Shown piece after piece: positions 1 through 64,000 of a stretch of DNA of 64,000 bases (positions are counted from its first letter, which is position 1; each line of letters opens with the position of its first letter). The stretch is taken from the NCBI GenBank assembly GCA_001247695.2, contig LGRX02034414.1, forward strand, positions 44,848-108,847, written 5' to 3'. The position numbers and the translations under genes were made by a program. Below the pieces are notes generated by a model. It was not told where the DNA came from. It saw only the letters and a program-made list of their open reading frames with translations, and did no database searches. The DNA comes from Cymbomonas tetramitiformis. Taxonomy: Eukaryota > Chlorophyta > Pyramimonadophyceae > Pyramimonadales > Pyramimonadaceae.

Positions 1-666
1 GAAATTATATACACACTACACTCGGGCTTCAATTGATATAATATGCATACAGCATACAATGTGTCGTGTACAGCCTACGATATGGGCGTCAATATTTGCA
101 CTGAATTTTTCCCCGATTTTTCAAAAGAGGGGGAATCTTCGATTTCATCTCCGATTTTTTCCCCAATTCGGTTTAACCGTAGTAACCAGTTAGGCCAGTT
201 AACTAGTTAGACCCAGTTACTACCAGTTATTGTTACTAGCTAGTTAATCAATTCCATTTTTATTAACTAACTGACCCTAGCTAGTTAATTAATTCGCACT
301 AACCGGTTGTAGCTAGTTAATTAATTTTATTAATCGAATTAACTACTTAGTGGCAGTAACGAGCTGACCCCCCTCAAAATTTATTAATTACCGGTTAATC
401 ACCCATGTCGCCCATCGCGATCGGTCGGAAAATCGAAAAATCGAGATCTCTGATTTTCGACACGGCCTCAGCGGTCAGCGCTAGGAACACCTTAATCGCG
501 CGAGACGACACGAGTGTCATGAGCAGCAGTCGAGTGTCGAGCGTTTTCACGAAGCCATTTGTCGTCTTTACACACACCTTACTGTACAGTCAACAGTGTC
601 GCAAACACAACTCACAAATTCTGCAGAACTGTCCGTTGCGTGGATATAGATATACCGCGCTAAAGT
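1..666. other. AT-rich sequence 5' of the first retroelement
   Basis: No convincing gene is visible here. The stretch is AT-rich, and positions about 175-400 are built from short variants of TTAACTAGTTA and AGCTAGTTAATTAATT (listed separately as a repeat). The last 250 bases may be the 5' leader of the reverse-transcriptase ORF that starts at 667. Small open frames here lack any recognisable motif and were not called. Confidence 0.6.
175..400. repeat. Dispersed AT-rich repeat, copy 1
   Basis: Degenerate tandem variants of AACCAGTTA, AGCTAGTTAATTAATT and TTAACTAACTGACC. A second diverged copy with the same order of sub-motifs lies at about 33236-33400, 33 kb away. No coding content or terminal structure was recognised, so its class is unknown. 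Confidence 0.6.
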
Positions 667-3312
667 GTGTTGGATATAATGGGGCGAACAAAGAAAAAGC
701 TTCCGACTGCAGCTTCAAAAAGCGGTCCTCGAGGTGAGGGTGGCAATGCTTCGGTTGTCGTGGACGGTAAGAAGGGGGGAATACGTCGAACTCGGAAGCA
801 TTTGGCGGATACCGCAAGCGGATCGGAAGAGTACCTCATTGAGGACATCCTCGCCATGCGGTGGACAAGAGGCCGACGCGAGTGGCCCTTGAGCAAAGCC
901 CACAGGGAAACCCTCCAAAGCGTCCTCCTCAGAACACACGACTATGCCAGGACTGCTAAGCTGAAAGACATGACAGAGATAGCCGCCCAATGTAGGGAAG
1001 AAGGCAACAGGCAGGTGGCACATGCCACCATAGACAGAGCAGGAGAGGCAGTGCTGAGTATACTCAACAGAGCAAACAATTGCGCGCTGAAGGACGAGGA
1101 ACTACCAACGGTGATAACTGGAAGAACCTCCACCCATGGGGCAACGGACCTGCTAATGAGCAAAAAGGACAGAAAAGAAAGAGATGCCGCGATACTCAAA
1201 ATGCGGATGCACAAGAAAACCAAACGACAACTACGAAACCCACACACGGAACACGCAACTCTCCGCCACCTGAAGGAAGGAGAAACAAAAGGCCCGACAA
1301 ACAAGGACAATGCAGCCACAAAGGAATGGGTCTCCTGGCTCACCGAGGAGGCCAAAAAAGAAAGGTCGGCTGCCCACAAAGTGGTCAAACAGCACTGGAA
1401 GCGAGCCAAACAAAGGCATAATGACAAAACAGTAAGAGAATACTGGAACAACCAGAAACGATACCACAAAAGGATTTATGCCAAGGCCCGAGAAACAGGC
1501 CATGCCCCCACGGCGAATATACAGGCCTTACAGGACAGGGAGGGCAACCTAGCTGTAGGCCACAAGAACATTGCGAACGCACTAGTGGACCACATGGCCC
1601 ACTCGGCACCATATAGGATGGAACACCTAGCACCCCCACCATGGGAAGACCCAGCCCACAAGGAGCGACTCAGAAAGGCACCAAGACCGGACCCCAAGGG
1701 AATGGTCCTCACGATAAGTAGACAGGGCTACAGCAAGGCAGTACACACCCTAAACAACAACAAGGCACCAGGCCCCACCAGAACCCCTAACGAAATTCTC
1801 AAGTACATGCCAGAGGACTTCCACGATGCCTTGCATGCGCTCATGCTGGAGATGTGGAACAGCAAACACGTCCCCCTCACCTGGAAGAGAGGGACATTCT
1901 GTTTCCACCACAAGAAAGGAGATGTCACCCTACAGCAAAACTATAGGCCCATAGCCCTACTGGAGGGAATATTCAAACTATACACCTCGCAAATAGCAAA
2001 CATGCTCTCCACGTTCTGCGAAACACAGGGGATACTAGCCCAGGCACAGGAAGGCTCCAGAGAGAAAAGAAACACACTCAGACAACTCACGAGAGTGACC
2101 AACGCAATAGAGGACGCAAATGTCTCCGGACGGGAACTGCATGGCCTGTATGTAGACTTTGAAAATGCATATGGCTCAGTGGACCACAACAAGCTACTAC
2201 ATACAATGCAGTACCTTGGAATACCTGAGGAACTTACACAAGTAGTGCGAGATGTCCTAGGTACACAAAGTCATGACACCATGTCAATGTACACCAGAGT
2301 AGGAGGGGAAACCTCTCACGAAATGGTCCAGGTGCAAAGAGGTCTCCTCCAAGGAGACAGTATGAGCCCCCTTCTCTTCATAATATACCAGGAACCGCTG
2401 TTAAGATGGCTGGAGGTGGGGGAGCACGGATACCAACACAAACACGCAGCCGAGCAGGAAAGACTGGGCCCCCTCAGGACGACAGCAGGGGCGTTCGTCG
2501 ACGACCTGCTCATACTATGCCCCACGATTTTCCACATGCGAGCCCAGCTACACAAGCTAGAGGCATTCTCACGATGGAGTGAACTCAAAGTTAACCTTAC
2601 CAAGTCAGCCATAACCGGCATAAAAAATGGGGTCTCCATACCTGAACAACTCCATAAGGACCTCAAAACGGTTGGGGTGGATGGTAAGCTGAGCCACTTC
2701 AAAATACTCAAACCGGACGACACATACAAGTACCTAGGAGTACTACTGGCATTCACAGGCAGATGGGACAAGGAGAAGGAAGCTGCCAGGGAGGAAATGA
2801 ACCACAGGATACAAGCACTACTGCGCTCGCCGCTGACGCCAGACCAAAAAGAGTACTCCCTCCACTCTGCAATACTGGGAAAGTTCAGGTATGGACTGCA
2901 CTTAGGCCTCTACACCGCGGGTGAAATAGACGACTTTGACAAGGTAATAGGTGGGGCCACAAAGAACATACAAGGCCTGCCCCGTAACGGAACACCGAAC
3001 ATTTTCACCACACAAGAAAAGGAAAGGTTCGGATTGGGCATGGTGCCACTCCAGGCAGTCTACGCTCAGGCAATTTGGAGCGGACTGCTGGAAGCCATGC
3101 ACAGTGAGGAGGACAGAGGAGCTGTACGGGGCCCAGTGTGGAGGCAAATAAACCTGAAGTCAAGACTCAGAATGTCCCACGTCAGCAGGTCCACCAGAGG
3201 ACTGATAGAATACCACTGCACCACACGCAGGAATTGCACAGACCTTGATAAACTCTGGGGGGGGGCACCAGACAAAACACAACACACTAAGAAAACTCAA
3301 TGCCCTTCTTAG
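667..3312 (+). CDS. Non-LTR retrotransposon reverse transcriptase (LINE-like ORF2)
   Basis: Encodes an 881-residue reverse transcriptase for target-primed copying of its own RNA. The first 320 residues are basic and lysine-rich, with no endonuclease motifs. The RT core spans about residues 350-700: an NNNKAPGP block at 363-370, a YRPIALLEGIFK block near 426, motif A YVDFENAYGSVDH with Asp497, motif B RGLLQGDSMSP at 558-568, catalytic FVDD at 610-613 and motif E YKYLGVLL near 687. The frame leaves homology after residue ~866, where a G9 run (3257-3265) shifts it; the true C-terminus continues one frame over to 3757. With no APE or restriction-like endonuclease visible, the element is 5'-truncated or belongs to an endonuclease-poor lineage. 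The reverse-transcriptase call is firm; clade is not assigned. Confidence 0.88.
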   Translation: MLDIMGRTKKKLPTAASKSGPRGEGGNASVVVDGKKGGIRRTRKHLADTASGSEEYLIEDILAMRWTRGRREWPLSKAHRETLQSVLLRTHDYARTAKLKDMTEIAAQCREEGNRQVAHATIDRAGEAVLSILNRANNCALKDEELPTVITGRTSTHGATDLLMSKKDRKERDAAILKMRMHKKTKRQLRNPHTEHATLRHLKEGETKGPTNKDNAATKEWVSWLTEEAKKERSAAHKVVKQHWKRAKQRHNDKTVREYWNNQKRYHKRIYAKARETGHAPTANIQALQDREGNLAVGHKNIANALVDHMAHSAPYRMEHLAPPPWEDPAHKERLRKAPRPDPKGMVLTISRQGYSKAVHTLNNNKAPGPTRTPNEILKYMPEDFHDALHALMLEMWNSKHVPLTWKRGTFCFHHKKGDVTLQQNYRPIALLEGIFKLYTSQIANMLSTFCETQGILAQAQEGSREKRNTLRQLTRVTNAIEDANVSGRELHGLYVDFENAYGSVDHNKLLHTMQYLGIPEELTQVVRDVLGTQSHDTMSMYTRVGGETSHEMVQVQRGLLQGDSMSPLLFIIYQEPLLRWLEVGEHGYQHKHAAEQERLGPLRTTAGAFVDDLLILCPTIFHMRAQLHKLEAFSRWSELKVNLTKSAITGIKNGVSIPEQLHKDLKTVGVDGKLSHFKILKPDDTYKYLGVLLAFTGRWDKEKEAAREEMNHRIQALLRSPLTPDQKEYSLHSAILGKFRYGLHLGLYTAGEIDDFDKVIGGATKNIQGLPRNGTPNIFTTQEKERFGLGMVPLQAVYAQAIWSGLLEAMHSEEDRGAVRGPVWRQINLKSRLRMSHVSRSTRGLIEYHCTTRRNCTDLDKLWGGAPDKTQHTKKTQCPS

Positions 3313-3757
3313 ATACAACATTACGCCCCAAGGAACAGAAGGGATGCTCAAACAACTCCAGACCCCAGTACCGAAGATAATGGAGCAGCTAAAAGGGGCG
3401 ACAAGAAGGAAGTCTGACAAAGAGATGGAAGGAACCACGAGAAAAACAAAAGCTGGCAAAATGGTGGATGGGGACCTGCCGGCGCCTCCGGACTGGCAAG
3501 CGATGTGCACAGACCAAACCGCCAAGCTCACAATACCCAAGGACACGCCGACTGCGATAAATTTCACGACGTGCCTCAAACTATTCACGCATTTCCCGGA
3601 CCTAGCCTTCCTTACCACCAGAGATGGCCAACACGCGATTAGTCAGGTGAATGTCAGGGAACAATGCAAAGATGCAACCCTCAGCGCAGACCGCAGTGCC
3701 AACACTAAATCGGTCAAAATGCTGTACGTGAAATACATTTTGAAAATTTCGGATTGA
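3266..3757 (+). pseudogene. C-terminal continuation of the LINE-like ORF after a frameshift
   Basis: Reading resumes in the +1 frame immediately after the G9 run, giving about 164 residues to a stop at 3755-3757. The composition (Lys/Thr-rich, then a segment around LPAPPDWQAMCTDQ) fits the thumb and tail region of the same protein. Eight instead of nine G residues would fuse both parts into one ORF of about 1030 codons. No C-terminal zinc finger is seen. A sequencing or assembly error in the homopolymer is as likely as real inactivation. Confidence 0.6.
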
Positions 3758-4572
3758 TTTTTTTTTTGCTAAAATGAATATTTAGCTATCAAATAACAAT
3801 CCCTGATTTATGCAGCATGTGTAACACCCTAAAAATTGAATGTGTGTGTCAGGGCTGTAACATACCTCCTGAAAACCACTTAACATTCAGTATGGTATTA
3901 AATGCAGTTTTGCTTAAAAATAGTTGCAAAATATTTATACTGCTTTATTTTTACCTATTTTAGGGTTACTAATACCATGTAACACCCTAATCACATTATT
4001 GGGTATATGGGCCACTGTAACCTAACATGCCCTAAAATGCCACTATATATTTGATAAACTTCGTGTTTGGCATTAACATATCATGCTGTATTCGACACAG
4101 ACATGATTATATATCGGGCAACAACCCAAGAACTGTTGGGCAACAACCCTAAGACTGTATAAGCCGCTTCCTACAAGGATTGCAAGCTATAAGCTATAAG
4201 CTGTAAGCTATGAGCTATAAGATATATAGGCAACTGACTGCCTATGTGTTCACACTTCCTCAAGGGGGGAAGAAGGTGGATAGGATTACACACATATCCA
4301 TTTTATATTCCGATCTGGTGATTTCTGATGGATTGCTTTTGATAAATTCACTGCATCCACAAGTAACGTTGAAATCTGTACAACGTTAAATCCACCATCA
4401 CTAATAAAGTGTAAACTCGGATGGGAAACTATATTCCAATGACTATAAGTTGACTTTTGCTCAGCATTTACATTCTCGAGTAAGTTTGGAATGCTGAACT
4501 ATATACATAACATATAACCTGATACCATGCTTAATTGCATATCCTGGATCAGAAGATGATAGTTATATAATG

Positions 4573-4591
4573 TATATATATATATATATAT
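4573..4591. repeat. (TA)n microsatellite
   Basis: Uninterrupted TA dinucleotide run of about nine to ten units in AT-rich intergenic sequence. Confidence 0.9.
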
Positions 4592-5130
4592 CCCACCTGA
4601 TACACTTTGGCATTATAGCCGTACATAAGAGTGGGAAGGACAAGTGCATCGCTGTAACACTGGTTGATATAGTCCCAGTGCTGAAGGCAGAATTTGGCAC
4701 CCGAATAACAGCTGATAACTGTTGGTGACCACCATGCAAGACCTTCCAAGCGTAACTCCTTTGTCCTAAGATGCAAGTGAATTGTTCATAATATGTTGAC
4801 ATCACATAAAAGCATTCTGATAAAAACCCTATATATTCATATGAGCTGTCATCACTACAATGACATGGGTTTTTGAATCATCGAAATGAGTATAACTCCG
4901 ATGAATTCATTAGTACAGAATAAGCTGTTGAGATTATTCCTCCGGCTGGATTGCAATCATTTACAATCCCTGTACATTCCGGTGACAAAATATTGCACTG
5001 GACTGATCACCACATTTGGTATAATCTGTGATATATAAGTCACCAGTGAAAGCATTGCAATCAGCACAATGCTGTCTAGACTCACAAAGATGAGTAACAG
5101 ATATTCTCAGATGTAATAAATAGAGGCACA

Positions 5131-5210
5131 ATGTGACCTACGCTAAAATCGCGTATGCTCGGGCACTGCATTGTGACCTGCGCTAAGATCGTGTATGCAT
5201 GGACACAACA
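5131..5210. repeat. 40-bp tandem duplication
   Basis: Two adjacent 40-bp units, each containing TGTGACCT(A/G)CGCTAA(A/G)ATCG(C/T)GTATGC. They are diverged by several substitutions. A related phrase (GACCCACGCTGATGACGTGG) appears near 5500, so the unit belongs to a repeat family. Confidence 0.7.
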
Positions 5211-5521
5211 TGACTCGTGCCAATGACGTGGACATATTTTATGCCACGACATCACATCTGAAATCAATAAATCACTCAGAGAAAAGGTGTTGACATCAGT
5301 ATAGCACCATTATACATATAGTCATGAGGATTTTAAAGAAGACACAGTCTCTTCGATATTGACAAACATGGTACATATATTACCATGCTCTCTGATTATA
5401 TATTGATATCCCACGGCATACGATGATGGTAATAGCAAGCCACTTCGCCGCTGGAGGGTAGTGTTGTATATATACAACACATGCTTGGGCACTATATGAC
5501 CCACGCTGATGACGTGGATTC

Positions 5522-5582
5522 GGGCTGCATCCCAATAACTGCAATGCACCTTTGGTGCAATGGGCTGCAACCCGAGAACTGC
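5522..5582. repeat. Dispersed repeat with GGGCTGCAT/GGGCTGCAA motifs, copy 1
   Basis: A 61-bp block, GGGCTGCATCCCAA...AACTGC, almost identical to 9183-9243. Each block contains two variants of the same ~20-bp motif separated by GCAATGCACCTTTGGTGCAA, itself a small palindrome. Shorter single variants lie near 4110 and 7780. Confidence 0.75.
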
Positions 5583-5985
5583 TATCTAGCTTCATAAAAA
5601 GCTTCCACGTCATCACATAGAGGTCGGACCTCTGTTGTATTTGAACGGCGCTTGACAACCGCCTAGCAATACACTTCCTTGAGGGGGGAAGATGATAAGC
5701 TAGAAATACAACTAAAAACCAATAAATAAATAATAAAGACAAATAATAAAACAAATATAAGTTGCATCATTGTTTTTGTTTTTGTACGCCTGACTATATA
5801 TAGTCAAACCATGCAGAACTCCATGAAGTTGACACATGATATGTATCAAACATTTCTAAGGTCATCAGCCATGACATACAAATGAGCTTGATTTTGAAGA
5901 CCCAGACATTGTATACATTCAGTCTAACATGTATCCAAACAAGAATTGTATATTGACACGGTGCAAGCACTATAGCCTCTGCCAC

Positions 5986-6178
5986 CGATGATCATTAAAA
6001 AGGGCAACCATTCTTGATATTTCACACATATCATCTGATTGGATCATTAAAGGTGTCAAGAGTACTCAATGCAATATGCAGGCTACGGCCTGAGTACAAC
6101 ACCTAGAAAGGTCAAAGCCACTGAGCTAACCAATGTAGCATAAATGCTAGCTGCCTTGAAGGCTATACAATAAGCCTA
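5986..6178 (+). pseudogene. Decayed chromodomain from a Ty3/gypsy chromovirus integrase
   Basis: Nucleotide alignment by eye with the intact chromodomain ORF at 11269-11472 is clear over about 190 bp. Shared stretches include AAGGGCAACCA, ATATGCAGGCTACGGCC, GGTCAAAGCCAC and ATGATAGCTGCC-like blocks. This copy carries indels and stops and encodes nothing intact. It shows that at least two copies of the same element family lie within 6 kb. In chromoviruses the domain sits at the integrase C-terminus and reads histone marks; here it is only a relic. Confidence 0.75.
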
Positions 6179-6745
6179 TTGCCCTTATGTCTTGATATGT
6201 ATCCGTGTATTGGCATCTCTTTGAGGTAATTATGCCTACTGAATGAGCCATACCAACCATCTTGTCTTCATTGATCATTACATATCTGATCATATCGCCA
6301 TTGAGCAATGCCTATTCTGTGAGATTACATATCACTAGGCATTTCATTATTGCACATTAAACAATTATAGTGCAACAAATATCATCAGCTCTTCATCATA
6401 CCAAAAGGTTGAGTTGTTGTCAAAAGTATTGAATTTTCAGACACCATTTATCAGAGGTCTTTTCATCATGAAAGACAGAGTCTGTGCAATCATGGCTATT
6501 CAGCCTCCGACATAGCTGGCATAGCTATTTAGCTTATGACCCAACCGTTGTTAAGCAACCTCCACGCTATATAGCTGAAAGATGGCAAGCAAATTCTTCG
6601 GTCATTCTTATGCATAGAGCAATCAAGCACAACCAATCCAGGATGTTTATCCCAAAATTCTCTAAGAATTATTCATGTATCATATGAAAACAACAATAGA
6701 CCACCCTATGATGGGAGTCATCTCCTTCAGTGGTAATTTTGCATA
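6179..6745. other. AT-rich spacer, no gene seen
   Basis: No motif-bearing frame, RNA gene or clear repeat was identified. It probably continues the decayed LTR-element sequence. Confidence 0.4.
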
Positions 6746-7027
6746 GTGACTTTCTTGCTGTTTATTTTCTTCGCATGCTGCAGGTCTGCTGCCTCCCTGT
6801 GTGATTCGTCCTCGATGGAAGAACAAGACATGTTGAAGCCAGTTTTGCTTTTGGATGAAGAAAGCTCAGAAGATGAGCTAGTAGATTCCAGCAAGTTTCA
6901 TGGCTGGTACAACGTTCCGGATGTAGCAGTAGCAAAGAGGCGCTTGCAGAATAAGAAAAAAGCTGAGCGTGATGCCAAAAGACGTAGGAAACAATGTCCT
7001 CAGTGGATGTTGGATAGTCAATGGTAG
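6746..7027 (+). CDS. Small basic hypothetical protein (possible terminal exon)
   Basis: A 93-residue frame. The first 13 residues are hydrophobic. An acidic stretch (DEESSEDELVDSS) follows, then a strongly basic tail with KRRLQNKKKAERDAKRRRK, which resembles a nuclear targeting signal. TGCTGCAG just inside the frame (about 6776-6783) could be a splice acceptor, so the real coding start may be near 6784. I recognise no family. It lies in decayed repeat DNA with no neighbouring gene, so it may be chance or a retroelement relic. Confidence 0.25.
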   Translation: MTFLLFIFFACCRSAASLCDSSSMEEQDMLKPVLLLDEESSEDELVDSSKFHGWYNVPDVAVAKRRLQNKKKAERDAKRRRKQCPQWMLDSQW

Positions 7028-10000
7028 CTCTAGCTAGAAAAGTACATTAGATTCAGATTCTGAACATTTAAGTGGGCTTGAATGCACTCAAGTTTGTACT
7101 GAGTTGTCCAAAGTTTTTACTCTGACATCATTACTTATTTGTGGAATAGCATACAATGGTATAAACCATCCACATATAGATTGACACCATATTTGTAATT
7201 TCATATCATTTTTGCACATAAGACAAGCATGCTTCATTAAGGAATGAAAACTCTTTCAAAGTTCATTCTGGAATATTTAAAAATTTGTTGCCTCATCCAT
7301 TAGGCCACGAAGTCTTGGAAAACCCGCAATCTGCATACGGTTTCCAAGCGCAGTTCATCCTCATTCTGGAGAGTGACAGAAGGTTTATAGTCATGAAACA
7401 AGTCACAGTTCTATCGGATTGAAATGACACATTCATCATTCATACTCCTTTATCATAACAAGTCTCTGAATAGTGTTTGCCCAAAAAATAAAATGGGCAC
7501 CATTGAGATAAGTGATCATGTACTGAAGATTATACATATATCACTAGGCAATGCCATGTTCTAATCATAATGAAATGACATGTCAGCCATCCATCAACTA
7601 CGAAAATACAACTCGTAGTAAGTTGTTGTCATGACACTTCTTGATTGACTCTCCATTAGCTTCGATACCAAAGTTAACTTCGGTACCATCACTGATTTCT
7701 TTGTTCATCATGACAATCATTTTCCAGAACATTGTCTAAGTTGGGCACACTATAGTGACCCTGAACTGACAATGTATGTGGGCTGCAACCCAACGACTGC
7801 ATTTGACATCATCTGGCATTTGCCACATTCAAAAAGGTCAGGCATATTGCCAATATGACGTAGAGAGAATCAATGTTCAGATTGACATTGTTACCTCTAA
7901 AGCATTCGATGAGTAATCTCAGTCTGATTCTCTATCAAACCATTTTTCACATAACACAATGATTGAATAACATCCTCCATCACCATCTGATTGGTTTGAT
8001 ACATCTCTTTTTACGAGGGGGAGGAAGAGTATAGATTCATTCATTTTTTATACAGCTGCCACAAATTGATTTACATCATTGTGATTTTGCTTGGAAGATT
8101 AAAAATCTTATCAAAAGTTCCAGCATCTGTGTATAGCAGCCATAAAGTTGAGGACACGGTACATCATGCCGATTGAAACATCAAATGAAGTCTTATTTGA
8201 CTTACTAACACATGAAGTTCATTATGAGGAAATCATATATGCATATTTCTCCGGCTCTATCATTTATATGAAGGGCACTGACATAGGAGAACGATGGTTT
8301 TTCAAAGATGAATAAGCTATATTGTAAGCTTAAGACCATCACTTTGACGTCAACAGCCTGAGATGCTGATTGTCGAAATTCAAGAGTTGAAGGATTCGTT
8401 GAATCAACCTTGATACATGTGTTTTGATTCATGAATTGTTGATCCATGGTTTCTCCCCAAATCTAGAGAAGCTGGCACACAAGTTGTTGCCAATGTCTTA
8501 AGGAAAGCATCTGAGCAAAGGATTGCCAGTTGTGCCATCAGGCATCGAATTCCATAACAGCAAAGCCGAGTGAGTAAATCCGCCACTCTAGCTATTTGCC
8601 CGTCATTCCTTCCAGGTTCATGACAAAAGACAATTCATCAAAGTCATACACCAATGCATAAGTCACATGCATGGTTGCACAGTTTGTATCCGAATGCAAC
8701 CCCATCGAGGTTAAGCATCTTGACAGTAACTTTGGCCAACCAAAAGCCTTCCTGTCTTCGGATATCTTTTGCATTCTCATTTCCAGCTCCATTATGGACT
8801 AGGAAGCATCATGACTGTGCCTCGCCAGGACGCTAATCCTCAAAGCCGCACACTTGAGGCGAGCCTTATGAGACAGTGACCTTTGGCTTGTGGGGCGTCA
8901 ACCCCTTATCAAATCCTGAACACTTGTTAACACCTGGATAAATTTATCATGATGCAACTTAAGTGGGATTATAAGTTCCACATAATCATATTGTCTACGT
9001 ATGCTGAAGGCATAACTGCCGCATATGATCACAATAGGTCGCAGCTTCTATAACATTGTGGCTTCTGAGTCAAAAGCTGATAGCCAATGACTTTTGCCAA
9101 TAATTGCCGACCAAATAATAATCAGGCCGTGGAAACATATACCCAAGAGGTTTTCGTCCATCGGTCATATATATATATATCAGGGCTGCATCCCAAGAAC
9201 TGCGATGCGCCTTCGGTGCAATGGGCTGCAACCCGAGAACTGCAGGGTTATATCCCTAACATTTTTTACCCTGCATCAAATTGATATGACAGGAGCAGGA
9301 ATTGATCCTTCCTTGCTAAGGTGTAGTGAGCCTTGTATAAATCATACCCTTACACAGATACGCATATGCGGGTACCAATATCTGTGAAAAACTGCTAAAT
9401 GCTACCTTTGCCAAAACCGTGGTTTGTCATCGGATTCTTGGCCAGTCATCCGAAGCTACCGGAGATATCGACTGAGGTAGACGGAGTTGTGATCCTAAGT
9501 TGTGCTTGACAAACATAACTAAAGAAATTTCACATTAGTACGTGGCGAATCCATTCTCACTCATCGCGATAGATGTTCGTCAAAGCGTGCGTACTGGACC
9601 ATATTAGAGTGAGCAGACCGGGTAAGGATTATAAGTCCAATCCCGTTAAGCAGGGCCACTCTCTTTGCAATAAAACAAGCCCCCGGTGAAATAACTCCGG
9701 AAACAAACACGGGCTCCCCGTTGCCGCCTATGATCCTCCAAAGTAGCTTAAGGAGGGGAGGAAGGGTTGGGTGCATTATATCAGGCCGAGAATCGTTCGA
9801 TTATAAATCGTTAAATCGTGGGATCATCGTTCGCAAAGCGACGACGGCTAGCGCAAATAATCCGTAACGTACACTTCGGATGCTTTGAATCGTCACTCTG
9901 ACGCACGATACGTGTGGATCAATCAGTAATCCAGCGTCAATCTGTATCACGAAACGCAATTCATTGAACCTTGAAACGTCACTCTGAAATACGATACGAA

Positions 10001-10207
10001 CTTCAAAGGGGGCTACATCCTATGAACTGTAAGGTGAGGGACTAAAGTGGACTCAGTTCCCCCCAATAACCTAAAAGCACCATGAGGGACGCCTCAAATC
10101 GGTGTAAGAAGACTGGTACCAGCAAGAAGCGACAACAACAAAGACATCATAGACATATATAAAGGTATGCCCGTTGTGAGGTCACAACTCTTTTAAGAGG
10201 GGAGATC
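7028..10207. other. AT-rich decayed repeat territory, no gene
   Basis: About 3.2 kb without a supported gene. Contents include another GGGCTGCAACCC motif near 7780, a purine-rich GAGGGGGAGGAAGA block near 8013, the second copy of the 61-bp dispersed repeat, and two variants of AACGTCACTCTGA..ACGATACG near 9890 and 9975. It looks like overlapping, diverged LTR-element remains. Confidence 0.45.
9183..9243. repeat. Dispersed repeat with GGGCTGCAT/GGGCTGCAA motifs, copy 2
   Basis: Nearly identical to 5522-5582 over 61 bp (differences mainly at GAACTGCGATGCGCCTTCGG). See that entry for the internal palindrome. Confidence 0.75.
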
Positions 10208-11268
10208 TGTCAGGGTCATGACCGATGACATATGTGTCATACATGTCATACATGTCATGTCATACAGACATGTCATACCATACAGGATCATGACCGATGA
10301 CATATGTGTCATACATGTCATACGTGTCATACCTGTCAGACATGTCATACCATGTCATGTCATGTCATGTCGAGTCGTGTCATATATTATTATGACAGTC
10401 GTCAGTACGGTCGACTATGACTGTACATGTCGCCAGATGATAAGTCACATCATCTGTCATTATTCAAGGAAAGACTTGAATGACCCTGTCATCGAGAGTT
10501 CGTACGTCGAACTCGAAGATGGCAAAGCAAGATACATCTTGAAGTAACAAACAAGAACCATCTTGGCTTTAAGCATGTGCGGAACACGCATGCGCAGTAT
10601 GAACGAACTATTCGTTACCACAATACTGGTCGTTCAACCAACGTCTCGGGTTCACAACCCAATGGCGGTACCATCTATGCGATGGGAGACGTATGGTATA
10701 GATGAGCGAAGCGTTGGGCTTCAGCAGTATCTTCACACAGAAGTTCTGCAACTCATCCCGCTATTATCTGACGCTTGTGTTTGCCGTTCCACAGCACAGC
10801 GCATATTTGTATTTTGTATGATATATTGAGGGCTTACTTATCTAGCCCTAACACTCTTGCTCTTCTCTTCTTTACGGTTTCGGACTTATACTATTCTACA
10901 CTTATTAAACGACCGCACGAGGTATGATTACGTTTGGTCAACTACAAGACTTCGGTTTCGTAAATCTTTATAGTTATGCTTGTGCTTTCAAGTGTATGCT
11001 TTCAATACACAATATACAGCAGTTACGGCTCTTACTTTTTATGTTACAATTCTCAGTTCAGTTCTCATCTCCGAAACTGGTTACACTTAGAGTTCTTATG
11101 CAAGGCTCATGAACTCTTTCCATAACTCTACTGTACTGAGTACTCCGTACAACAGGCTAGGCACCTCACATCAACATCATTCTGATCGGTCCTACTGTAC
11201 TCCGTACTGAGTACTCTTGCGTTTTATACTTAGCCGTTTTTCTTGCTCTTGTGCTTGCCTCCTAGCAC
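10190..11268 (+). repeat. Candidate LTR region of a Ty3/gypsy-like element
   Basis: A purine-rich AAGAGGGGAGATC at about 10195-10207 is followed at 10208 by TGTCAGGGTCATGACC, a classic polypurine-tract/TG-start arrangement. The next 200 bp are tandem variants of TGTCATACA; the phrase TCATGACCGATGACATATG occurs at 10216 and again 72 bp later. The right part holds GTACTCCGTACTGAGTACT palindromic motifs (11130-11215). A chromodomain ORF begins just after. I could not find a second LTR copy in the window, so the end points are uncertain. Confidence 0.4.
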
Positions 11269-11472
11269 ATGATCGCCCAAGAAGGGCAACCACTGTTTGA
11301 GATATCACACATACTCTCAGATAAGATCACTAGAGGTGTTAAGTACTATTTAGTGCGATATGCAGGCTACGGCCCTGAGCATGACACCTGGGTCAAAGCC
11401 ACAGAGCTGACCGATGCAGCATACATGATAGCTGCCTATGATCGAGCAGCCAGAGGGTTGGGAGGTGATTGA
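11269..11472 (+). pseudogene. Chromodomain fragment of a chromovirus integrase
   Basis: Sixty-seven residues matching the chromodomain fold: LFEISHILSDK, then a KYYLVRYAGYG strand, HDTWVKATEL with the conserved Trp, and a C-terminal helix MIAAYDRAA. In Ty3/gypsy chromoviruses this domain ends the integrase. Here an in-frame TAG sits two codons upstream (11263-11265), so no integrase core is attached. The pyrimidine-rich stretch ending in CCTAG before the ATG mimics a splice acceptor. It abuts a Gag-like ORF on the opposite strand, so the two belong to different insertions. A decayed sister copy is at 5986-6178. Confidence 0.7.
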
Positions 11473-11578
11473 GGATCTTTCTTAATATTCCCTCGGTTGT
11501 GGGCGAAAGCTGTACTTCTTGCCCAGGGGCGATTACCCATACCGCCCTGTCGCCGGCGTGCCGCCGGCGGGAGGACAT

Positions 11579-14500
11579 TCAGTCCTCCTCCTCCGCAGAC
11601 TGCTGACCCGAGGAGGACGCTGCGGCCGATTCCTCGTTCTGAAAATACTCCAGCGCTTCAGCTTCATCTTCCAAATCCTCCCATTCTGTCTCCAGCGCTG
11701 CGATATGGGATTCATTTGCAGCGCGGCGGCGTGCCAAACGAGCTGGGGCGTCAGCAATCCAGGCTCGTTTCTTGGCCTCGTCGGGACAGTTAGCCCATAA
11801 ATGGGAGTCAGAGTTGCAGACGTAGCATCGGCGTGGCGGCCTGGTCAATCCCGCAGGACTGGGAGGCACAGCGTGTTGCACTCGAAGGTCCGCGGTGTCG
11901 AGGTCAGTAGCGCCTTCCTCCCCAGCGTCCTGCACTGCGTTAAGTCTTGAGGAAGAGCGACCATTCCTCCAGGCAGGATTTCGGTTCGCAGGTGCAGAGG
12001 CGGGAGAGGTTCGCGCTGCAGTCAGAGCTTCGCTGCGCTCTAGTTTGGTGGCCACTGTGATGATATGCTGCAGCGCGGTGGATCCGGGATGATTGCTCTC
12101 CCATCCCGCTGGACTTTGCAGATCCAACCGATCCTCAATAAGGCGATCCATCACAGCTTGCTTCAGTCGCAGTCCAGACCAGAAGAACTGATATAACAGC
12201 TGTTGCTGACTGATGGCGTGGTAGTTGGGCATGGCGTCTGCCAATAACTGCACTACCTCGTGCCAGGATACCAAACGAGTGGCGAACAAGCGCGCAGTCT
12301 CTTCTCGTCGCTGCGCCATGCGCATCACGGTCTCCGCCAGTCCTACCAGCGCGATGTCATCCAGCACGCTCCTGGCTACGTCGGCCAGGAAAGGCGCCAA
12401 AGTGGCGTAACGCCGGTTCCAGGCCTCCGAGTTCAACATACCACCTTGCTTGAGAAAAGTCAGGGATCGCCGCTGTAATTTGCGTTGCGCCACTTCCTTC
12501 AAGATCTCCGGCATGGTGATTATGGTCAGGTCTAGGCGATAAGAACTCATGCGGCCCAGGGCGAAGGTGACTACGCCCATTGACAGAAAATTGACCAGCG
12601 CTTCAGAAAAAGGTGGAAGCGCGGCAATGTCGGCGTCAGTGGTGATGAGTTCTGCGGAGGAGGGGTACATAGGAATGTCTCTGATTAGCTTGAGCACATC
12701 AGCCACTGTCTTGGATTCTCGGTAGACATCGCCTGGGGAAGCCGCTCCCATAAGGTCGCGGTGCCCTGGAAATTGAGAAAGGCGCTGGTCCACCGGCAGG
12801 AGTCCCGGAGCCGCTGGCAAGGAATTTCCAGGCGATCTGTACTCTTCTGCGCTGGGAACACCAGAGGGAAACCGGTTGACGCCCAGTCTTGCCGGTACAG
12901 TGGCGGGAGTTGGTTGGTTGCCGGCAGCCATTCCCCGAAACAGGTACGCCTCGGAGGCTGAAAAGGCTGCCCAAATTTGGAGTCCAAGGGGGTCAAATTC
13001 GGTCAGCTCGGACTCCAAGGCATTGTCAGAGATGGTCACCCATGAGTACAATGGCAGGCGCCTCTGCTGGGTTCCAGTACGGCTTTCAGCGCAACGCCGT
13101 GCTTCATCCACTTGCGTTTTCTCCACTTGCAAAGTGAAAGCTTCACTGTCCTCAATCTCAGTCAGGCGCACAGGAGTATGCACTGTTCCATGCTGCGCCA
13201 GGTCTTGGATGTCCACTCCGATGTGCCGCATAGTCATCCAAATCCGATTTGTGTCGGTTATGAAGTGACTGGCGCTTCCGGGCATGGTTGGCAGTCGGTA
13301 AGAATATTGGGCCTCAGCGCCATGGCTGAAAGTCACTGAGGAAGAAGAGGACAGGTGATTTCTCAACCAGAAGGAGGCTCCTTCTAAAGTCCAGAGTATC
13401 ACATCTAGACGCCTGTGTCGTGAGTCACCATTGTCTGAAGGCGGGGGCGAGTTCCCTGGTGACGGATGATCAGGATCGGCTGAGTCAGAAGGCGATGAGC
13501 CGGTAGCCGGTGGATCAGCCGGTGCCGGTGGATCTGGCTGAAATGGTGCCGGCGCCGATTGAGCCGGTGCTGGTACCAGCCAGGGACCTGATCCAGCTGC
13601 TGGCGCCGGTGCACCTGGTAAACCGCTCGCCCATCCTAAGGTGTGCTGGTATGGCGTCATAGGTAGAGCGCCCACCGCTGGTAGACTCGAAATCAGATGA
13701 GGATAGCGTTGGATCACTTGCTGATGTAGATTTTGCATGTACTCTGATACTTCCAACATCATCTGATTCTGCATTAGGGCTTGATGCTGATGGTTCAGTG
13801 CTGGGATGGAGGCATCTGCGGGCGTTCTGGCTGAGGCGGGGTCAGAGAAGAGTACTCTGCGCTGTTCTGCCAGTCGCTGCTGGTGTTGTTCCCATCGCTG
13901 ATGGCGTCTCTCCCGGCGAGAAAGCTGGTTCACGGAGTCTTGGCTCAGAGGTAAGTTTCTGACTGGGATTCGACTGAGGACATCTGCTTGGGAAGGGGGC
14001 TCGATGACTGGGAGAGGAGGCGGCTGGTAGGCGGCGAGTCCGATGGCACGCCTGCACGCGAGGTCGGCATAACTGACTGAACTGACTGTATTGACTGGCT
14101 GCTCCGTAGTTGTTGAGGTCAGCGAAGTAGTCAGAGGTCTGGAATCGCGGTTCAACAGGGACTCGAGCATAGCCGTATCCGTAGCTGCCTCCGTAGCTGC
14201 CTCCGTAGTCGCCTGAGTCAGTGAAGGAGTCAGTGAGGTTGCCTCGCTGTCCATCTCTGACTCAAAAGTCACCGATAACCTTGCCAGAGCGTCACCGATC
14301 ACCTTATGCTCCGTAGCGATATCCGTAATCGGTGAGGTCAGCGAGTCACCGGTCACCTTCTGCGTAAGCGTTGAGGTCAGCGAGTCACCGATCACCTTCT
14401 CCGTAAGCGGTGATGTCAGCGAGTCACCGGTCACCTTATTCTCCGTAGCGATATCCGTAATCGGCGAGGTCGTCAGCGGCTGCCCAGAATATGCTATGCT

Positions 14501-15685
14501 TATGTGGCGTGGGCCACCTGTCAAGCCGGAGCCACCTGTCCTCCCCGCTGCCCCCACCTCCCCGTTGCTCGTTGAGGAGGGAGTTGGATGCATTGAGTGT
14601 GCAGTGGGTTCGCCAGCAATGCTTTGGTTCATGCCCTCTGACCTCCCCGCTGCCCCCACACCCCCTTGGTTAGGGCGCGGAGTCCAGGCGAGAGTCGCAC
14701 CCTGCTGCTGGCGCGTTCGCCAGTTGGCCACATCGGAGCGGGAGGGGAATTGGCGGAGTCCCTGTTTCTGCTCATTCGCTTCGTTCTGCATGTCCTGCTC
14801 AGATGTTGGAAGTTTAACTTCTGCCATTTCTCGCACTGCTATCGGGTCGCGAGATGGTAGGCCAGCAGGTAGATGTTGTCCAGCAGAAGCTGCTCCAGCA
14901 GGCTCACCCAGAGGCGCGTTCTCGCTGAAGGGCGTGGGCAGCTGTCCGTGCGGGGAGGTCATCACCGTAGCTCCAGACCAAGTGTGTGGAGTCCTGTAAG
15001 ATGGCAAAGGGCTTCGCTGTCTCGGAGCTGGAGGACTCAGGTCGCGCGTCCGCGGTGGGCTCCTGCGGCGCGGCGGTGGCGGGGTCCGGTCACGAGCCCG
15101 AGGCGGACTTCGCTGGCGCGGAGGTGGAGGGCTCATATCGCGGCTTCCAGGCAGTCGCATGATGCCAGGGGAAGGGGTGGTCATCAGGTTGACATACCGC
15201 TGGGGAGTCGCCCTCATGTTCCGCCCTGCACCAGGGGTGTCAACAGTCAGCACCCGTGGTGACGCCGCTCTTGCATGACGCAGGGGCGGATTAGGGCGCT
15301 GCTTAGGTACCGTTACAGCCTCCTCCATGGGAGGTGTCACACAAGCTGTTCCAGTAGCCAGAACCAGAGGAGTCGTGCTGTGGAACTCAGGGGCCGCAGC
15401 TGACAAAGTCGACTTCTTTTTGGGTATCTGGAAGCTCGGCTCACCTGCTGCTGTCGCAGCCTGCGGCGGCTGACCCGGAGAGGGCGCCTTGTAGGTGCCC
15501 TTCGCCCCCTTGCCAGTGGCTCCAGTGGCCGCAGCGCCTCTCGTGCTGCGCTGACTGGCGTGTCGTCCTCTCGTACGCCTGGGTGTAGACGTAGGCGACG
15601 TTGGAGGTGAGCGCCCCGTGTTAGCGTTCTGCATCATGATGAATTGAGCGCTGAAAAGTGGAGACATGACCGTTGAGGAAGTCAA
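11579..15685 (-). CDS. Very long Gag-like protein with CCHC zinc knuckle
   Basis: A 1368-residue ORF. Near its C-terminus (residues 1287-1300) lies CYVCNSDSHLWANC, an exact C-x2-C-x4-H-x4-C nucleocapsid knuckle, followed by an acidic coiled tail. Residues about 1080-1240 look like a helical retrotransposon Gag core. The N-terminal third is Pro/Ser/Arg-rich, with four RSPP(R)-type repeats near 185-240, and residues ~410-470 contain repeated (T/I)GDSLTSP(L/I)T units. LTR-element Gag proteins are usually 250-600 residues, so this is unusually long. The stop is followed at once by an in-frame ATG (TGAATG) and about 40 more open codons. No protease, RT or integrase follows; the downstream sequence belongs to another element. 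Either pol was deleted or this is a gag-only element. Confidence 0.7.
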   Translation of the reverse strand: MTSSTVMSPLFSAQFIMMQNANTGRSPPTSPTSTPRRTRGRHASQRSTRGAAATGATGKGAKGTYKAPSPGQPPQAATAAGEPSFQIPKKKSTLSAAAPEFHSTTPLVLATGTACVTPPMEEAVTVPKQRPNPPLRHARAASPRVLTVDTPGAGRNMRATPQRYVNLMTTPSPGIMRLPGSRDMSPPPPRQRSPPRARDRTPPPPRRRSPPRTRDLSPPAPRQRSPLPSYRTPHTWSGATVMTSPHGQLPTPFSENAPLGEPAGAASAGQHLPAGLPSRDPIAVREMAEVKLPTSEQDMQNEANEQKQGLRQFPSRSDVANWRTRQQQGATLAWTPRPNQGGVGAAGRSEGMNQSIAGEPTAHSMHPTPSSTSNGEVGAAGRTGGSGLTGGPRHISIAYSGQPLTTSPITDIATENKVTGDSLTSPLTEKVIGDSLTSTLTQKVTGDSLTSPITDIATEHKVIGDALARLSVTFESEMDSEATSLTPSLTQATTEAATEAATDTAMLESLLNRDSRPLTTSLTSTTTEQPVNTVSSVSYADLACRRAIGLAAYQPPPLPVIEPPSQADVLSRIPVRNLPLSQDSVNQLSRRERRHQRWEQHQQRLAEQRRVLFSDPASARTPADASIPALNHQHQALMQNQMMLEVSEYMQNLHQQVIQRYPHLISSLPAVGALPMTPYQHTLGWASGLPGAPAPAAGSGPWLVPAPAQSAPAPFQPDPPAPADPPATGSSPSDSADPDHPSPGNSPPPSDNGDSRHRRLDVILWTLEGASFWLRNHLSSSSSVTFSHGAEAQYSYRLPTMPGSASHFITDTNRIWMTMRHIGVDIQDLAQHGTVHTPVRLTEIEDSEAFTLQVEKTQVDEARRCAESRTGTQQRRLPLYSWVTISDNALESELTEFDPLGLQIWAAFSASEAYLFRGMAAGNQPTPATVPARLGVNRFPSGVPSAEEYRSPGNSLPAAPGLLPVDQRLSQFPGHRDLMGAASPGDVYRESKTVADVLKLIRDIPMYPSSAELITTDADIAALPPFSEALVNFLSMGVVTFALGRMSSYRLDLTIITMPEILKEVAQRKLQRRSLTFLKQGGMLNSEAWNRRYATLAPFLADVARSVLDDIALVGLAETVMRMAQRREETARLFATRLVSWHEVVQLLADAMPNYHAISQQQLLYQFFWSGLRLKQAVMDRLIEDRLDLQSPAGWESNHPGSTALQHIITVATKLERSEALTAARTSPASAPANRNPAWRNGRSSSRLNAVQDAGEEGATDLDTADLRVQHAVPPSPAGLTRPPRRCYVCNSDSHLWANCPDEAKKRAWIADAPARLARRRAANESHIAALETEWEDLEDEAEALEYFQNEESAAASSSGQQSAEEED

Positions 15686-17303
15686 ATCTGTCCAATTTGG
15701 GCAAATTCCCCAGAAAACTCAGAAAAACATTTAATTGTCGCAGTGGAAGTCGTGGTGAACAATAAAATATGCTTTCCCGTGTGCAATGCTGTTTCTGGTG
15801 GTCAAATTTCAAAAATTGAGTGACAATCGGCAAATTGGGTAAATTCCTGCCGGCCATCCCGAAGCAATCCGGACGAATTGGCTTGTTCTCAGTGGTGGAG
15901 ACTATTTTTAACCTTCAAAGAATATTTAAAAAATGGAAAACTATTCTTCTGGGCTTCAATTTCCTCCTATGTAGTCTGTTGAGCTCAAATTTGTCTAATT
16001 TTGCCTCTGTCGTGCCGGTTGGCCATCCCAATTTAAAATGTCGAGATCTGTGAGGACCCAGGTGTCGGGGCCAGGTTCCAAACGAAAAAACCCCATCAAG
16101 AAGTGTCAGGAATTTTTTTGTCCACGTTAAAACTGCCTCCGAGGTCCTCCTTTTTCAATCTGGCTAATTGTCCACTTTTCACTCTCGGCTCGGGGCAATT
16201 TGGTTGTTAATCCCGGTGAATTTGACTTGGTGGCGGCTTCAGCTCCCACTTTCTGACCAGTTTGCAGCATAACAGTTTTGGTAAAGCGACTGTATTCATG
16301 CAGGGTGAAAGGCAGGGAGCAAAAGGCGCAGAGCAATACCACTTCCAAGTGAAGCCTTCGTGAGCACTTGACTGTATCCGAGCAAGAGCTCAAGGGTCAG
16401 TCAGAGGTAAAATCTGCTTCCAATCTTGGGGCACAGGTCCGTTCTCGGCAATTTTGCAGTGTACAAAATTGCTATGTTTTGCCATACCCACCAAATACTT
16501 GTTGCGAGTTGCTACAGTTCAATAGCAGCCGCATAGTCTGAAAGGTTGAATATCAACCTTGACATCGTGGATGGCCTTAAGAAAATGTGTGTTCACCTTT
16601 GCGTGATTGCTTTGCAGCTCATGCCTGCGTACATTTGTATCATGTTATATTCGGTTGTAAGCTTGTAACCTTCGCATGTAAAATGTGCGCGAAGTACCAT
16701 AACGAGCTCATGTTGTGCAAGTTGGTAGACTTTTGTGCCAACGCGCATTATTGGACCCACCGTACAAGCTCTCCGAGTTTAAACACCTAGAGCGGCGGAA
16801 TCGGGGTTTCTTGACCAACGACCGCATAGTATCCTCGGCAAGTCTGCTTACGATGCTGACTGGAAGCCCAAGCCCAAGCCCGTTGCCGATTTTATTGTCG
16901 CCAAACTGGTTGCTGAAAAGCCTGTGCGTAAGAAGAACACAGAGTGACCTTTTTCGAGGATTCTTACGTGAAGAAGATATAGTTGGCACTGCTAGGGTTA
17001 GTCGAGTTTTTGTTTTTTAGGAATGCGATAAACAAGGCTACAATTAAGCAATTGCAATATCTTTATGGCAGGAAAGATTGACCAGTATTTTAACAGGTTG
17101 AGCAACAGCTCCTCCAAATAATTACTTATTACAAGCTAGAACAGCCTCCACTGGGCAAGAATTCATGTCTTATACTTTCAAGGCGCGCATTTCATATCTC
17201 TGATCGATCTGTCCCATGTCGGCTGGCATATCATCATCTGCCACCTATACAAATCCTAATCAGAGAATCTGCATTTGGACAATCCTAATCAAGACAGTTG
17301 ATT
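15686..17303. other. Leader side of the Gag-like ORF, no gene recognised
   Basis: About 1.6 kb upstream of the Gag-like start. Contains several GGCAAATT/CCAATTTGGG-type words. Open frames up to about 100 codons have no motif. I searched by eye for a repeat matching the sequence beyond the Gag stop (an LTR pair) and found none. Confidence 0.4.
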
Positions 17304-18305
17304 TCATTGTCCCTTGTTGGCCTTTGCCTTCTTCCTACGAGGAGCCACGTCTTGCACTTCTTCATCATCACTGTCACTGCCTCGGGTACATTCCAAATAA
17401 GCTATGTGCTCAGCTGTCCAACAGGCAGGATATTTCCTGGGTTGCCTCTTCGTCACTTCGGACACCCCAGCATTATTTTCACTCATTGAAGTCAATCCAG
17501 TATCTGGCCCAGATGGTTCCTTCGGTTGTACTTGAACAGTCTCCACCACAGAGGCTGGAGCATCCTCAGATATGGCCTCAGACTTCTGCTCGGTGATAGG
17601 CTGATCCTCTGGCTGAACGGGTGAGGTCGGGGAGGTGCCCTTTGGCACCCAGATAAGTTCACCCTTATCATCCATGATCAACTGCAGTCCCAGTCTCTTC
17701 AACTTTCGAGCTTCAGCCTGTTCTTCAGCATCGTCAGCTACCAAGTCATCGAACTCGCTGACGTCATCCTCAGTGTCATCATATTCAGGCGAGTCAGGCA
17801 CCCATTTCGGACTGGCAGTATCCATGTCATGCTTACTGTCCGTGACACCCGCGTCATCATTGTCATCCGAATCTGGTAGCTTCTCCTTACTCCAGGTCAC
17901 AGCACCTGTACCCGAATCGTCACTGTTCGTAGGCGTCGATCGTACAGACTTACGCCCAGTGTATGGAATCCCGCGATACGCATACTCGTCCTTCACCCTC
18001 GCCTCCTCCCCGTACGCATTACTGAGCGGTAATGAAAATGGCGCTACAGGCTCCTTCGCTCGAGTGGCGTCTTCCAGAAACCAGCCACCGCCCCTATTAC
18101 GCTCCCAGCGGCGTAGCGCTCCAGAAGGGTGGGCGATAATATGCTGCCGGCTATAATCGAGCCCAGGCTTTCGCTCCCCATAGTACGCAGTCAATGGCTC
18201 GGGAGTCCCCTTCCGAGCCCATTGCCATTTCACTGCCCCACTGCGCATAAATACAATATGCCAATCGAATGGCTTGACATGGCCAGTGTTCCCTGGCACA
18301 TGCAA
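17304..18305 (-). CDS. Acidic hypothetical protein with C-terminal basic (nuclear) signal
   Basis: A 333-residue frame opening with an aromatic-rich segment (FDWHIVFMRSGAVKWQW, then AHPSGALRRWERN). A long Asp/Glu/Ser/Thr/Pro-rich middle follows (residues ~125-290), and the end is PRRKKAKANKGQ, a typical nuclear localisation signal. It contains a WVPKGTSPTSP segment and a RKYPACW motif near the end. No family is recognised. It is on the same strand as the Gag-like ORF 1.6 kb downstream, so it could be an accessory ORF of that element or an unrelated host gene. Codon use is balanced and the frame is long for non-coding DNA of this composition. Confidence 0.45.
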   Translation of the reverse strand: MHVPGNTGHVKPFDWHIVFMRSGAVKWQWARKGTPEPLTAYYGERKPGLDYSRQHIIAHPSGALRRWERNRGGGWFLEDATRAKEPVAPFSLPLSNAYGEEARVKDEYAYRGIPYTGRKSVRSTPTNSDDSGTGAVTWSKEKLPDSDDNDDAGVTDSKHDMDTASPKWVPDSPEYDDTEDDVSEFDDLVADDAEEQAEARKLKRLGLQLIMDDKGELIWVPKGTSPTSPVQPEDQPITEQKSEAISEDAPASVVETVQVQPKEPSGPDTGLTSMSENNAGVSEVTKRQPRKYPACWTAEHIAYLECTRGSDSDDEEVQDVAPRRKKAKANKGQ

Positions 18306-20480
18306 AGAGATTGCGGTCTACCGGTCGATGCCTGCCGCCAAGACGTGGGACTGTCCTTTGCAGTGGTGGTCAGATAGAAACCATAACATGTCCAACCCGT
18401 TTCCGCGGATTATGCAGTTCCTAGGAACCCCTTTAAGCACAATTGGTGTTAAGCGTTCATTCATTGCGTGTGGGCAGAAAAAGAGGGTGACGGAGGGGAC
18501 CCTAGAGCATTCTATGATGGCCTCGATTAACACTCGTCCTTAGTTGCAAGCAATTTTTTTTTGTATATCTGCGATCGATATCGTCTCGATAGTGATAACA
18601 GTGTTACCTTAACATCGTACGATTGCAACCTACATCATATACCGAAATTCTCGATAATATCGATAACTGAAAAGTTGACTCGTCTCTCGATATATGTTTC
18701 TCTGTTGTTCGTATCTCTCGATAGGCACTTCATCGTTATTCGTATCTCTCGATCCTCCCCCCCACACATCGTTATTCAAAGTTATCTATAGGCTATTTCG
18801 ATTTGTCGGTATCGTCCCTTCGTTGCTCCATAGCACCACCTACCCCAAACGGCATAGGTCTAACCGATCATACCTACTAGAACAAATGGACAAAACGTGG
18901 TATGTGGCCACGACCTAGCCGTATCGAAAGCGTATACTATACTCAAACGGTATATTGGAGTACAGAAGTCGGGCGACAAGTGACTCGTTATCTGTGAATA
19001 TTTATAAGTGGAAATTGCCGACAACAAACCGAAACTATCCAAATCTCACCATGAATTTTTTTATCAAGTTCCCCTTGCATCCCCCCTTGCAGCAACAATA
19101 AGGGGATAACATGTAGGCTGCAGTTTCCCACTGTACGGAATCTCGGTTTTCAAATCAAATGAAGATGATGACGTGAGCATGATGCACACACATCAACAAA
19201 CATGTGAAACTCTTCATGATAACGTGGGGGCACATGTACCTATACCTAGCGACCAAGTGGCTATATTTGGCTGTCACGGACGGAAAGAAGTTCATCATAT
19301 TTGGGATTCTAAGGTTTCTTGGTGTATGCAGCCAGTCCAAAAATTGGCATATCCATTTGTAGTATGCGTAGTAGTGTTTTCCATATTCATGCAAGCTTTT
19401 CTTACAGCAGGTAAGCTTTTCGTGTAGCCCTTCTTTTCTCGGTAAAGCATGACATAACTAGAAATGCTATACCAGGAAAAAAATACATCTCTTTATAGAA
19501 TCTGCTTCTGCATTTGCGCAGAATACTCGTAGCCCTCTTTTCTACTTCTTATGAATATGTAGGGGTTCTGCAGAGCAAGATCGTGAACTAATCCCGTATC
19601 AATAAAGGCAATACAGCTGCTGTAGTTCAAGAGATTCCAAGCATGAGGCGTCAAACATACCCTGAGTGATCATTTAAAGCGTCTGGTCTGTCGGCATTAG
19701 GAGTTTGAGTGCATAAGATTTGTCGACATAGTTAGCCAAAGCGAAGTCAAAAGATAGGTCTAGTGGCGTCCACTGAAGTTAGGTCTAGTGGCGTCCACTG
19801 AAGTAGTTCCACTACTAAGCCTTTGTCTACCTTTGAGAAAAGTGGGCCACTCTTACAAGCGAAATTTTTCATATCGACTCATCTAAAACGCGACACGTAT
19901 GCGATCATCGAAACACATCCGCCGCTGTAGCCATCGCACACGTCAGAATGAGGTCCGGTCATAAAGCAGATCTTCGGAAGTCTTGTTATGCTTGTACTCA
20001 GCGAAGGGTTTATGCCGAAGTTGAAAACAAAATTACATACCATCCTCAGCTTGGAGCCCTGACATAGCGCTGATCGTCATACAATACTCGATTGCGCGCT
20101 TGTGAAAGAGAGTAATAGAGATGCGTTTCCCATAACGTGTACAGTTGGCAATAGAATCAAATGCAACTTCAATGGAGTCCATAAGTTCATCGAGGTTCAC
20201 AGCGGCCTCCATTACCCGGTGATAGATTTTATGCAAAAGCACGAGATTCCTATCCCAGCAGCTGTCCATCATGCAGTAAAAGACAAGAAAAATGGCTTCA
20301 GAAATTCAATCGTCCGACTATGGTAAAGCGTTCGTTCCCTTAAACGTGCAAAATAAGCTGACAAATAGCATATTGGCAAAACGCAAAAGCAAAGTGAAGC
20401 GCTCGTCAAGCCATAGGAACATCAGGCATCAACAAACGATTGAAGATTTTGTTCTGACAGGCATATATGTTACGTCATGA
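18306..20480. other. Non-coding stretch with simple repeats
   Basis: No supported gene in about 2.2 kb. 18560-18790 is full of ATCGAT/CTCGATA variants. A perfect 25-bp tandem duplication lies at 19755-19804. The rest shows only short frames without motifs. Confidence 0.5.
19755..19804. repeat. Perfect 25-bp tandem duplication
   Basis: Two identical head-to-tail copies of a 25-bp unit beginning TAGGTCTAGTGGCGTCCACT, with no spacer. The unit contains the small palindrome AGTGGCGTCCACT. Confidence 0.9.
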
Positions 20481-20510
20481 GCGCGCCGCGCGCATATGAG
20501 CGCCGATTTT

Positions 20511-20611
20511 TAGCATGAGCGCGCCTGGCGCGCTTGTGCCAGAAACAGTTTAGCACAAGCGCGCTAATCGGCGCGCTTGTGATGATCATGAGCGCGCCTG
20601 GCGCGCTCATG
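20511..20611. repeat. Cluster of nested GCGCGC palindromes
   Basis: At least three inverted repeats in 100 bp. GCGCGCTTGTGC (20528-20539) pairs with 20553-20564 around a 13-base loop. CACAAGCGCGC (20554-20564) pairs with 20571-20581 around TAATCG. CATGAGCGCGCC (20587-20598) pairs with 20600-20611 around one base. The arms share the core GCGCGC and can pair in alternative ways. No flanking coding unit or termini were identified. Confidence 0.85.
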
Positions 20612-21524
20612 CCAAAGCGCGCTCATAACATAACATATATAAAGATGTAAACACACCGAAAGATACTATTACCATCGCAAATAAAAGTTCTTTCACGATG
20701 TCGGCGCTAAAAGTCTGGGATACACGTCCGTCATAGCCAGCTCCGTTCTGCTTGATCAAAGCAAACCGACTAACTGGCAAACATCGGGAACTTTAAAGAG
20801 GTGCAGTCTCAAGAGGCAACTCGGCACGACTTGCAGCATTTTCCTACAACTGTTTCCCCGAATAAGAATACCAGTAGCTATACCTGTGGTGATGGTGAGG
20901 CATTAGTCGAAATCGCTGGGAGCGGGACGGTCGATGGCGTGACCTGGGGCTGTGCGAGAACAGGACTACTGCTAGCATCGTTGGCAGTGGTTGCTGCGGG
21001 TATTCTACCAGGTGGACTAGCGTCTGCAGCAGCGGGATTCACAGCTCCACCTGGAGAGGCGTCGTATCGAAACATGCCAGGTGGCGCGGGTATAGGAGGT
21101 GGAAAGTAGCCTTTGGCTGCACCAGCTCGAGATGCATAATACAGCTGACATTCTTGTGGGGTTTTCCGGCACAATAATTTTCGAGTGGAAGCATTGCAAG
21201 GCTGGGAGATCGTTAACAGCCACAAAGGAAGGAAGTACAAGCTCACAGATGGGAGTCTGGAGCACGCCATTTTGGATTTTTCAAATGCTCACTAAAGTAA
21301 TGAGAAGTTCAATCATCCGACTGTGCACGACGAGGTTATTTATCGGCACTCGTGTCTCAAGTTATCTGGGAAGGTTTACATGCCCTCGTAGATCAAGATG
21401 CGGTGGTTGTACGAGGGTGCAATTGCATCGGTTTTGTCAGGACTGGACTATGGACATGGTAGCGGGTCATTTTTGTCGCACCGATGGTCATTTTTGTCGC
21501 TGTCGCAAGAATATTCCTTTGTCT

Positions 21525-21650
21525 CAGGCTGCGACAAAAATGACCAATAGGTCCTTTTTGTCGCAGGCTGCGACAAAAATGACCAATAGGTCCTTTTTGT
21601 CGCAGGCTGCGACAAAAATGATAAAATGGTCATTATTGTCGCAGAAATTT
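21525..21650. repeat. 39-bp palindromic tandem array in the left subterminal region
   Basis: Units of 39 bp start at 21525, 21564 and 21603 (two full, one diverged). Each unit carries CTGCGACAAAAATGACC and its near reverse complement GGTCCTTTTTGTCGCAG, so each can fold on itself and on its neighbours. The same GCGACAAAAATGACC word makes up the terminal inverted repeats, which suggests a clustered transposase-binding motif. Confidence 0.85.
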
Positions 21651-22104
21651 ATTGTAAAATGTAAAATTTTAACAAAACAAACCAGTGGGCAAACACACAG
21701 CCGACGCAACGGTTATATTCGTTAACTAATAATAACAACCCTACGAAAAACATCCTCGGATGTACACACAGCATGAATAGAGCATGCACACAGCAAGCGA
21801 AATGCATGATGCCGATACAAATGTTCTAATATTACAATACTTACGTTGCTTTTACTAAGACTCGAGTTGCGACAATTACAAAACGAAAGCTAGTTGTAAA
21901 TCTATTACGCCTTTGTAGGCCGCTCGTCTTCGATCTCGGCCGAAAGCTCCGCGTACTACACCGAATACGAGTTCCTGCAGAAGTCGAAATCTGCGGAGTC
22001 AGTCACAGAATAAATAATGAATCATCAACGCCGGTGACTAAACCATACTTGCAACTAGCAGACAGACGTGAAGAATGAAAATAACAAACGGAAGACAGGA
22101 TAAA

Positions 22105-22515
22105 ACGACACGATGACGCACGAGATCCTGCAAAAAACAGCACGCTAGTCAGCAGAAATGTTGGGAATCGAACCCAACCCGAAGGCCAAGATGCGCAACG
22201 GGCTCCAAGCATTCCCAAAACTAACGAAAGAACTGCTATTGTCGAATGAGCGTGCTGTCCTGCAACAGCAGCACTGCTGTCGCCGAAACGAAACGCATGC
22301 TATCCTGCAAAAAACACCGCGCTAGTCAGCAGAGGTGTTGGGAATCGAACCCAACCAGGAGGGCAAAACGCCTAACGGGCTCCAAGCACTCCCAATGTTA
22401 AAACGAATAAGCATGCGAGTCGCCAACAACGCACGAGATCCTGCAGAAAACAGCACGCTAACCTGCAAAAATGCCGAACCTCACGGGCAGATTGCCCAGA
22501 GCTCCAATCAATCCC
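22105..22515 (-). repeat. Three tRNA-like repeat copies inside the TIR element
   Basis: Two copies (about 22105-22215 and 22298-22395) and a weaker third (22425-22515) share CACGAGATCCTGCA...CAGCACGCTA, then on the minus strand a T-arm TTGGG-TTCGATT-CCCAA that contains the pol III B-box GGTTCGATTCC. The putative acceptor strands GGGAATG/CATTTCT (copy 1) and GGGAGTG/CACCTCT (copy 2) pair 7/7 and 6/7 with G-U pairs, including one compensatory change. The whole is only about 63 nt and lacks a clear anticodon arm, so a functional tRNA is unlikely. It is a tRNA-derived sequence or a SINE-like head captured by the transposon. Confidence 0.45.
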
Positions 22516-22799
22516 GGCGTAAAACCGAAAAATAAAATAGCAAACAGTACTGAAGGAAACAACAACGAATACTAGTCAGAAAACAACAAAACACAGAAGT
22601 ATGCAGGGGTTGGTCGGTGTCGGCGCCTGAGAATAATATGTTGACGCCCGCGGAAAGGATAGTTGTTCAAGATGTGACGCTCCTATCTCAGGATCGAGTG
22701 AGTACAGTATCCCCGGGGGTGTCACAGTGACGTGGCAGATCATCAATATTGTGACCAATTGGCATCCGAATTTTCTGGTGGCCGTGACGCGGACTGTGA

Positions 22800-23260
22800 C
22801 GCAGTCGAAAAACAGTCGACTGGAGGGCTGCTGTGACACTGGATCTTCTACATCCGAGATGCTTGCGACGGTCTTGTGACACTTCTTGTGACAGCCCCGC
22901 GATTTGATTTCCGATGCAGATTTCCGATCGATCGAGCGGATTTCTGTGAATTTACTGATCGTGCGGTTTGTCGGCGGTTCGATCGTTCGGTCGACAAACA
23001 GTCGACTGGAGGGCTGCTGTATCTTCGACATCCATGCGACAAACTCGATTCGGTTTCCGATGCGGATTTCATTTTTTTTATGATCGAGTGGTCGGTCGAC
23101 GGTTCGATCGTTCGGTCGACAAACAGTCGAGGGAGGGCTGCTGTATCTTCTACATGCCTGCGACAAAAATTAGATTCGGTTTCCGAGTCAGATTTCATTT
23201 TGACCGATCTAGCGGTCGGTCGAAGGTCCGATCCGTCGGTCGACAGACAGTTGCGACAAC
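22800..23260. repeat. Diverged ~120-bp tandem repeats
   Basis: Successive copies of CAGTCGACTGGAGGGCTGCTG (22813, 22999), its variant near 23123, and a last partial near 23240. They are separated by TTCGGTTTCCGA(T/G) and GTTCGATCGTTCGGTCGAC blocks. Spacing is about 187, 124 and 117 bp. All are inside the TIR element. Confidence 0.7.
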
Positions 23261-23654
23261 CTGAAGTTTAAAATTTTGGATGACGAAAATTTTTGGGGCA
23301 CCTTGACACTGTTCGAACGACGATGTCGTATTCATGTCTCCATTTATTTTCTGAAAACCTTCTTTACCCCTTTAAGGGAACGAACAGAATTCACTGTTTT
23401 TTTGAGAAGATTCTGTTCGGTGGTCTCGCGACAAAAGAATATTCTGCGACAGCGACAAAAATGACCAGTGGTGCGACAAAAAGGACCAGGTACCCTATGG
23501 ACATATATTAGACACTCGGTACTGTCGTGTGACACCCTGGTATACGTTCCGGTGGTCACAAAAAAAGTCATCCATTCAAGACGGCCGACCCACCAAATTG
23601 CAGGGCCCTGCACAGGTAATACCTTTACCTTCAGGTACTCTCGATTTTGAGATT

Positions 23655-23790
23655 GTGGGGGTCAGGTACAGGTATAGGTACTTTGGGTCTAGGAAGAGTA
23701 GGCACAGGTACAGGTACAGGTACTGGGGGGGGTTGGACAGGTAAGGTACAAGGTAGTACTCAGGTACCCAGGTACTTTATCAGGTACTTT
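23655..23790. repeat. AGGTAC-rich subterminal array, left end of hAT
   Basis: About a dozen variants of AGGTAC/CAGGTA in direct orientation. The matching array at the other end (26885-27090) contains both orientations. Subterminal repeats of this kind bind hAT transposases in well-studied elements; that role here is inference. Confidence 0.8.
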
Positions 23791-23987
23791 CCACATTATT
23801 AGGCTTGGCGTCCTATACAGTTCGCACGGATGAAAACGGACGTTACCATCGGATTTGGCTTGGTCCAACATGGCGGTTAGGGACATACACGCCTTATCGC
23901 TTTGATATGCAACGGGGTGTAATACACAAATACAGTGATATACGGTTAGTATATAGTCACAAGATATTATATTATTATTCACCGCAA

Positions 23988-24288
23988 GTTGATATATTAT
24001 TCACAGCAAGGTGTTATGCAGTAATATCCCGCAGGTTCATATACACTTGTGATGATTATGTACGATTCATTGCAAAATCTGGAGCTATCATGTTATCACA
24101 TACTTATATGCAAACAAGCTAGCTATTTACTATAAGTTGATATATTATTCACAGCAAGGTGTTATGCAATAATATCCCGCAGGTTCATATACACTTGTGA
24201 TGATTATGTCATGATTCTGTATTCAAAGCAAAATCTGGAGCTATCATCTTATCACATACTTATATGCAAACAAGCTAGCTATTTACTG
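23988..24288. repeat. 148-bp tandem duplication inside the hAT element
   Basis: Copy 1 is 23988-24135 and copy 2 is 24136-24288, differing by a few substitutions and one short insertion (near 24208-24220). It sits between the subterminal array and the 3' end of the transposase gene. Confidence 0.9.
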
Positions 24289-24378
24289 GGGCATTACTGT
24301 ATTATGTTATTGCATCTGCACACATAGTTATGCCCTAACACCCAAATATGCTACTAGGCACTGCACCAAGCTCAAAGC

Positions 24379-26817
24379 TTACGGCTTAATCATCTCATTC
24401 AGTCCTTTCACAAGCTGCTGGTTGCGGTGCAAAAACAGCATAGCCTCTACCTTCCAAGCCGACATGCTCGCACGGAGATGGTCCATCAAGCGCCCAGCAG
24501 AGGAGAAAATACGCTCCACCTCACAACTAGTGGGGTCAATAGCCAAGTGGCACACACCCACCACGTGCATAACAGGGAAGTTCTTCTTGTTCTCAGGTTT
24601 CACCCACACCTGGCCAAGGTGCTGGTCAGGATCTATCTCAAACAGGTTGTTGTCAAGCAAGTACTTGTACCTGTCAACCTCGGTCGATGCGTGTGCGCTG
24701 GGTGCTGCAACAACTGCTTCCGTGCCAGAGCCGTCCGTCTGCTGAGTGCCAGGCAACACCAACTTCCGCTTTGCCAACTGCTCACGGAAGCGCTCACGAG
24801 CTGATACCTTTGCCTTTTTCTGCTCAGGGCTTCTTTCAGGATCCCGCTTGGCAGGCTCCTCCTCCTTGACCTTCTCAAAAAACGGCCGGGCCTTCTCCAG
24901 TTCCTCAGCAAGCTCCTTGAAAGCTTGCGCCCTCACGCCCTGATCCTGCCAAGGGAAAGTGGGGTGCAATGCACAACAGATACGGTCCTCCCTGGTGATT
25001 GGCACACCTAGGTCATACTCCTCATATTTCTCACGGAGCACAGTAACCAAGATCTGAGCGACCTCCGGAAGATCCTCCAGCTCCACGAGCTCGTACTGTG
25101 GGTCTTCCTCATTCACAACCTCTCCCATAGGAGACAGCTCACACCCTTGGACTGTAGATAACTCGAAGGTGGAGGAGTTCACCATTGCCCTTGTCTCCGC
25201 CAGAGCCTCGATCGTGCTCGCAACGAAGCTCGTGCGGCCTCCCTGAATATCAATGTGCACGTCGTGGTGCGCCTCTAGCACGTCAATACACGCCCTCACC
25301 TCATTCCACTCAAACAAAGTGAGCTGCACCTTGTTGTCGCCATCGTGGATGTTGAAGTACACACTTATGGCAGTTCGCAAACGCCACACCTTCGCAAGCA
25401 TCTTGAAAGTCGAGCTCCACCGCGTGTCATTGCGGCTTTCAAGCCCCTGGAAGTCGTCATACAAAGCGAGCATGACCGCCTTAAACTTGCCAGTTGCCTT
25501 GGGCGAGTGGGCAAAATGTCCAACCAGACCAGCCACGCGCCCTATGAGAAGGCGCATCTTGGGGTTCCTGATTGTGCCCTGGCTCTTGGCACTGGGAGGA
25601 GTCCCAGCTATACCAGTGCTCCACTGCACCGCAGAATTCAAGCGATGCCCAAGGCACACCTTGCAAGGAATGTCCAGCTCCTTCGCGAAAGCGTTGAGCT
25701 CTTTGCCAGCACCATCAGTAGTTCCAGCGATAAACACCTCAACCAGTTCCTCAGGGTTTATGCCAAAGTCAAAGCACAACTGCTTCATCCACTGCGAGCA
25801 GTCCTTCGAGGTGTGCTCGCCAGGAAACAAGCGAACCGCCAAGCATATGCGCTCTCGCTCACCAGAAACAGGATCCACGTAGCACACTGAGAACGCACCA
25901 TATGGCTCGCCATTAGAAGAAGTCCACAGGTCAAGCTGGCCATGCATGGCAGGTCCATACTTCACGTATTTCAGGTGCTCCTTCATACGTCCGATAGCAG
26001 TCTCCTTGGCAGCAGCGTACTCTTCCAAAAGAACCTTGTCGAGAGTGTGGTGATGGGGAGGCTCTATAGCCCAACGTGAATTGAAACCGGCCATGTAAAA
26101 CTGGTAGCCAATGCCATAACGCATTTCTGGAGGGCGAAGTTCCACAGCACACATAACCACGAAGTTACGAGTGTGGAACGCTCGAGTCTCTTTGCTGAGC
26201 TTGGCAGTCGAGCGTTCCTCGAGAGTGACCCCTAGTTTATCGAAGCTGGAATTCTGAACTGCCTGCTGAGCCACCTTGGCCTTGTTCTCCTTGCCTACCT
26301 CGCTTTTCACACTGCCCATCTGAACTCGCATTGTGGTAGCTGGGTGTGCACTCTTGAAGTGTTTGATAAGATTGCCAGTGCTACAGAAACGTGGCTCATG
26401 TTTGATCAAGGCACCACAGGTTGTCTTGCTGACATTCTCGTCGCAAACACACATCGCATTCTTGCCGGATATGGGAAGAGCTGGCGTAAACGAAACCACG
26501 TGCTTCCAATACCCAGAGGTCAACGGTTTGCCATTTTTGCCCAAACTATCGCAAACCTCAACTAGATGCTCTTTTCCATCGCGGTCGCGACAGAGGATCG
26601 TACTGCCAACAGCTGGAAATATTGGCGCAACAACATCTTTCACGTTGGAAGCAGGCGAACCACCCGCCTTCGCTTCACAGTCACCGCTCGCTTGAATACC
26701 ACCAGAGCTCGCTCCACCGGCGCTAGCGCTACTGTTGACGCCTGAAGATGCACTGCCAGTGACCTCATCTTCTGGAACCTCTTTCTCGGACGAATCTTTT
26801 GGCTGTAGGTCAGTCAT
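24379..26817 (-). CDS. hAT transposase
   Basis: Cuts and re-inserts the surrounding element. The start at 26817 (MTDLQPKD) gives 812 residues; the frame is open 40 codons further up, but that part lies in subterminal repeat. In order: an acidic, Ser/Ala-rich N-terminus; a BED-type zinc finger (CVCDEN..C.....H...C....LIKHFKSAHP); the DDE catalytic core with ATTDxA-like AGTTDGAGKELNAF, CLGHRLNSAVQWS and DTRWSSTFKML; and a C-terminal hAT dimerisation domain with FPVMHVVGVCHLAIDPTSC, EVERIFSSAGRLM and a final AMLFLHRNQQL helix. All expected hAT blocks are present with no stop or frameshift, and no intron is needed. A Lys/Arg-rich insert (PAKRDPERSPEQKKAKVSA) before the dimerisation domain may serve as a nuclear signal. 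Confidence 0.93.
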   Translation of the reverse strand: MTDLQPKDSSEKEVPEDEVTGSASSGVNSSASAGGASSGGIQASGDCEAKAGGSPASNVKDVVAPIFPAVGSTILCRDRDGKEHLVEVCDSLGKNGKPLTSGYWKHVVSFTPALPISGKNAMCVCDENVSKTTCGALIKHEPRFCSTGNLIKHFKSAHPATTMRVQMGSVKSEVGKENKAKVAQQAVQNSSFDKLGVTLEERSTAKLSKETRAFHTRNFVVMCAVELRPPEMRYGIGYQFYMAGFNSRWAIEPPHHHTLDKVLLEEYAAAKETAIGRMKEHLKYVKYGPAMHGQLDLWTSSNGEPYGAFSVCYVDPVSGERERICLAVRLFPGEHTSKDCSQWMKQLCFDFGINPEELVEVFIAGTTDGAGKELNAFAKELDIPCKVCLGHRLNSAVQWSTGIAGTPPSAKSQGTIRNPKMRLLIGRVAGLVGHFAHSPKATGKFKAVMLALYDDFQGLESRNDTRWSSTFKMLAKVWRLRTAISVYFNIHDGDNKVQLTLFEWNEVRACIDVLEAHHDVHIDIQGGRTSFVASTIEALAETRAMVNSSTFELSTVQGCELSPMGEVVNEEDPQYELVELEDLPEVAQILVTVLREKYEEYDLGVPITREDRICCALHPTFPWQDQGVRAQAFKELAEELEKARPFFEKVKEEEPAKRDPERSPEQKKAKVSARERFREQLAKRKLVLPGTQQTDGSGTEAVVAAPSAHASTEVDRYKYLLDNNLFEIDPDQHLGQVWVKPENKKNFPVMHVVGVCHLAIDPTSCEVERIFSSAGRLMDHLRASMSAWKVEAMLFLHRNQQLVKGLNEMIKP

Positions 26818-26884
26818 GATTGCTAAAATGCCACGCAGGAGTGTGCCGCCGAGAACGGGGACCTTTCTCCTCGCAACATGTGAA

Positions 26885-27090
26885 ATTTCGGAAAAGTACC
26901 TGAGAAGTACCTGAATTCCACAGGTAGGACCTGGCAAAATCCTGACCGTCAGGTAAGGTACAAGGTACTTTCAATTCTGAAAATCGGACACAGGTACAGG
27001 TACAGGTACTAGCCAACCAGGTACAGGTACAGGTAAAGGTAGTACCTAGTACCTGTACCTGGCAAAAATACCCGAGTACTTTTGTACCTG
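26885..27090. repeat. AGGTAC/GTACCT subterminal array, right end of hAT
   Basis: Dense AGGTAC and GTACCT words in both orientations next to the right terminal inverted repeat, mirroring 23655-23790. Confidence 0.8.
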
Positions 27091-27110
27091 TGCAGGGCCC
27101 TGCCAAATTG

Positions 27111-29067
27111 AAGGTCTCGACGAGCTGATCCAGAAACTGCATTAAAATTTAAGGAGTTTCTCAACCAATCAAAAGTTATTGTCGGCCAAAGTTTGGGTAT
27201 AATTATAGACCATTTTGAGCTCCGCCAAGGGTCATAGTGGGGATGTGCACATCCGTTGCGCCAGTGAGTTTTCTGAAAAAGTGATATGCTCTACCCCCAC
27301 ATTATCGACATCGGGGAGTCCAAATATGCAATAAAAATTGCGATATGAAAAGTCGAACATGCTCGAAGAGGGGTGGCGACATGTGGGGGAGGGATGATGC
27401 GCGGTTGGAGGTGCACATGGTGATCCATCTTTGAGATTGATGATTCGGTACCACGTATGACGTATGGCAGTGACAGTGACAGTACAGTGACTTCCTACCT
27501 GTACTCAGTAGTAAGTCGACTTCGGTAGCTTAGACTGTGACACACGATATGATTGCCTAGTGACGGCCTCAGAGCTTAGATAGCCTGAGAGTCGTGTATT
27601 CATTTCTATCTTTTGAGATACCCGATTTGCCTCGCTCAAACCCTACGGCGTTCAGCGTTTTCACTGTGTCACTAGGACATTCTAGTAGGCCGGTATAGGC
27701 CCACCACTTGCCTAAAGTGGTTTTGATTCAAAGCCACTAAATGGCTGGCTAAAGCTGTAGATGGGCGAGCGTGGCTGAGTAGGTAGAATGTTGCGGGGTG
27801 CCGCGTTTTCACGGCACAACTGACTGCGTAGATGGTGAAGTGAGCGCGACGAGTGGCGGAGGGAAGTATGGAGGAGATGGGTCAGAGAGCGCTGGGGCCC
27901 CCGACTGTATGCAGCATCGCGCAGAGTTTGGTACCTAGTGGCTCGCGACACGTTAAAAGGACCATGACAGCGGACATCGACAAGCGCAAGGACCTTGTCA
28001 GGGCTCGCTATGCGAACGCTATGTTGACGCGGCTGCTATTGAACAGTAACCGCCGAAAGTAATATTATGGTGGGTTATGAGTGCAACAATCTGGTGAGCA
28101 GAAGTGCTTGCTTGAGCCCAATGCTCCTCATATACTTCCAGTGCCCTCACACATCTCATGCGTTGTGAAAACAAACACACAGTGAAGCACTACAAGTCAG
28201 GTGCTACGCTCGCATATGTCAACCGTGAAACTGTGAAGCTATACACAAGATAATACGAAGTGTTATAGCTTCCGCCGAAAGAATGTGATGACAGCCCCTA
28301 AGGTGTCGGATGTGAAAATGACAGATGCTATGAACTGTCTGACTACCGAAGTCGATATCGGAGATGGCGCTGATGACAGTGAAGAAGTCATAGTAGTCGA
28401 ACCATATCGGTGATGACACGGATGATGATGACACTGTCGGCGTGCCAAATCCAGCACACCACCTCGAGTGAGGTGGGCAGACCAGAATGAATACACTCAT
28501 ACCAATCTCCAGTCCAGACCAGAAAGAACCACAATCATGCCTGCCAGGGCTGAAAACCCCAAAAAGCTGGACAAAGTCCACACGGTCCTGGCAGGCCTAT
28601 CAGCTCCCTGTCTCTAGTGCCACTCCTCCACCGGGGGAATAGAATGCTGCTGTGCCCTGAGGGTCCGCACACCGCGGTGCCATGCAGCCGGATGCTTCGT
28701 CAGGGATATGACAAGGAGTACCCGAAGGCAGGTCCAGGTCACCCCGTCACCGTCAGACTTACAGACAAGGAAGATGTAGGGAGGGTCACAGCGGGTGGAG
28801 GCAGAGGCTCTCACGTACGAGACAGGTGCCGGTCACGGGTCCCCGAAGGGTACATAAGGTCGTAGGAGTCAAGGTACGGCATGCAACATTCACATAACAG
28901 GTCTTGTGCATGCTTGCTAAACCTCTAGGCTAACTGTCATTCTATCGGTTGGTTGTATTCTGCATATTTCAAAACCAAATCATAAAGTACCTGCAACAAA
29001 GTACCTGCAAAGCACAGTCAGATACAAAACCCAAAACAGGACAAATCAGAGGGTACTCACAGTCAGA
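27111..29067. other. Spacer between hAT and copia elements, no gene recognised
   Basis: Short frames up to 120 codons without motifs. The sequence just right of 27110 continues that left of 23593, i.e. one pre-insertion locus split by the hAT element. 28600-28870 could be part of a copia 3' LTR, but no partner copy is visible. A weak pol III A-box-like TGGCTGAGTAGG near 27773 has no B-box. Confidence 0.4.
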
Positions 29068-31230
29068 TCATGCTGCTGCTTTCTGAGTAGGCCTCCATGT
29101 CGAAAATCCAAAAGATCTGGCAGCCTGAATCACTGCCTTTTGCATATCCATGTAGCTGTCAAAGAGCATGTTGAAGTAGGGCACGGTGTTCTTGGTGGGA
29201 GGAACCGGCTTGGTGTAGGGGTCAGCCAAGTTCTTCTCCGAAGGTACCCGCCAGCATATGATCCAGCCCAGTCTGACAAAGTCTCTGAGCATATGGAATC
29301 TGACCAGAACATGCTTGATCTTCTGGGATAGCGGGATATTCTCAGCAATAGATCTGCATGCATCATTATCCAGGAGAAGAGGAACAGGAAGCTCCAATCT
29401 GGGGCAGGTCGCTGAGGCTGGAAGGTATTCTGTGCTTCTCATATTCTGATAGTCCACTGGCCTGCGGTCTGATTCTGAATAAATCTCGAGCTCATCTGTC
29501 ACTGACTTGCCATCAGGCCTGACACCACCGACTCCTGTACCCGTAGGTGTAGTGTAATCCAGGAGTTTAGTCAGGAGAGTGCCCGGCTGTAACCCAGGGT
29601 AGCTGAATGCAATGTCAGTGGCGACCCTCTCTGCTTCAGTGATCTCAGAATCAAGTCCAGTAGTAGAGGGTGGCTGTCCCTGAATAGGGTGTTGTATATA
29701 GCCGAATATTTCTGTCAGCATAAACATGAGAGATACCACCCGCTGAGCTGCAGTAGATGCTGCAACATATTCTGAACCCGTAGAAGATGTCTCTGTGATG
29801 GTCTGTCTGACTGTACCATACTGTAGAATCATGCCACAGAAGAATATCACCATGCCGGAGTATGATCTAGCTGAGTTTTCCAGGTCTCTGGCCAGGTCAG
29901 CATCGGAGTACACAAACAGTGTGAGCACACGTGCTGGCCTCTCAGGGTAATAGAAGGCCATTCTGTAGTGTGCCGTGCAGTCCAGATACTGTGCAATTCT
30001 GATAAGAGCCTTCATTGAGTCCTCTGAGGGACAGGCCACAAACTGTGATAGGTAGATAACTGCATAGTAGATATCTGGCCGTGAAGTCCTGCTGTGCCAG
30101 AGCAGAGACCCAAGGATAGACCGATAGGGCTTTACCAGAGTGAGGTCAGGGTCTGCTGGTTTCGATATCACAAGCTTAGAGTCCATAGGTGTACGGAAGG
30201 GTCTCTCGGGTATGTTGTTAGCTGTCATAAGGTCCTTAATCTGCCGAGACTGATTGAGGTACACCCCCTGGTCATCATGCTGTACTGTCATCTGAAGGAT
30301 TGAGGATATAGGACCCAAGTGTTTGGCCTTAAAGGTTGCTCTGAAAGCAGTCCAGAAGGCCCTCTCAAGGGCCGTGGAACAGGCCATACCAAAGTCATCC
30401 ACATATACCACACACATAGCCTTAACCGTAGGCGTGTAGATGAAATAGATACAGGCATCATGTGTAGACTGCCTGAATGATTGTCCCATGTATTTGAAAC
30501 TGAGCATAAACTGTTTAACCATCCTCTGCCATGATGCACCGGCAATCTTGAGGCCGTACAGCGCATATGAGAGTAATGCATAGCTGTAGCCCTTAAAGGT
30601 ATAGCCAGAGGGAAACTGAATCCACACGGGGAACTCAAGCTTAGCATGCATAAAGGCCTGAGACACGTCCAGATGTGACACCACCAGCTGGAATAGAGCT
30701 GCAAATATGAATAGCAGTCTGAAAGCTGATATCTCTGGGGTAGCTGAAGAGGTCTCCCACGGAAGGTAGCCTGTAGTTCTGCTGCCGTCACCAGCCATAC
30801 GGGCTTTAAATATCTGATATGGCTTGCCTGCCCCAGTAGGGTCAGGTTTGAATGGCATAGACAGTACAAATAGTGTAGTAAGGTACTGTGCACTAGCCGG
30901 CGGTGTTCCCAGCTTGAGCTTCTCCTGATTAACCATATCACCAACCTCCTGATCCATAGCTTTTAGCCAGTCTTCAGACTGTGGTGAGGATAGGGCCTGT
31001 TTGACACCGTGAGGTAGCTTAATCTCTGGTGCCGAGACCTCAAGCATATGGGTAATAGTAGAGGTAGGAGCATCAGAGAGAAACTGCTCCATGCTGCTGA
31101 AACTGCCAAACATGTATTCTGCTCTGAGGTCACTGTTGAGGGTGTCAGAGAAGGGCAGGTTATCAAGCCAAGGATGATACGTGGGAGCCGATTGAGCACC
31201 TTGCAGGTGCGTCGATCTCTGAGTTATCAT
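29068..31230 (-). CDS. Ty1/copia polyprotein fragment: reverse transcriptase and RNase H
   Basis: A 720-residue frame covering the C-terminal half of a copia pol. RT: LDVSQAF at 187-193 (catalytic Asp188), YALYGLK at 222-228, and YVDD at 276-279. RNase H: YSDAD with Asp443, GSEYVA with Glu487, LDNDACRS with Asp621/Asp623, and the terminal ADPYTKPVP typical of copia. About 95 residues between the second and third RNase H motifs (~515-610) are extra compared with the usual family and rich in Thr/Gly/Asp. Gag, protease and integrase are missing upstream, where another transposon fragment begins on the other strand, so this copy is 5'-truncated although its frame is open. Confidence 0.9.
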   Translation of the reverse strand: MITQRSTHLQGAQSAPTYHPWLDNLPFSDTLNSDLRAEYMFGSFSSMEQFLSDAPTSTITHMLEVSAPEIKLPHGVKQALSSPQSEDWLKAMDQEVGDMVNQEKLKLGTPPASAQYLTTLFVLSMPFKPDPTGAGKPYQIFKARMAGDGSRTTGYLPWETSSATPEISAFRLLFIFAALFQLVVSHLDVSQAFMHAKLEFPVWIQFPSGYTFKGYSYALLSYALYGLKIAGASWQRMVKQFMLSFKYMGQSFRQSTHDACIYFIYTPTVKAMCVVYVDDFGMACSTALERAFWTAFRATFKAKHLGPISSILQMTVQHDDQGVYLNQSRQIKDLMTANNIPERPFRTPMDSKLVISKPADPDLTLVKPYRSILGSLLWHSRTSRPDIYYAVIYLSQFVACPSEDSMKALIRIAQYLDCTAHYRMAFYYPERPARVLTLFVYSDADLARDLENSARSYSGMVIFFCGMILQYGTVRQTITETSSTGSEYVAASTAAQRVVSLMFMLTEIFGYIQHPIQGQPPSTTGLDSEITEAERVATDIAFSYPGLQPGTLLTKLLDYTTPTGTGVGGVRPDGKSVTDELEIYSESDRRPVDYQNMRSTEYLPASATCPRLELPVPLLLDNDACRSIAENIPLSQKIKHVLVRFHMLRDFVRLGWIICWRVPSEKNLADPYTKPVPPTKNTVPYFNMLFDSYMDMQKAVIQAARSFGFSTWRPTQKAAA

Positions 31231-31372
31231 AACTCAACGAAACGAACCCCTAAGCTCATTCGAAAGATGTACCTCGCTTGTGCAAGATCTCGCCTATTTT
31301 TGAGTTGTAAAAGTACAAGATTACTCGAGTTTATTATGAGGAACGTTGTTGTGTGGTTGCGTGGTGTGAGGC

Positions 31373-32065
31373 ATGGTTGCAGGTGCTGAGGACTACATCA
31401 GCAGGTTCGACAAGGAGCAACTTGAGAAGAATGAAGAGGCGGCTTCGACGTTGGCTAAGAAGTTGCAGTCCGCACGAGATGCGGAAACTGCGGTGGCGCT
31501 TAAGAGGGAGGCCGCCATCGAGGAGGAGCGCAAGCAACAAGAGGCGCGCACGCTTCAAAAAAAGAGTAAGCGTACCTCACCTTGGTGGGCGTATTTCAAG
31601 GAGGGCGTCGCCAACTCCACCCATGTCTATTGCACCTTGCCCTCCAAGGATGACCCTGAGAAAGAGTGTGGGGGGGCTATCGCTAAGAGCGCATGCCCTA
31701 GTGGGCTCAACAACCACTGCTTGTACATGCACAACGACGTCTGGAAGGAGGTGGACGCGAAAATACGGCAGGAGAAGGAGGTGAAGCTAGACCCAGGTGA
31801 AGTCGCGCGTGGCAACAACCAGGCGAACACGCTCACAGGGAAGGAGGGATCGGTTTGGAGTGAGATGCGCAAGAACGACATTGACGAGAAGATATCTTAC
31901 TGGGTCGCCAAGAGGAAGCGCCCTAGGGCATTGCTGGAGGACGACGAGTTCCGCCTCAGTTGGAGGGACGCCACGCGTGGGGCGTATCATCCTCCAGACC
32001 ACACGAAAGCGAAGAAAGAGATATCGCGTATGGCACGCAAAGGTTCGCATCCTTCCTTAGTTTAA
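31373..32065 (+). pseudogene. N-terminal fragment of a second hAT transposase
   Basis: Encodes 230 residues. A charged coiled-coil-like segment (residues 1-70, Glu/Lys/Ala-rich) is followed by a BED-type finger: WWAYFKEG, YCTLPSKDDPEKEC, LNNHCLYMH with C/C/H/H ligands. Further on, YWVAKRKRPRALLEDDEFR followed by YHPPDHTKAKKEI matches the hAT segment that reads roughly 'PFSLVEDPEFR ... YxPPSRxTL' before the DDE core. It then ends at a stop, so the catalytic core is missing. It is unrelated in sequence to the nearby full transposase. It may be a dead fragment or a truncated DNA-binding derivative. Confidence 0.65.
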
Positions 32066-32128
32066 AGTGAGTGCAAGATGCATAGCGTAGAAATAGGGTT
32101 TCATTGCTGTATTGCATGTATGGAATAT

Positions 32129-32154
32129 GTGTGTGTGTGGGTGTGTGTGTGTGG
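32129..32154. repeat. (TG)n microsatellite
   Basis: Twenty-six bases of TG repeats with two interruptions, just 3' of the truncated hAT ORF. Confidence 0.9.
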
Positions 32155-32576
32155 ATGTCCCATGGTTGCATTGCACGTTTAAACCGTAGGATTGTAAAGT
32201 CGTTTTATAATATGATTAGATCGCGGAGGGGCTGCGGAGATGCGCGGGCGGCAACGCGGCCGGCACCATCTACGGAACCGTTCCGACGACGGATTACGGT
32301 CAGCAGAGCTCGATGTGTTGAGATGTGGACGGCCCACCGCGTGGTCCGCACAACATGTTAAAACCGATGTTGCAATAGGTTACAATGGCACTCATATTTT
32401 GGAGCCGTGCGGGCGGCACAGACAGTTGTTCCCCTGAAACCCTAAATATTTACTGTTCAACTCTCCGCAAGCATATCGGTTGTCCGCGTACACCATTGAT
32501 ATTAATATTCATCACAGAACTTGAGAACTATATTTGCATATGGTTTAGGTAATAGGTTGCTGCATCGGTTTGAAAC

Positions 32577-32815
32577 GGGAGGGTCATTTTAGGTGGAGAG
32601 GGTGGGCTAGGGACAGTTTCAGTCATGCGTGTCATCAATGTCATACAGGATAGGGTATAGTGAGAGGGCTGATGAGAAATTGAAGGAGAGGTCAGCACAG
32701 TCCTGTAGTGCAGGCTGTGGGGAGCATGTGGGTATAAGGATGGGTGAAGGGGGCCTTTTGAGGCCCCGGGAGGGTCATTTTAGGTGGAGAGGGTGGGCTA
32801 GGGACAGTTTCAGTC
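32577..32815. repeat. Pair of identical 48-bp direct repeats
   Basis: Copies at 32577-32624 and 32768-32815, starting GGGAGGGTCATTTTAGGTGG and ending CAGTTTCAGTC, are identical, with 143 bp between them. They are too long to be a target duplication. They may be short LTRs or the result of a local duplication. Confidence 0.9.
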
Positions 32816-33235
32816 CCTCTCCTCAGCACTTAGAAGGGTGAAGGCTCCGCTTGACACCATAGCAGCCTGCCCTGGCACATGCTCTGCACTCTCGTTACCA
32901 GTCACTACAAGAGACGGAACGACGCAGAGGATCGCCCAGAAAACCCCGGGTCGTGTGTTAGAAAACATTAGAAAAGTAATAATATGTATGTTTTATTCTC
33001 TTCTGAAATACGTTTGTGCATGCCTTTGGTGTCTACACCACATACCGGTTGACCCCTCAGCCCCCCCTCAGCTTGTCCTCTCACTCTCACTTAAAAGCAC
33101 CTCACAAGTAAGTAAGTATCTCAGGTTGCCAGAGAGTAATGATGGCATCTGACACAAATAATATGTATATCCGAATGGGTCGAGTTTGACCTCGAATGAG
33201 CAACATTTAATGCCGCTGTATCCCCATACTCAATA

Positions 33236-33405
33236 TTGGTTGTAACCAGTTAAACCACCAATTAACTAGTGCAATAAAAGTAATTAACCAATTGTAGCTA
33301 GCTAATCAATTTTTTAGTTATTAACTAACTAACCCCAACCAGTTAATTAATTTGCACTAATCACTTCAAACCAGTTGGACCTCGGGTCAACCGGTTACGC
33401 CCCTT
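33236..33405. repeat. Dispersed AT-rich repeat, copy 2
   Basis: Same sub-motif order as 175-400: AACCAGTTA, TTGTAGCTAGCTAATCAATT, TTAACTAACTAACCC, AGTTAATTAATTTGCACTAA. Confidence 0.6.
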
Positions 33406-33425
33406 AATTCGGTTGGTGACATCGT

Positions 33426-33481
33426 ATTCAGTCGGTGACATGAACTGATTTGGTTTATGTCGCTCATGTCACCGACTGAAT
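33426..33481. repeat. Perfect 18-bp inverted repeat
   Basis: ATTCAGTCGGTGACATGA (33426-33443) and its reverse complement (33464-33481) flank a 20-bp loop. GGTGACAT recurs just upstream (33414). No gene is adjacent. Confidence 0.9.
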
Positions 33482-34251
33482 TAATCAATCGGTCTAATCA
33501 GTCGGTACCTTCACGTGTTCACGAGTATGTTTCTGAGCCGTTCGCCAAAATCGAGCTCCGTTGCATAGGGCTCTAGAGACTCTAAAAAGGGCCCGATTCG
33601 TTCCGAAATTTCAGATGAGCGATTGTACGCGTCAGTCAAGGTATCGCCCGGTTCTTTTATCTCCCAGTTATATACCGTTGGATAGAGGTATCTGACGGCA
33701 ATGTCGCATTTTCAAGAACCGGGCGAGAGACCCGGGCGATACCTACCTGGCGTGGGTACCTTGAGATGCGCGACACGACGTGACGAGGAGTATCATGAAT
33801 CATTCGTCTGCTATCTCGAACATCAAGTTTCGAGCATGTACAAGAAGAGAAACGAAGCATCAAGAGAGGGTTTTGCTACTTCAAGGTTCATGCCTCACGA
33901 GATCAAGCTTGCCTCCCGACGCGACGTCCCGAGTCGCTTGAACCGTCCTCCTTCGAGAGTCGTTTGACATTAGTATCACCTCTGAAGGTAAGATGGCCTT
34001 GAAAGACGTGCTATGATTTCTAAGGTTCTCTCAACGGCAAAAATGTCACACTGTATAATTCGTTGAGAAAAACATATCCGACAAACAACTGTGTTGCACG
34101 TCATGCAGACTGATTATTAGACCGCAGCCCTCCTTTACATCAACTGCAGCATGAGAAGAGTCCTCGCAGCAGAAACTATGAGCAGCGTCACCTAAATCTG
34201 AGTGTGGGGCAGAGCTAGATTGAGTGCTTCGAGCTTGAAGTAACTGTATCT
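33482..34251. other. Spacer upstream of the giant retroelement
   Basis: No supported gene. AGGTATCGCCCGGTTCTT (about 33640-33657) is partly inverted at 33714-33745, giving a second hairpin. The 5' end of the giant element may lie in the 3' part of this stretch; no target duplication was identified. Confidence 0.4.
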
Positions 34252-34650
34252 ATGTCTCACGCGAGAGTCTATGACCTTAAACTTAATTTAACTAGTTTCT
34301 TTGACAACAATAAATGCTGGTTCGTTAGTGTGACAATACGGCTTGCAAATAACTCTATACAGCTTACTGCAACCTTCAAACCGCATATAGATAACTTAAT
34401 ACAGTTTGCAGGTAAATTAATACGGCTCATAGTTAAACTGATATGGCCTGAAGAAAACTTAAACAAACTCATAGACGACCCGATGAGGCCTGCTACTAAC
34501 ATTAAGCGGTCTATGGTAAACTTATCGCGGCTTCCAAATAACTTGAAATGGAATGCATTTTACCTCAAAATACGGGCTGCTAACTTAACACAAGATATGT
34601 ATCTTATAGTAAGCCCAGCACAGGCCGAAATATATTTTAAATGGAAATAA
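34252..34650 (+). CDS. Short upstream ORF of the giant retroelement (may be leader only)
   Basis: A 132-residue frame that ends 10 bases inside the giant ORF in a different frame (the two overlap at ATGGAAATAA). Most of it is translated from the ten 21-bp repeats, giving seven-residue periods such as LIQFAGK-LIRLIVK-LIWPEEN-LNKLIDD. A heptad-like hydrophobic pattern results, but the open frame could be a by-product of a 21-bp unit lacking stops. No Gag or RNA-binding motif is seen. Confidence 0.3.
   Translation: MSHARVYDLKLNLTSFFDNNKCWFVSVTIRLANNSIQLTATFKPHIDNLIQFAGKLIRLIVKLIWPEENLNKLIDDPMRPATNIKRSMVNLSRLPNNLKWNAFYLKIRAANLTQDMYLIVSPAQAEIYFKWK
34336..34545 (+). repeat. Ten 21-bp tandem repeats in the giant element's leader
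   Basis: Ten consecutive 21-bp units fit the consensus ATACGGCTTGCAGATAACTTA, with diverged but in-register copies. They start 300 bp before the giant ORF. Tandem monomers upstream of LINE ORFs are known to carry promoters in other LINEs; that function is inference here. Confidence 0.85.
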
Positions 34651-37600
34651 AAATAGATAAAGACATAAGCGGCAGCATAATTATGACATATTACATAATG
34701 AGACACCTCTTGAGATGTGAGGAAAATATTATTAAAACACGAGCGGAGCTGCAAACAACCACTTACGGGCCCACTATCATGTGTTTTCATTTAATGGCGG
34801 GACTCAGCAAAATGAAGTTGAACCCTAAACAATATTTCCCGGGACCTAGAGTCATAATACACCTAGCCCACAAGAGACCTAAGGCCTGCAAAAGGATAAG
34901 CAAGAGCGCCTTGAAATACATGATTCAAAACCCCAAAATGGCATGGCTTTGGGAGAGGACACGGACCCAAAATACTAAGAAATCAAAAATGAAATCACCC
35001 CTAAGAATAATGAAACATAAAACCCACCACAAGAAGGATGACGATACCAAACAACATAATATGCCTGAACCTGAGCAGATGTTAAGCGGTGGAGCAAGCA
35101 CCGAAGATGATGCAGTAGATGAAACTAAAATGGCCACGGAATCACTTTTTTCAGAAAAGGGGTGGTTAAATGCAACTCATGTTGGTGATGCAATGAAAAT
35201 ACGGGACCCGAGTACCATAGCCCCTATGGACCTCACAGACATGATGCTAAAGATGACAGGGGAGGACCAAAAACTCACACAACTTATTAATAGCAGACTC
35301 AAGAAATATGGCCACACACAAATAGGCGTGTGTGACAATATACATTGGCGTCTTATAATGATCCGCTTATCATCATCCGGGAAAATAGAAGCTTACATAT
35401 ATGACCCCTTTGGAGATAAAGCCGAAAGAGAAACCATTAATATGATTGAGGTAGCACTCAAAACCTGGCTGAAAATTTTCATAACCATTACAGAATATCA
35501 GGAATCCACAATTACCATTAGCAAGGATACATTTCAAACAGATACATATAACTGTGGCACATGGGTAGCAAAAACCGCCTTCAAATGGGCACAATGGAAC
35601 AGAGGTTCGCACCAGACCTCATTTTTCGAGTACCTAAAATCTGATTTATGTAGTGGGGAGTATGGCGACAAAACAATGCAAAAGGAAATACATAAATACC
35701 GGTTAGAAATGAGGAAAGAAATAGGACTGCTGGCCAAGAATACCCGCAACACACTGGAGCTCAAACACTTGGAGCACGCTGGAAACGACGCCGTAATCAG
35801 CGGCCCAAATATGACCTCACCTTCTCACCATATCCTCACACGTAGAGGTGCCACACCTAAAAAGCAGATAGAAACTCTGATTGAAACTTTTAGATTGAAA
35901 TGGAAGACACACACCACTAATGAAACAATTGTTTCAGAAGCCATCGAATCGCATAGGAAATATCACCACACCTCGAGCACGGATAACACCAACATTCAAA
36001 TCCATCTTCTTGTGACTAATGACATATGGTCAACTGCAGTCCACATCATTCCAGAAAGAAAGATTATTCACTGTGAGTTTGATATCTCTAACAATAAATA
36101 CCAGAAAGACATTTTCACACTTCTCCCTCAAGACCTAAGTGTGCACCGCATAACCTTGAAACTGGGAGTACATCCGAATAACATGGGGGTTTTCAATTTT
36201 ACACTAGCCCACAAAGCCTTTCACATCTTGCACAACACTAAATTCTTCTCAGCAGCACAATTAAACAGAGACCTACTATACGAACTTGAAAACCTAAATA
36301 TTAGAACTCTACCACAAACGGGCAGAGAAGCTAGGATAATCAAACACGAAAATAACAAAGCCATTTCGACCATACGACAATCACTGAGAACTCACCTTCC
36401 GAAAATTGATGCACATCCAACAAAGCCAAATTCTGAAAACAAAGACTGTAAATCCACCCACACTGCTTATAATCACCTCATCTCAGGCAAAGGAAAGCCT
36501 TCTTGTGAAACCCACACATATGGATACCGCAGGAAGCACTCTCATAAACAAAAGAGAATAATCCTTAAAACCAAATGCACAAACAAAATCTTTGATATTG
36601 AGAACATTTATGACGCAGATGGCAGATGCATACTACAAAAAGCAAAACACAAAAGCGCCATGAAACAGTCGGAAGAAATAGACCGACTCACAAAACTACA
36701 ACTAGCACAACACTCTAACAATTTGATTATAATGGGTATGAATATGAGAGGCCTCCGACACCACAAAGAAGATAAAGACAGTTTAATCAAATTAGAAACA
36801 ATCTGCAATCTTTTAATCGACGGACGGGCCGATATAATATGTATATCAGAAACCAAGGTAAATACTGAAAACCTAGCATTAATTAAAACCCTAATGACAC
36901 AAAAAGGAATCCAATTTCGCACGTCTCATGTAAATGAAAGAGCTTCCATTGGTTCCATGATCCTATGGAATCCGAAAAGTTTACCACTATCCACCTCGGT
37001 CACCACAATCGATGGAGATGCAAAGAGAGCAGTAATGACCAAATTTTCAGGAAATAACGGTTTTGAGCTCTACATAGCCAGCGGTTATATGAATGATGCT
37101 ACATTAGTAGAGGAACAAGTGGAATTATATGACACACTTACTGACTGGGCAGGGAAGGCAGGAAATAATCCAAAAAAGGCCTACGTAGAGATAGGTGACA
37201 AAAACTGTACCATTACCCCAAATCAGCGGGTGTCAGGTGGAAGTTACATGTCATATCAAGAGCATGTCGAAAAGAATAAGCATCTTTTAACTTATTTCAA
37301 CAATGACAGATGTTCTCTTAATGAACTGATAATGGACCGTAATCCAAACACGGAAATTTTCACACATGTCATATCCAAAAACTCAAAAGCAAAACTCACC
37401 CATATCATGGCCAACACAACTATGGCAGAAATGACAGTTAAAACAGGATGGACGGAGGAAAACCCTTATATCATCTCCGACCACGGGATAGTATGGGCTG
37501 AATTTAAGCTCCCTCAAAACGACACCAAATTGGAGATTTTCACCGATACAACATTGCCAACACCTAGATTTAATGGTGCCAAGGAAACCACACATGATGA

Positions 37601-40600
37601 GTACCCAGGGTACCCAATTAGAATGACAAACAAAAATAAGGATACAAAAAGGAAAATAAACAAGAAAGATATTGTAGGACTTCTCGAAGCAAACGGATAC
37701 TGCACAAATGAACTTGTGCACGCGTGCATCAATAAAAACAAAGCTAGAGCATCTATCAGCACCATCAAGGGTGACACCACTGATCTCGACCTTAAACGGG
37801 ATAATACTGACGGCAGCCCCATAACAGTGAGCAAGCTCATAGCTAAAAATAAAGAGACAGACACCATAGAACAATGTCTAAAATGGCACAACAAACCCAA
37901 GGAATGGTGGATTCACCTAAATAGCCCATGGCATGCAGCTCACTTACTCTCTAGAGGAAAGGGGATGCCGGAAGGTGGTCTAAACTTAGGCCATAACGAC
38001 AAAGATAACATCTGGCATATAGGTTCGCCTCACCTTCTAAATAAGAAAGATGTAAATGCCTATCTCAAACGACACCTTTCATTCAGCTCACTGGAAGTTA
38101 AGAAAATCACGAAATCCTACACAGATGAGCACATGACCAGCTGGAATATTCTTCTACATCCCCATATGCCTGCTAAATTCTGGAACCTGTACGGATCTGA
38201 GATGCATTCGGAAAAAATAGACTGCACCGCTCATCTATTTCAATACGCTACAGGCTGGGTGTCTTACACTGAAAGACTACATAGCACACTCGAAATGGAA
38301 AATGGATCGGAAGCAGCTAGAAACGGCGGCACTGGCCTCAAGGAAATGCACCCTGACGCGACATGGGATACCCTGCACACACTGGCACATCAGGCGGCAA
38401 GAGACGCCTTTGGCACCAAGAATCTGAACAAAACTGGGAAGTCCGAAAAACCATCAGCAGTATCTAACTATATATACAAATGGCTAAACACAGTACGCCG
38501 CACCATCAAATATTTGGATACAAGAACTCATGTTAGCAACATTCCAAAGCAAGCCAAAAAGGCTGCCCGCACGCTACCGTTTGCCTCGCTCCAACCCAAA
38601 CACAATGAAGCAGCAGCCACATGGGGATTACGATTGCATGAAAATTATGTAATAATCAGAAATGCTTTTCAGAAAAGCAGAGACACAGACATTGAACGAC
38701 GCAAACTCCGAGAAAAAGAAGCCCTGCAGCATCTTTTCTCAAATAACCTTTCGAGGTTTCTAGACACAGTCATGGGAAAGATGAAACCTACTGAAAAAGG
38801 TGCAGCCGCAACCCCAGGTAGTGATGGAAAGATACCTGAGACAAAAACAGAAAGACTAAACACAACACTAGATGAATACAAAAATAAAAAATTATTTTCT
38901 ACTAACCCGACTGAGCCAGATGAACTCCCTCAGTGGCTTACTGACATTCTCAAGGATAGCCCTAAAATTCCCGATACGGCTGCCGCGAGACTATTGACAG
39001 AAATCACGCACAAAGAACTCCAACAAGCATACTCGGACTGTGGTATCTCTACAGCACCAGGACCCTCAGGGATGAGATACTCGCAGTGGATCAAGGGCCC
39101 AGAGAATTTTCAAGAGGTTACTGTCTCACTTTTTAACCACATTCTTATAACTGGGAAATTTCCAAAGAGTGCAAAATCTGGAGTCATCCTTCCAATCCCT
39201 AAAAATCCCTCTGCACCATGTACAATAGATAATTCTAGACCCCTCACAATGTTGGAAACGGGTCTTAAACTATTTAATACAATAATTGCTAACCGTCTCA
39301 AAACAATACTTAACACCCACCCCATTCTCTTTCCCATTCAAGATGCCTTTCTTCCGAATAAAAATATAGATGACTCACTCCAAATTCTGAATGAAGTAAT
39401 TTCGGATGCCAATAGATACGACAAAGACCTCCACGTAGTTTACCTGGACCTCAAACAAGCATTTGACAGAGCTGAATTCTGGATGAGCAATTTAGCGCTC
39501 AGAAAGTTGGGACTCCCATCACAAATAATCAACATCATCTCAGACATTACCAATGATGCCTCTAGAATGGTACTCACTGAAGAAGGCCTCACGGATGAAT
39601 GGTCCCTAGAATGTGGAGTTCCTCAGGGAGAAGTTTTGAGCCCACTAAGGTTTGTAGCCATTATGGACATTCTGGCAATTTGGTTAGCAAAAAGAGCAAA
39701 CGGTGTAAACCCGACAGGAACCACATACGGATATGAACTGAACTCGGAACGCCATAGACCAGACAAACCAGGAAATAATGTTATTCCTCCCTCCCAAAAC
39801 CTATTAGAAAAGGACACCACTTTAAATATCTTTGCACGGTTCTTTTGTGATGACATCATTCTTGTGGGGAAAACTAAAGACGAAGTACAAGACATGCTAG
39901 GTATAGTTAATGAATTTATGAGCTTCATTGGTATTCCCATCAATGTTAAGAAATCCAAATACTCTTACAGAAAGCGCATCAAACCTCAGGGCAAAACAGT
40001 AACGCGATATGACCTGTCCGATGATTTACTCATCTCAGGGGGACATCTGGAGCCCAATACAAATGACTCAAGTCCTTCTATTGATTCGAAATGGATACCC
40101 CCTGAGTCACCAGAATTCCTCGATTTCTCCAACAGCAAAGAGGTAAACAGATATCTCGGAGTATGGTTTGCACTAAATGGGGAATGGGACAAACAGGCGG
40201 AAATCCTTATCGACAGACTTAAATCTACCTTAATATCCATCCAACTGCAACACATGACTCTACACCAGCTAAGATATGTTATAAATGCGGTTGTAGTTCC
40301 GAGGATGGCATACCCCCTTAAAGTTACCTCAGCAATTGCCAACTCCTCAAAGAATGTCGCAATTGAATTAGACAAAATGATAGCTTCGTTTATAATTAAA
40401 TATTTGGGCTGCCCAGTTGACACCAATCACCAAATAATCTGGACAGCAGTCTGCCAAGGCGGGTACGGTATTGATAGTGTCTTTGATGTTGTAACCGCGT
40501 CGTGTATTACCGAAACTATGAACACCCTGTGTTCTGCGGATGAACACGAATATTGGCAACACAACCACACGGACCGTATCACTGATCCCCACCTCATCTC

Positions 40601-43600
40601 ACTATACCGTAGAAACAGCAATCTATGGCTTAAAATAATAATTCAAAACATGAACAACGAAATGGGTAAAAATGCCATCTCGGGTTTCCCCTTATCACAC
40701 TATGCAACCTACAGTCACACTAAAGACAAACGCTTTAACTGGTTTAGGCGTACAGGTCACATTATGGCAAAACTTGGATACGCTATCGACTCTAAAAATT
40801 ACCCTGAAAATGAAGCGGGTGAAACCACATTAATCACCACCCTTCCCAGACAACTCTACATGTCGAGGAATGTTACCTCCGCAATACAAAAATACAACCT
40901 CAAGCACACAGGTTCCTTTCTAACTCCCTGCGGTGGGATGTTAAAAAACTGGCAAGAAAGTAAAGGCTTTTTCAGGCTGAATGGTAATAGACCCCCTGGA
41001 TGGCTAACCGAAATCGAAAAGGAAATGCTTCAAAACCCTGTAGATTTGGACCCACAGGCTAGATATGTCAAGAAACAATATAGAGACAACATAGTACCCC
41101 CCGACACGGGTGAATTTCATTGGAAAGGAAATGGTGACCGAAATTCCATCTCTCTTATTCACATTACCAATATTGACTTAGAGGCCATGTCAATACAATA
41201 TACAGAATACAGTAACAATGCCATAAACCCTAATGTCTTTGTCAGAATCGAAGGTACCAACAGTTTTAAATACGACTTTGAATATAGCATCACCAATGAC
41301 GGTTGCATCCTAATTCCAGCAGGTTCTATTTTCGAATATAATGACCATATGGACCCGCCCTCTTCTGTCCTTGCTACAGTCAGTGATATTAACTCACACT
41401 ATGATTACATCTCAGACAGACAGTATGAGACCATTATTGCCAGAATGAAAAACAAAACTGCGGAGGAAGAAAGTGAATACAGCTGCCCTAGCGACTCGGA
41501 AGAAGAATCCACCCCCAACGCAGAAAAGAACAAACTAATGGAAGATTATGATATGGCAAGCGATGGTTCTCTATTTGCTGGAAAGAAAACAGCATGCAGT
41601 GGTGCAGCATATGCCATAAAAAACTTTGACAACGGGATGCCACTTGTTCGGAAGATGAATATCCCCCCCTCAAGAACTTTCTCCGCATCGGGGCTTCTTA
41701 TCAAGGAAGATATCCAAAACCCGAGTAGCACATCTGCTGAAATTGCGGGACTGCGATTTCTACTCACAGAACAAAAAGAGAAACTCCTCAAATCTATTAC
41801 TCCAATGGTACATGCCATTGACTCCATGGCAGCAATATCTGCTGTAACAAAGGATGGCAGGTCCATGAGTGCTCGGGACAAATTACGTGAAGCTAATCGC
41901 AGAGATGTGCAGGCTGTTCGCCTACTATTAGAAGAACTTGGATTTTACAGTGAAGGAAACCACAGCAAAATCATCCTCAAATGGATTAGGGGTCACAATA
42001 ATGACAAAGTCCATGACAGAGTGGACCGTACTGCTAAAAGAGCCTCATTCAGAGGGGGCTGTCTAGACATCTCTCGCTACGACCCTGCCGAGGAACTACC
42101 CTTCTCGTTATTCTTTTTTGAGGTCCCTATCTTAGGCGATATCCGTAGTCACATTAGAAGAATTCAACGTCTCTCACACTATCATAATTGGAGAACCCTA
42201 CAGTCTCAAGGGAAGTACTTGAGAATGCTCAACGAGAATAACACCGCCCCCACTAAAGATATTTCCAAAATAACACCTAAAGCTTTCACCGCTTCTAGAA
42301 GCAGAGAACTCCTGGGTCTCCAAGCCTCTCCAGCACGTTTATTTAAACTGGGGAAAATCGGGACTGAAAACTGCCCCTACTGCCAACAGAATACAAAATG
42401 CACCTTCGAACACATCCAACTTGAATGCTCAGGACATAATAATAGCTTGCATAGTCTTAGAACAACCCAAGATGGCGAACTAAGGAAAATCATTGCCGAA
42501 GAAATCTCAGAAAAGCCCAAACTACTAAACCCTGGAAAAGGTACCACATACATCAAAACAGAGCCATCGAAACTTTTTCCACTTGCTGACCTTAGACAGG
42601 AAATGAAGGAGGAATTATACTTACACGCTCTCCCGGAAGCTAGCATGTACCGACCATCAAGTTCAAAAAAGAATACCATTGCTGTGACCGCTAAACCTGA
42701 AGTGAACCATGTCACGGGGACAATTAAATATCCCGAACTCCAATATGTCCAGAAGAAAGAGTTTTGGAAACTTTTGGCCTGGCACCGCCTTTCCAACAAA
42801 GTAGTTCCATGCTCACTTGCGGAGTACTCGGATAGGGCACACGATATCCACGAAGCACTCAATGCATGTAAGTTTGAATCGGGGGATCCTAAAAATTGTT
42901 ACGCAATCAGAAGAAGCCTCTTAGATATTTTGGTGGATGACAGGAACCTTGACAAAAACGGCTGTGAACTTTTCTCCAACCCACTAAATGCCCACCCTAG
43001 AATTCACTCGAGAAGATGCATACCCACCACAAGAATGAAGAAAGCTCTCAGGCCCTTTTGCCATCATGGGAAAATTGGCTTTGATGGTCTCGCTTGGGAT
43101 GCCTACGTGGATCCGATAACAGGCATCGGCAGAATCGTTTATGGAAATCCCCCCTTTGATGGGAAAGAAAAGGGCAAATCTTCGGCGGTTATGACTACCT
43201 TGGAAATGGGACATAAAGCGGCCAACACCGTCCCCGGATTTTCAGGAACATGGATTCTTCCGCTGTCTCCCAAAAACCAAAAAAGATGGTTCGACAAAGG
43301 TTTTAAACTTGTTTTCAGATTCCCGCATAACACTATTCCATTTATCCCACATGGTTATTGGACGGGTGATGACCCCTACGTTCTTCCAGGTGGCGGATGC
43401 TATAAGGATGACTTTTCGGATGTCGTTATCATAGCTATAGACAGTGCACCCAGTGATACTCAACCAGCCTTTGATTGGAGGCCCACACAGAAAAAGATTG
43501 CCAGATGGTTCCTCAATGTACTTCCTAAGTCCAGAGTCACGGAGAAGAGGCTAGAATACACAGGAGTCAGCCCTGATATTTGGAATGAAGTTATGAACGA

Positions 43601-44027
43601 AAGCGACAAAGTACTTCCTTCTTCGCTTTGCCCATGGCCCACTCAAGACCCTCCCTATCATCAGAGTGATGCTGAGCATTATTATGGTGGTCACCATGAC
43701 ACGACAATCACCAACGCAAATTCAAAGCCCTTTATTAGCACCGTGAAATGGCCCAAAGTACTTACACTCATGGGATACCTCCCTCCTCTTTTTGGTACTG
43801 TCCTCAACACGATAGGTGTTCCCCGTGGCAAGATTAAACCTCTCCTCAAAAAACTTTCAAGAATCTGTAGACAACACACCAAAAATAGGCGAGACGTGTT
43901 TCTGTTAAACACCACTACCACCTTAAACACTGACCCGCATACAGTTGACATCTCGAGCAGTGAGACCATGACAGAAACAGAAGCTGTGCAGCAATCAAAC
44001 GACTTTCTTCAAACCCTTCTGCAGTAA
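34641..44027 (+). CDS. Giant non-LTR retrotransposon polyprotein: Ulp1 protease, APE endonuclease, RT, RNase H, zinc finger, methyltransferase-like
   Basis: One uninterrupted 3128-codon ORF. Residues ~170-330 form a Ulp1/C48 cysteine protease with the full catalytic set His235 (IHW), Asp255 (YDP), Gln299 and Cys305 (Q-x5-C, NCGTW). Residues 694-957 form an APE-type endonuclease: Asn701, Glu737 (ISETK), GDKN at 852-855 and SDH at 946-948; the usual 'ID' catalytic pair reads Thr920-His921. RT (~1440-1850): TAPGPSGMRY, motif A YLDLKQAFD (Asp1603), GVPQGEVLSP and FCDD at 1735-1738, where FADD/YADD is usual. RNase H: Asp2308, Glu2367, Asp2394, His2452, Asp2462. A finger follows with C2578, C2581, H2591, C2596. 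Residues ~2770-2935 resemble a Dam-like adenine methyltransferase with GNPPF (2835-2839) and a WILPLSPKNQKRWF block. APE-LINE proteins are typically 900-1500 residues, so this is two to three times larger. Confidence 0.93.
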   Translation: MEIKIDKDISGSIIMTYYIMRHLLRCEENIIKTRAELQTTTYGPTIMCFHLMAGLSKMKLNPKQYFPGPRVIIHLAHKRPKACKRISKSALKYMIQNPKMAWLWERTRTQNTKKSKMKSPLRIMKHKTHHKKDDDTKQHNMPEPEQMLSGGASTEDDAVDETKMATESLFSEKGWLNATHVGDAMKIRDPSTIAPMDLTDMMLKMTGEDQKLTQLINSRLKKYGHTQIGVCDNIHWRLIMIRLSSSGKIEAYIYDPFGDKAERETINMIEVALKTWLKIFITITEYQESTITISKDTFQTDTYNCGTWVAKTAFKWAQWNRGSHQTSFFEYLKSDLCSGEYGDKTMQKEIHKYRLEMRKEIGLLAKNTRNTLELKHLEHAGNDAVISGPNMTSPSHHILTRRGATPKKQIETLIETFRLKWKTHTTNETIVSEAIESHRKYHHTSSTDNTNIQIHLLVTNDIWSTAVHIIPERKIIHCEFDISNNKYQKDIFTLLPQDLSVHRITLKLGVHPNNMGVFNFTLAHKAFHILHNTKFFSAAQLNRDLLYELENLNIRTLPQTGREARIIKHENNKAISTIRQSLRTHLPKIDAHPTKPNSENKDCKSTHTAYNHLISGKGKPSCETHTYGYRRKHSHKQKRIILKTKCTNKIFDIENIYDADGRCILQKAKHKSAMKQSEEIDRLTKLQLAQHSNNLIIMGMNMRGLRHHKEDKDSLIKLETICNLLIDGRADIICISETKVNTENLALIKTLMTQKGIQFRTSHVNERASIGSMILWNPKSLPLSTSVTTIDGDAKRAVMTKFSGNNGFELYIASGYMNDATLVEEQVELYDTLTDWAGKAGNNPKKAYVEIGDKNCTITPNQRVSGGSYMSYQEHVEKNKHLLTYFNNDRCSLNELIMDRNPNTEIFTHVISKNSKAKLTHIMANTTMAEMTVKTGWTEENPYIISDHGIVWAEFKLPQNDTKLEIFTDTTLPTPRFNGAKETTHDEYPGYPIRMTNKNKDTKRKINKKDIVGLLEANGYCTNELVHACINKNKARASISTIKGDTTDLDLKRDNTDGSPITVSKLIAKNKETDTIEQCLKWHNKPKEWWIHLNSPWHAAHLLSRGKGMPEGGLNLGHNDKDNIWHIGSPHLLNKKDVNAYLKRHLSFSSLEVKKITKSYTDEHMTSWNILLHPHMPAKFWNLYGSEMHSEKIDCTAHLFQYATGWVSYTERLHSTLEMENGSEAARNGGTGLKEMHPDATWDTLHTLAHQAARDAFGTKNLNKTGKSEKPSAVSNYIYKWLNTVRRTIKYLDTRTHVSNIPKQAKKAARTLPFASLQPKHNEAAATWGLRLHENYVIIRNAFQKSRDTDIERRKLREKEALQHLFSNNLSRFLDTVMGKMKPTEKGAAATPGSDGKIPETKTERLNTTLDEYKNKKLFSTNPTEPDELPQWLTDILKDSPKIPDTAAARLLTEITHKELQQAYSDCGISTAPGPSGMRYSQWIKGPENFQEVTVSLFNHILITGKFPKSAKSGVILPIPKNPSAPCTIDNSRPLTMLETGLKLFNTIIANRLKTILNTHPILFPIQDAFLPNKNIDDSLQILNEVISDANRYDKDLHVVYLDLKQAFDRAEFWMSNLALRKLGLPSQIINIISDITNDASRMVLTEEGLTDEWSLECGVPQGEVLSPLRFVAIMDILAIWLAKRANGVNPTGTTYGYELNSERHRPDKPGNNVIPPSQNLLEKDTTLNIFARFFCDDIILVGKTKDEVQDMLGIVNEFMSFIGIPINVKKSKYSYRKRIKPQGKTVTRYDLSDDLLISGGHLEPNTNDSSPSIDSKWIPPESPEFLDFSNSKEVNRYLGVWFALNGEWDKQAEILIDRLKSTLISIQLQHMTLHQLRYVINAVVVPRMAYPLKVTSAIANSSKNVAIELDKMIASFIIKYLGCPVDTNHQIIWTAVCQGGYGIDSVFDVVTASCITETMNTLCSADEHEYWQHNHTDRITDPHLISLYRRNSNLWLKIIIQNMNNEMGKNAISGFPLSHYATYSHTKDKRFNWFRRTGHIMAKLGYAIDSKNYPENEAGETTLITTLPRQLYMSRNVTSAIQKYNLKHTGSFLTPCGGMLKNWQESKGFFRLNGNRPPGWLTEIEKEMLQNPVDLDPQARYVKKQYRDNIVPPDTGEFHWKGNGDRNSISLIHITNIDLEAMSIQYTEYSNNAINPNVFVRIEGTNSFKYDFEYSITNDGCILIPAGSIFEYNDHMDPPSSVLATVSDINSHYDYISDRQYETIIARMKNKTAEEESEYSCPSDSEEESTPNAEKNKLMEDYDMASDGSLFAGKKTACSGAAYAIKNFDNGMPLVRKMNIPPSRTFSASGLLIKEDIQNPSSTSAEIAGLRFLLTEQKEKLLKSITPMVHAIDSMAAISAVTKDGRSMSARDKLREANRRDVQAVRLLLEELGFYSEGNHSKIILKWIRGHNNDKVHDRVDRTAKRASFRGGCLDISRYDPAEELPFSLFFFEVPILGDIRSHIRRIQRLSHYHNWRTLQSQGKYLRMLNENNTAPTKDISKITPKAFTASRSRELLGLQASPARLFKLGKIGTENCPYCQQNTKCTFEHIQLECSGHNNSLHSLRTTQDGELRKIIAEEISEKPKLLNPGKGTTYIKTEPSKLFPLADLRQEMKEELYLHALPEASMYRPSSSKKNTIAVTAKPEVNHVTGTIKYPELQYVQKKEFWKLLAWHRLSNKVVPCSLAEYSDRAHDIHEALNACKFESGDPKNCYAIRRSLLDILVDDRNLDKNGCELFSNPLNAHPRIHSRRCIPTTRMKKALRPFCHHGKIGFDGLAWDAYVDPITGIGRIVYGNPPFDGKEKGKSSAVMTTLEMGHKAANTVPGFSGTWILPLSPKNQKRWFDKGFKLVFRFPHNTIPFIPHGYWTGDDPYVLPGGGCYKDDFSDVVIIAIDSAPSDTQPAFDWRPTQKKIARWFLNVLPKSRVTEKRLEYTGVSPDIWNEVMNESDKVLPSSLCPWPTQDPPYHQSDAEHYYGGHHDTTITNANSKPFISTVKWPKVLTLMGYLPPLFGTVLNTIGVPRGKIKPLLKKLSRICRQHTKNRRDVFLLNTTTTLNTDPHTVDISSSETMTETEAVQQSNDFLQTLLQ

Positions 44028-44528
44028 TTTTCAAAAGTCTTGCAATACAAGATGGTTCCCCGTCCCCTAGGGGAGGGGCCCTCCCCCCCCCCTCCCCACC
44101 ACCCCCCCCCCCGCCCACCCTGACCCCCTTCCCAACGTCTCCAAATACCCCCTTAATTCTTCGACTTCCTTCCCCACCGCTCAGATTCAGCCACCCCTCC
44201 ACTCACCCGGCCATGGCTGCTTCTCCATCTTCTAGAGTTTTTTGCTTAGCGCCTAGCTTTTTCTCTAGATGTCACCCTGCTGAAAAGTGGGTTGAGCCCC
44301 TTTGTGGGCGCGCTATAGTAGAGGGAGTAGCCCCTGGTGTCTTCACTAGCCTGCTTTGCAGGGATACCGCACTCTCAGGACTTTGTCCCCTTTGCTAGCG
44401 TAAATGTTTTATTATTATTATTACTTAATTTAAAGAATGATATTGCCATAGCCACTCCGGGATATGTTTTGTACTCAAGGGAAGCTGAAGTTATTCTCGC
44501 CAATCAGAGGAGGGTTCCACTGAGCCAC
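44028..44528. other. 3' flank of the giant element with C-rich tract
   Basis: 44063-44120 is a polycytidine-rich tract (runs of 8-12 C) that may be the element's 3' terminus or a simple repeat at the insertion site; no poly(A) is seen. The remaining sequence has no supported gene. Confidence 0.45.
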
Positions 44529-44998
44529 CGGGCCTTGGCAGGTACGGAGGGTCCAGAAACGTCACTTTTCGGCCAAAAACAAGTTAGGGTTTGGGTTTGG
44601 GTTCGTAGCATGCGAACCGTCACAGGTATTCACGATCTGAAAATTGCGTATTTTTTTTCAGCTCAATTCCAGTTCGTCGCAAAAACCCGAGAACTCGAAT
44701 CGAAGAATTGGATCATTGACATCGATCGCAAAACGGTGACGAAAGTGACGCTTTCGTCACCGTTTTGCGATCGATGTCACGACTTCAAAATTTCGGTTCG
44801 GGTTTTGGGGATTGTTGCATCAAACTACAATTGAGCTGAAAAAAAATACGCACTTTTCAGAACTTGAATACCTATAGCGGTTCACATTTTATGAGCCCAA
44901 ACGCCAAGTGTATTTTGCAGTTTTTCAGCCTTTTTCTGTGAAAGTGACTCTAACCTTTGGCCGCCTCTGGACCCTCGGTACCTGCAAAGGCCCCACCG
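44529..44998. repeat. 470-bp foldback (inverted-repeat) element
   Basis: The whole block is one imperfect palindrome. Outer arms pair GGGCCTTGGCAGGTACGGAG with its complement near 44975-44995. Intermediate arms share CTGAAAA(T/G)TGCGTATTTTTT and CAGCTCAATT. The centre is a perfect 28-bp arm pair (44718-44745 and 44751-44778) around TGACG. No ORF is inside. This fits a foldback/MITE-type element; target duplication is unclear. Confidence 0.88.
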
Positions 44999-45438
44999 GG
45001 CAGGCCGGCCTGCGAAGGTGCTTTGCCTCAGTGCACAGCGCGAATGAGTGTTTTATTCCGCGCCTTCCTGAAAGTTCCGCTGCCCAAGTTATCAAGCCTA
45101 AGTTCATAGTTTTCAGAGCTGGGACACGAACGAGTGTTGCATTGTTCGTTTCCAAATGAGCTGTCAGAGATAGCTTTAAGATCATTGAAGAAATTCAACA
45201 CAATAGTTTCATTGTTAGGAATAGTTATTCAGTGACGTAGAGTTAGTGTTAGCACAGTGGCGAATCAGTCGTAGATATCAGGGCTAATCTTGTAATGAAT
45301 GCAGTCGGGGGAACGGTTCGCTTTCAATTGAGTCTTGAAACCAACTTCAGCTGCGCGCACTGTACTCTGACCTTAGTAGGCTGATCACTGGTTCGGCTGG
45401 TTGCTGTGCAGCTTGAACCAAGAGGAAGGTAGATCACT

Positions 45439-45739
45439 ATGACATCAGCACAACATTGCGGTGCACACGCTCTCAATTCTAATAGCGCGGCGCTCGAAGA
45501 CGAGCCTTGGCGGACACCACTCGGCGTGTCCGTGAGCTTCCTGGCGACTTTCCGAAAGCATTTCCTGCAAAAGTGCGGCAGCAATTTCAGTGACTTCAGA
45601 CTGTCAAAGTTGACCACGGAACAGTTGGTCTTTGGCCAGGCAAACAGAGGTCCCACAGGACCGGGGCCTATATCCTGGTGCATCTATGATGCAACCAAAT
45701 CGCTGCAGTGCAGCTTTATTGAATTCTGGCATTCCGAAG
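45439..45739 (+). CDS. Host SHAW/TPR gene, exon 1
   Basis: Starts at ATG 45439 and encodes about 100 residues, including TPLGVSVSFLATFRKHFL, a segment typical of the N-terminus before the SHAW domain in algal TPR proteins, and LQCSFIEFWHSE. It ends in GAAG|GTGTGC, a GT donor in phase 1. The open frame runs on for 24 more codons into the intron, but the phase match with exon 2 and family resemblance favour splicing here. Sequence upstream (45000-45438) has no recognisable promoter element. Confidence 0.6.
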
Positions 45740-46290
45740 GTGTGCCGCTCTGCATTACTGACCCACCACTTCCCAAGGTCTGCTGCCATAATAAGCTACC
45801 GTTGGAAATTTAGCCGAAAAGGATAAGCAGTGGGACCTAGAAGTATTACTCTGACGTGTATGCGCCACCCGGCGGCTTGAATCGATATCTTCAAAGTTAT
45901 ACTGCTTGACGGTACTAACACCCATCGGAGTGAATGGTAACGTGCGGAACTTCAATGTGACACGCAGTGACGCACGCTTCTCTGAAATTATCGATGTTCA
46001 GAGTATCACGTAACAGGTATAACTGCACTGTATGTACAACATGTTTATTTGTGTGGGAGAAAAGAATGAGCAGCGCAAGACAGAACTTTGTTCTCAATGA
46101 GCATGTTTTCGTATTGAGAAGCCTAAATTTTGTTGCAAATCAGATGTCTTTGCAGCGCCTGCAAACAGCTTGTACATCACACTCCAGGGGTTCAAGACGG
46201 TCCCCGGAGTGTCTGATCTTAGCTTACGTAACATGATAATGATATGGACCAAGCTGAAGTTTGTTTGGTTGCATGTCTTTGGGGCACCAG

Positions 46291-46637
46291 GATTAGCTTT
46301 AGAAGATGAGAGCGGCCGGTCGTTTTTTGGCCGAGCCACCCACTTTGTGTCCCACGCATGGCACACCGAGTACTTGCACACGGTGGATGCGAGCACGGGC
46401 GTACTTGAGCCGGCTGAGGACGCAGCCTTCCTTTACGTTGACATTTTCGTCATCAACCAGCACTGTCCGCCATGGCGTACACCGGGGGTGGGTCCAGAGG
46501 AGGTGCTTGGACGAGCCATTTCGGCTGCCCGAGCGGTACTGCTCGTGCTGACACCATGGTCGGCACCAGTTGCACTGACACGTGTGTGGTGCCTCTACGA
46601 GATTACGACCACCATCCAGCTAAGCATACCACTCCAG
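46291..46637 (+). CDS. Host SHAW/TPR gene, exon 2 (TIR-like domain)
   Basis: Acceptor GGGGCACCAG|GATTAG, donor CTCCAG|GTAAAC. The 347 bp complete one split Gly codon and 115 more. The protein shows THFVSHAWHTEYL, FLYVDIFVINQH, a run of small/hydrophobic residues RAVLLVLTPWSAP, and LTRVWCLYEI. The combination S-H-A-W, D-x-F, S/TPW-x-P and WCL(W/Y)E marks a TIR-like domain found ahead of TPR repeats in many algal proteins, thought to act in signalling. The exon ends in phase 0, matching the next exon 12.1 kb away. Confidence 0.75.
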
Positions 46638-48192
46638 GTAAACGGCAACAGATCATAGCTTGCAGCCAATCCGCCTTAGGCTGATAGTGGACTGTAAGTC
46701 TGACAATTATTAACACAAGTGCTAGTGCACGTATATTGGGCCCAAAACATGTCGTTGGCGGCCAAGCAACCTCAAAGTTAGGGTAAGGGTTGGTTTCATT
46801 CATTTGGAATGTCAATAGACCCTGCCTTTCAGGTAAAAATTGATGTTTTCTTTACTTCAATGTATGTAAGCCTATTTTCAGATTCGAATTTCGCCTCATA
46901 ACGAGTGAGTTACAAGGGTTGGGGTTTGTCCCCTAAGCGGCATGGCGATGAGATGTTTTGGGGGACAAATCCCAAGCATGGTTCCTTTGTGACTCACTCA
47001 TTGCGTGGCCAAATCAAAATCTGAAGCAAAAGGGTCATAGGGTTTGAGCTGACACAGGATTAGTTTCTTGTAGAGCTCGAATCTTTGTAACAAGCTTCAA
47101 GCAGGAGAGTGTTGCCCAAAGAGATTGAAACATATATAGCTACGAAGTGAATGGCCACGACTAGACCGAACGTACATGCGCCAGCATAAGTGCTTGCCAA
47201 GTATAAATGCTAATAATTGTAACCCCTACCTGAGGGCTATTAGTGGGAAATTTTGAAGATCCCTGACAATAAAGCCGCTGAGTTGTATCATCATCATTGG
47301 TGATGGCAGAGACATCGTAACAAGTAATTGCTTACAAACAAGTCCCGTGGCAAGAATTCTAGCATTTGGGAATGTACACCTCTCAGGCGCCCCTTCAAAG
47401 CCGGGGCCTGTCGCCATGGCAATGGGGGACTCTGAGGAGGGCCTACCAGGGCGGGGGAGGACGTCACTGTCCAGGAGGGCCTCAACTTGGACTCGGAAGA
47501 CTTAGAGTTGGCAGGGGGAGATAGTGTACAAAATCCCAATGTGGGATGCCTAGCTAGTTGGTGCCTTGATTGGGATTTGCTCGGACAGTGACGAGGCTGA
47601 TTCTGCCATGGCCGGGTCCGCCGCCGGGCCGGTGGTTGTACTTGCTTGCTTGCCGATGTCGGCCCGGGAGGGGCATCAAGAGTGCCCGCGCCGGTGATGG
47701 GGCCAATGGTGGATGGGGCCCGTGTGACCGGCAGCTCCGGGGCTCGTGCTAGGCGGGCTTCCAACTGCGCAGGTGGGAGGACCTATGGCGGAGCGCGTTG
47801 GTGGGCCCGTGGTGGAGCCCAACGGTTGGGCTTGTGCATGGTCCCAGCGCAATCATGGAGCTGGTGCTCAAGCCTACTCCCGAGGGTGGGCTCGTCGGGT
47901 AGAGGCAACAATAGGCGACTTGACAGATGTGCCGGTGGACGCGCTGGTTGACGAGTATATATGCGGATGGACATGTTTGCGGGTTATTGTCGGTGATGAG
48001 CCGGTGGTTGGGTCAGTGGGAGAGTCCATGGTGTTCCATGTGATGGGACCCATGGTTGCATGGTGAAGCCCAGCCCCGGCGTTCGCATGCCCGAGGGGGC
48101 AGAAACGGGCAAGCTCGCGGCTAGGCCTGCAGCGGTGCCCGTGCGTGAGCCGACTACTTGCGCGGGGACCCTTCTCGCGCTAGTGGAAGGGT
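46638..48192. other. Start of the 12.1-kb intron 2
   Basis: No gene assigned. It holds a foldback sequence (46877-47025). From about 47400 it is a GC-rich stretch whose open frames on both strands (up to 156 codons) are compositionally biased (Pro/Arg or Gly/Val-rich) and have no motifs. Confidence 0.5.
46877..47025. repeat. Small foldback sequence in intron 2
   Basis: TTTCAGATT...GAGTGAGTTACAA...TGGGGTTTGTCCCC pairs with its reverse complement GGGGACAAATCCCA...TTGTGACTCACTC...AATCTGAA. Arms of about 55-60 bp with mismatches; possibly a MITE. Confidence 0.75.
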
Positions 48193-51100
48193 GGAGAAAT
48201 TACATTACAACTCTATCATTACAATCAAAAGTCCGAGAGTGCCCGAAGGTCCACATCAACTCCTAACAAACAGGAAAAGCCCAAATGTCCTACAGCAAAA
48301 AACTTCTCAACAAATAAAGCCTATCATCAAGCACAACGGGCGAGATTCACTGCAGAAAGTCTTCCAACGCTCGGCTATGCCACCTGAAGGCTTGCTCCAT
48401 GTCGCGCGACCATAATCTTCTACCCCCGATAAGACTCAAAATAAAGTCAGGGTCGACCACGTTGCTGAGATGATCTCGGGAACGAAGTCGGACGCCTCGG
48501 ACGTGTCTTCTCCTGACGCACTCCTCCGATAACGGCTTTGCCTGTACATACAGGCAAAGCCGTATACACCCAATCACCCCCCCCGCAACAGGCACCAGCC
48601 TGTGCGGGAAGACATCGCCGTACAAGCGCAGTTTCCGCCTCTCCTCGTCACCAACTATATGAAGCGGCACACTGCTCGCCCGCCTCACAGACAATGTAGC
48701 ACACCGCAAGCCGACCCCCACGCACATTGATGATGATACGCCGCCTCCACCCGTTGTAGTTGAGCACCGTGATGCCCGGCCTCCAATGCGGCGAATAGCT
48801 CCGATGATAAATATGGGTCTTCTTCACGGAGGCCGGGTCGAACGCATTGCGCAACATCTCCACCAACACATCCTGAACTGTATGCTGTTGATTGGTGAAC
48901 ATACCACTGCGGTGACTGGAGGCGAGGTAGTGGTACCCAAACTTATCCACCTCCCCTCCACAAAGACACCGCCCGGTTTCCACCGCAGCTAGACCTCTCC
49001 CATCGGCGGATTTGTGATATATACCCGGCTGCAAGCATCAATAAATAACTGATGCAATGGGCTTGAGGTGAGAGCCCCCATCCTCCGGCAAAGCATTAAG
49101 GTGCCACGTGGCACCATCACGGGAGAGGCTAAGCACTCTGGCACAAACAATGGGGCTCGCGGCATCAAACAAATGAAGCCAGTCGGAACCACGTTGGCAA
49201 ATAGTAAGCTCCTTCTGACTTACTTGTCATACCGAATGGCATAGAAACTCCCCCAAGCAGGCGCCTCCTCAGGCACCTTGCTTGAAGCCCTCCAGCATTG
49301 GGTGCTCGTCCGCCTCCGCAGCCTTGACTCTTGCGCCCCGCACGTCCTCCATCGCTGCCATAAGGCCCGCAACCAGGGGGTACACCCCGGTGGCCTTCCC
49401 TCCGGGGCCCCCAGATGCGTGAACAGACCCCTCGCCACGCAACGGGAACATCATTACCAAGCGCTTCCACACATGCGCCCAAGTCCCCAACCAGCTAGCT
49501 GGCGCAAGCCGCTGCGCCAATATCAGCCCCAGCCCCCCCCATTGGGTCGGTAACTGGCTGAGCGCCACGGCCTCCTCGCCCAGCAGATATGGGCTGTCCG
49601 CCACCTCCTGCAAACGCTGTTTGATGCCCGTGTCACGCTCGAGAGCCCCCCGCCTAAGCTGGTGCGGCGGACCCCCCTCACCAGATGCATGAACCGTGGA
49701 TGGGCGATGCATAATCTGCACCGGGGGATCATTGAGCTTGGGCAAGATAGCCCCAGCCCCAATTGCCATCTTGATGCATGGGTCTACCACCCGGGTATCC
49801 ATCTGCACCGGAATCCCAAGCACCCTAATGCTCTCCAAAGGAGCCACCGCCCGAGGCATTGGGTCACCAGAAGCATCAACGACATCCCACAAAGCACCAC
49901 ATGCCCCCAACGGGCTGAAGACGGCGCTCTTCTTCACATTTAGCTCAAGCCCAATTCTTACAAGCAACAAGAAGAGAGTGTCATAGGTCGCACGGCCCGC
50001 ACCTGAACCGACTCCTCCAATACATGGATGCCATCAAGATAAGCAATGATGTCCGCGCCCGGGTGCGCCTGCAAAGCAGCCTGTAGCAATGGCTGTAACG
50101 GAGCCGCCATAAAGAACTGTCTCTTCCGCCGATCGCACCCCCTGGAACTCATCACCTGCCCTCCGCCACCCAAGTTTCGTCTTGTGCCGGAAGCAGCTCT
50201 CCGTCATGCCCAAGAGGCCGGGAAATCCTCGAACACCGCCTCAAAGATCGCCCGCCAATGGACCGTGTTGAAGACATTCTATCTTGCAATCAATCTGGAG
50301 GGCGCCACAACAGGCAGGACCGCCCCCAGCGATACATGCACAATTTGGACACACAGGTCTGCGCCCCCTGGGACGTCGACCCCTACCTGCGCCGCCACTT
50401 AAGCTGCCTCCTCCTCCGGAGGCGATCCAAAGTGTGCTGCAAACTGCCCACGCAACGCGCTCACGCATTCTTGCGATCACCTTAACCGGCATCCTCCTAA
50501 GCGCCTCCTCGAAAGCAATAATTGGCCGCACCCCACCGTCAGGCTTAAGGAATTCTGGCGAGGCGTGCCCCCAGCCATAAGCTACGCACGGCGGAATTCC
50601 CGGTGGCACCTTGTTGGGCACGAGCTGCTCACACGCATGCATGTTGGATGGCGTACACAGCTACACACCGTCCCCCACGCCAAAGACAACTCTGAGATGC
50701 TTGAACCTGAGTTGATGAGAGCACCCACGGCCCAAAGCCACCGGCAGCCTCCTATCTACACTTCGCCTCCACGGCAGCCTCCTCGAGCGCAATATGGGCC
50801 GTGTGCACGTGCGCCGGCGATCCCTTCCCCACTAGGTGTAGCGCCTCAAGATCTTCCAATGTCTCGGGCTCCAGCCGTCCAGTGAGGCGAGGACCCCAGG
50901 GTCGAGGTGGCAAACCGCCTTCGCAAACTGCCCCTTCTTCACCAAGCAAGCTCACAGTGCCACTAGCCTCTCGTTCTCATTATCCACAGCAAGGTTCGTT
51001 CCACACCACCCACCGCATGACGCCAGCAAACTCGTCCTTAGCACGCTTTGGAACGTGCCGAGCGGAGAGCAAGGGGCACGCAAAGAACTCGGACGACTGC

Positions 51101-51620
51101 CGGAGACCTCGCAACTACTCCCACGAGGCCTCGGGGATCACCGGGACCAGGGCCATCCTTGCACCGAGACGAGGGGACTGCGCGCCTGTAAACCGGTCCT
51201 CTCTCGAACTACTGTCATGCCAGTCCCACCTCGCCAACACCATCTATCTGCTCATCCTCCAAAAGGTACTCCAAATCGGACCTGATGTTAGCGAAAGCCA
51301 CCGCCGTGAAGCTCCTATCGCCATCGTACTGCACGACATGCCCCCCTGTATCTGGGAGATATTTCGTGACCACAGCACCACACTTACCCGCGGTCAACGT
51401 CCACCTCGCTCCGTAGCACACGCAAACTCGGTGCCCGATCAGGTCTCAACCGTGAGCCCTAATGTGCCCCTATCTATCTCCCCGACGCCCACCAGCGACC
51501 CCCGCGCCCCACGTGGTGTGCTGAGCAATTCCACCAGTCCACCCGGCACCGGCGGGGACTCCAATTTGAGTCCTGCCGTGGAGAGCCACTCTACTTGCTC
51601 CTCACCTAGATCATGACCCA
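48193..51620 (-). pseudogene. Decayed LINE with C-terminal restriction-like endonuclease, copy 1
   Basis: Minus-strand remnants in several frames. RT blocks: KPDGGVRPIIAFEEALRRM (50490-50550), VFNTVHWRAIFEAVFEDF (50220-50275, motif A), HPGADIIAYLDGIHV (about 50020-50070, the catalytic YLDD now YLDG), then IGLELNVKKSAVFSPLG and WGGLGL in 49269-49970. The C-terminal part (48648-49034) has a CLCG...HYLASSHR finger and HWRPGITVLNYNG...IIINV, a PD-(D/E)xK nuclease relic whose acidic residues are replaced. Its 3' end reads (on minus) GTAATGATAGAGTTGTAATG, shared with the copy at 59.5 kb. The C-terminal nuclease fits R2/CRE-like LINEs in general; clade not determined. Confidence 0.7.
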
Positions 51621-51713
51621 TCCAACTCCTCCCCATTGTCATACCACACCATGCATGTGTTGTCCAACACCAGTCGACCACGTATGGATAACCCTCTCGA
51701 AGCTTATCCCCTC

Positions 51714-51782
51714 TGCGGGCCACAGGATCCGAACCCAGCACCCTAGCAAGGCCATTCCGCCGCCTGAGCTAGGCGCCCAGGA
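51714..51782 (-). repeat. tRNA-derived SINE-like head
   Basis: On the minus strand, GGGCGCCTAGCTCAGGCGGC contains a match to the pol III A-box (TAGCTCAGGCGG). About 30 nt further on, GGTTCGGATCC matches the B-box. Acceptor-like ends pair only 5/7 and the D and anticodon arms are poor, so it is not a functional tRNA. It probably derives from a SINE. Confidence 0.45.
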
Positions 51783-53430
51783 CACCGCCTGCGCAGCCAA
51801 CGCCTTGCCCGCCACCAGCACCCCTTACTTGGGCCCCTCTTGTCTCCCTCCGGGATAGATAGACTCTCTATCGAGCGCATCCGGCGCTGCACCGCTCGCC
51901 CCCACTTGCCCTGCTCGGGCCACCTTGCAGCAGCTCCTCCGCTAACTCCGCCTACACCACACAAAGTGGGCGTTCGTTGCTGCGTCCGCTCCCGCCGCCC
52001 GCCGCGTCTGCCGCTAGTCTGGTCTGCCCTCGCTCCCGTAAACCAGCCGCCCGGCTTGCTGACCTCGTCGTCATGCCAGCCGCGGCCCCGCCTGCTCCCG
52101 CTCTTGGCAACCTACAGTACTTGCAGTGGCCCTACCTACCTGTTTTTGCCGATCTCGTTCGACCTATCCGTGTCACTATTATCCGTAGTACCCGTCGCTG
52201 TGCCCACTGCTCTATTCCCTGCTCCGCTCGTTCCGCTACTCGCTTTCGTTGCTCTAGTCGTGCCGCCCCTGGGCGGCGTATCGTTGCTCTCATCATTCGT
52301 ACTCATATTTATTGGTTGCAGACAGGAAAGAGTTTAGAGAGTAGTCGCATTGCGGCTGTGTGACAGACATTGTCAGCTCAGCTGCGTGATGGTCCAGCCC
52401 GCAACTAACATTGGCAGCGCTCGCTTGAGTATGAAGTCCGCTAGGAAAAGGACCCCTCCAATGCCCCGATGACCATCGCCTCCGGATGCTTCTGACAGAC
52501 AACCTGCCGTAGTGCACCTGGTGCGTGTCCAGCAAAAAAAAATGAATATGTCCACACCATGCTGCAGTAGGCGTCCCAGCAACCCGCGCTCTTAAACACC
52601 TTCCCAGGATGCTGCCCAGTGGGGTCTAGTCTATCTCATCAACACTCGCCCTGCGGGGCTGCGCACATAGTGCCATGTGAAGAAGTCCCGGGGAGACGGG
52701 GGGCTGGAGGTCCTTGCGCCAAGGTCTCATAGAATGAAATTCACCTGGGCAGGCATGCATGTTCCATCCAGCCGTGCACACAGCAGCCCCGCAGCATTGC
52801 ACTGCAGGCTACCTGGGAGGACTTCCTGGAGGCCGTATGCATTATTCCCCAGCCCGCCAACTGGGTCAAACTCCTGCCTTGCGCACGATTAGCTCACTCA
52901 GCATCTCCTCACTCAGCACCGGAGATGCTGAGAGTTTTGAGAGGGACCACTCGCACACTTGGAGGTCTATGCGCTCTCCTCATGTTCAAGTTTTAGGTAA
53001 TGATCGGTAGCAATAACAGCCTGGATAAGGCCAGACCAGATTGCAATGCTCGTCAAACTTCCTGAGCATGGTAGTATGCACACGTGCACACACTATTCTT
53101 ACTACAAGGCGCACATAAATTATGGTGTAGTATGAAGGGTACCTACTGTGTGAAAATCACAATAAGTATTAAAGAAGCAGAAGCAAACGAGGACGGAGTA
53201 GTGTGGGGCACACACACCAACAATTGACGATATACTCCAACCATCAGCATCTCCGATCTCAGTGGTGCTAGAGTACTACTTCTTCTTAGAACCCATTCGT
53301 CAATCGAGCTTGAACTCTGAAACGAGAACGATATCGGTGCGCAACCGTTCTACCATGCCACCATAATACTCTTCTTCATGATGCCTTAAAGGTATCCATC
53401 ATCAAGGCTTTGGCATCAAGCATTATTGTT
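51783..53430. other. Intron 2 spacer before the PAT-like element
   Basis: GC-rich to about 52,300, then mixed. Frames on both strands are proline/arginine-rich and without motifs. No gene, terminal repeat or RNA was recognised. Confidence 0.5.
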
Positions 53431-53817
53431 ATTTCTCTTTTGCTCGAATCCTCATTTGCCAAAGGCAGGCACTGCAATACATTTCATTAAAATGATTTTG
53501 TAAAGTGTTTAAAATGCATTTTGTGCTTTTTACATGCTTTCTAAATTCATGTTTTTGATGATATGTCCAGACTGTCTGTGCACGTCACCAAAAGGAAAGA
53601 GTCCTCTGGGTCGGGAGCGGTGGGAAGAGCAAAAGGAACAGAGCTGAACAGGCGTGTCGCTTCGTGGCTACTTGTACATCCTGTTTGTGTCACGGAGCTA
53701 CATGTGTCATTCGGCTCTACTGCAGCAGGAGTCACGGATTCTGAAAGTCTGAAACCACAAAAATTCTGTTGCACTCCAATTTGAACATTTCTCTTTTGCT
53801 CGAATCCTCATTTGCCA
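53431..53817 (-). repeat. Split direct repeats B2-A2-B1 (3' side)
   Basis: B copies ATTTCTCTTTTGCTCGAATC... at 53431-53461 and 53787-53817 (31 bp, identical). A2 at 53625-53788 is identical to A1 and overlaps the first two bases of B1. A 163-bp stretch (53462-53624) lies between B2 and A2. These repeats template reconstruction of element ends through a circle in PAT/Ngaro models. Confidence 0.9.
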
Positions 53818-53866
53818 TGAAACCAAAGATGAAACTGTGAGGCACACACAAGAAATCTGATCTCTG

Positions 53867-55267
53867 TCACTGTGACCATGTTAACCAAGCAAAGTAGTAG
53901 TCCATGTCTGTGTCCCTCAGCGCTGTCGGGTCGATGTAGTGTTGCACTGCCGAAGAGAACTGTGACCAGCCTCCCAAGAAGCACACTTTCTCCATTGTAA
54001 CACCAACAGCTCGAGCACACGTCGTGGCACCCTTCCGGGTGCTGTGTGCAGAAAAGTGACCTCCTTCAGGAGGTCTGCAGTCCAACTCGCTGAGAGCTAG
54101 ACCAATCCAGTCATTAGCCACGGAAGCCTTGAAGTTCTTCGGGTCCTCGGGTAGCAGCCAGTAGCTGTCAGGTTGAGTCTTCGCAGAAATGCTCCAAGCT
54201 GTGTCACGGTAGAACTCCCAGTGCTCGATCAGCTCCTTCAACAGAGCCACCCCCTTCCAGGGGATCGTAAGGCGTCGCTTCACTCGATGGTGTCGCCGAC
54301 CCTTCTCCTTCAGCAGCACCACTGAGAACTCCTCGTCGCCACAATGAACGTGCTGCCGTGACAACGAGGTCCCCGTGTCCGGTCTGCCGAAGGTCACGAA
54401 GGCCACCACCACGTAGGTCAAGGCTCGCAGTAGCTTCAGCTCCTCAGGCGATCTCGGATTGAACTTCAGCGCTGCTTCGTGCACCCTTCGTACGTGTGCT
54501 GCTGGCAGCCACGTCCGCTGGGTCTCGATGTTCTCCTCCTGCTCGGCCAGCTCCGCCTGGATGGTAGCCATCCCCTTCCCAGCTCGGGTCACAGAGCGCC
54601 CCTTCGCCGGTCCAGGGTGACCAAGGTCCTCGTGGTAGTTGTTGATGGCGGACAGGTACGGCTGTAATGATGCCGACTGGATGTTCCCGTCCTCCAACAG
54701 AGAGGCGATGTACAGCAACACAGTCGCCTCCGACGCTGGCAGCCACGGCCGTTGGTCACGCTCACAAAATAAAATGAATCGCCGTGCCTTCGGTCCGTAG
54801 TTGTCCTTCGTCGTGTCCAGCAGTGCCTTTCTCTGCATCGACACCGCCAGTTCTGTGAGCCGGGAAGGTCCCAACTCACTCCTCCACCGCTCACAAAGTG
54901 AGCGCGTGAGGAAATTTTGTACAGCACCACCGCGCTTGTACTCTTCGTAGTTGCCTCCGCTGCTCCGCTCGGTGTTCTCGCCGTCCGCGTTCGCTGCCTC
55001 GTCCGTGCTGTGGATGATCTTGAAGTTCTCTTTGGACAAGTCTAGCGTCTCCTCGTCGCCGTCGTCGTACAGCACGTGCGCCTTTCCGTCCTCGTTGAAC
55101 TCCTTCACCACACCCGGGTAGAAGCAGTCATCGTCCTCCCAGAACACCTCGATTTTCGTACCCACGGTCACCTTGCTTGCTGTCGTACTCGTAGCAGAGC
55201 TTCTTCGTACTTCAGCAGCGTAGTAACTCACGGGCGCGCCTCGATGAAGAACATCACAGCGTCCCAT
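53867..55267 (-). CDS. Tyrosine recombinase of the PAT-like element, with N-terminal Tudor-like domain
   Basis: Integrates the circular cDNA. ATG 55267 gives 466 residues and overlaps the methyltransferase end by 40 bp; the frame is open further upstream but over the pol C-terminus. Residues about 33-86 (KIEVFWEDDDCFYPGVV, then VLYDDGDEETLDL) form a Tudor/PWWP-like barrel, a chromatin-reading fold. The recombinase has all catalytic residues: Arg295 (FGRPDTG), His408 and Arg411 (HSTRKG) and the Tyr444 nucleophile (QHYID), with GGW before it. A Lys/Arg patch GRRHHRVKRRL follows the first Arg. The frame is intact. An N-terminal Tudor-like domain is unusual for this enzyme and might guide target choice; that is inference. 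Confidence 0.88.
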   Translation of the reverse strand: MGRCDVLHRGAPVSYYAAEVRRSSATSTTASKVTVGTKIEVFWEDDDCFYPGVVKEFNEDGKAHVLYDDGDEETLDLSKENFKIIHSTDEAANADGENTERSSGGNYEEYKRGGAVQNFLTRSLCERWRSELGPSRLTELAVSMQRKALLDTTKDNYGPKARRFILFCERDQRPWLPASEATVLLYIASLLEDGNIQSASLQPYLSAINNYHEDLGHPGPAKGRSVTRAGKGMATIQAELAEQEENIETQRTWLPAAHVRRVHEAALKFNPRSPEELKLLRALTYVVVAFVTFGRPDTGTSLSRQHVHCGDEEFSVVLLKEKGRRHHRVKRRLTIPWKGVALLKELIEHWEFYRDTAWSISAKTQPDSYWLLPEDPKNFKASVANDWIGLALSELDCRPPEGGHFSAHSTRKGATTCARAVGVTMEKVCFLGGWSQFSSAVQHYIDPTALRDTDMDYYFAWLTWSQ

Positions 55268-55470
55268 TTTGAGGGCCCGAGCAGCTCGGACCCTCCCAGC
55301 CTGCTCGGAGTGAACAGGTCCCTGCGCCGTGGCATGATCACCACCTCGGTGGCCAGGGCTTCCAGCTCCCTGAACCAGGACTGTCCCGGCCAGTACGGAG
55401 CCACCACCGTAGCAGCGGCCCCCTCCTCCCGCAGCTTGTGCGCCACCTCGTCCAGCAGCGCCCACGGGGG
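55228..55470 (-). pseudogene. Frameshifted C-terminal half of the methyltransferase-like domain
   Basis: In the -1 frame the sequence continues PPWALLDEVAHKL, then VVAPYWPGQSWFREL and DAVMFFIEARP, ending at 55228. One additional C in the 55466-55470 run restores the NPPW motif of the Dam-like fold and a single pol ORF of about 690 codons. The rest of the domain has no stop, so the shift is very recent, an assembly error, or (less likely, lacking a canonical slippery heptamer) a recoding site. Confidence 0.75.
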
Positions 55471-57290
55471 TTCACCCAATTGTTCTCCCCCCGCCAGTCG
55501 TACGTCAGAGAGTCCACACCTTCGCACTTCGGGTCTTTCCACGCAGCGTAGTACCGAGGAAGCTGCGCGGAGATCTCGGAAGCGAACCGGTCGACTGTGT
55601 AGGGCCCCCACTGCTTGTTGGCCCACACGAACCAGTCTCGATTCAGCCTCCAGTCGTCCAAGTCCTCGCAACGCGAAAGGTTGTCGGCCCACACGTTGGC
55701 CTCGCTGCGGATGTACCGAGCCTGCAACTCGATGTCGTGCAGATCCAGTAGCAGCCAGAGTCTCCTCATTCTCCTCATCAGGTCCGGGTTTCTGGAGGTG
55801 AAGTGTGACAGCATCGCCACCACCGCCTGGTTGTCGCAGTAGAGTCGTACGACCTTGCCCTCCAGCTCCTGCAAGAACGCCTGTACGGTCTTGTACACGG
55901 CCTCCAGTTCTAGGTGCGTAATGTGCCAGCAGCGCATCTCGTCTGGCCAGAAACCTCGCGCGGGGAACTTCAGGTTCAGCACTCCTCCCCACGCCGTCAT
56001 CGAAGAGTCCGTGTGCACCTTCGCTCTCGTCGGGGATCTCCAGATTTTGCGTCCGTTCCACCTGCTCATCACAGGCAGCCTGGACCACCATTCTAAGTCC
56101 CCCCGAGCTGAACGTGAGATTTTTACCTTCGCTCCCCAGCTGCGTTTCTCCGCCAGCACGAAGTAGAGCTCCCGTAGGTAGAGCCGCGCCGCTGGTACTG
56201 CCAAGTACACGGATTGGCAGAGTCCCGTGAAGGACGCCAGTCTCCTGGCAGGAATCCACCTTCGATTTCTCGCTGCATCGCACAGGATCTCCTTCGCCTT
56301 CGCGTGGATTTTGTGCACCCGTCGTTCTGTCACACGGAATTGTCCCAGCTTCAGGTCCACCTCCAGCCCGAGGTGCTCCACCACCTGCGTAGGCTCCCAG
56401 TGGCCCTTCTTCTCGTTCCGCCGTAGGCCAAGCCGATGAAGCACCAGTTGAACTTTTTCTCGACGCAGAAAGCCTTCTCGCTGAGAGTCGACCAGCACCA
56501 GAAAATCGTCCATGTACGGTAGCACTCGCATTCCGCTGTGACGGTTCGTGTCCCCGCCAGCACCACCGGTCCTGCGACGGACTGACCATCGCTGTCGTAC
56601 TGCGGAACCGTCCCGCAGTCTTTTGATTTCTCTGCGATCCTCCGCAGCCTGTGGCGAACGCAAAGCCTCCACCATCACGCGTACGAACTTGCAGAAAACT
56701 CTCGGAGAGTCGCTCCATCCGAACGGCATCGCTGAACATTGAAGCAGGTCCCCTTGCAGGTCGAACTGCATGAACTTCTGGAAGTCCGGGTGGATTCCCA
56801 GCGCGTGAAAACCGTCCTGGAGGTCGAAGCTGAAGCACCAGTCGCCCGGTTTCGCCAGTCTCCTTAGTTTCTTCAGCGTCTCCATCTTCACACGATTTTT
56901 TACACACCACTGGTTCAGCCATCGGAAGTCCACCACCAGTCTCCACTTGTTCGTACCCGGTTTCGGCACCAAAAAAGCGCGCGAAACGTGAGATCTTCTC
57001 GTCGCTCTCGTCCAGGCCCCGTTCTCCAGCAGCCTCTCCTTCTCCGCGTCCAGCCACACCTGCTGCTGCCGCGTCGCATCCCTCAGTGACACCCCGTGGT
57101 CGAACGGAGGTGGAGGCCCGCGCTTCCACCTCAACTTCACCCCGTGAGTAATCCATTGCATCACCTCGGAACTGGCGCCCGCCGCGCGCCATGCTCCCCT
57201 CCGCTGTCTCACCCGCTGCTGCAAGGTGAGTTTCCCCCGTCCAGCGCCCGGAGAGGGCTGTTGCGCTGGAGGGGGTGGCGGCACGCACAT
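55338..57290 (-). CDS. Reverse transcriptase-RNase H of the PAT-like element
   Basis: Starts at ATG 57290, overlapping the Gag stop as TGATG, an arrangement allowing termination-reinitiation. RT: AFLVPKPGTNKWRLVVDFRW, motif A FSFDLQDGFHALGI, motif B SAMPFGWSDSPRVF, and YMDD in LPYMDDFLVLV. RNase H: VHTDSSMTAWGG, THLELEAVYKT, LYCDNQAVVAML, and ARYIRSEANVWADNLSR. It continues into the methyltransferase-like domain (VDRFASEISAQLPRYYAAWK, VDSLTYDW), but at the catalytic NPPW a C5 run (55466-55470) breaks the frame and the ORF ends 43 codons later out of register. An in-frame insert between RT motifs B and C is Arg-rich. Confidence 0.88.
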   Translation of the reverse strand: MCVPPPPPAQQPSPGAGRGKLTLQQRVRQRRGAWRAAGASSEVMQWITHGVKLRWKRGPPPPFDHGVSLRDATRQQQVWLDAEKERLLENGAWTRATRRSHVSRAFLVPKPGTNKWRLVVDFRWLNQWCVKNRVKMETLKKLRRLAKPGDWCFSFDLQDGFHALGIHPDFQKFMQFDLQGDLLQCSAMPFGWSDSPRVFCKFVRVMVEALRSPQAAEDRREIKRLRDGSAVRQRWSVRRRTGGAGGDTNRHSGMRVLPYMDDFLVLVDSQREGFLRREKVQLVLHRLGLRRNEKKGHWEPTQVVEHLGLEVDLKLGQFRVTERRVHKIHAKAKEILCDAARNRRWIPARRLASFTGLCQSVYLAVPAARLYLRELYFVLAEKRSWGAKVKISRSARGDLEWWSRLPVMSRWNGRKIWRSPTRAKVHTDSSMTAWGGVLNLKFPARGFWPDEMRCWHITHLELEAVYKTVQAFLQELEGKVVRLYCDNQAVVAMLSHFTSRNPDLMRRMRRLWLLLDLHDIELQARYIRSEANVWADNLSRCEDLDDWRLNRDWFVWANKQWGPYTVDRFASEISAQLPRYYAAWKDPKCEGVDSLTYDWRGENNWVNPRGRCWTRWRTSCGRRGPLLRWWLRTGRDSPGSGSWKPWPPRW

Positions 57291-58309
57291 CACGCATCGG
57301 CCGCGGGCTTTCCGCCCCGGCCTTTTCCGCCGCCTTTGTCGGTAGGCTGCTTCGTACCGTCCTTCTCCTTGTTCTTACGCTCCTTCCAGCGCTCACGGTC
57401 CCGTGGATCTTTTGGAACCCGCGTTTCCGCGTTGGCCGCGTTCTTGGACGCAATGTTCAGCACTGCTCTGCCGCGGTTCTTGTCGAAGTCGTTCAGCCAT
57501 TGCTGCAACACCTCGTCCGCCACCACGCCGTCCGCTGCCTGGTAGACCCTGTCCTCCACGAACTGCAGCTTCGCGCGTAGAGCCTCTTGTCCTCCCCGCT
57601 GTGAAGAACCCGGCTCCTGCTCCAGCTGCCCGCGCAGTTCCAGCATCGTCCACCGGTTACACAGTAAAGCGTACACGCCGTGGACAGAGTTGGTAACCTC
57701 GTGGCAGTGTTTCAGTAAGTCTCTCAGTGACAATCCTGAGTCCTCATGTTCGTCCAACGTCTGGTTGCACGCGGTCACCACGTCGTGCAAGTAGGACAGC
57801 GCTGGAGCCAGCACCATGCACTCGTACTTCATGGAAGAGTTGGACTTCCTGGAGAGCGAGTCGTACGTCTTGTTGCCGTGTAGGTCGTACAACTGCGGCA
57901 TCCTCGTTGCCAGTGTCGCCGGACGCGTTGGGAACGGGTTGATGGAGGCTGCTGGCACGTAGTCCAGCTTCTTCCTTCTCTCCAGAAGTTGCTCGGCGGT
58001 CTTGGCTGCGGATTCCGGGTCAGAAGTCCCAGGCTTCGCTGCCACCTTCGCCTCCAGCTCAACGTTGATTTGTGCTAGACGTTGATGATCGGCACGCAGC
58101 AGTCGATGATCTTCTGCCTGCTGCCTCTGCATCTCAAGCAGCTCACTCTGCTGCTTTTGCATCGTCAAAATTTGTTGTAACAGCACGTCCTGAGTGGACG
58201 GTGCTGCCGGGGAAGGGGAAGTCTGCCCGATGTCAGGCTTCGCCGGGAGGGGAGGGAAATCCTCGTCCTGAGTGGACGTTGCTGCCTTGCTCTTCGAAGA
58301 TCCAGCCAT
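57290..58309 (-). CDS. Gag-like protein of the PAT-like element
   Basis: A 339-residue ORF preceding pol. After a Ser/Pro-rich start it has a long Gln/Glu/Leu coiled coil (residues ~40-90, MQKQQSELLEMQRQQAEDHR). A helical core contains YDLHGNKTYDSLSRKS and TVHGVYALLCNRW-like segments. The tail is very basic (RDRERWKERKNKEKDG, KGGGKGRGG) and likely binds RNA. No CCHC knuckle is present, as in many DIRS-order elements. Its stop overlaps the pol ATG. It is identified by position and composition; sequence similarity to known Gags was not testable. Confidence 0.75.
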   Translation of the reverse strand: MAGSSKSKAATSTQDEDFPPLPAKPDIGQTSPSPAAPSTQDVLLQQILTMQKQQSELLEMQRQQAEDHRLLRADHQRLAQINVELEAKVAAKPGTSDPESAAKTAEQLLERRKKLDYVPAASINPFPTRPATLATRMPQLYDLHGNKTYDSLSRKSNSSMKYECMVLAPALSYLHDVVTACNQTLDEHEDSGLSLRDLLKHCHEVTNSVHGVYALLCNRWTMLELRGQLEQEPGSSQRGGQEALRAKLQFVEDRVYQAADGVVADEVLQQWLNDFDKNRGRAVLNIASKNAANAETRVPKDPRDRERWKERKNKEKDGTKQPTDKGGGKGRGGKPAADA

Positions 58310-58571
58310 TCTCTCTCCCTCAGAGGAGTAACAGTGAAGTCAAATCGTACTGTCGTAGTCGCTGTGAAGCCGTCGTTTGAAGTCGTAACGCCGTCCCCGC
58401 GACTTCACTGTCAGATCTCCTGTCGTCGTTCGATCGCCGTCGTACAACCAAGTGGTCTAGTCACTACCTACTCTACTGTTTTACCGGTGAAACAGGTGAA
58501 GAAAATTTACAAAATCGGATTTGCAGTGTGCCTCACAGAGTACCGTAGGTACCCGTGAAGTTCCTGTTTGC

Positions 58572-58735
58572 AAGAGCAAAAGGAACAGAGCTGAACAGGC
58601 GTGTCGCTTCGTGGCTACTTGTACATCCTGTTTGTGTCACGGAGCTACATGTGTCATTCGGCTCTACTGCAGCAGGAGTCACGGATTCTGAAAGTCTGAA
58701 ACCACAAAAATTCTGTTGCACTCCAATTTGAACAT
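58572..58735 (-). repeat. Split direct repeat A1 (5' side)
   Basis: The 164 bp are identical to 53625-53788. They begin AAGAGCAAAAGGAACAGAGC on the plus strand and end CCAATTTGAACAT. The identity of the two copies implies recent insertion. Confidence 0.92.
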
Positions 58736-58785
58736 ATCATAAGAAAGTTGGGGGTTGTGGGATTGTGCCCGGGTGGAAGGAATAG

Positions 58786-59104
58786 ATTTGCCTTGGGGAG
58801 CATGACAAGCAAAGCTTTGAATACACTTTGGGGGCAGACTTTGATCGCATCATGAGCGCCATTAGCGGCATCGATGTGGAAAGGGCTGAGGCAACCGTCG
58901 ATGAAGATAGGACCATGATCTTCGAAGCGATCAAGACCTCCATCGGCTTTGTTAAGCTTAATGAGGCAGTCATCTGGCGATTGCGGACGTGGTTAATGAC
59001 AGTGGCTGAAGAAAGACTAGAGCGGACACGTGCGCGTTACAATGCGGAGGACACGCACATCAATGTAGCGAATGCGATGATTGATCTAGCACGACTACTT
59101 TATG
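58786..59104 (+). CDS. Host SHAW/TPR gene, exon 3
   Basis: An in-frame TAG at 58783-58785 doubles as the AG acceptor (GGAATAG|ATTTGC), so the exon cannot extend upstream. It encodes 106 codons plus one base, with GADFDRIMSAISGIDVERAEA and DEDRTMIFEAIKTSIGF, then WRLRTWLMTVAEERLERTR. This linker follows the SHAW domain and precedes the TPRs in similar algal proteins. Donor TATG|GTGCGT leaves phase 1. Joined to the TPR exon it reads [17 protein letters not shown], a natural TPR start. The PAT-like element ends only 50 bp upstream. Confidence 0.72.
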
Positions 59105-59502
59105 GTGCGTATACTTCATGATCGACTTGCGATTACTCATGAGCCCGCATTCTGGTGCGTTTGAGGAAACAAGCAAGAAGAAGGAAGGCAAGGTGTGCAT
59201 GTAAAAAGCTAGAGGAAATAAAGGTGGGAGATAGAGTGAGCGTGTTGATGTCATTGCAATGTTACAAGTGTGCGAGCACTCCGGCCACGCACGAGGCCAT
59301 CGGGCTATCCAGACCAAACAAATATTGTTTGTTGTTCAGGAAGTTTGGGTAATCTCATGAATGGTGAATTAGAGATGAGTGGAGGCAGCAATTTGATGGC
59401 GACACAACAAAGCCCTCATCAGGTGATCAGTGATGTGAAAGGCTATTTAATTGATGGGACCTGGCACCTTAGCTAGCAGGGTGGTGGTGGTCGAGGTGGG
59501 AT
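59105..59502. other. Start of intron 3 with a relic of a TPR exon end
   Basis: TTTGGGTAATCTCATGAATG|GTGAAT (59344-59369) resembles the end of the TPR exon at 63605-63730 (CTGGGCAATCTCATGAGAG|GTGAGT), including the splice donor. The rest of that putative exon is not recognisable. Otherwise no gene. Confidence 0.45.
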
Positions 59503-60600
59503 ATTACATTACAACTCTATCATTACAATCAAAACTCTGAAGAGTCCGAGAGTGTTCGAAAACTCACATCAACCCTAAAAAATAGGAAAATCCCAAATAT
59601 TCTACAACAAAGAACTCCTCGATAAAGCCCATTATCAAGCACAAAGCGATTCACTACGGAAAGTTTTCCAACGCTCGGCTATGCCACCTAAAGGCTTGTG
59701 CTCCTTGCCGCGTGACCATGATCTTCCACCCCCAATAAGACGCGAACGTCAGGGTCGACCACGTTGCTGAGATGATCTCGGGACCGAGACGGTCCTGTCT
59801 TCTCCTGGCCAAGGGTCGGAATCGATTTGTGATTTTGCAATGTAATTGTCCGATTAATCGATTATTGGTATCGAATCAATTTGGATTTGAGCCGTACAAT
59901 TATGATTGATATTCGTGATAATTACTTTCAAACGTGCAAAAGTCGCCAGTGTTAAGGGCGAAACAATTAGACAATCGAATCGATTCCAACAAATGTAACA
60001 ATTATGATTGTTAATAATCGATTACCAAAATGAAACCGATTACGACCCTTGCTCCTGGCGCACTCCTCCAAGAACTGCTTTGCCTGCACCCCCTCGTAAC
60101 CGGCACCAGCTTGTGCGGGAAGACATCGCCGTACAAGCGTACTTCTTGTATCTCCTCCTCACCAACTGTATAGTGGCACACTGCTTGCCCGCCTCACGAA
60201 CAATGTAGCACACCGCAAGCCGACCCCCACGCACATTGATGATGATACGCCGCCTCCGCCCGTTGTAGTTGAGCACCGTGATGCCCGGCCTCCAATGCGG
60301 CGAATAGCTCCAATGATAAATATGGGTCTTCTTCACGGATGCCGGGTCGGACACCTTGCGCAGCATCTCCACCAGCACATGCTGAACTGAATCGTGCCGA
60401 TAGGTGAACATGCCACGGTGACTGTAGGCGAGGTAGTGGTATGCGAACTGATCCACCTCTCCACAAGGACACCGCCCGATGCCCGCCGCATAGACCTTAC
60501 GCACTGGATGCCCGAGTCATACGCAAGGGCGCCCCGCAAGAGCATTTGCAGCTGCACACGGAAAGCCAACCACCATGCCGATGATGAGATGTCACCCCCT
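59503..60600 (-). pseudogene. Decayed restriction-like-endonuclease LINE, copy 2a (3' fragment)
   Basis: Same 3' end (TGTAATGATAGAGTTGTAAT on minus) and same C-terminal segment as copy 1: CPCGEVDQFAYHYLAYSHR finger, FTYRHDSVQHVLVEML, and HWRPGITVLNYNG...IIINV nuclease relic. About 200 bp of foreign AT-rich sequence (59812-60045, with ATCGATT variants) interrupt it. No RT core is present. Truncated at about 60600, where a second copy of the C-terminal region begins. Confidence 0.65.
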
Positions 60601-62622
60601 GATCATTTTAGTTGAGCATCGTGATGTCTAGCCTCCACTGCGGGGAGTAGCTCCAATGCTATACACATGCAACTTCTCCGTGAGAAGCCAGGTCGAACAT
60701 CCTCGCGCAATATTTCCACCAGCACGTCTTACACCGTATCACAACAGCACGTGAATATCCCCTGGCGGTGATGAAATGCCAAGTGGTGGTAGCCAAATTG
60801 CTTGGTCGCCAGGCCCCAACGCACACACCACGAGGCCTCCGGCACCAAGCAATGGAAGAGTGATGCTGAGTGAGTTGCAGGCAAGGATACGATCACTGCA
60901 GTGGGCTTGAGGCGGAAGCCCCCTCCTCTGGCAGCGCTTTGAGGTTCTAAGTGGCCCCATCTTGCGAGAGGCCGAGCAGTCAGGCGCGGACAGAGGGGTT
61001 TGTTGCATCGAATAGCCAAAGCTAGTCAGAACCAAATTAATAAAATAGACGGCTCCATCTGACTTGCCGCCCCCACCTAGGCGGCTTCTCCGCGGGATCG
61101 GCAACTAACTCCTCCGGCATTTGGTGCTCGTCTATCTTCCTCCGTCCGCCGAGCATTCCCGGAACTCCTCATAGACCGCTCGAAAGATGCCCCGCATGCG
61201 CACCGTGTTGAAGGCGTGCTTGCCATCAAGGTGCAAAGCGCACCATGCATGAAGGCGTCGCACCCAGAAGCGCCCGCACCGCGTGCACGCACAGATACCG
61301 ACCAGCCTCAGCACCTCCCAGGACGCCAACCCCAATTTGCAATATCAGCTCCCCCTTCCGGTGGCACCCAACATGCAACGCGAACTGCATATGCATCTGC
61401 CGGCAAACCACATTCCCTGTGAATCTCCAAAGCGACTGCCCACACGTAATTGGGCTTGCTCCTCAACCCACCTGACTTAAAGAGCACCCTGAGAGTGCCG
61501 CACCCCCATGAACCACGGCAACACTCGCGTTGGCACCCCGTTTGACACTAGAGAGCCGCTCAGACGTATTCTTATTGGCGTGCATCACACCAACCCTAGA
61601 ACCCCGCCACCAAAGATAACACCGGATGAACCATGAAGCTGAGAGCATCGATCCAGGGCCCAAAGCCACACAAGTTGATTATCATAAACCTGCGCTTGCA
61701 ACCTGTCTCCCGTTAGGTGAAGGGCCTTGAGATCCTCCAGCATCGATCTCTGGTTGCAAAGGGTGAGGATCCCCAGATCAAGGCACCTGACCAGCTTTGC
61801 AAGCTGCATGCGCTTCCTTAACTAATGTTTTGAAACGGCATTCACCATGCATTCATCCGTGGTCCGGACCGTCCACACCAGGGCCGAGGGCAATGCAGCA
61901 GCCGAGAACAAAGCCGCCCAGTTGCCCGCAAGTAAGCATTCTTCTGACCCTCTTCTGCATGACTTTTTCCGGACTGCATGCCGGACTCCATTCCTCTGCG
62001 CCCCTAGCCGAGGAGCCAGCAAAAGCCTCCGAGCCATCCCCAGCAGCCACCAAGAGTCCTCATCATCCGTTTATCAATACTAAGGGTGCGCGAGACCCAC
62101 CTCATGGCCAATCACACTCATTCCTGGCACGCTTCGGGATGTGCCGGGCCGAGGAGAAGGGCACGCAAATATCTCTGCCAGTTAGAGACTTCCAAGCCAT
62201 TCCCACGAGGTCCCTGGAATCACCGGGTCGACCGGCTGCTCCTGTTGTTGCGCGGTATCCTCCGTTGCCTCCCGATCTGCTCCCCGGTCCTGCCTCAGAG
62301 CTCCGACGTCTACCGTGAATGGAAGTCAATTCTGCCCCACTAGCAAACGCTTGAGCACACGTCGGCCACGCCGCGCAACCGATGGCTGGGACACCAATGG
62401 CACCATGCTCGCATCATCATCTGCTGGCTGCAGTGCTTGCCAAGTTGGCATGCCATTCTCCATGGAGTGCGGATGTGTTCTCTCCGCACGCACTGGGCAC
62501 CGGAATGCCAGATCATCCTCCCCCAGTGGTAGGCACGAGTCCCACCGCACGCAACGTGGCCAAAACATTATTCCGTTCACCTGCTGCTCAACTGCCCTCC
62601 GGGGCCGGGGGCCTCACAGGTA
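60601..62622 (-). pseudogene. Decayed restriction-like-endonuclease LINE, copy 2b
   Basis: Starts with another copy of the finger/nuclease region (60605-60800, diverged from 60265-60460). A segment matching copy 1 at 49080-49310 follows, and then a jump to RT motif A (HAFNTVRMRGIFRAVYEEF, about 61150-61210 on minus). The catalytic RT centre has been deleted. Further 5' sequence matches copy 1 (e.g. 62100-62220 with 51040-51140, including GGCACGCTT and AAGGGGCACGCAAA-like blocks). Not coding. Confidence 0.6.
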
Positions 62623-62790
62623 AAGAGAGGTGAGTGAGGGCAGCGTGCGTGACGTCCGTGCAGCGATGTCCGCAGGAGCCGCATTTTTGCAATGTTGACG
62701 CAAGGACACCTGGCACCAGAGCGATGGTGGCCGAGGTCGTGGTGTGTCAATCCATGCATAGTTGTGTGGAGCAGAGTGGAGTGCAGTGAC

Positions 62791-63060
62791 ACATCAAGGC
62801 CTGGGTAACGCTAAGGCCAGTTTACACAAAAGTTCCGAGTATCTAGATCGCGAGATATAAACGTCTTAAGTTTACGCTTAAGTATGGTTAAGTATGGGCG
62901 GGAAATGAATGGTATCGACCATAAGTTTTTGAAAACGTGGTCAATTTGATCCCCGAAGTGCGCAAAATGTTCACCTCGCTTTGGGCGACCTACTAATCAA
63001 ATAAAAAGGTTTTTGGAACTTTTGTGTAAATTGGCCTTAGCGTTACCCAGGCCTTGACAT
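62791..63060. mobile_element. MITE-like inverted-repeat element 1, flanked by ACAT
   Basis: A 262-bp insert (62795-63056) with 42-bp terminal inverted repeats (one mismatch) starting CAAGGCCTGGGTAACGCTAA, flanked on both sides by ACAT. The undisrupted second intron copy near 63887 reads GACACATACAGC, proving the insertion and a 4-bp duplication of ACAT. No ORF. Confidence 0.93.
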
Positions 63061-63120
63061 ACAGCACACGGGATGCCAAGTGGCTCTCACACTGTCAGCA
63101 AGCATGCATGATGCACCATC

Positions 63121-63375
63121 ACATCAAGGTATGGCTTACGCGAAGGTGATTTGAGACAAAACTTATAACTCGTTGTTTTGGTCCGTTGACTGCCTATTGT
63201 GGACAAAGTGCAGGGCAGATGAAAAATTCCTCGGTCAGATATCTTTATCGTGGTGCATTTTAAATATCCTACGGTTGAAAGTTCGAGTTATTGCCTACCA
63301 AGCTGTGCATACTCGGTCAACGGAACAAAATAAGTTTTGTCTGAAATCACCTTCGCGTAAGCCATACCTTGACAT
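63121..63375. mobile_element. MITE-like inverted-repeat element 2, flanked by ACAT
   Basis: A 247-bp insert (63125-63371) with 42-bp terminal inverted repeats (one mismatch) starting CAAGGTATGGCTTACGCGAA, again between two ACAT copies. It shares CAAGG..TGG.T.ACGC.AAGG with element 1 but has a different interior. The intact intron copy near 63944 lacks it. Confidence 0.92.
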
Positions 63376-63604
63376 GATTGAGCCGCAGCAGCGCACGGCA
63401 GGAGCTGTGTGGTGCGCTGGGGCGCCGCCATGAGTGAGGGCCGCGCGTGGCGTGGGGAGGGCAGGCTGGCGCCGTAGCAGCAGTGGGACCACCATGGGAC
63501 AGCTGAGAGCAAGAGGGGGCGGGCTGTACACACATAGCCGTCTGCTGGGGGAGGAGCTGGGGTGATGGGATGAGGTGAGCGAGGGGGCTGTGTGCTGGTT
63601 GCAG

Positions 63605-63730
63605 ATATGGGGAAGCTGGAGGAGGCGCTGCCGCTGTACAACCGTGCGCTGGCCATCGAGGAGAAGGCCCTCGGGCCAGACCACACGAGCGTCGCTGACA
63701 TTTTGGTCAACCTGGGCAATCTCATGAGAG
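63605..63730 (+). CDS. Host SHAW/TPR gene, one-repeat TPR exon
   Basis: Acceptor GTTGCAG|ATATGG, donor ATGAGAG|GTGAGT. Exactly 126 bp, i.e. one 42-residue TPR of the kinesin-light-chain type, with phase 1 at both ends: [20 protein letters not shown], then ALGPDH and VNLGNLM. All consensus positions (G-L-A helix A, YxRALAIxEKxLGPDH, NLGNL) are present. A symmetric phase allows the exon to be duplicated without breaking the frame. GC content and codon use are much higher than in the left half of the window. Confidence 0.9.
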
Positions 63731-64000
63731 GTGAGTGAGGGCAGCAGCGTGACGTGGACGCAGCGATGTTCACAGGAGCCTCGTGTGTGCAATGTTGACG
63801 CAAGGACACCTGGCAACAGGGCGATGATGGCCGAGGTCGTGGTGTGTGAATGCATGCATGATTGTGTGGAGCAGAGTGGAGTGCAGTGACACATACAGCA
63901 CACGGGATGCCAAGTGGCTCGCACACTGTCAGCAAGCATGCATGATGCACCATCACACGTGCCGCAGCAGCGCACGGCAGGAGCTGTGTGGTGCGCTGGG

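Follow-up and report, generated by a model that had tools for sequence, protein, structure and literature searches.

A LINE-like element of Cymbomonas tetramitiformis encoding a protease, retrotransposition enzymes and a putative PCIF1/CAPAM-like methyltransferase in one open reading frame

A single open reading frame (ORF) of 3128 codons in the green alga Cymbomonas tetramitiformis encodes a LINE polyprotein in which a CE-clan cysteine protease, an APE-type endonuclease, a reverse transcriptase (RT), an RNase H and a CCHC zinc knuckle precede a C-terminal domain that, on the combined showing of its sequence and predicted structure, is a PCIF1/CAPAM-fold methyltransferase domain. The explanation that appears somewhat likelier to be right than wrong is that the element possesses its own RNA N6-adenosine methyltransferase, which would act upon the element's own RNA, most likely in proximity to the cap.

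Boundaries and surroundings of the element

Within the window (that is, the whole 64,000-nucleotide stretch of DNA that was analysed), the ORF runs uninterrupted from ATG to TAA at 34641-44027 of the plus strand, on which all features of the element described below are located, and is immediately preceded by an in-frame TAA at 34638. Given the base composition, a stop-free run of this length has a log10 P of about -81; the remaining five frames across the region contain 89-266 stops each. The G+C content of the ORF is 42.2%, versus 49.3% for the whole window.

The ORF is contained within a 10,131-bp element (34292-44422) bounded by what is read as a target-site duplication: the 11-mer ACTTAATTTAA, exactly two copies of which occur in the window, at 34281-34291 and, directly after a (TTA)n tail, at 44423-44433. 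A 5' UTR of 349 nt (34292-34640) separates the left copy from the ATG, and a 3' UTR of 395 nt (44028-44422) ends in ATTATTATTATT. The exact end of the duplication has 1-2 A of play and, because the element may itself start with A, a length of 9-11 bp is possible. When the 3.35 kb upstream were dinucleotide-shuffled 2000 times, this particular 11-mer turned up by chance in one shuffle, and at least one of nine anchored 11-mers in 10; the latter figure is the fairer, because the match was first spotted without anchoring, in a search over 180 bases (which also yielded a 10-base match). No LTRs were seen--that is, no long direct repeat occurs on either side of the ORF--and the three marks of a LINE, namely a lack of LTRs, a target-site duplication and a 3' tail, are all found. 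By these sequence features the element apparently is an intact non-LTR retrotransposon, and its family is undescribed in the literature found.

A hAT transposase ORF (24379-26937, minus strand; Dimer_Tnp_hAT, E = 1e-5) and a Copia RT ORF (29068-31230, minus strand; RVT_2, E = 3.5e-21) mark the neighbourhood as a eukaryotic region rich in transposable elements; a second LINE-type RT ORF of 881 aa (667-3312, plus strand; RVT_1, E = 1.5e-26) belongs to a different family from the giant-ORF element. A DIRS/Ngaro-like unit (53867-57293, minus strand) includes an RT that carries an RNase H (55338-57293); the ORF downstream of it resembles a tyrosine recombinase by eye and has a sub-threshold Tudor-like domain near its N-terminus (best Tudor_5, E = 0.0011). 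A 167-bp direct repeat of 99.4% identity on either side of this unit (53625-53791 and 58572-58738) is possibly its terminal repeat. Duplicated, diverged stretches (81-87% identity) occur at 48190-48996 and 59495-60497. The available text of the assembly paper gives a GC content of 51.4% and a LINE content of 38.5 Mb, and describes no element of this kind (PMC10675990).

Domain composition across the family

Apart from three distant LINE proteins, the first protein search found a single close relative, P0002, which is 28% identical over 70% of the query; searching again with the RT core of P0002 brought up 13 proteins. Eleven relatives (P0002 and P0006 to P0015) share the family RT, P0016 and P0017 falling outside, so that the family as defined here has 12 members, window protein included. 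In an RT tree all 12 family rows lie on one side of a branch with support of 99/98, the outsiders being eight rows only and mostly long-branched. At the sequence level, the 11 relatives show that the predicted APE, RT, RNase H, CCHC and C-terminal NPPF domains belong together.

Profile searches bore out the original prediction unevenly: RVT_1 is the sole Pfam match above cut-off for the window protein alone; the C48 protease profile PF02902 has no match above its curated cut-off in the window protease and exceeds it in relative P0007 (28.6 bits versus 20.7); and the Dam profile PF05869 failed to match. The other domain calls on the window protein are based on relatives, profiles and structure. 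The domains foreseen between protease and C-terminus were all recovered. The RT, with FCDD (aa 1452-1950; 38994-40490), matches RVT_1 with an E-value of 6.8e-22 and, when its family profile is compared with solved structures, is closest to R2 (3e-34) and then to LINE-1 ORF2p (1e-29). The RNase H (aa 2300-2475; 41538-42065) is called from matches to pieces of the protein (RNase_H, E = 0.0026 for the window piece and 2.1e-5, slightly below cut-off, for P0013) and from its D-E-D-H-D residues (D2308, E2367, D2394, H2452 and D2462), which do not vary among the 10 aligned members. Likewise invariant in all 10 is the CCHC zinc knuckle (C2578, C2581, H2591 and C2596; aa 2578-2596; 42372-42428); relatives P0006 and P0008 have sub-threshold matches to zf-RVT.

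The APE-type endonuclease (aa 690-960; 36708-37520) is called from a Pfam piece match, from P0007 and from the family profile: Exo_endo_phos matches weakly on the window piece (E = 0.024) and above cut-off in P0007 (3.5e-8), and the profile finds the LINE-1 endonuclease structure 1vyb with an E-value of 2.2e-9. The 'most APE motifs' of the original prediction correspond to seven residues (N701, E737, Y816, D853, N855, D947 and H948), all present; residue 920, by contrast, is Thr in place of the common Asp, which (as LDHI) is found in six of the eight aligned members having a residue at that site. At this position the window (37398) has LTHI for LDHI, P0013 has Ser according to the alignment, and P0014 has KLSHI. 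Judging from sequence, the Thr may weaken the endonuclease.

At the N-terminus, the region predicted to be a Ulp1-type protease (aa 170-350; 35148-35690) models as a CE-clan (Ulp1/C48-type) fold and carries the complete catalytic set, His235, Asp255, Gln299 and Cys305, at the positions first proposed. In P0007 there is a tandem pair of CE-clan proteases (about 575-775 and 865-1045), each having a full His-Asp-Gln-Cys catalytic set. What this enzyme would cleave is another matter. SENP5 and Ulp1 are among its closest folds and its profile matches ULP and SENP chains, both of which favour action upon host SUMO or ubiquitin (that is, against silencing) rather than upon the polyprotein; such a role is quite credible, if a little short of being the likelier case. 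In the fold comparison, viral maturation proteases match about as well as SENPs do, and for that reason structure does not decide the role.

That the ORF might be a fusion of separate elements, arising by chance or through misassembly, must also be considered. A protease is in frame with the rest in only three of the 12 family members (the window protein and two relatives, one of which has it twice), and chimeric database records do seem to occur: in P0025 the C-terminal part matches the C-terminus of the element but lies behind an unrelated, secreted-looking protein, and the record is probably a chimeric contig. Against fusion, the domain order is alike in independent relatives, P0007 has C48, APE and RT within one protein, the ORF is free of in-frame stops, and the target-site duplication encloses the whole of it; for the part from APE to methyltransferase the idea is contradicted. 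A fusion is thus exceedingly improbable, and a LINE polyprotein joining all of these domains, as originally proposed, is the reading retained.

The C-terminal domain and its likely substrate

The original prediction placed a Dam-like methyltransferase around a C-terminal GNPPF, which indeed lies at residues 2835-2839. Structure prediction upheld the methyltransferase fold, as it did the protease fold, but not the likeness to Dam: the best structural match of the model is PCIF1/CAPAM, an RNA cap methyltransferase. The domain so delimited (aa 2664-2958; 42630-43514; NPPF at 2836-2839) is followed by a family-wide extension (43515-44024), mostly modeled at low confidence and assigned to no known fold; residues 2936-3128 share 17-27% identity with six relatives. 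In searches with the C-terminal query, CYMTET_2905 of C. tetramitiformis (582 aa) is 70% identical over 31% of the query, and a 329-aa protein is 85% identical over 67%, which is in keeping with, though no proof of, a pyramimonadalean green-algal host.

The match to PCIF1 spans model residues 5-299 and outscores two DNA methyltransferases by about 6 to 8 Z units; confidence in the model is moderate (pLDDT 70.6) and the Foldseek TM-scores are low (0.35-0.40, rmsd 5.4-5.6). By eye, human PCIF1 and the relatives share the pattern FxSxxN ... NPPF ... NTxVxLxQ. In profile searches the similarity remains faint. PF12237 stays below its curated cut-off (best E = 0.015; 15.3 bits versus 31.1), with weak matches in four of nine core segments, not including that of the window member, which has no Pfam methyltransferase match; rival families reach similarly weak E-values (DUF832 in two of nine segments, best 0.027; CMIP6, 0.042; ArlS_N, 0.13). 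An hhalign comparison with the single human PCIF1 sequence gave a probability of 2.1% (E = 0.022), PCIF1 was not listed in a PDB profile search at E up to 10, and searching 5.8 billion proteins with a profile found nine, with no cellular PCIF1 among them.

The alternative that the domain methylates DNA adenine (6mA), marking element cDNA or the insertion site much as the Dam-like domains of DIRS elements might, runs counter to the margin of PCIF1 over the DNA methyltransferases; PF05869, moreover, is absent from nine members at E up to 1 and from nine core segments at E up to 10, in a scan whose filters discard most weak matches. Because the best fold match is PCIF1/CAPAM and PF05869 is lacking, RNA is the likelier substrate, and the originally suggested marking of element DNA is considered less likely, though still a serious rival.

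A domain that has kept the fold and lost its activity, and that recruits element mRNA by binding RNA or the cap, would accommodate the Phe/Tyr exchange in the motif (NPPF in seven and NPPY in three of the 10 aligned members) and the fact that P0015 manages without the methyltransferase segment while having the C-terminal extension (owing to a deletion, splicing or an assembly gap). Asn-Pro-Pro, on the other hand, is identical in all 10, and the domain is on average conserved at near the level of the RT across the family; these are hard to explain without catalysis, and a binding module is accordingly judged distinctly improbable. In one relative, P0006, the APE is more similar (39%) than the methyltransferase (36%), which tells against the methyltransferase reading. 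PCIF1 itself N6-methylates the cap-adjacent adenosine, and its NPPF-to-NAAF mutant is activity-deficient, according to the available text of PMC11506431.

Predicted mechanism and comparison with known systems

By analogy with established LINE biology, the element would insert by target-primed reverse transcription: the APE would nick the target, the RT would copy starting from the 3' tail and the RNase H would clear the template RNA. The C-terminal domain would meanwhile N6-methylate an adenosine of the element's own RNA, most likely beside the cap, acting in cis within a ribonucleoprotein of the polyprotein and its encoding RNA; since the nearest known activity is the cap-adjacent N6-methylation of PCIF1, such action on its own mRNA is the simplest use. 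The methylation might then favour the element transcript by making it more stable, better translated or less visible to host RNA sensing. As for the protease, it could divide the polyprotein, of roughly 350 kDa, into its working parts, or else strip SUMO- or ubiquitin-like modifiers from the polyprotein or from host silencing proteins; the two roles are weighed about equally. The fuller proposal--that the element marks its own mRNA in cis with m6Am (or m6A) by means of a captured CAPAM-like enzyme, carries a SUMO or polyprotein protease, and represents a new algal LINE clade--is offered tentatively, as falling somewhat short of being probable.

LINE clades with an RNase H also carry an APE, NeSL has a restriction-like endonuclease rather than an APE, and Dualen/RandI, a green-algal LINE, has both endonucleases and, to our knowledge, neither a protease nor a PCIF1-like domain. 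Dualen/RandI (from Chlamydomonas) resembles the present element in having an RNase H, as do I, Ingi, Nimb, Loa, R1, Tad1, Loner, Outcast, plant L1 and Proto1, which are likewise similar in their RT, their lack of LTRs and their target-site duplications; the available text of the source describes neither a CE-clan protease nor a methyltransferase in these clades, 'methyl' being absent from that main text (PMC4640811). A Ulp1-type protease is shared with the nematode non-LTR elements NeSL and Utopia-1_TSP, but Utopia has a restriction-like endonuclease in place of the APE, again as far as that text goes (PMC4640811).

Retroelements have gained methyltransferases before, as in SymbioLINE-Dnmt, SymbioDIRS-Dnmt3 and KnitGypsy-Dnmt3; in the part of the source available, however, the retroelement enzymes are DNA methyltransferases, either Dam-like (in DIRS) or of the C5-cytosine type (in these Symbiodinium LINE and DIRS and Klebsormidium Gypsy elements), and that of the LINE is encoded by a separate upstream ORF (PMC5890265). 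In the literature found, a PCIF1-like domain is described from no transposable element, and neither is the combination of protease, APE, RT, RNase H, CCHC and PCIF1-like domains. PCIF1/CAPAM has the fold and the NPPF motif in common with the window domain, but is a cellular enzyme outside retroelements, and the sequence similarity between them is not significant. If the proposed reading is true, the CAPAM-type domain would make this LINE a retroelement that encodes its own modifier of RNA caps and, with the CE-clan protease added, the polyprotein would resemble viral replication polyproteins. Such a LINE would also provide a natural test of the effect of m6Am on a transcript, about which reports conflict, as noted in the available text of PMC11506431.
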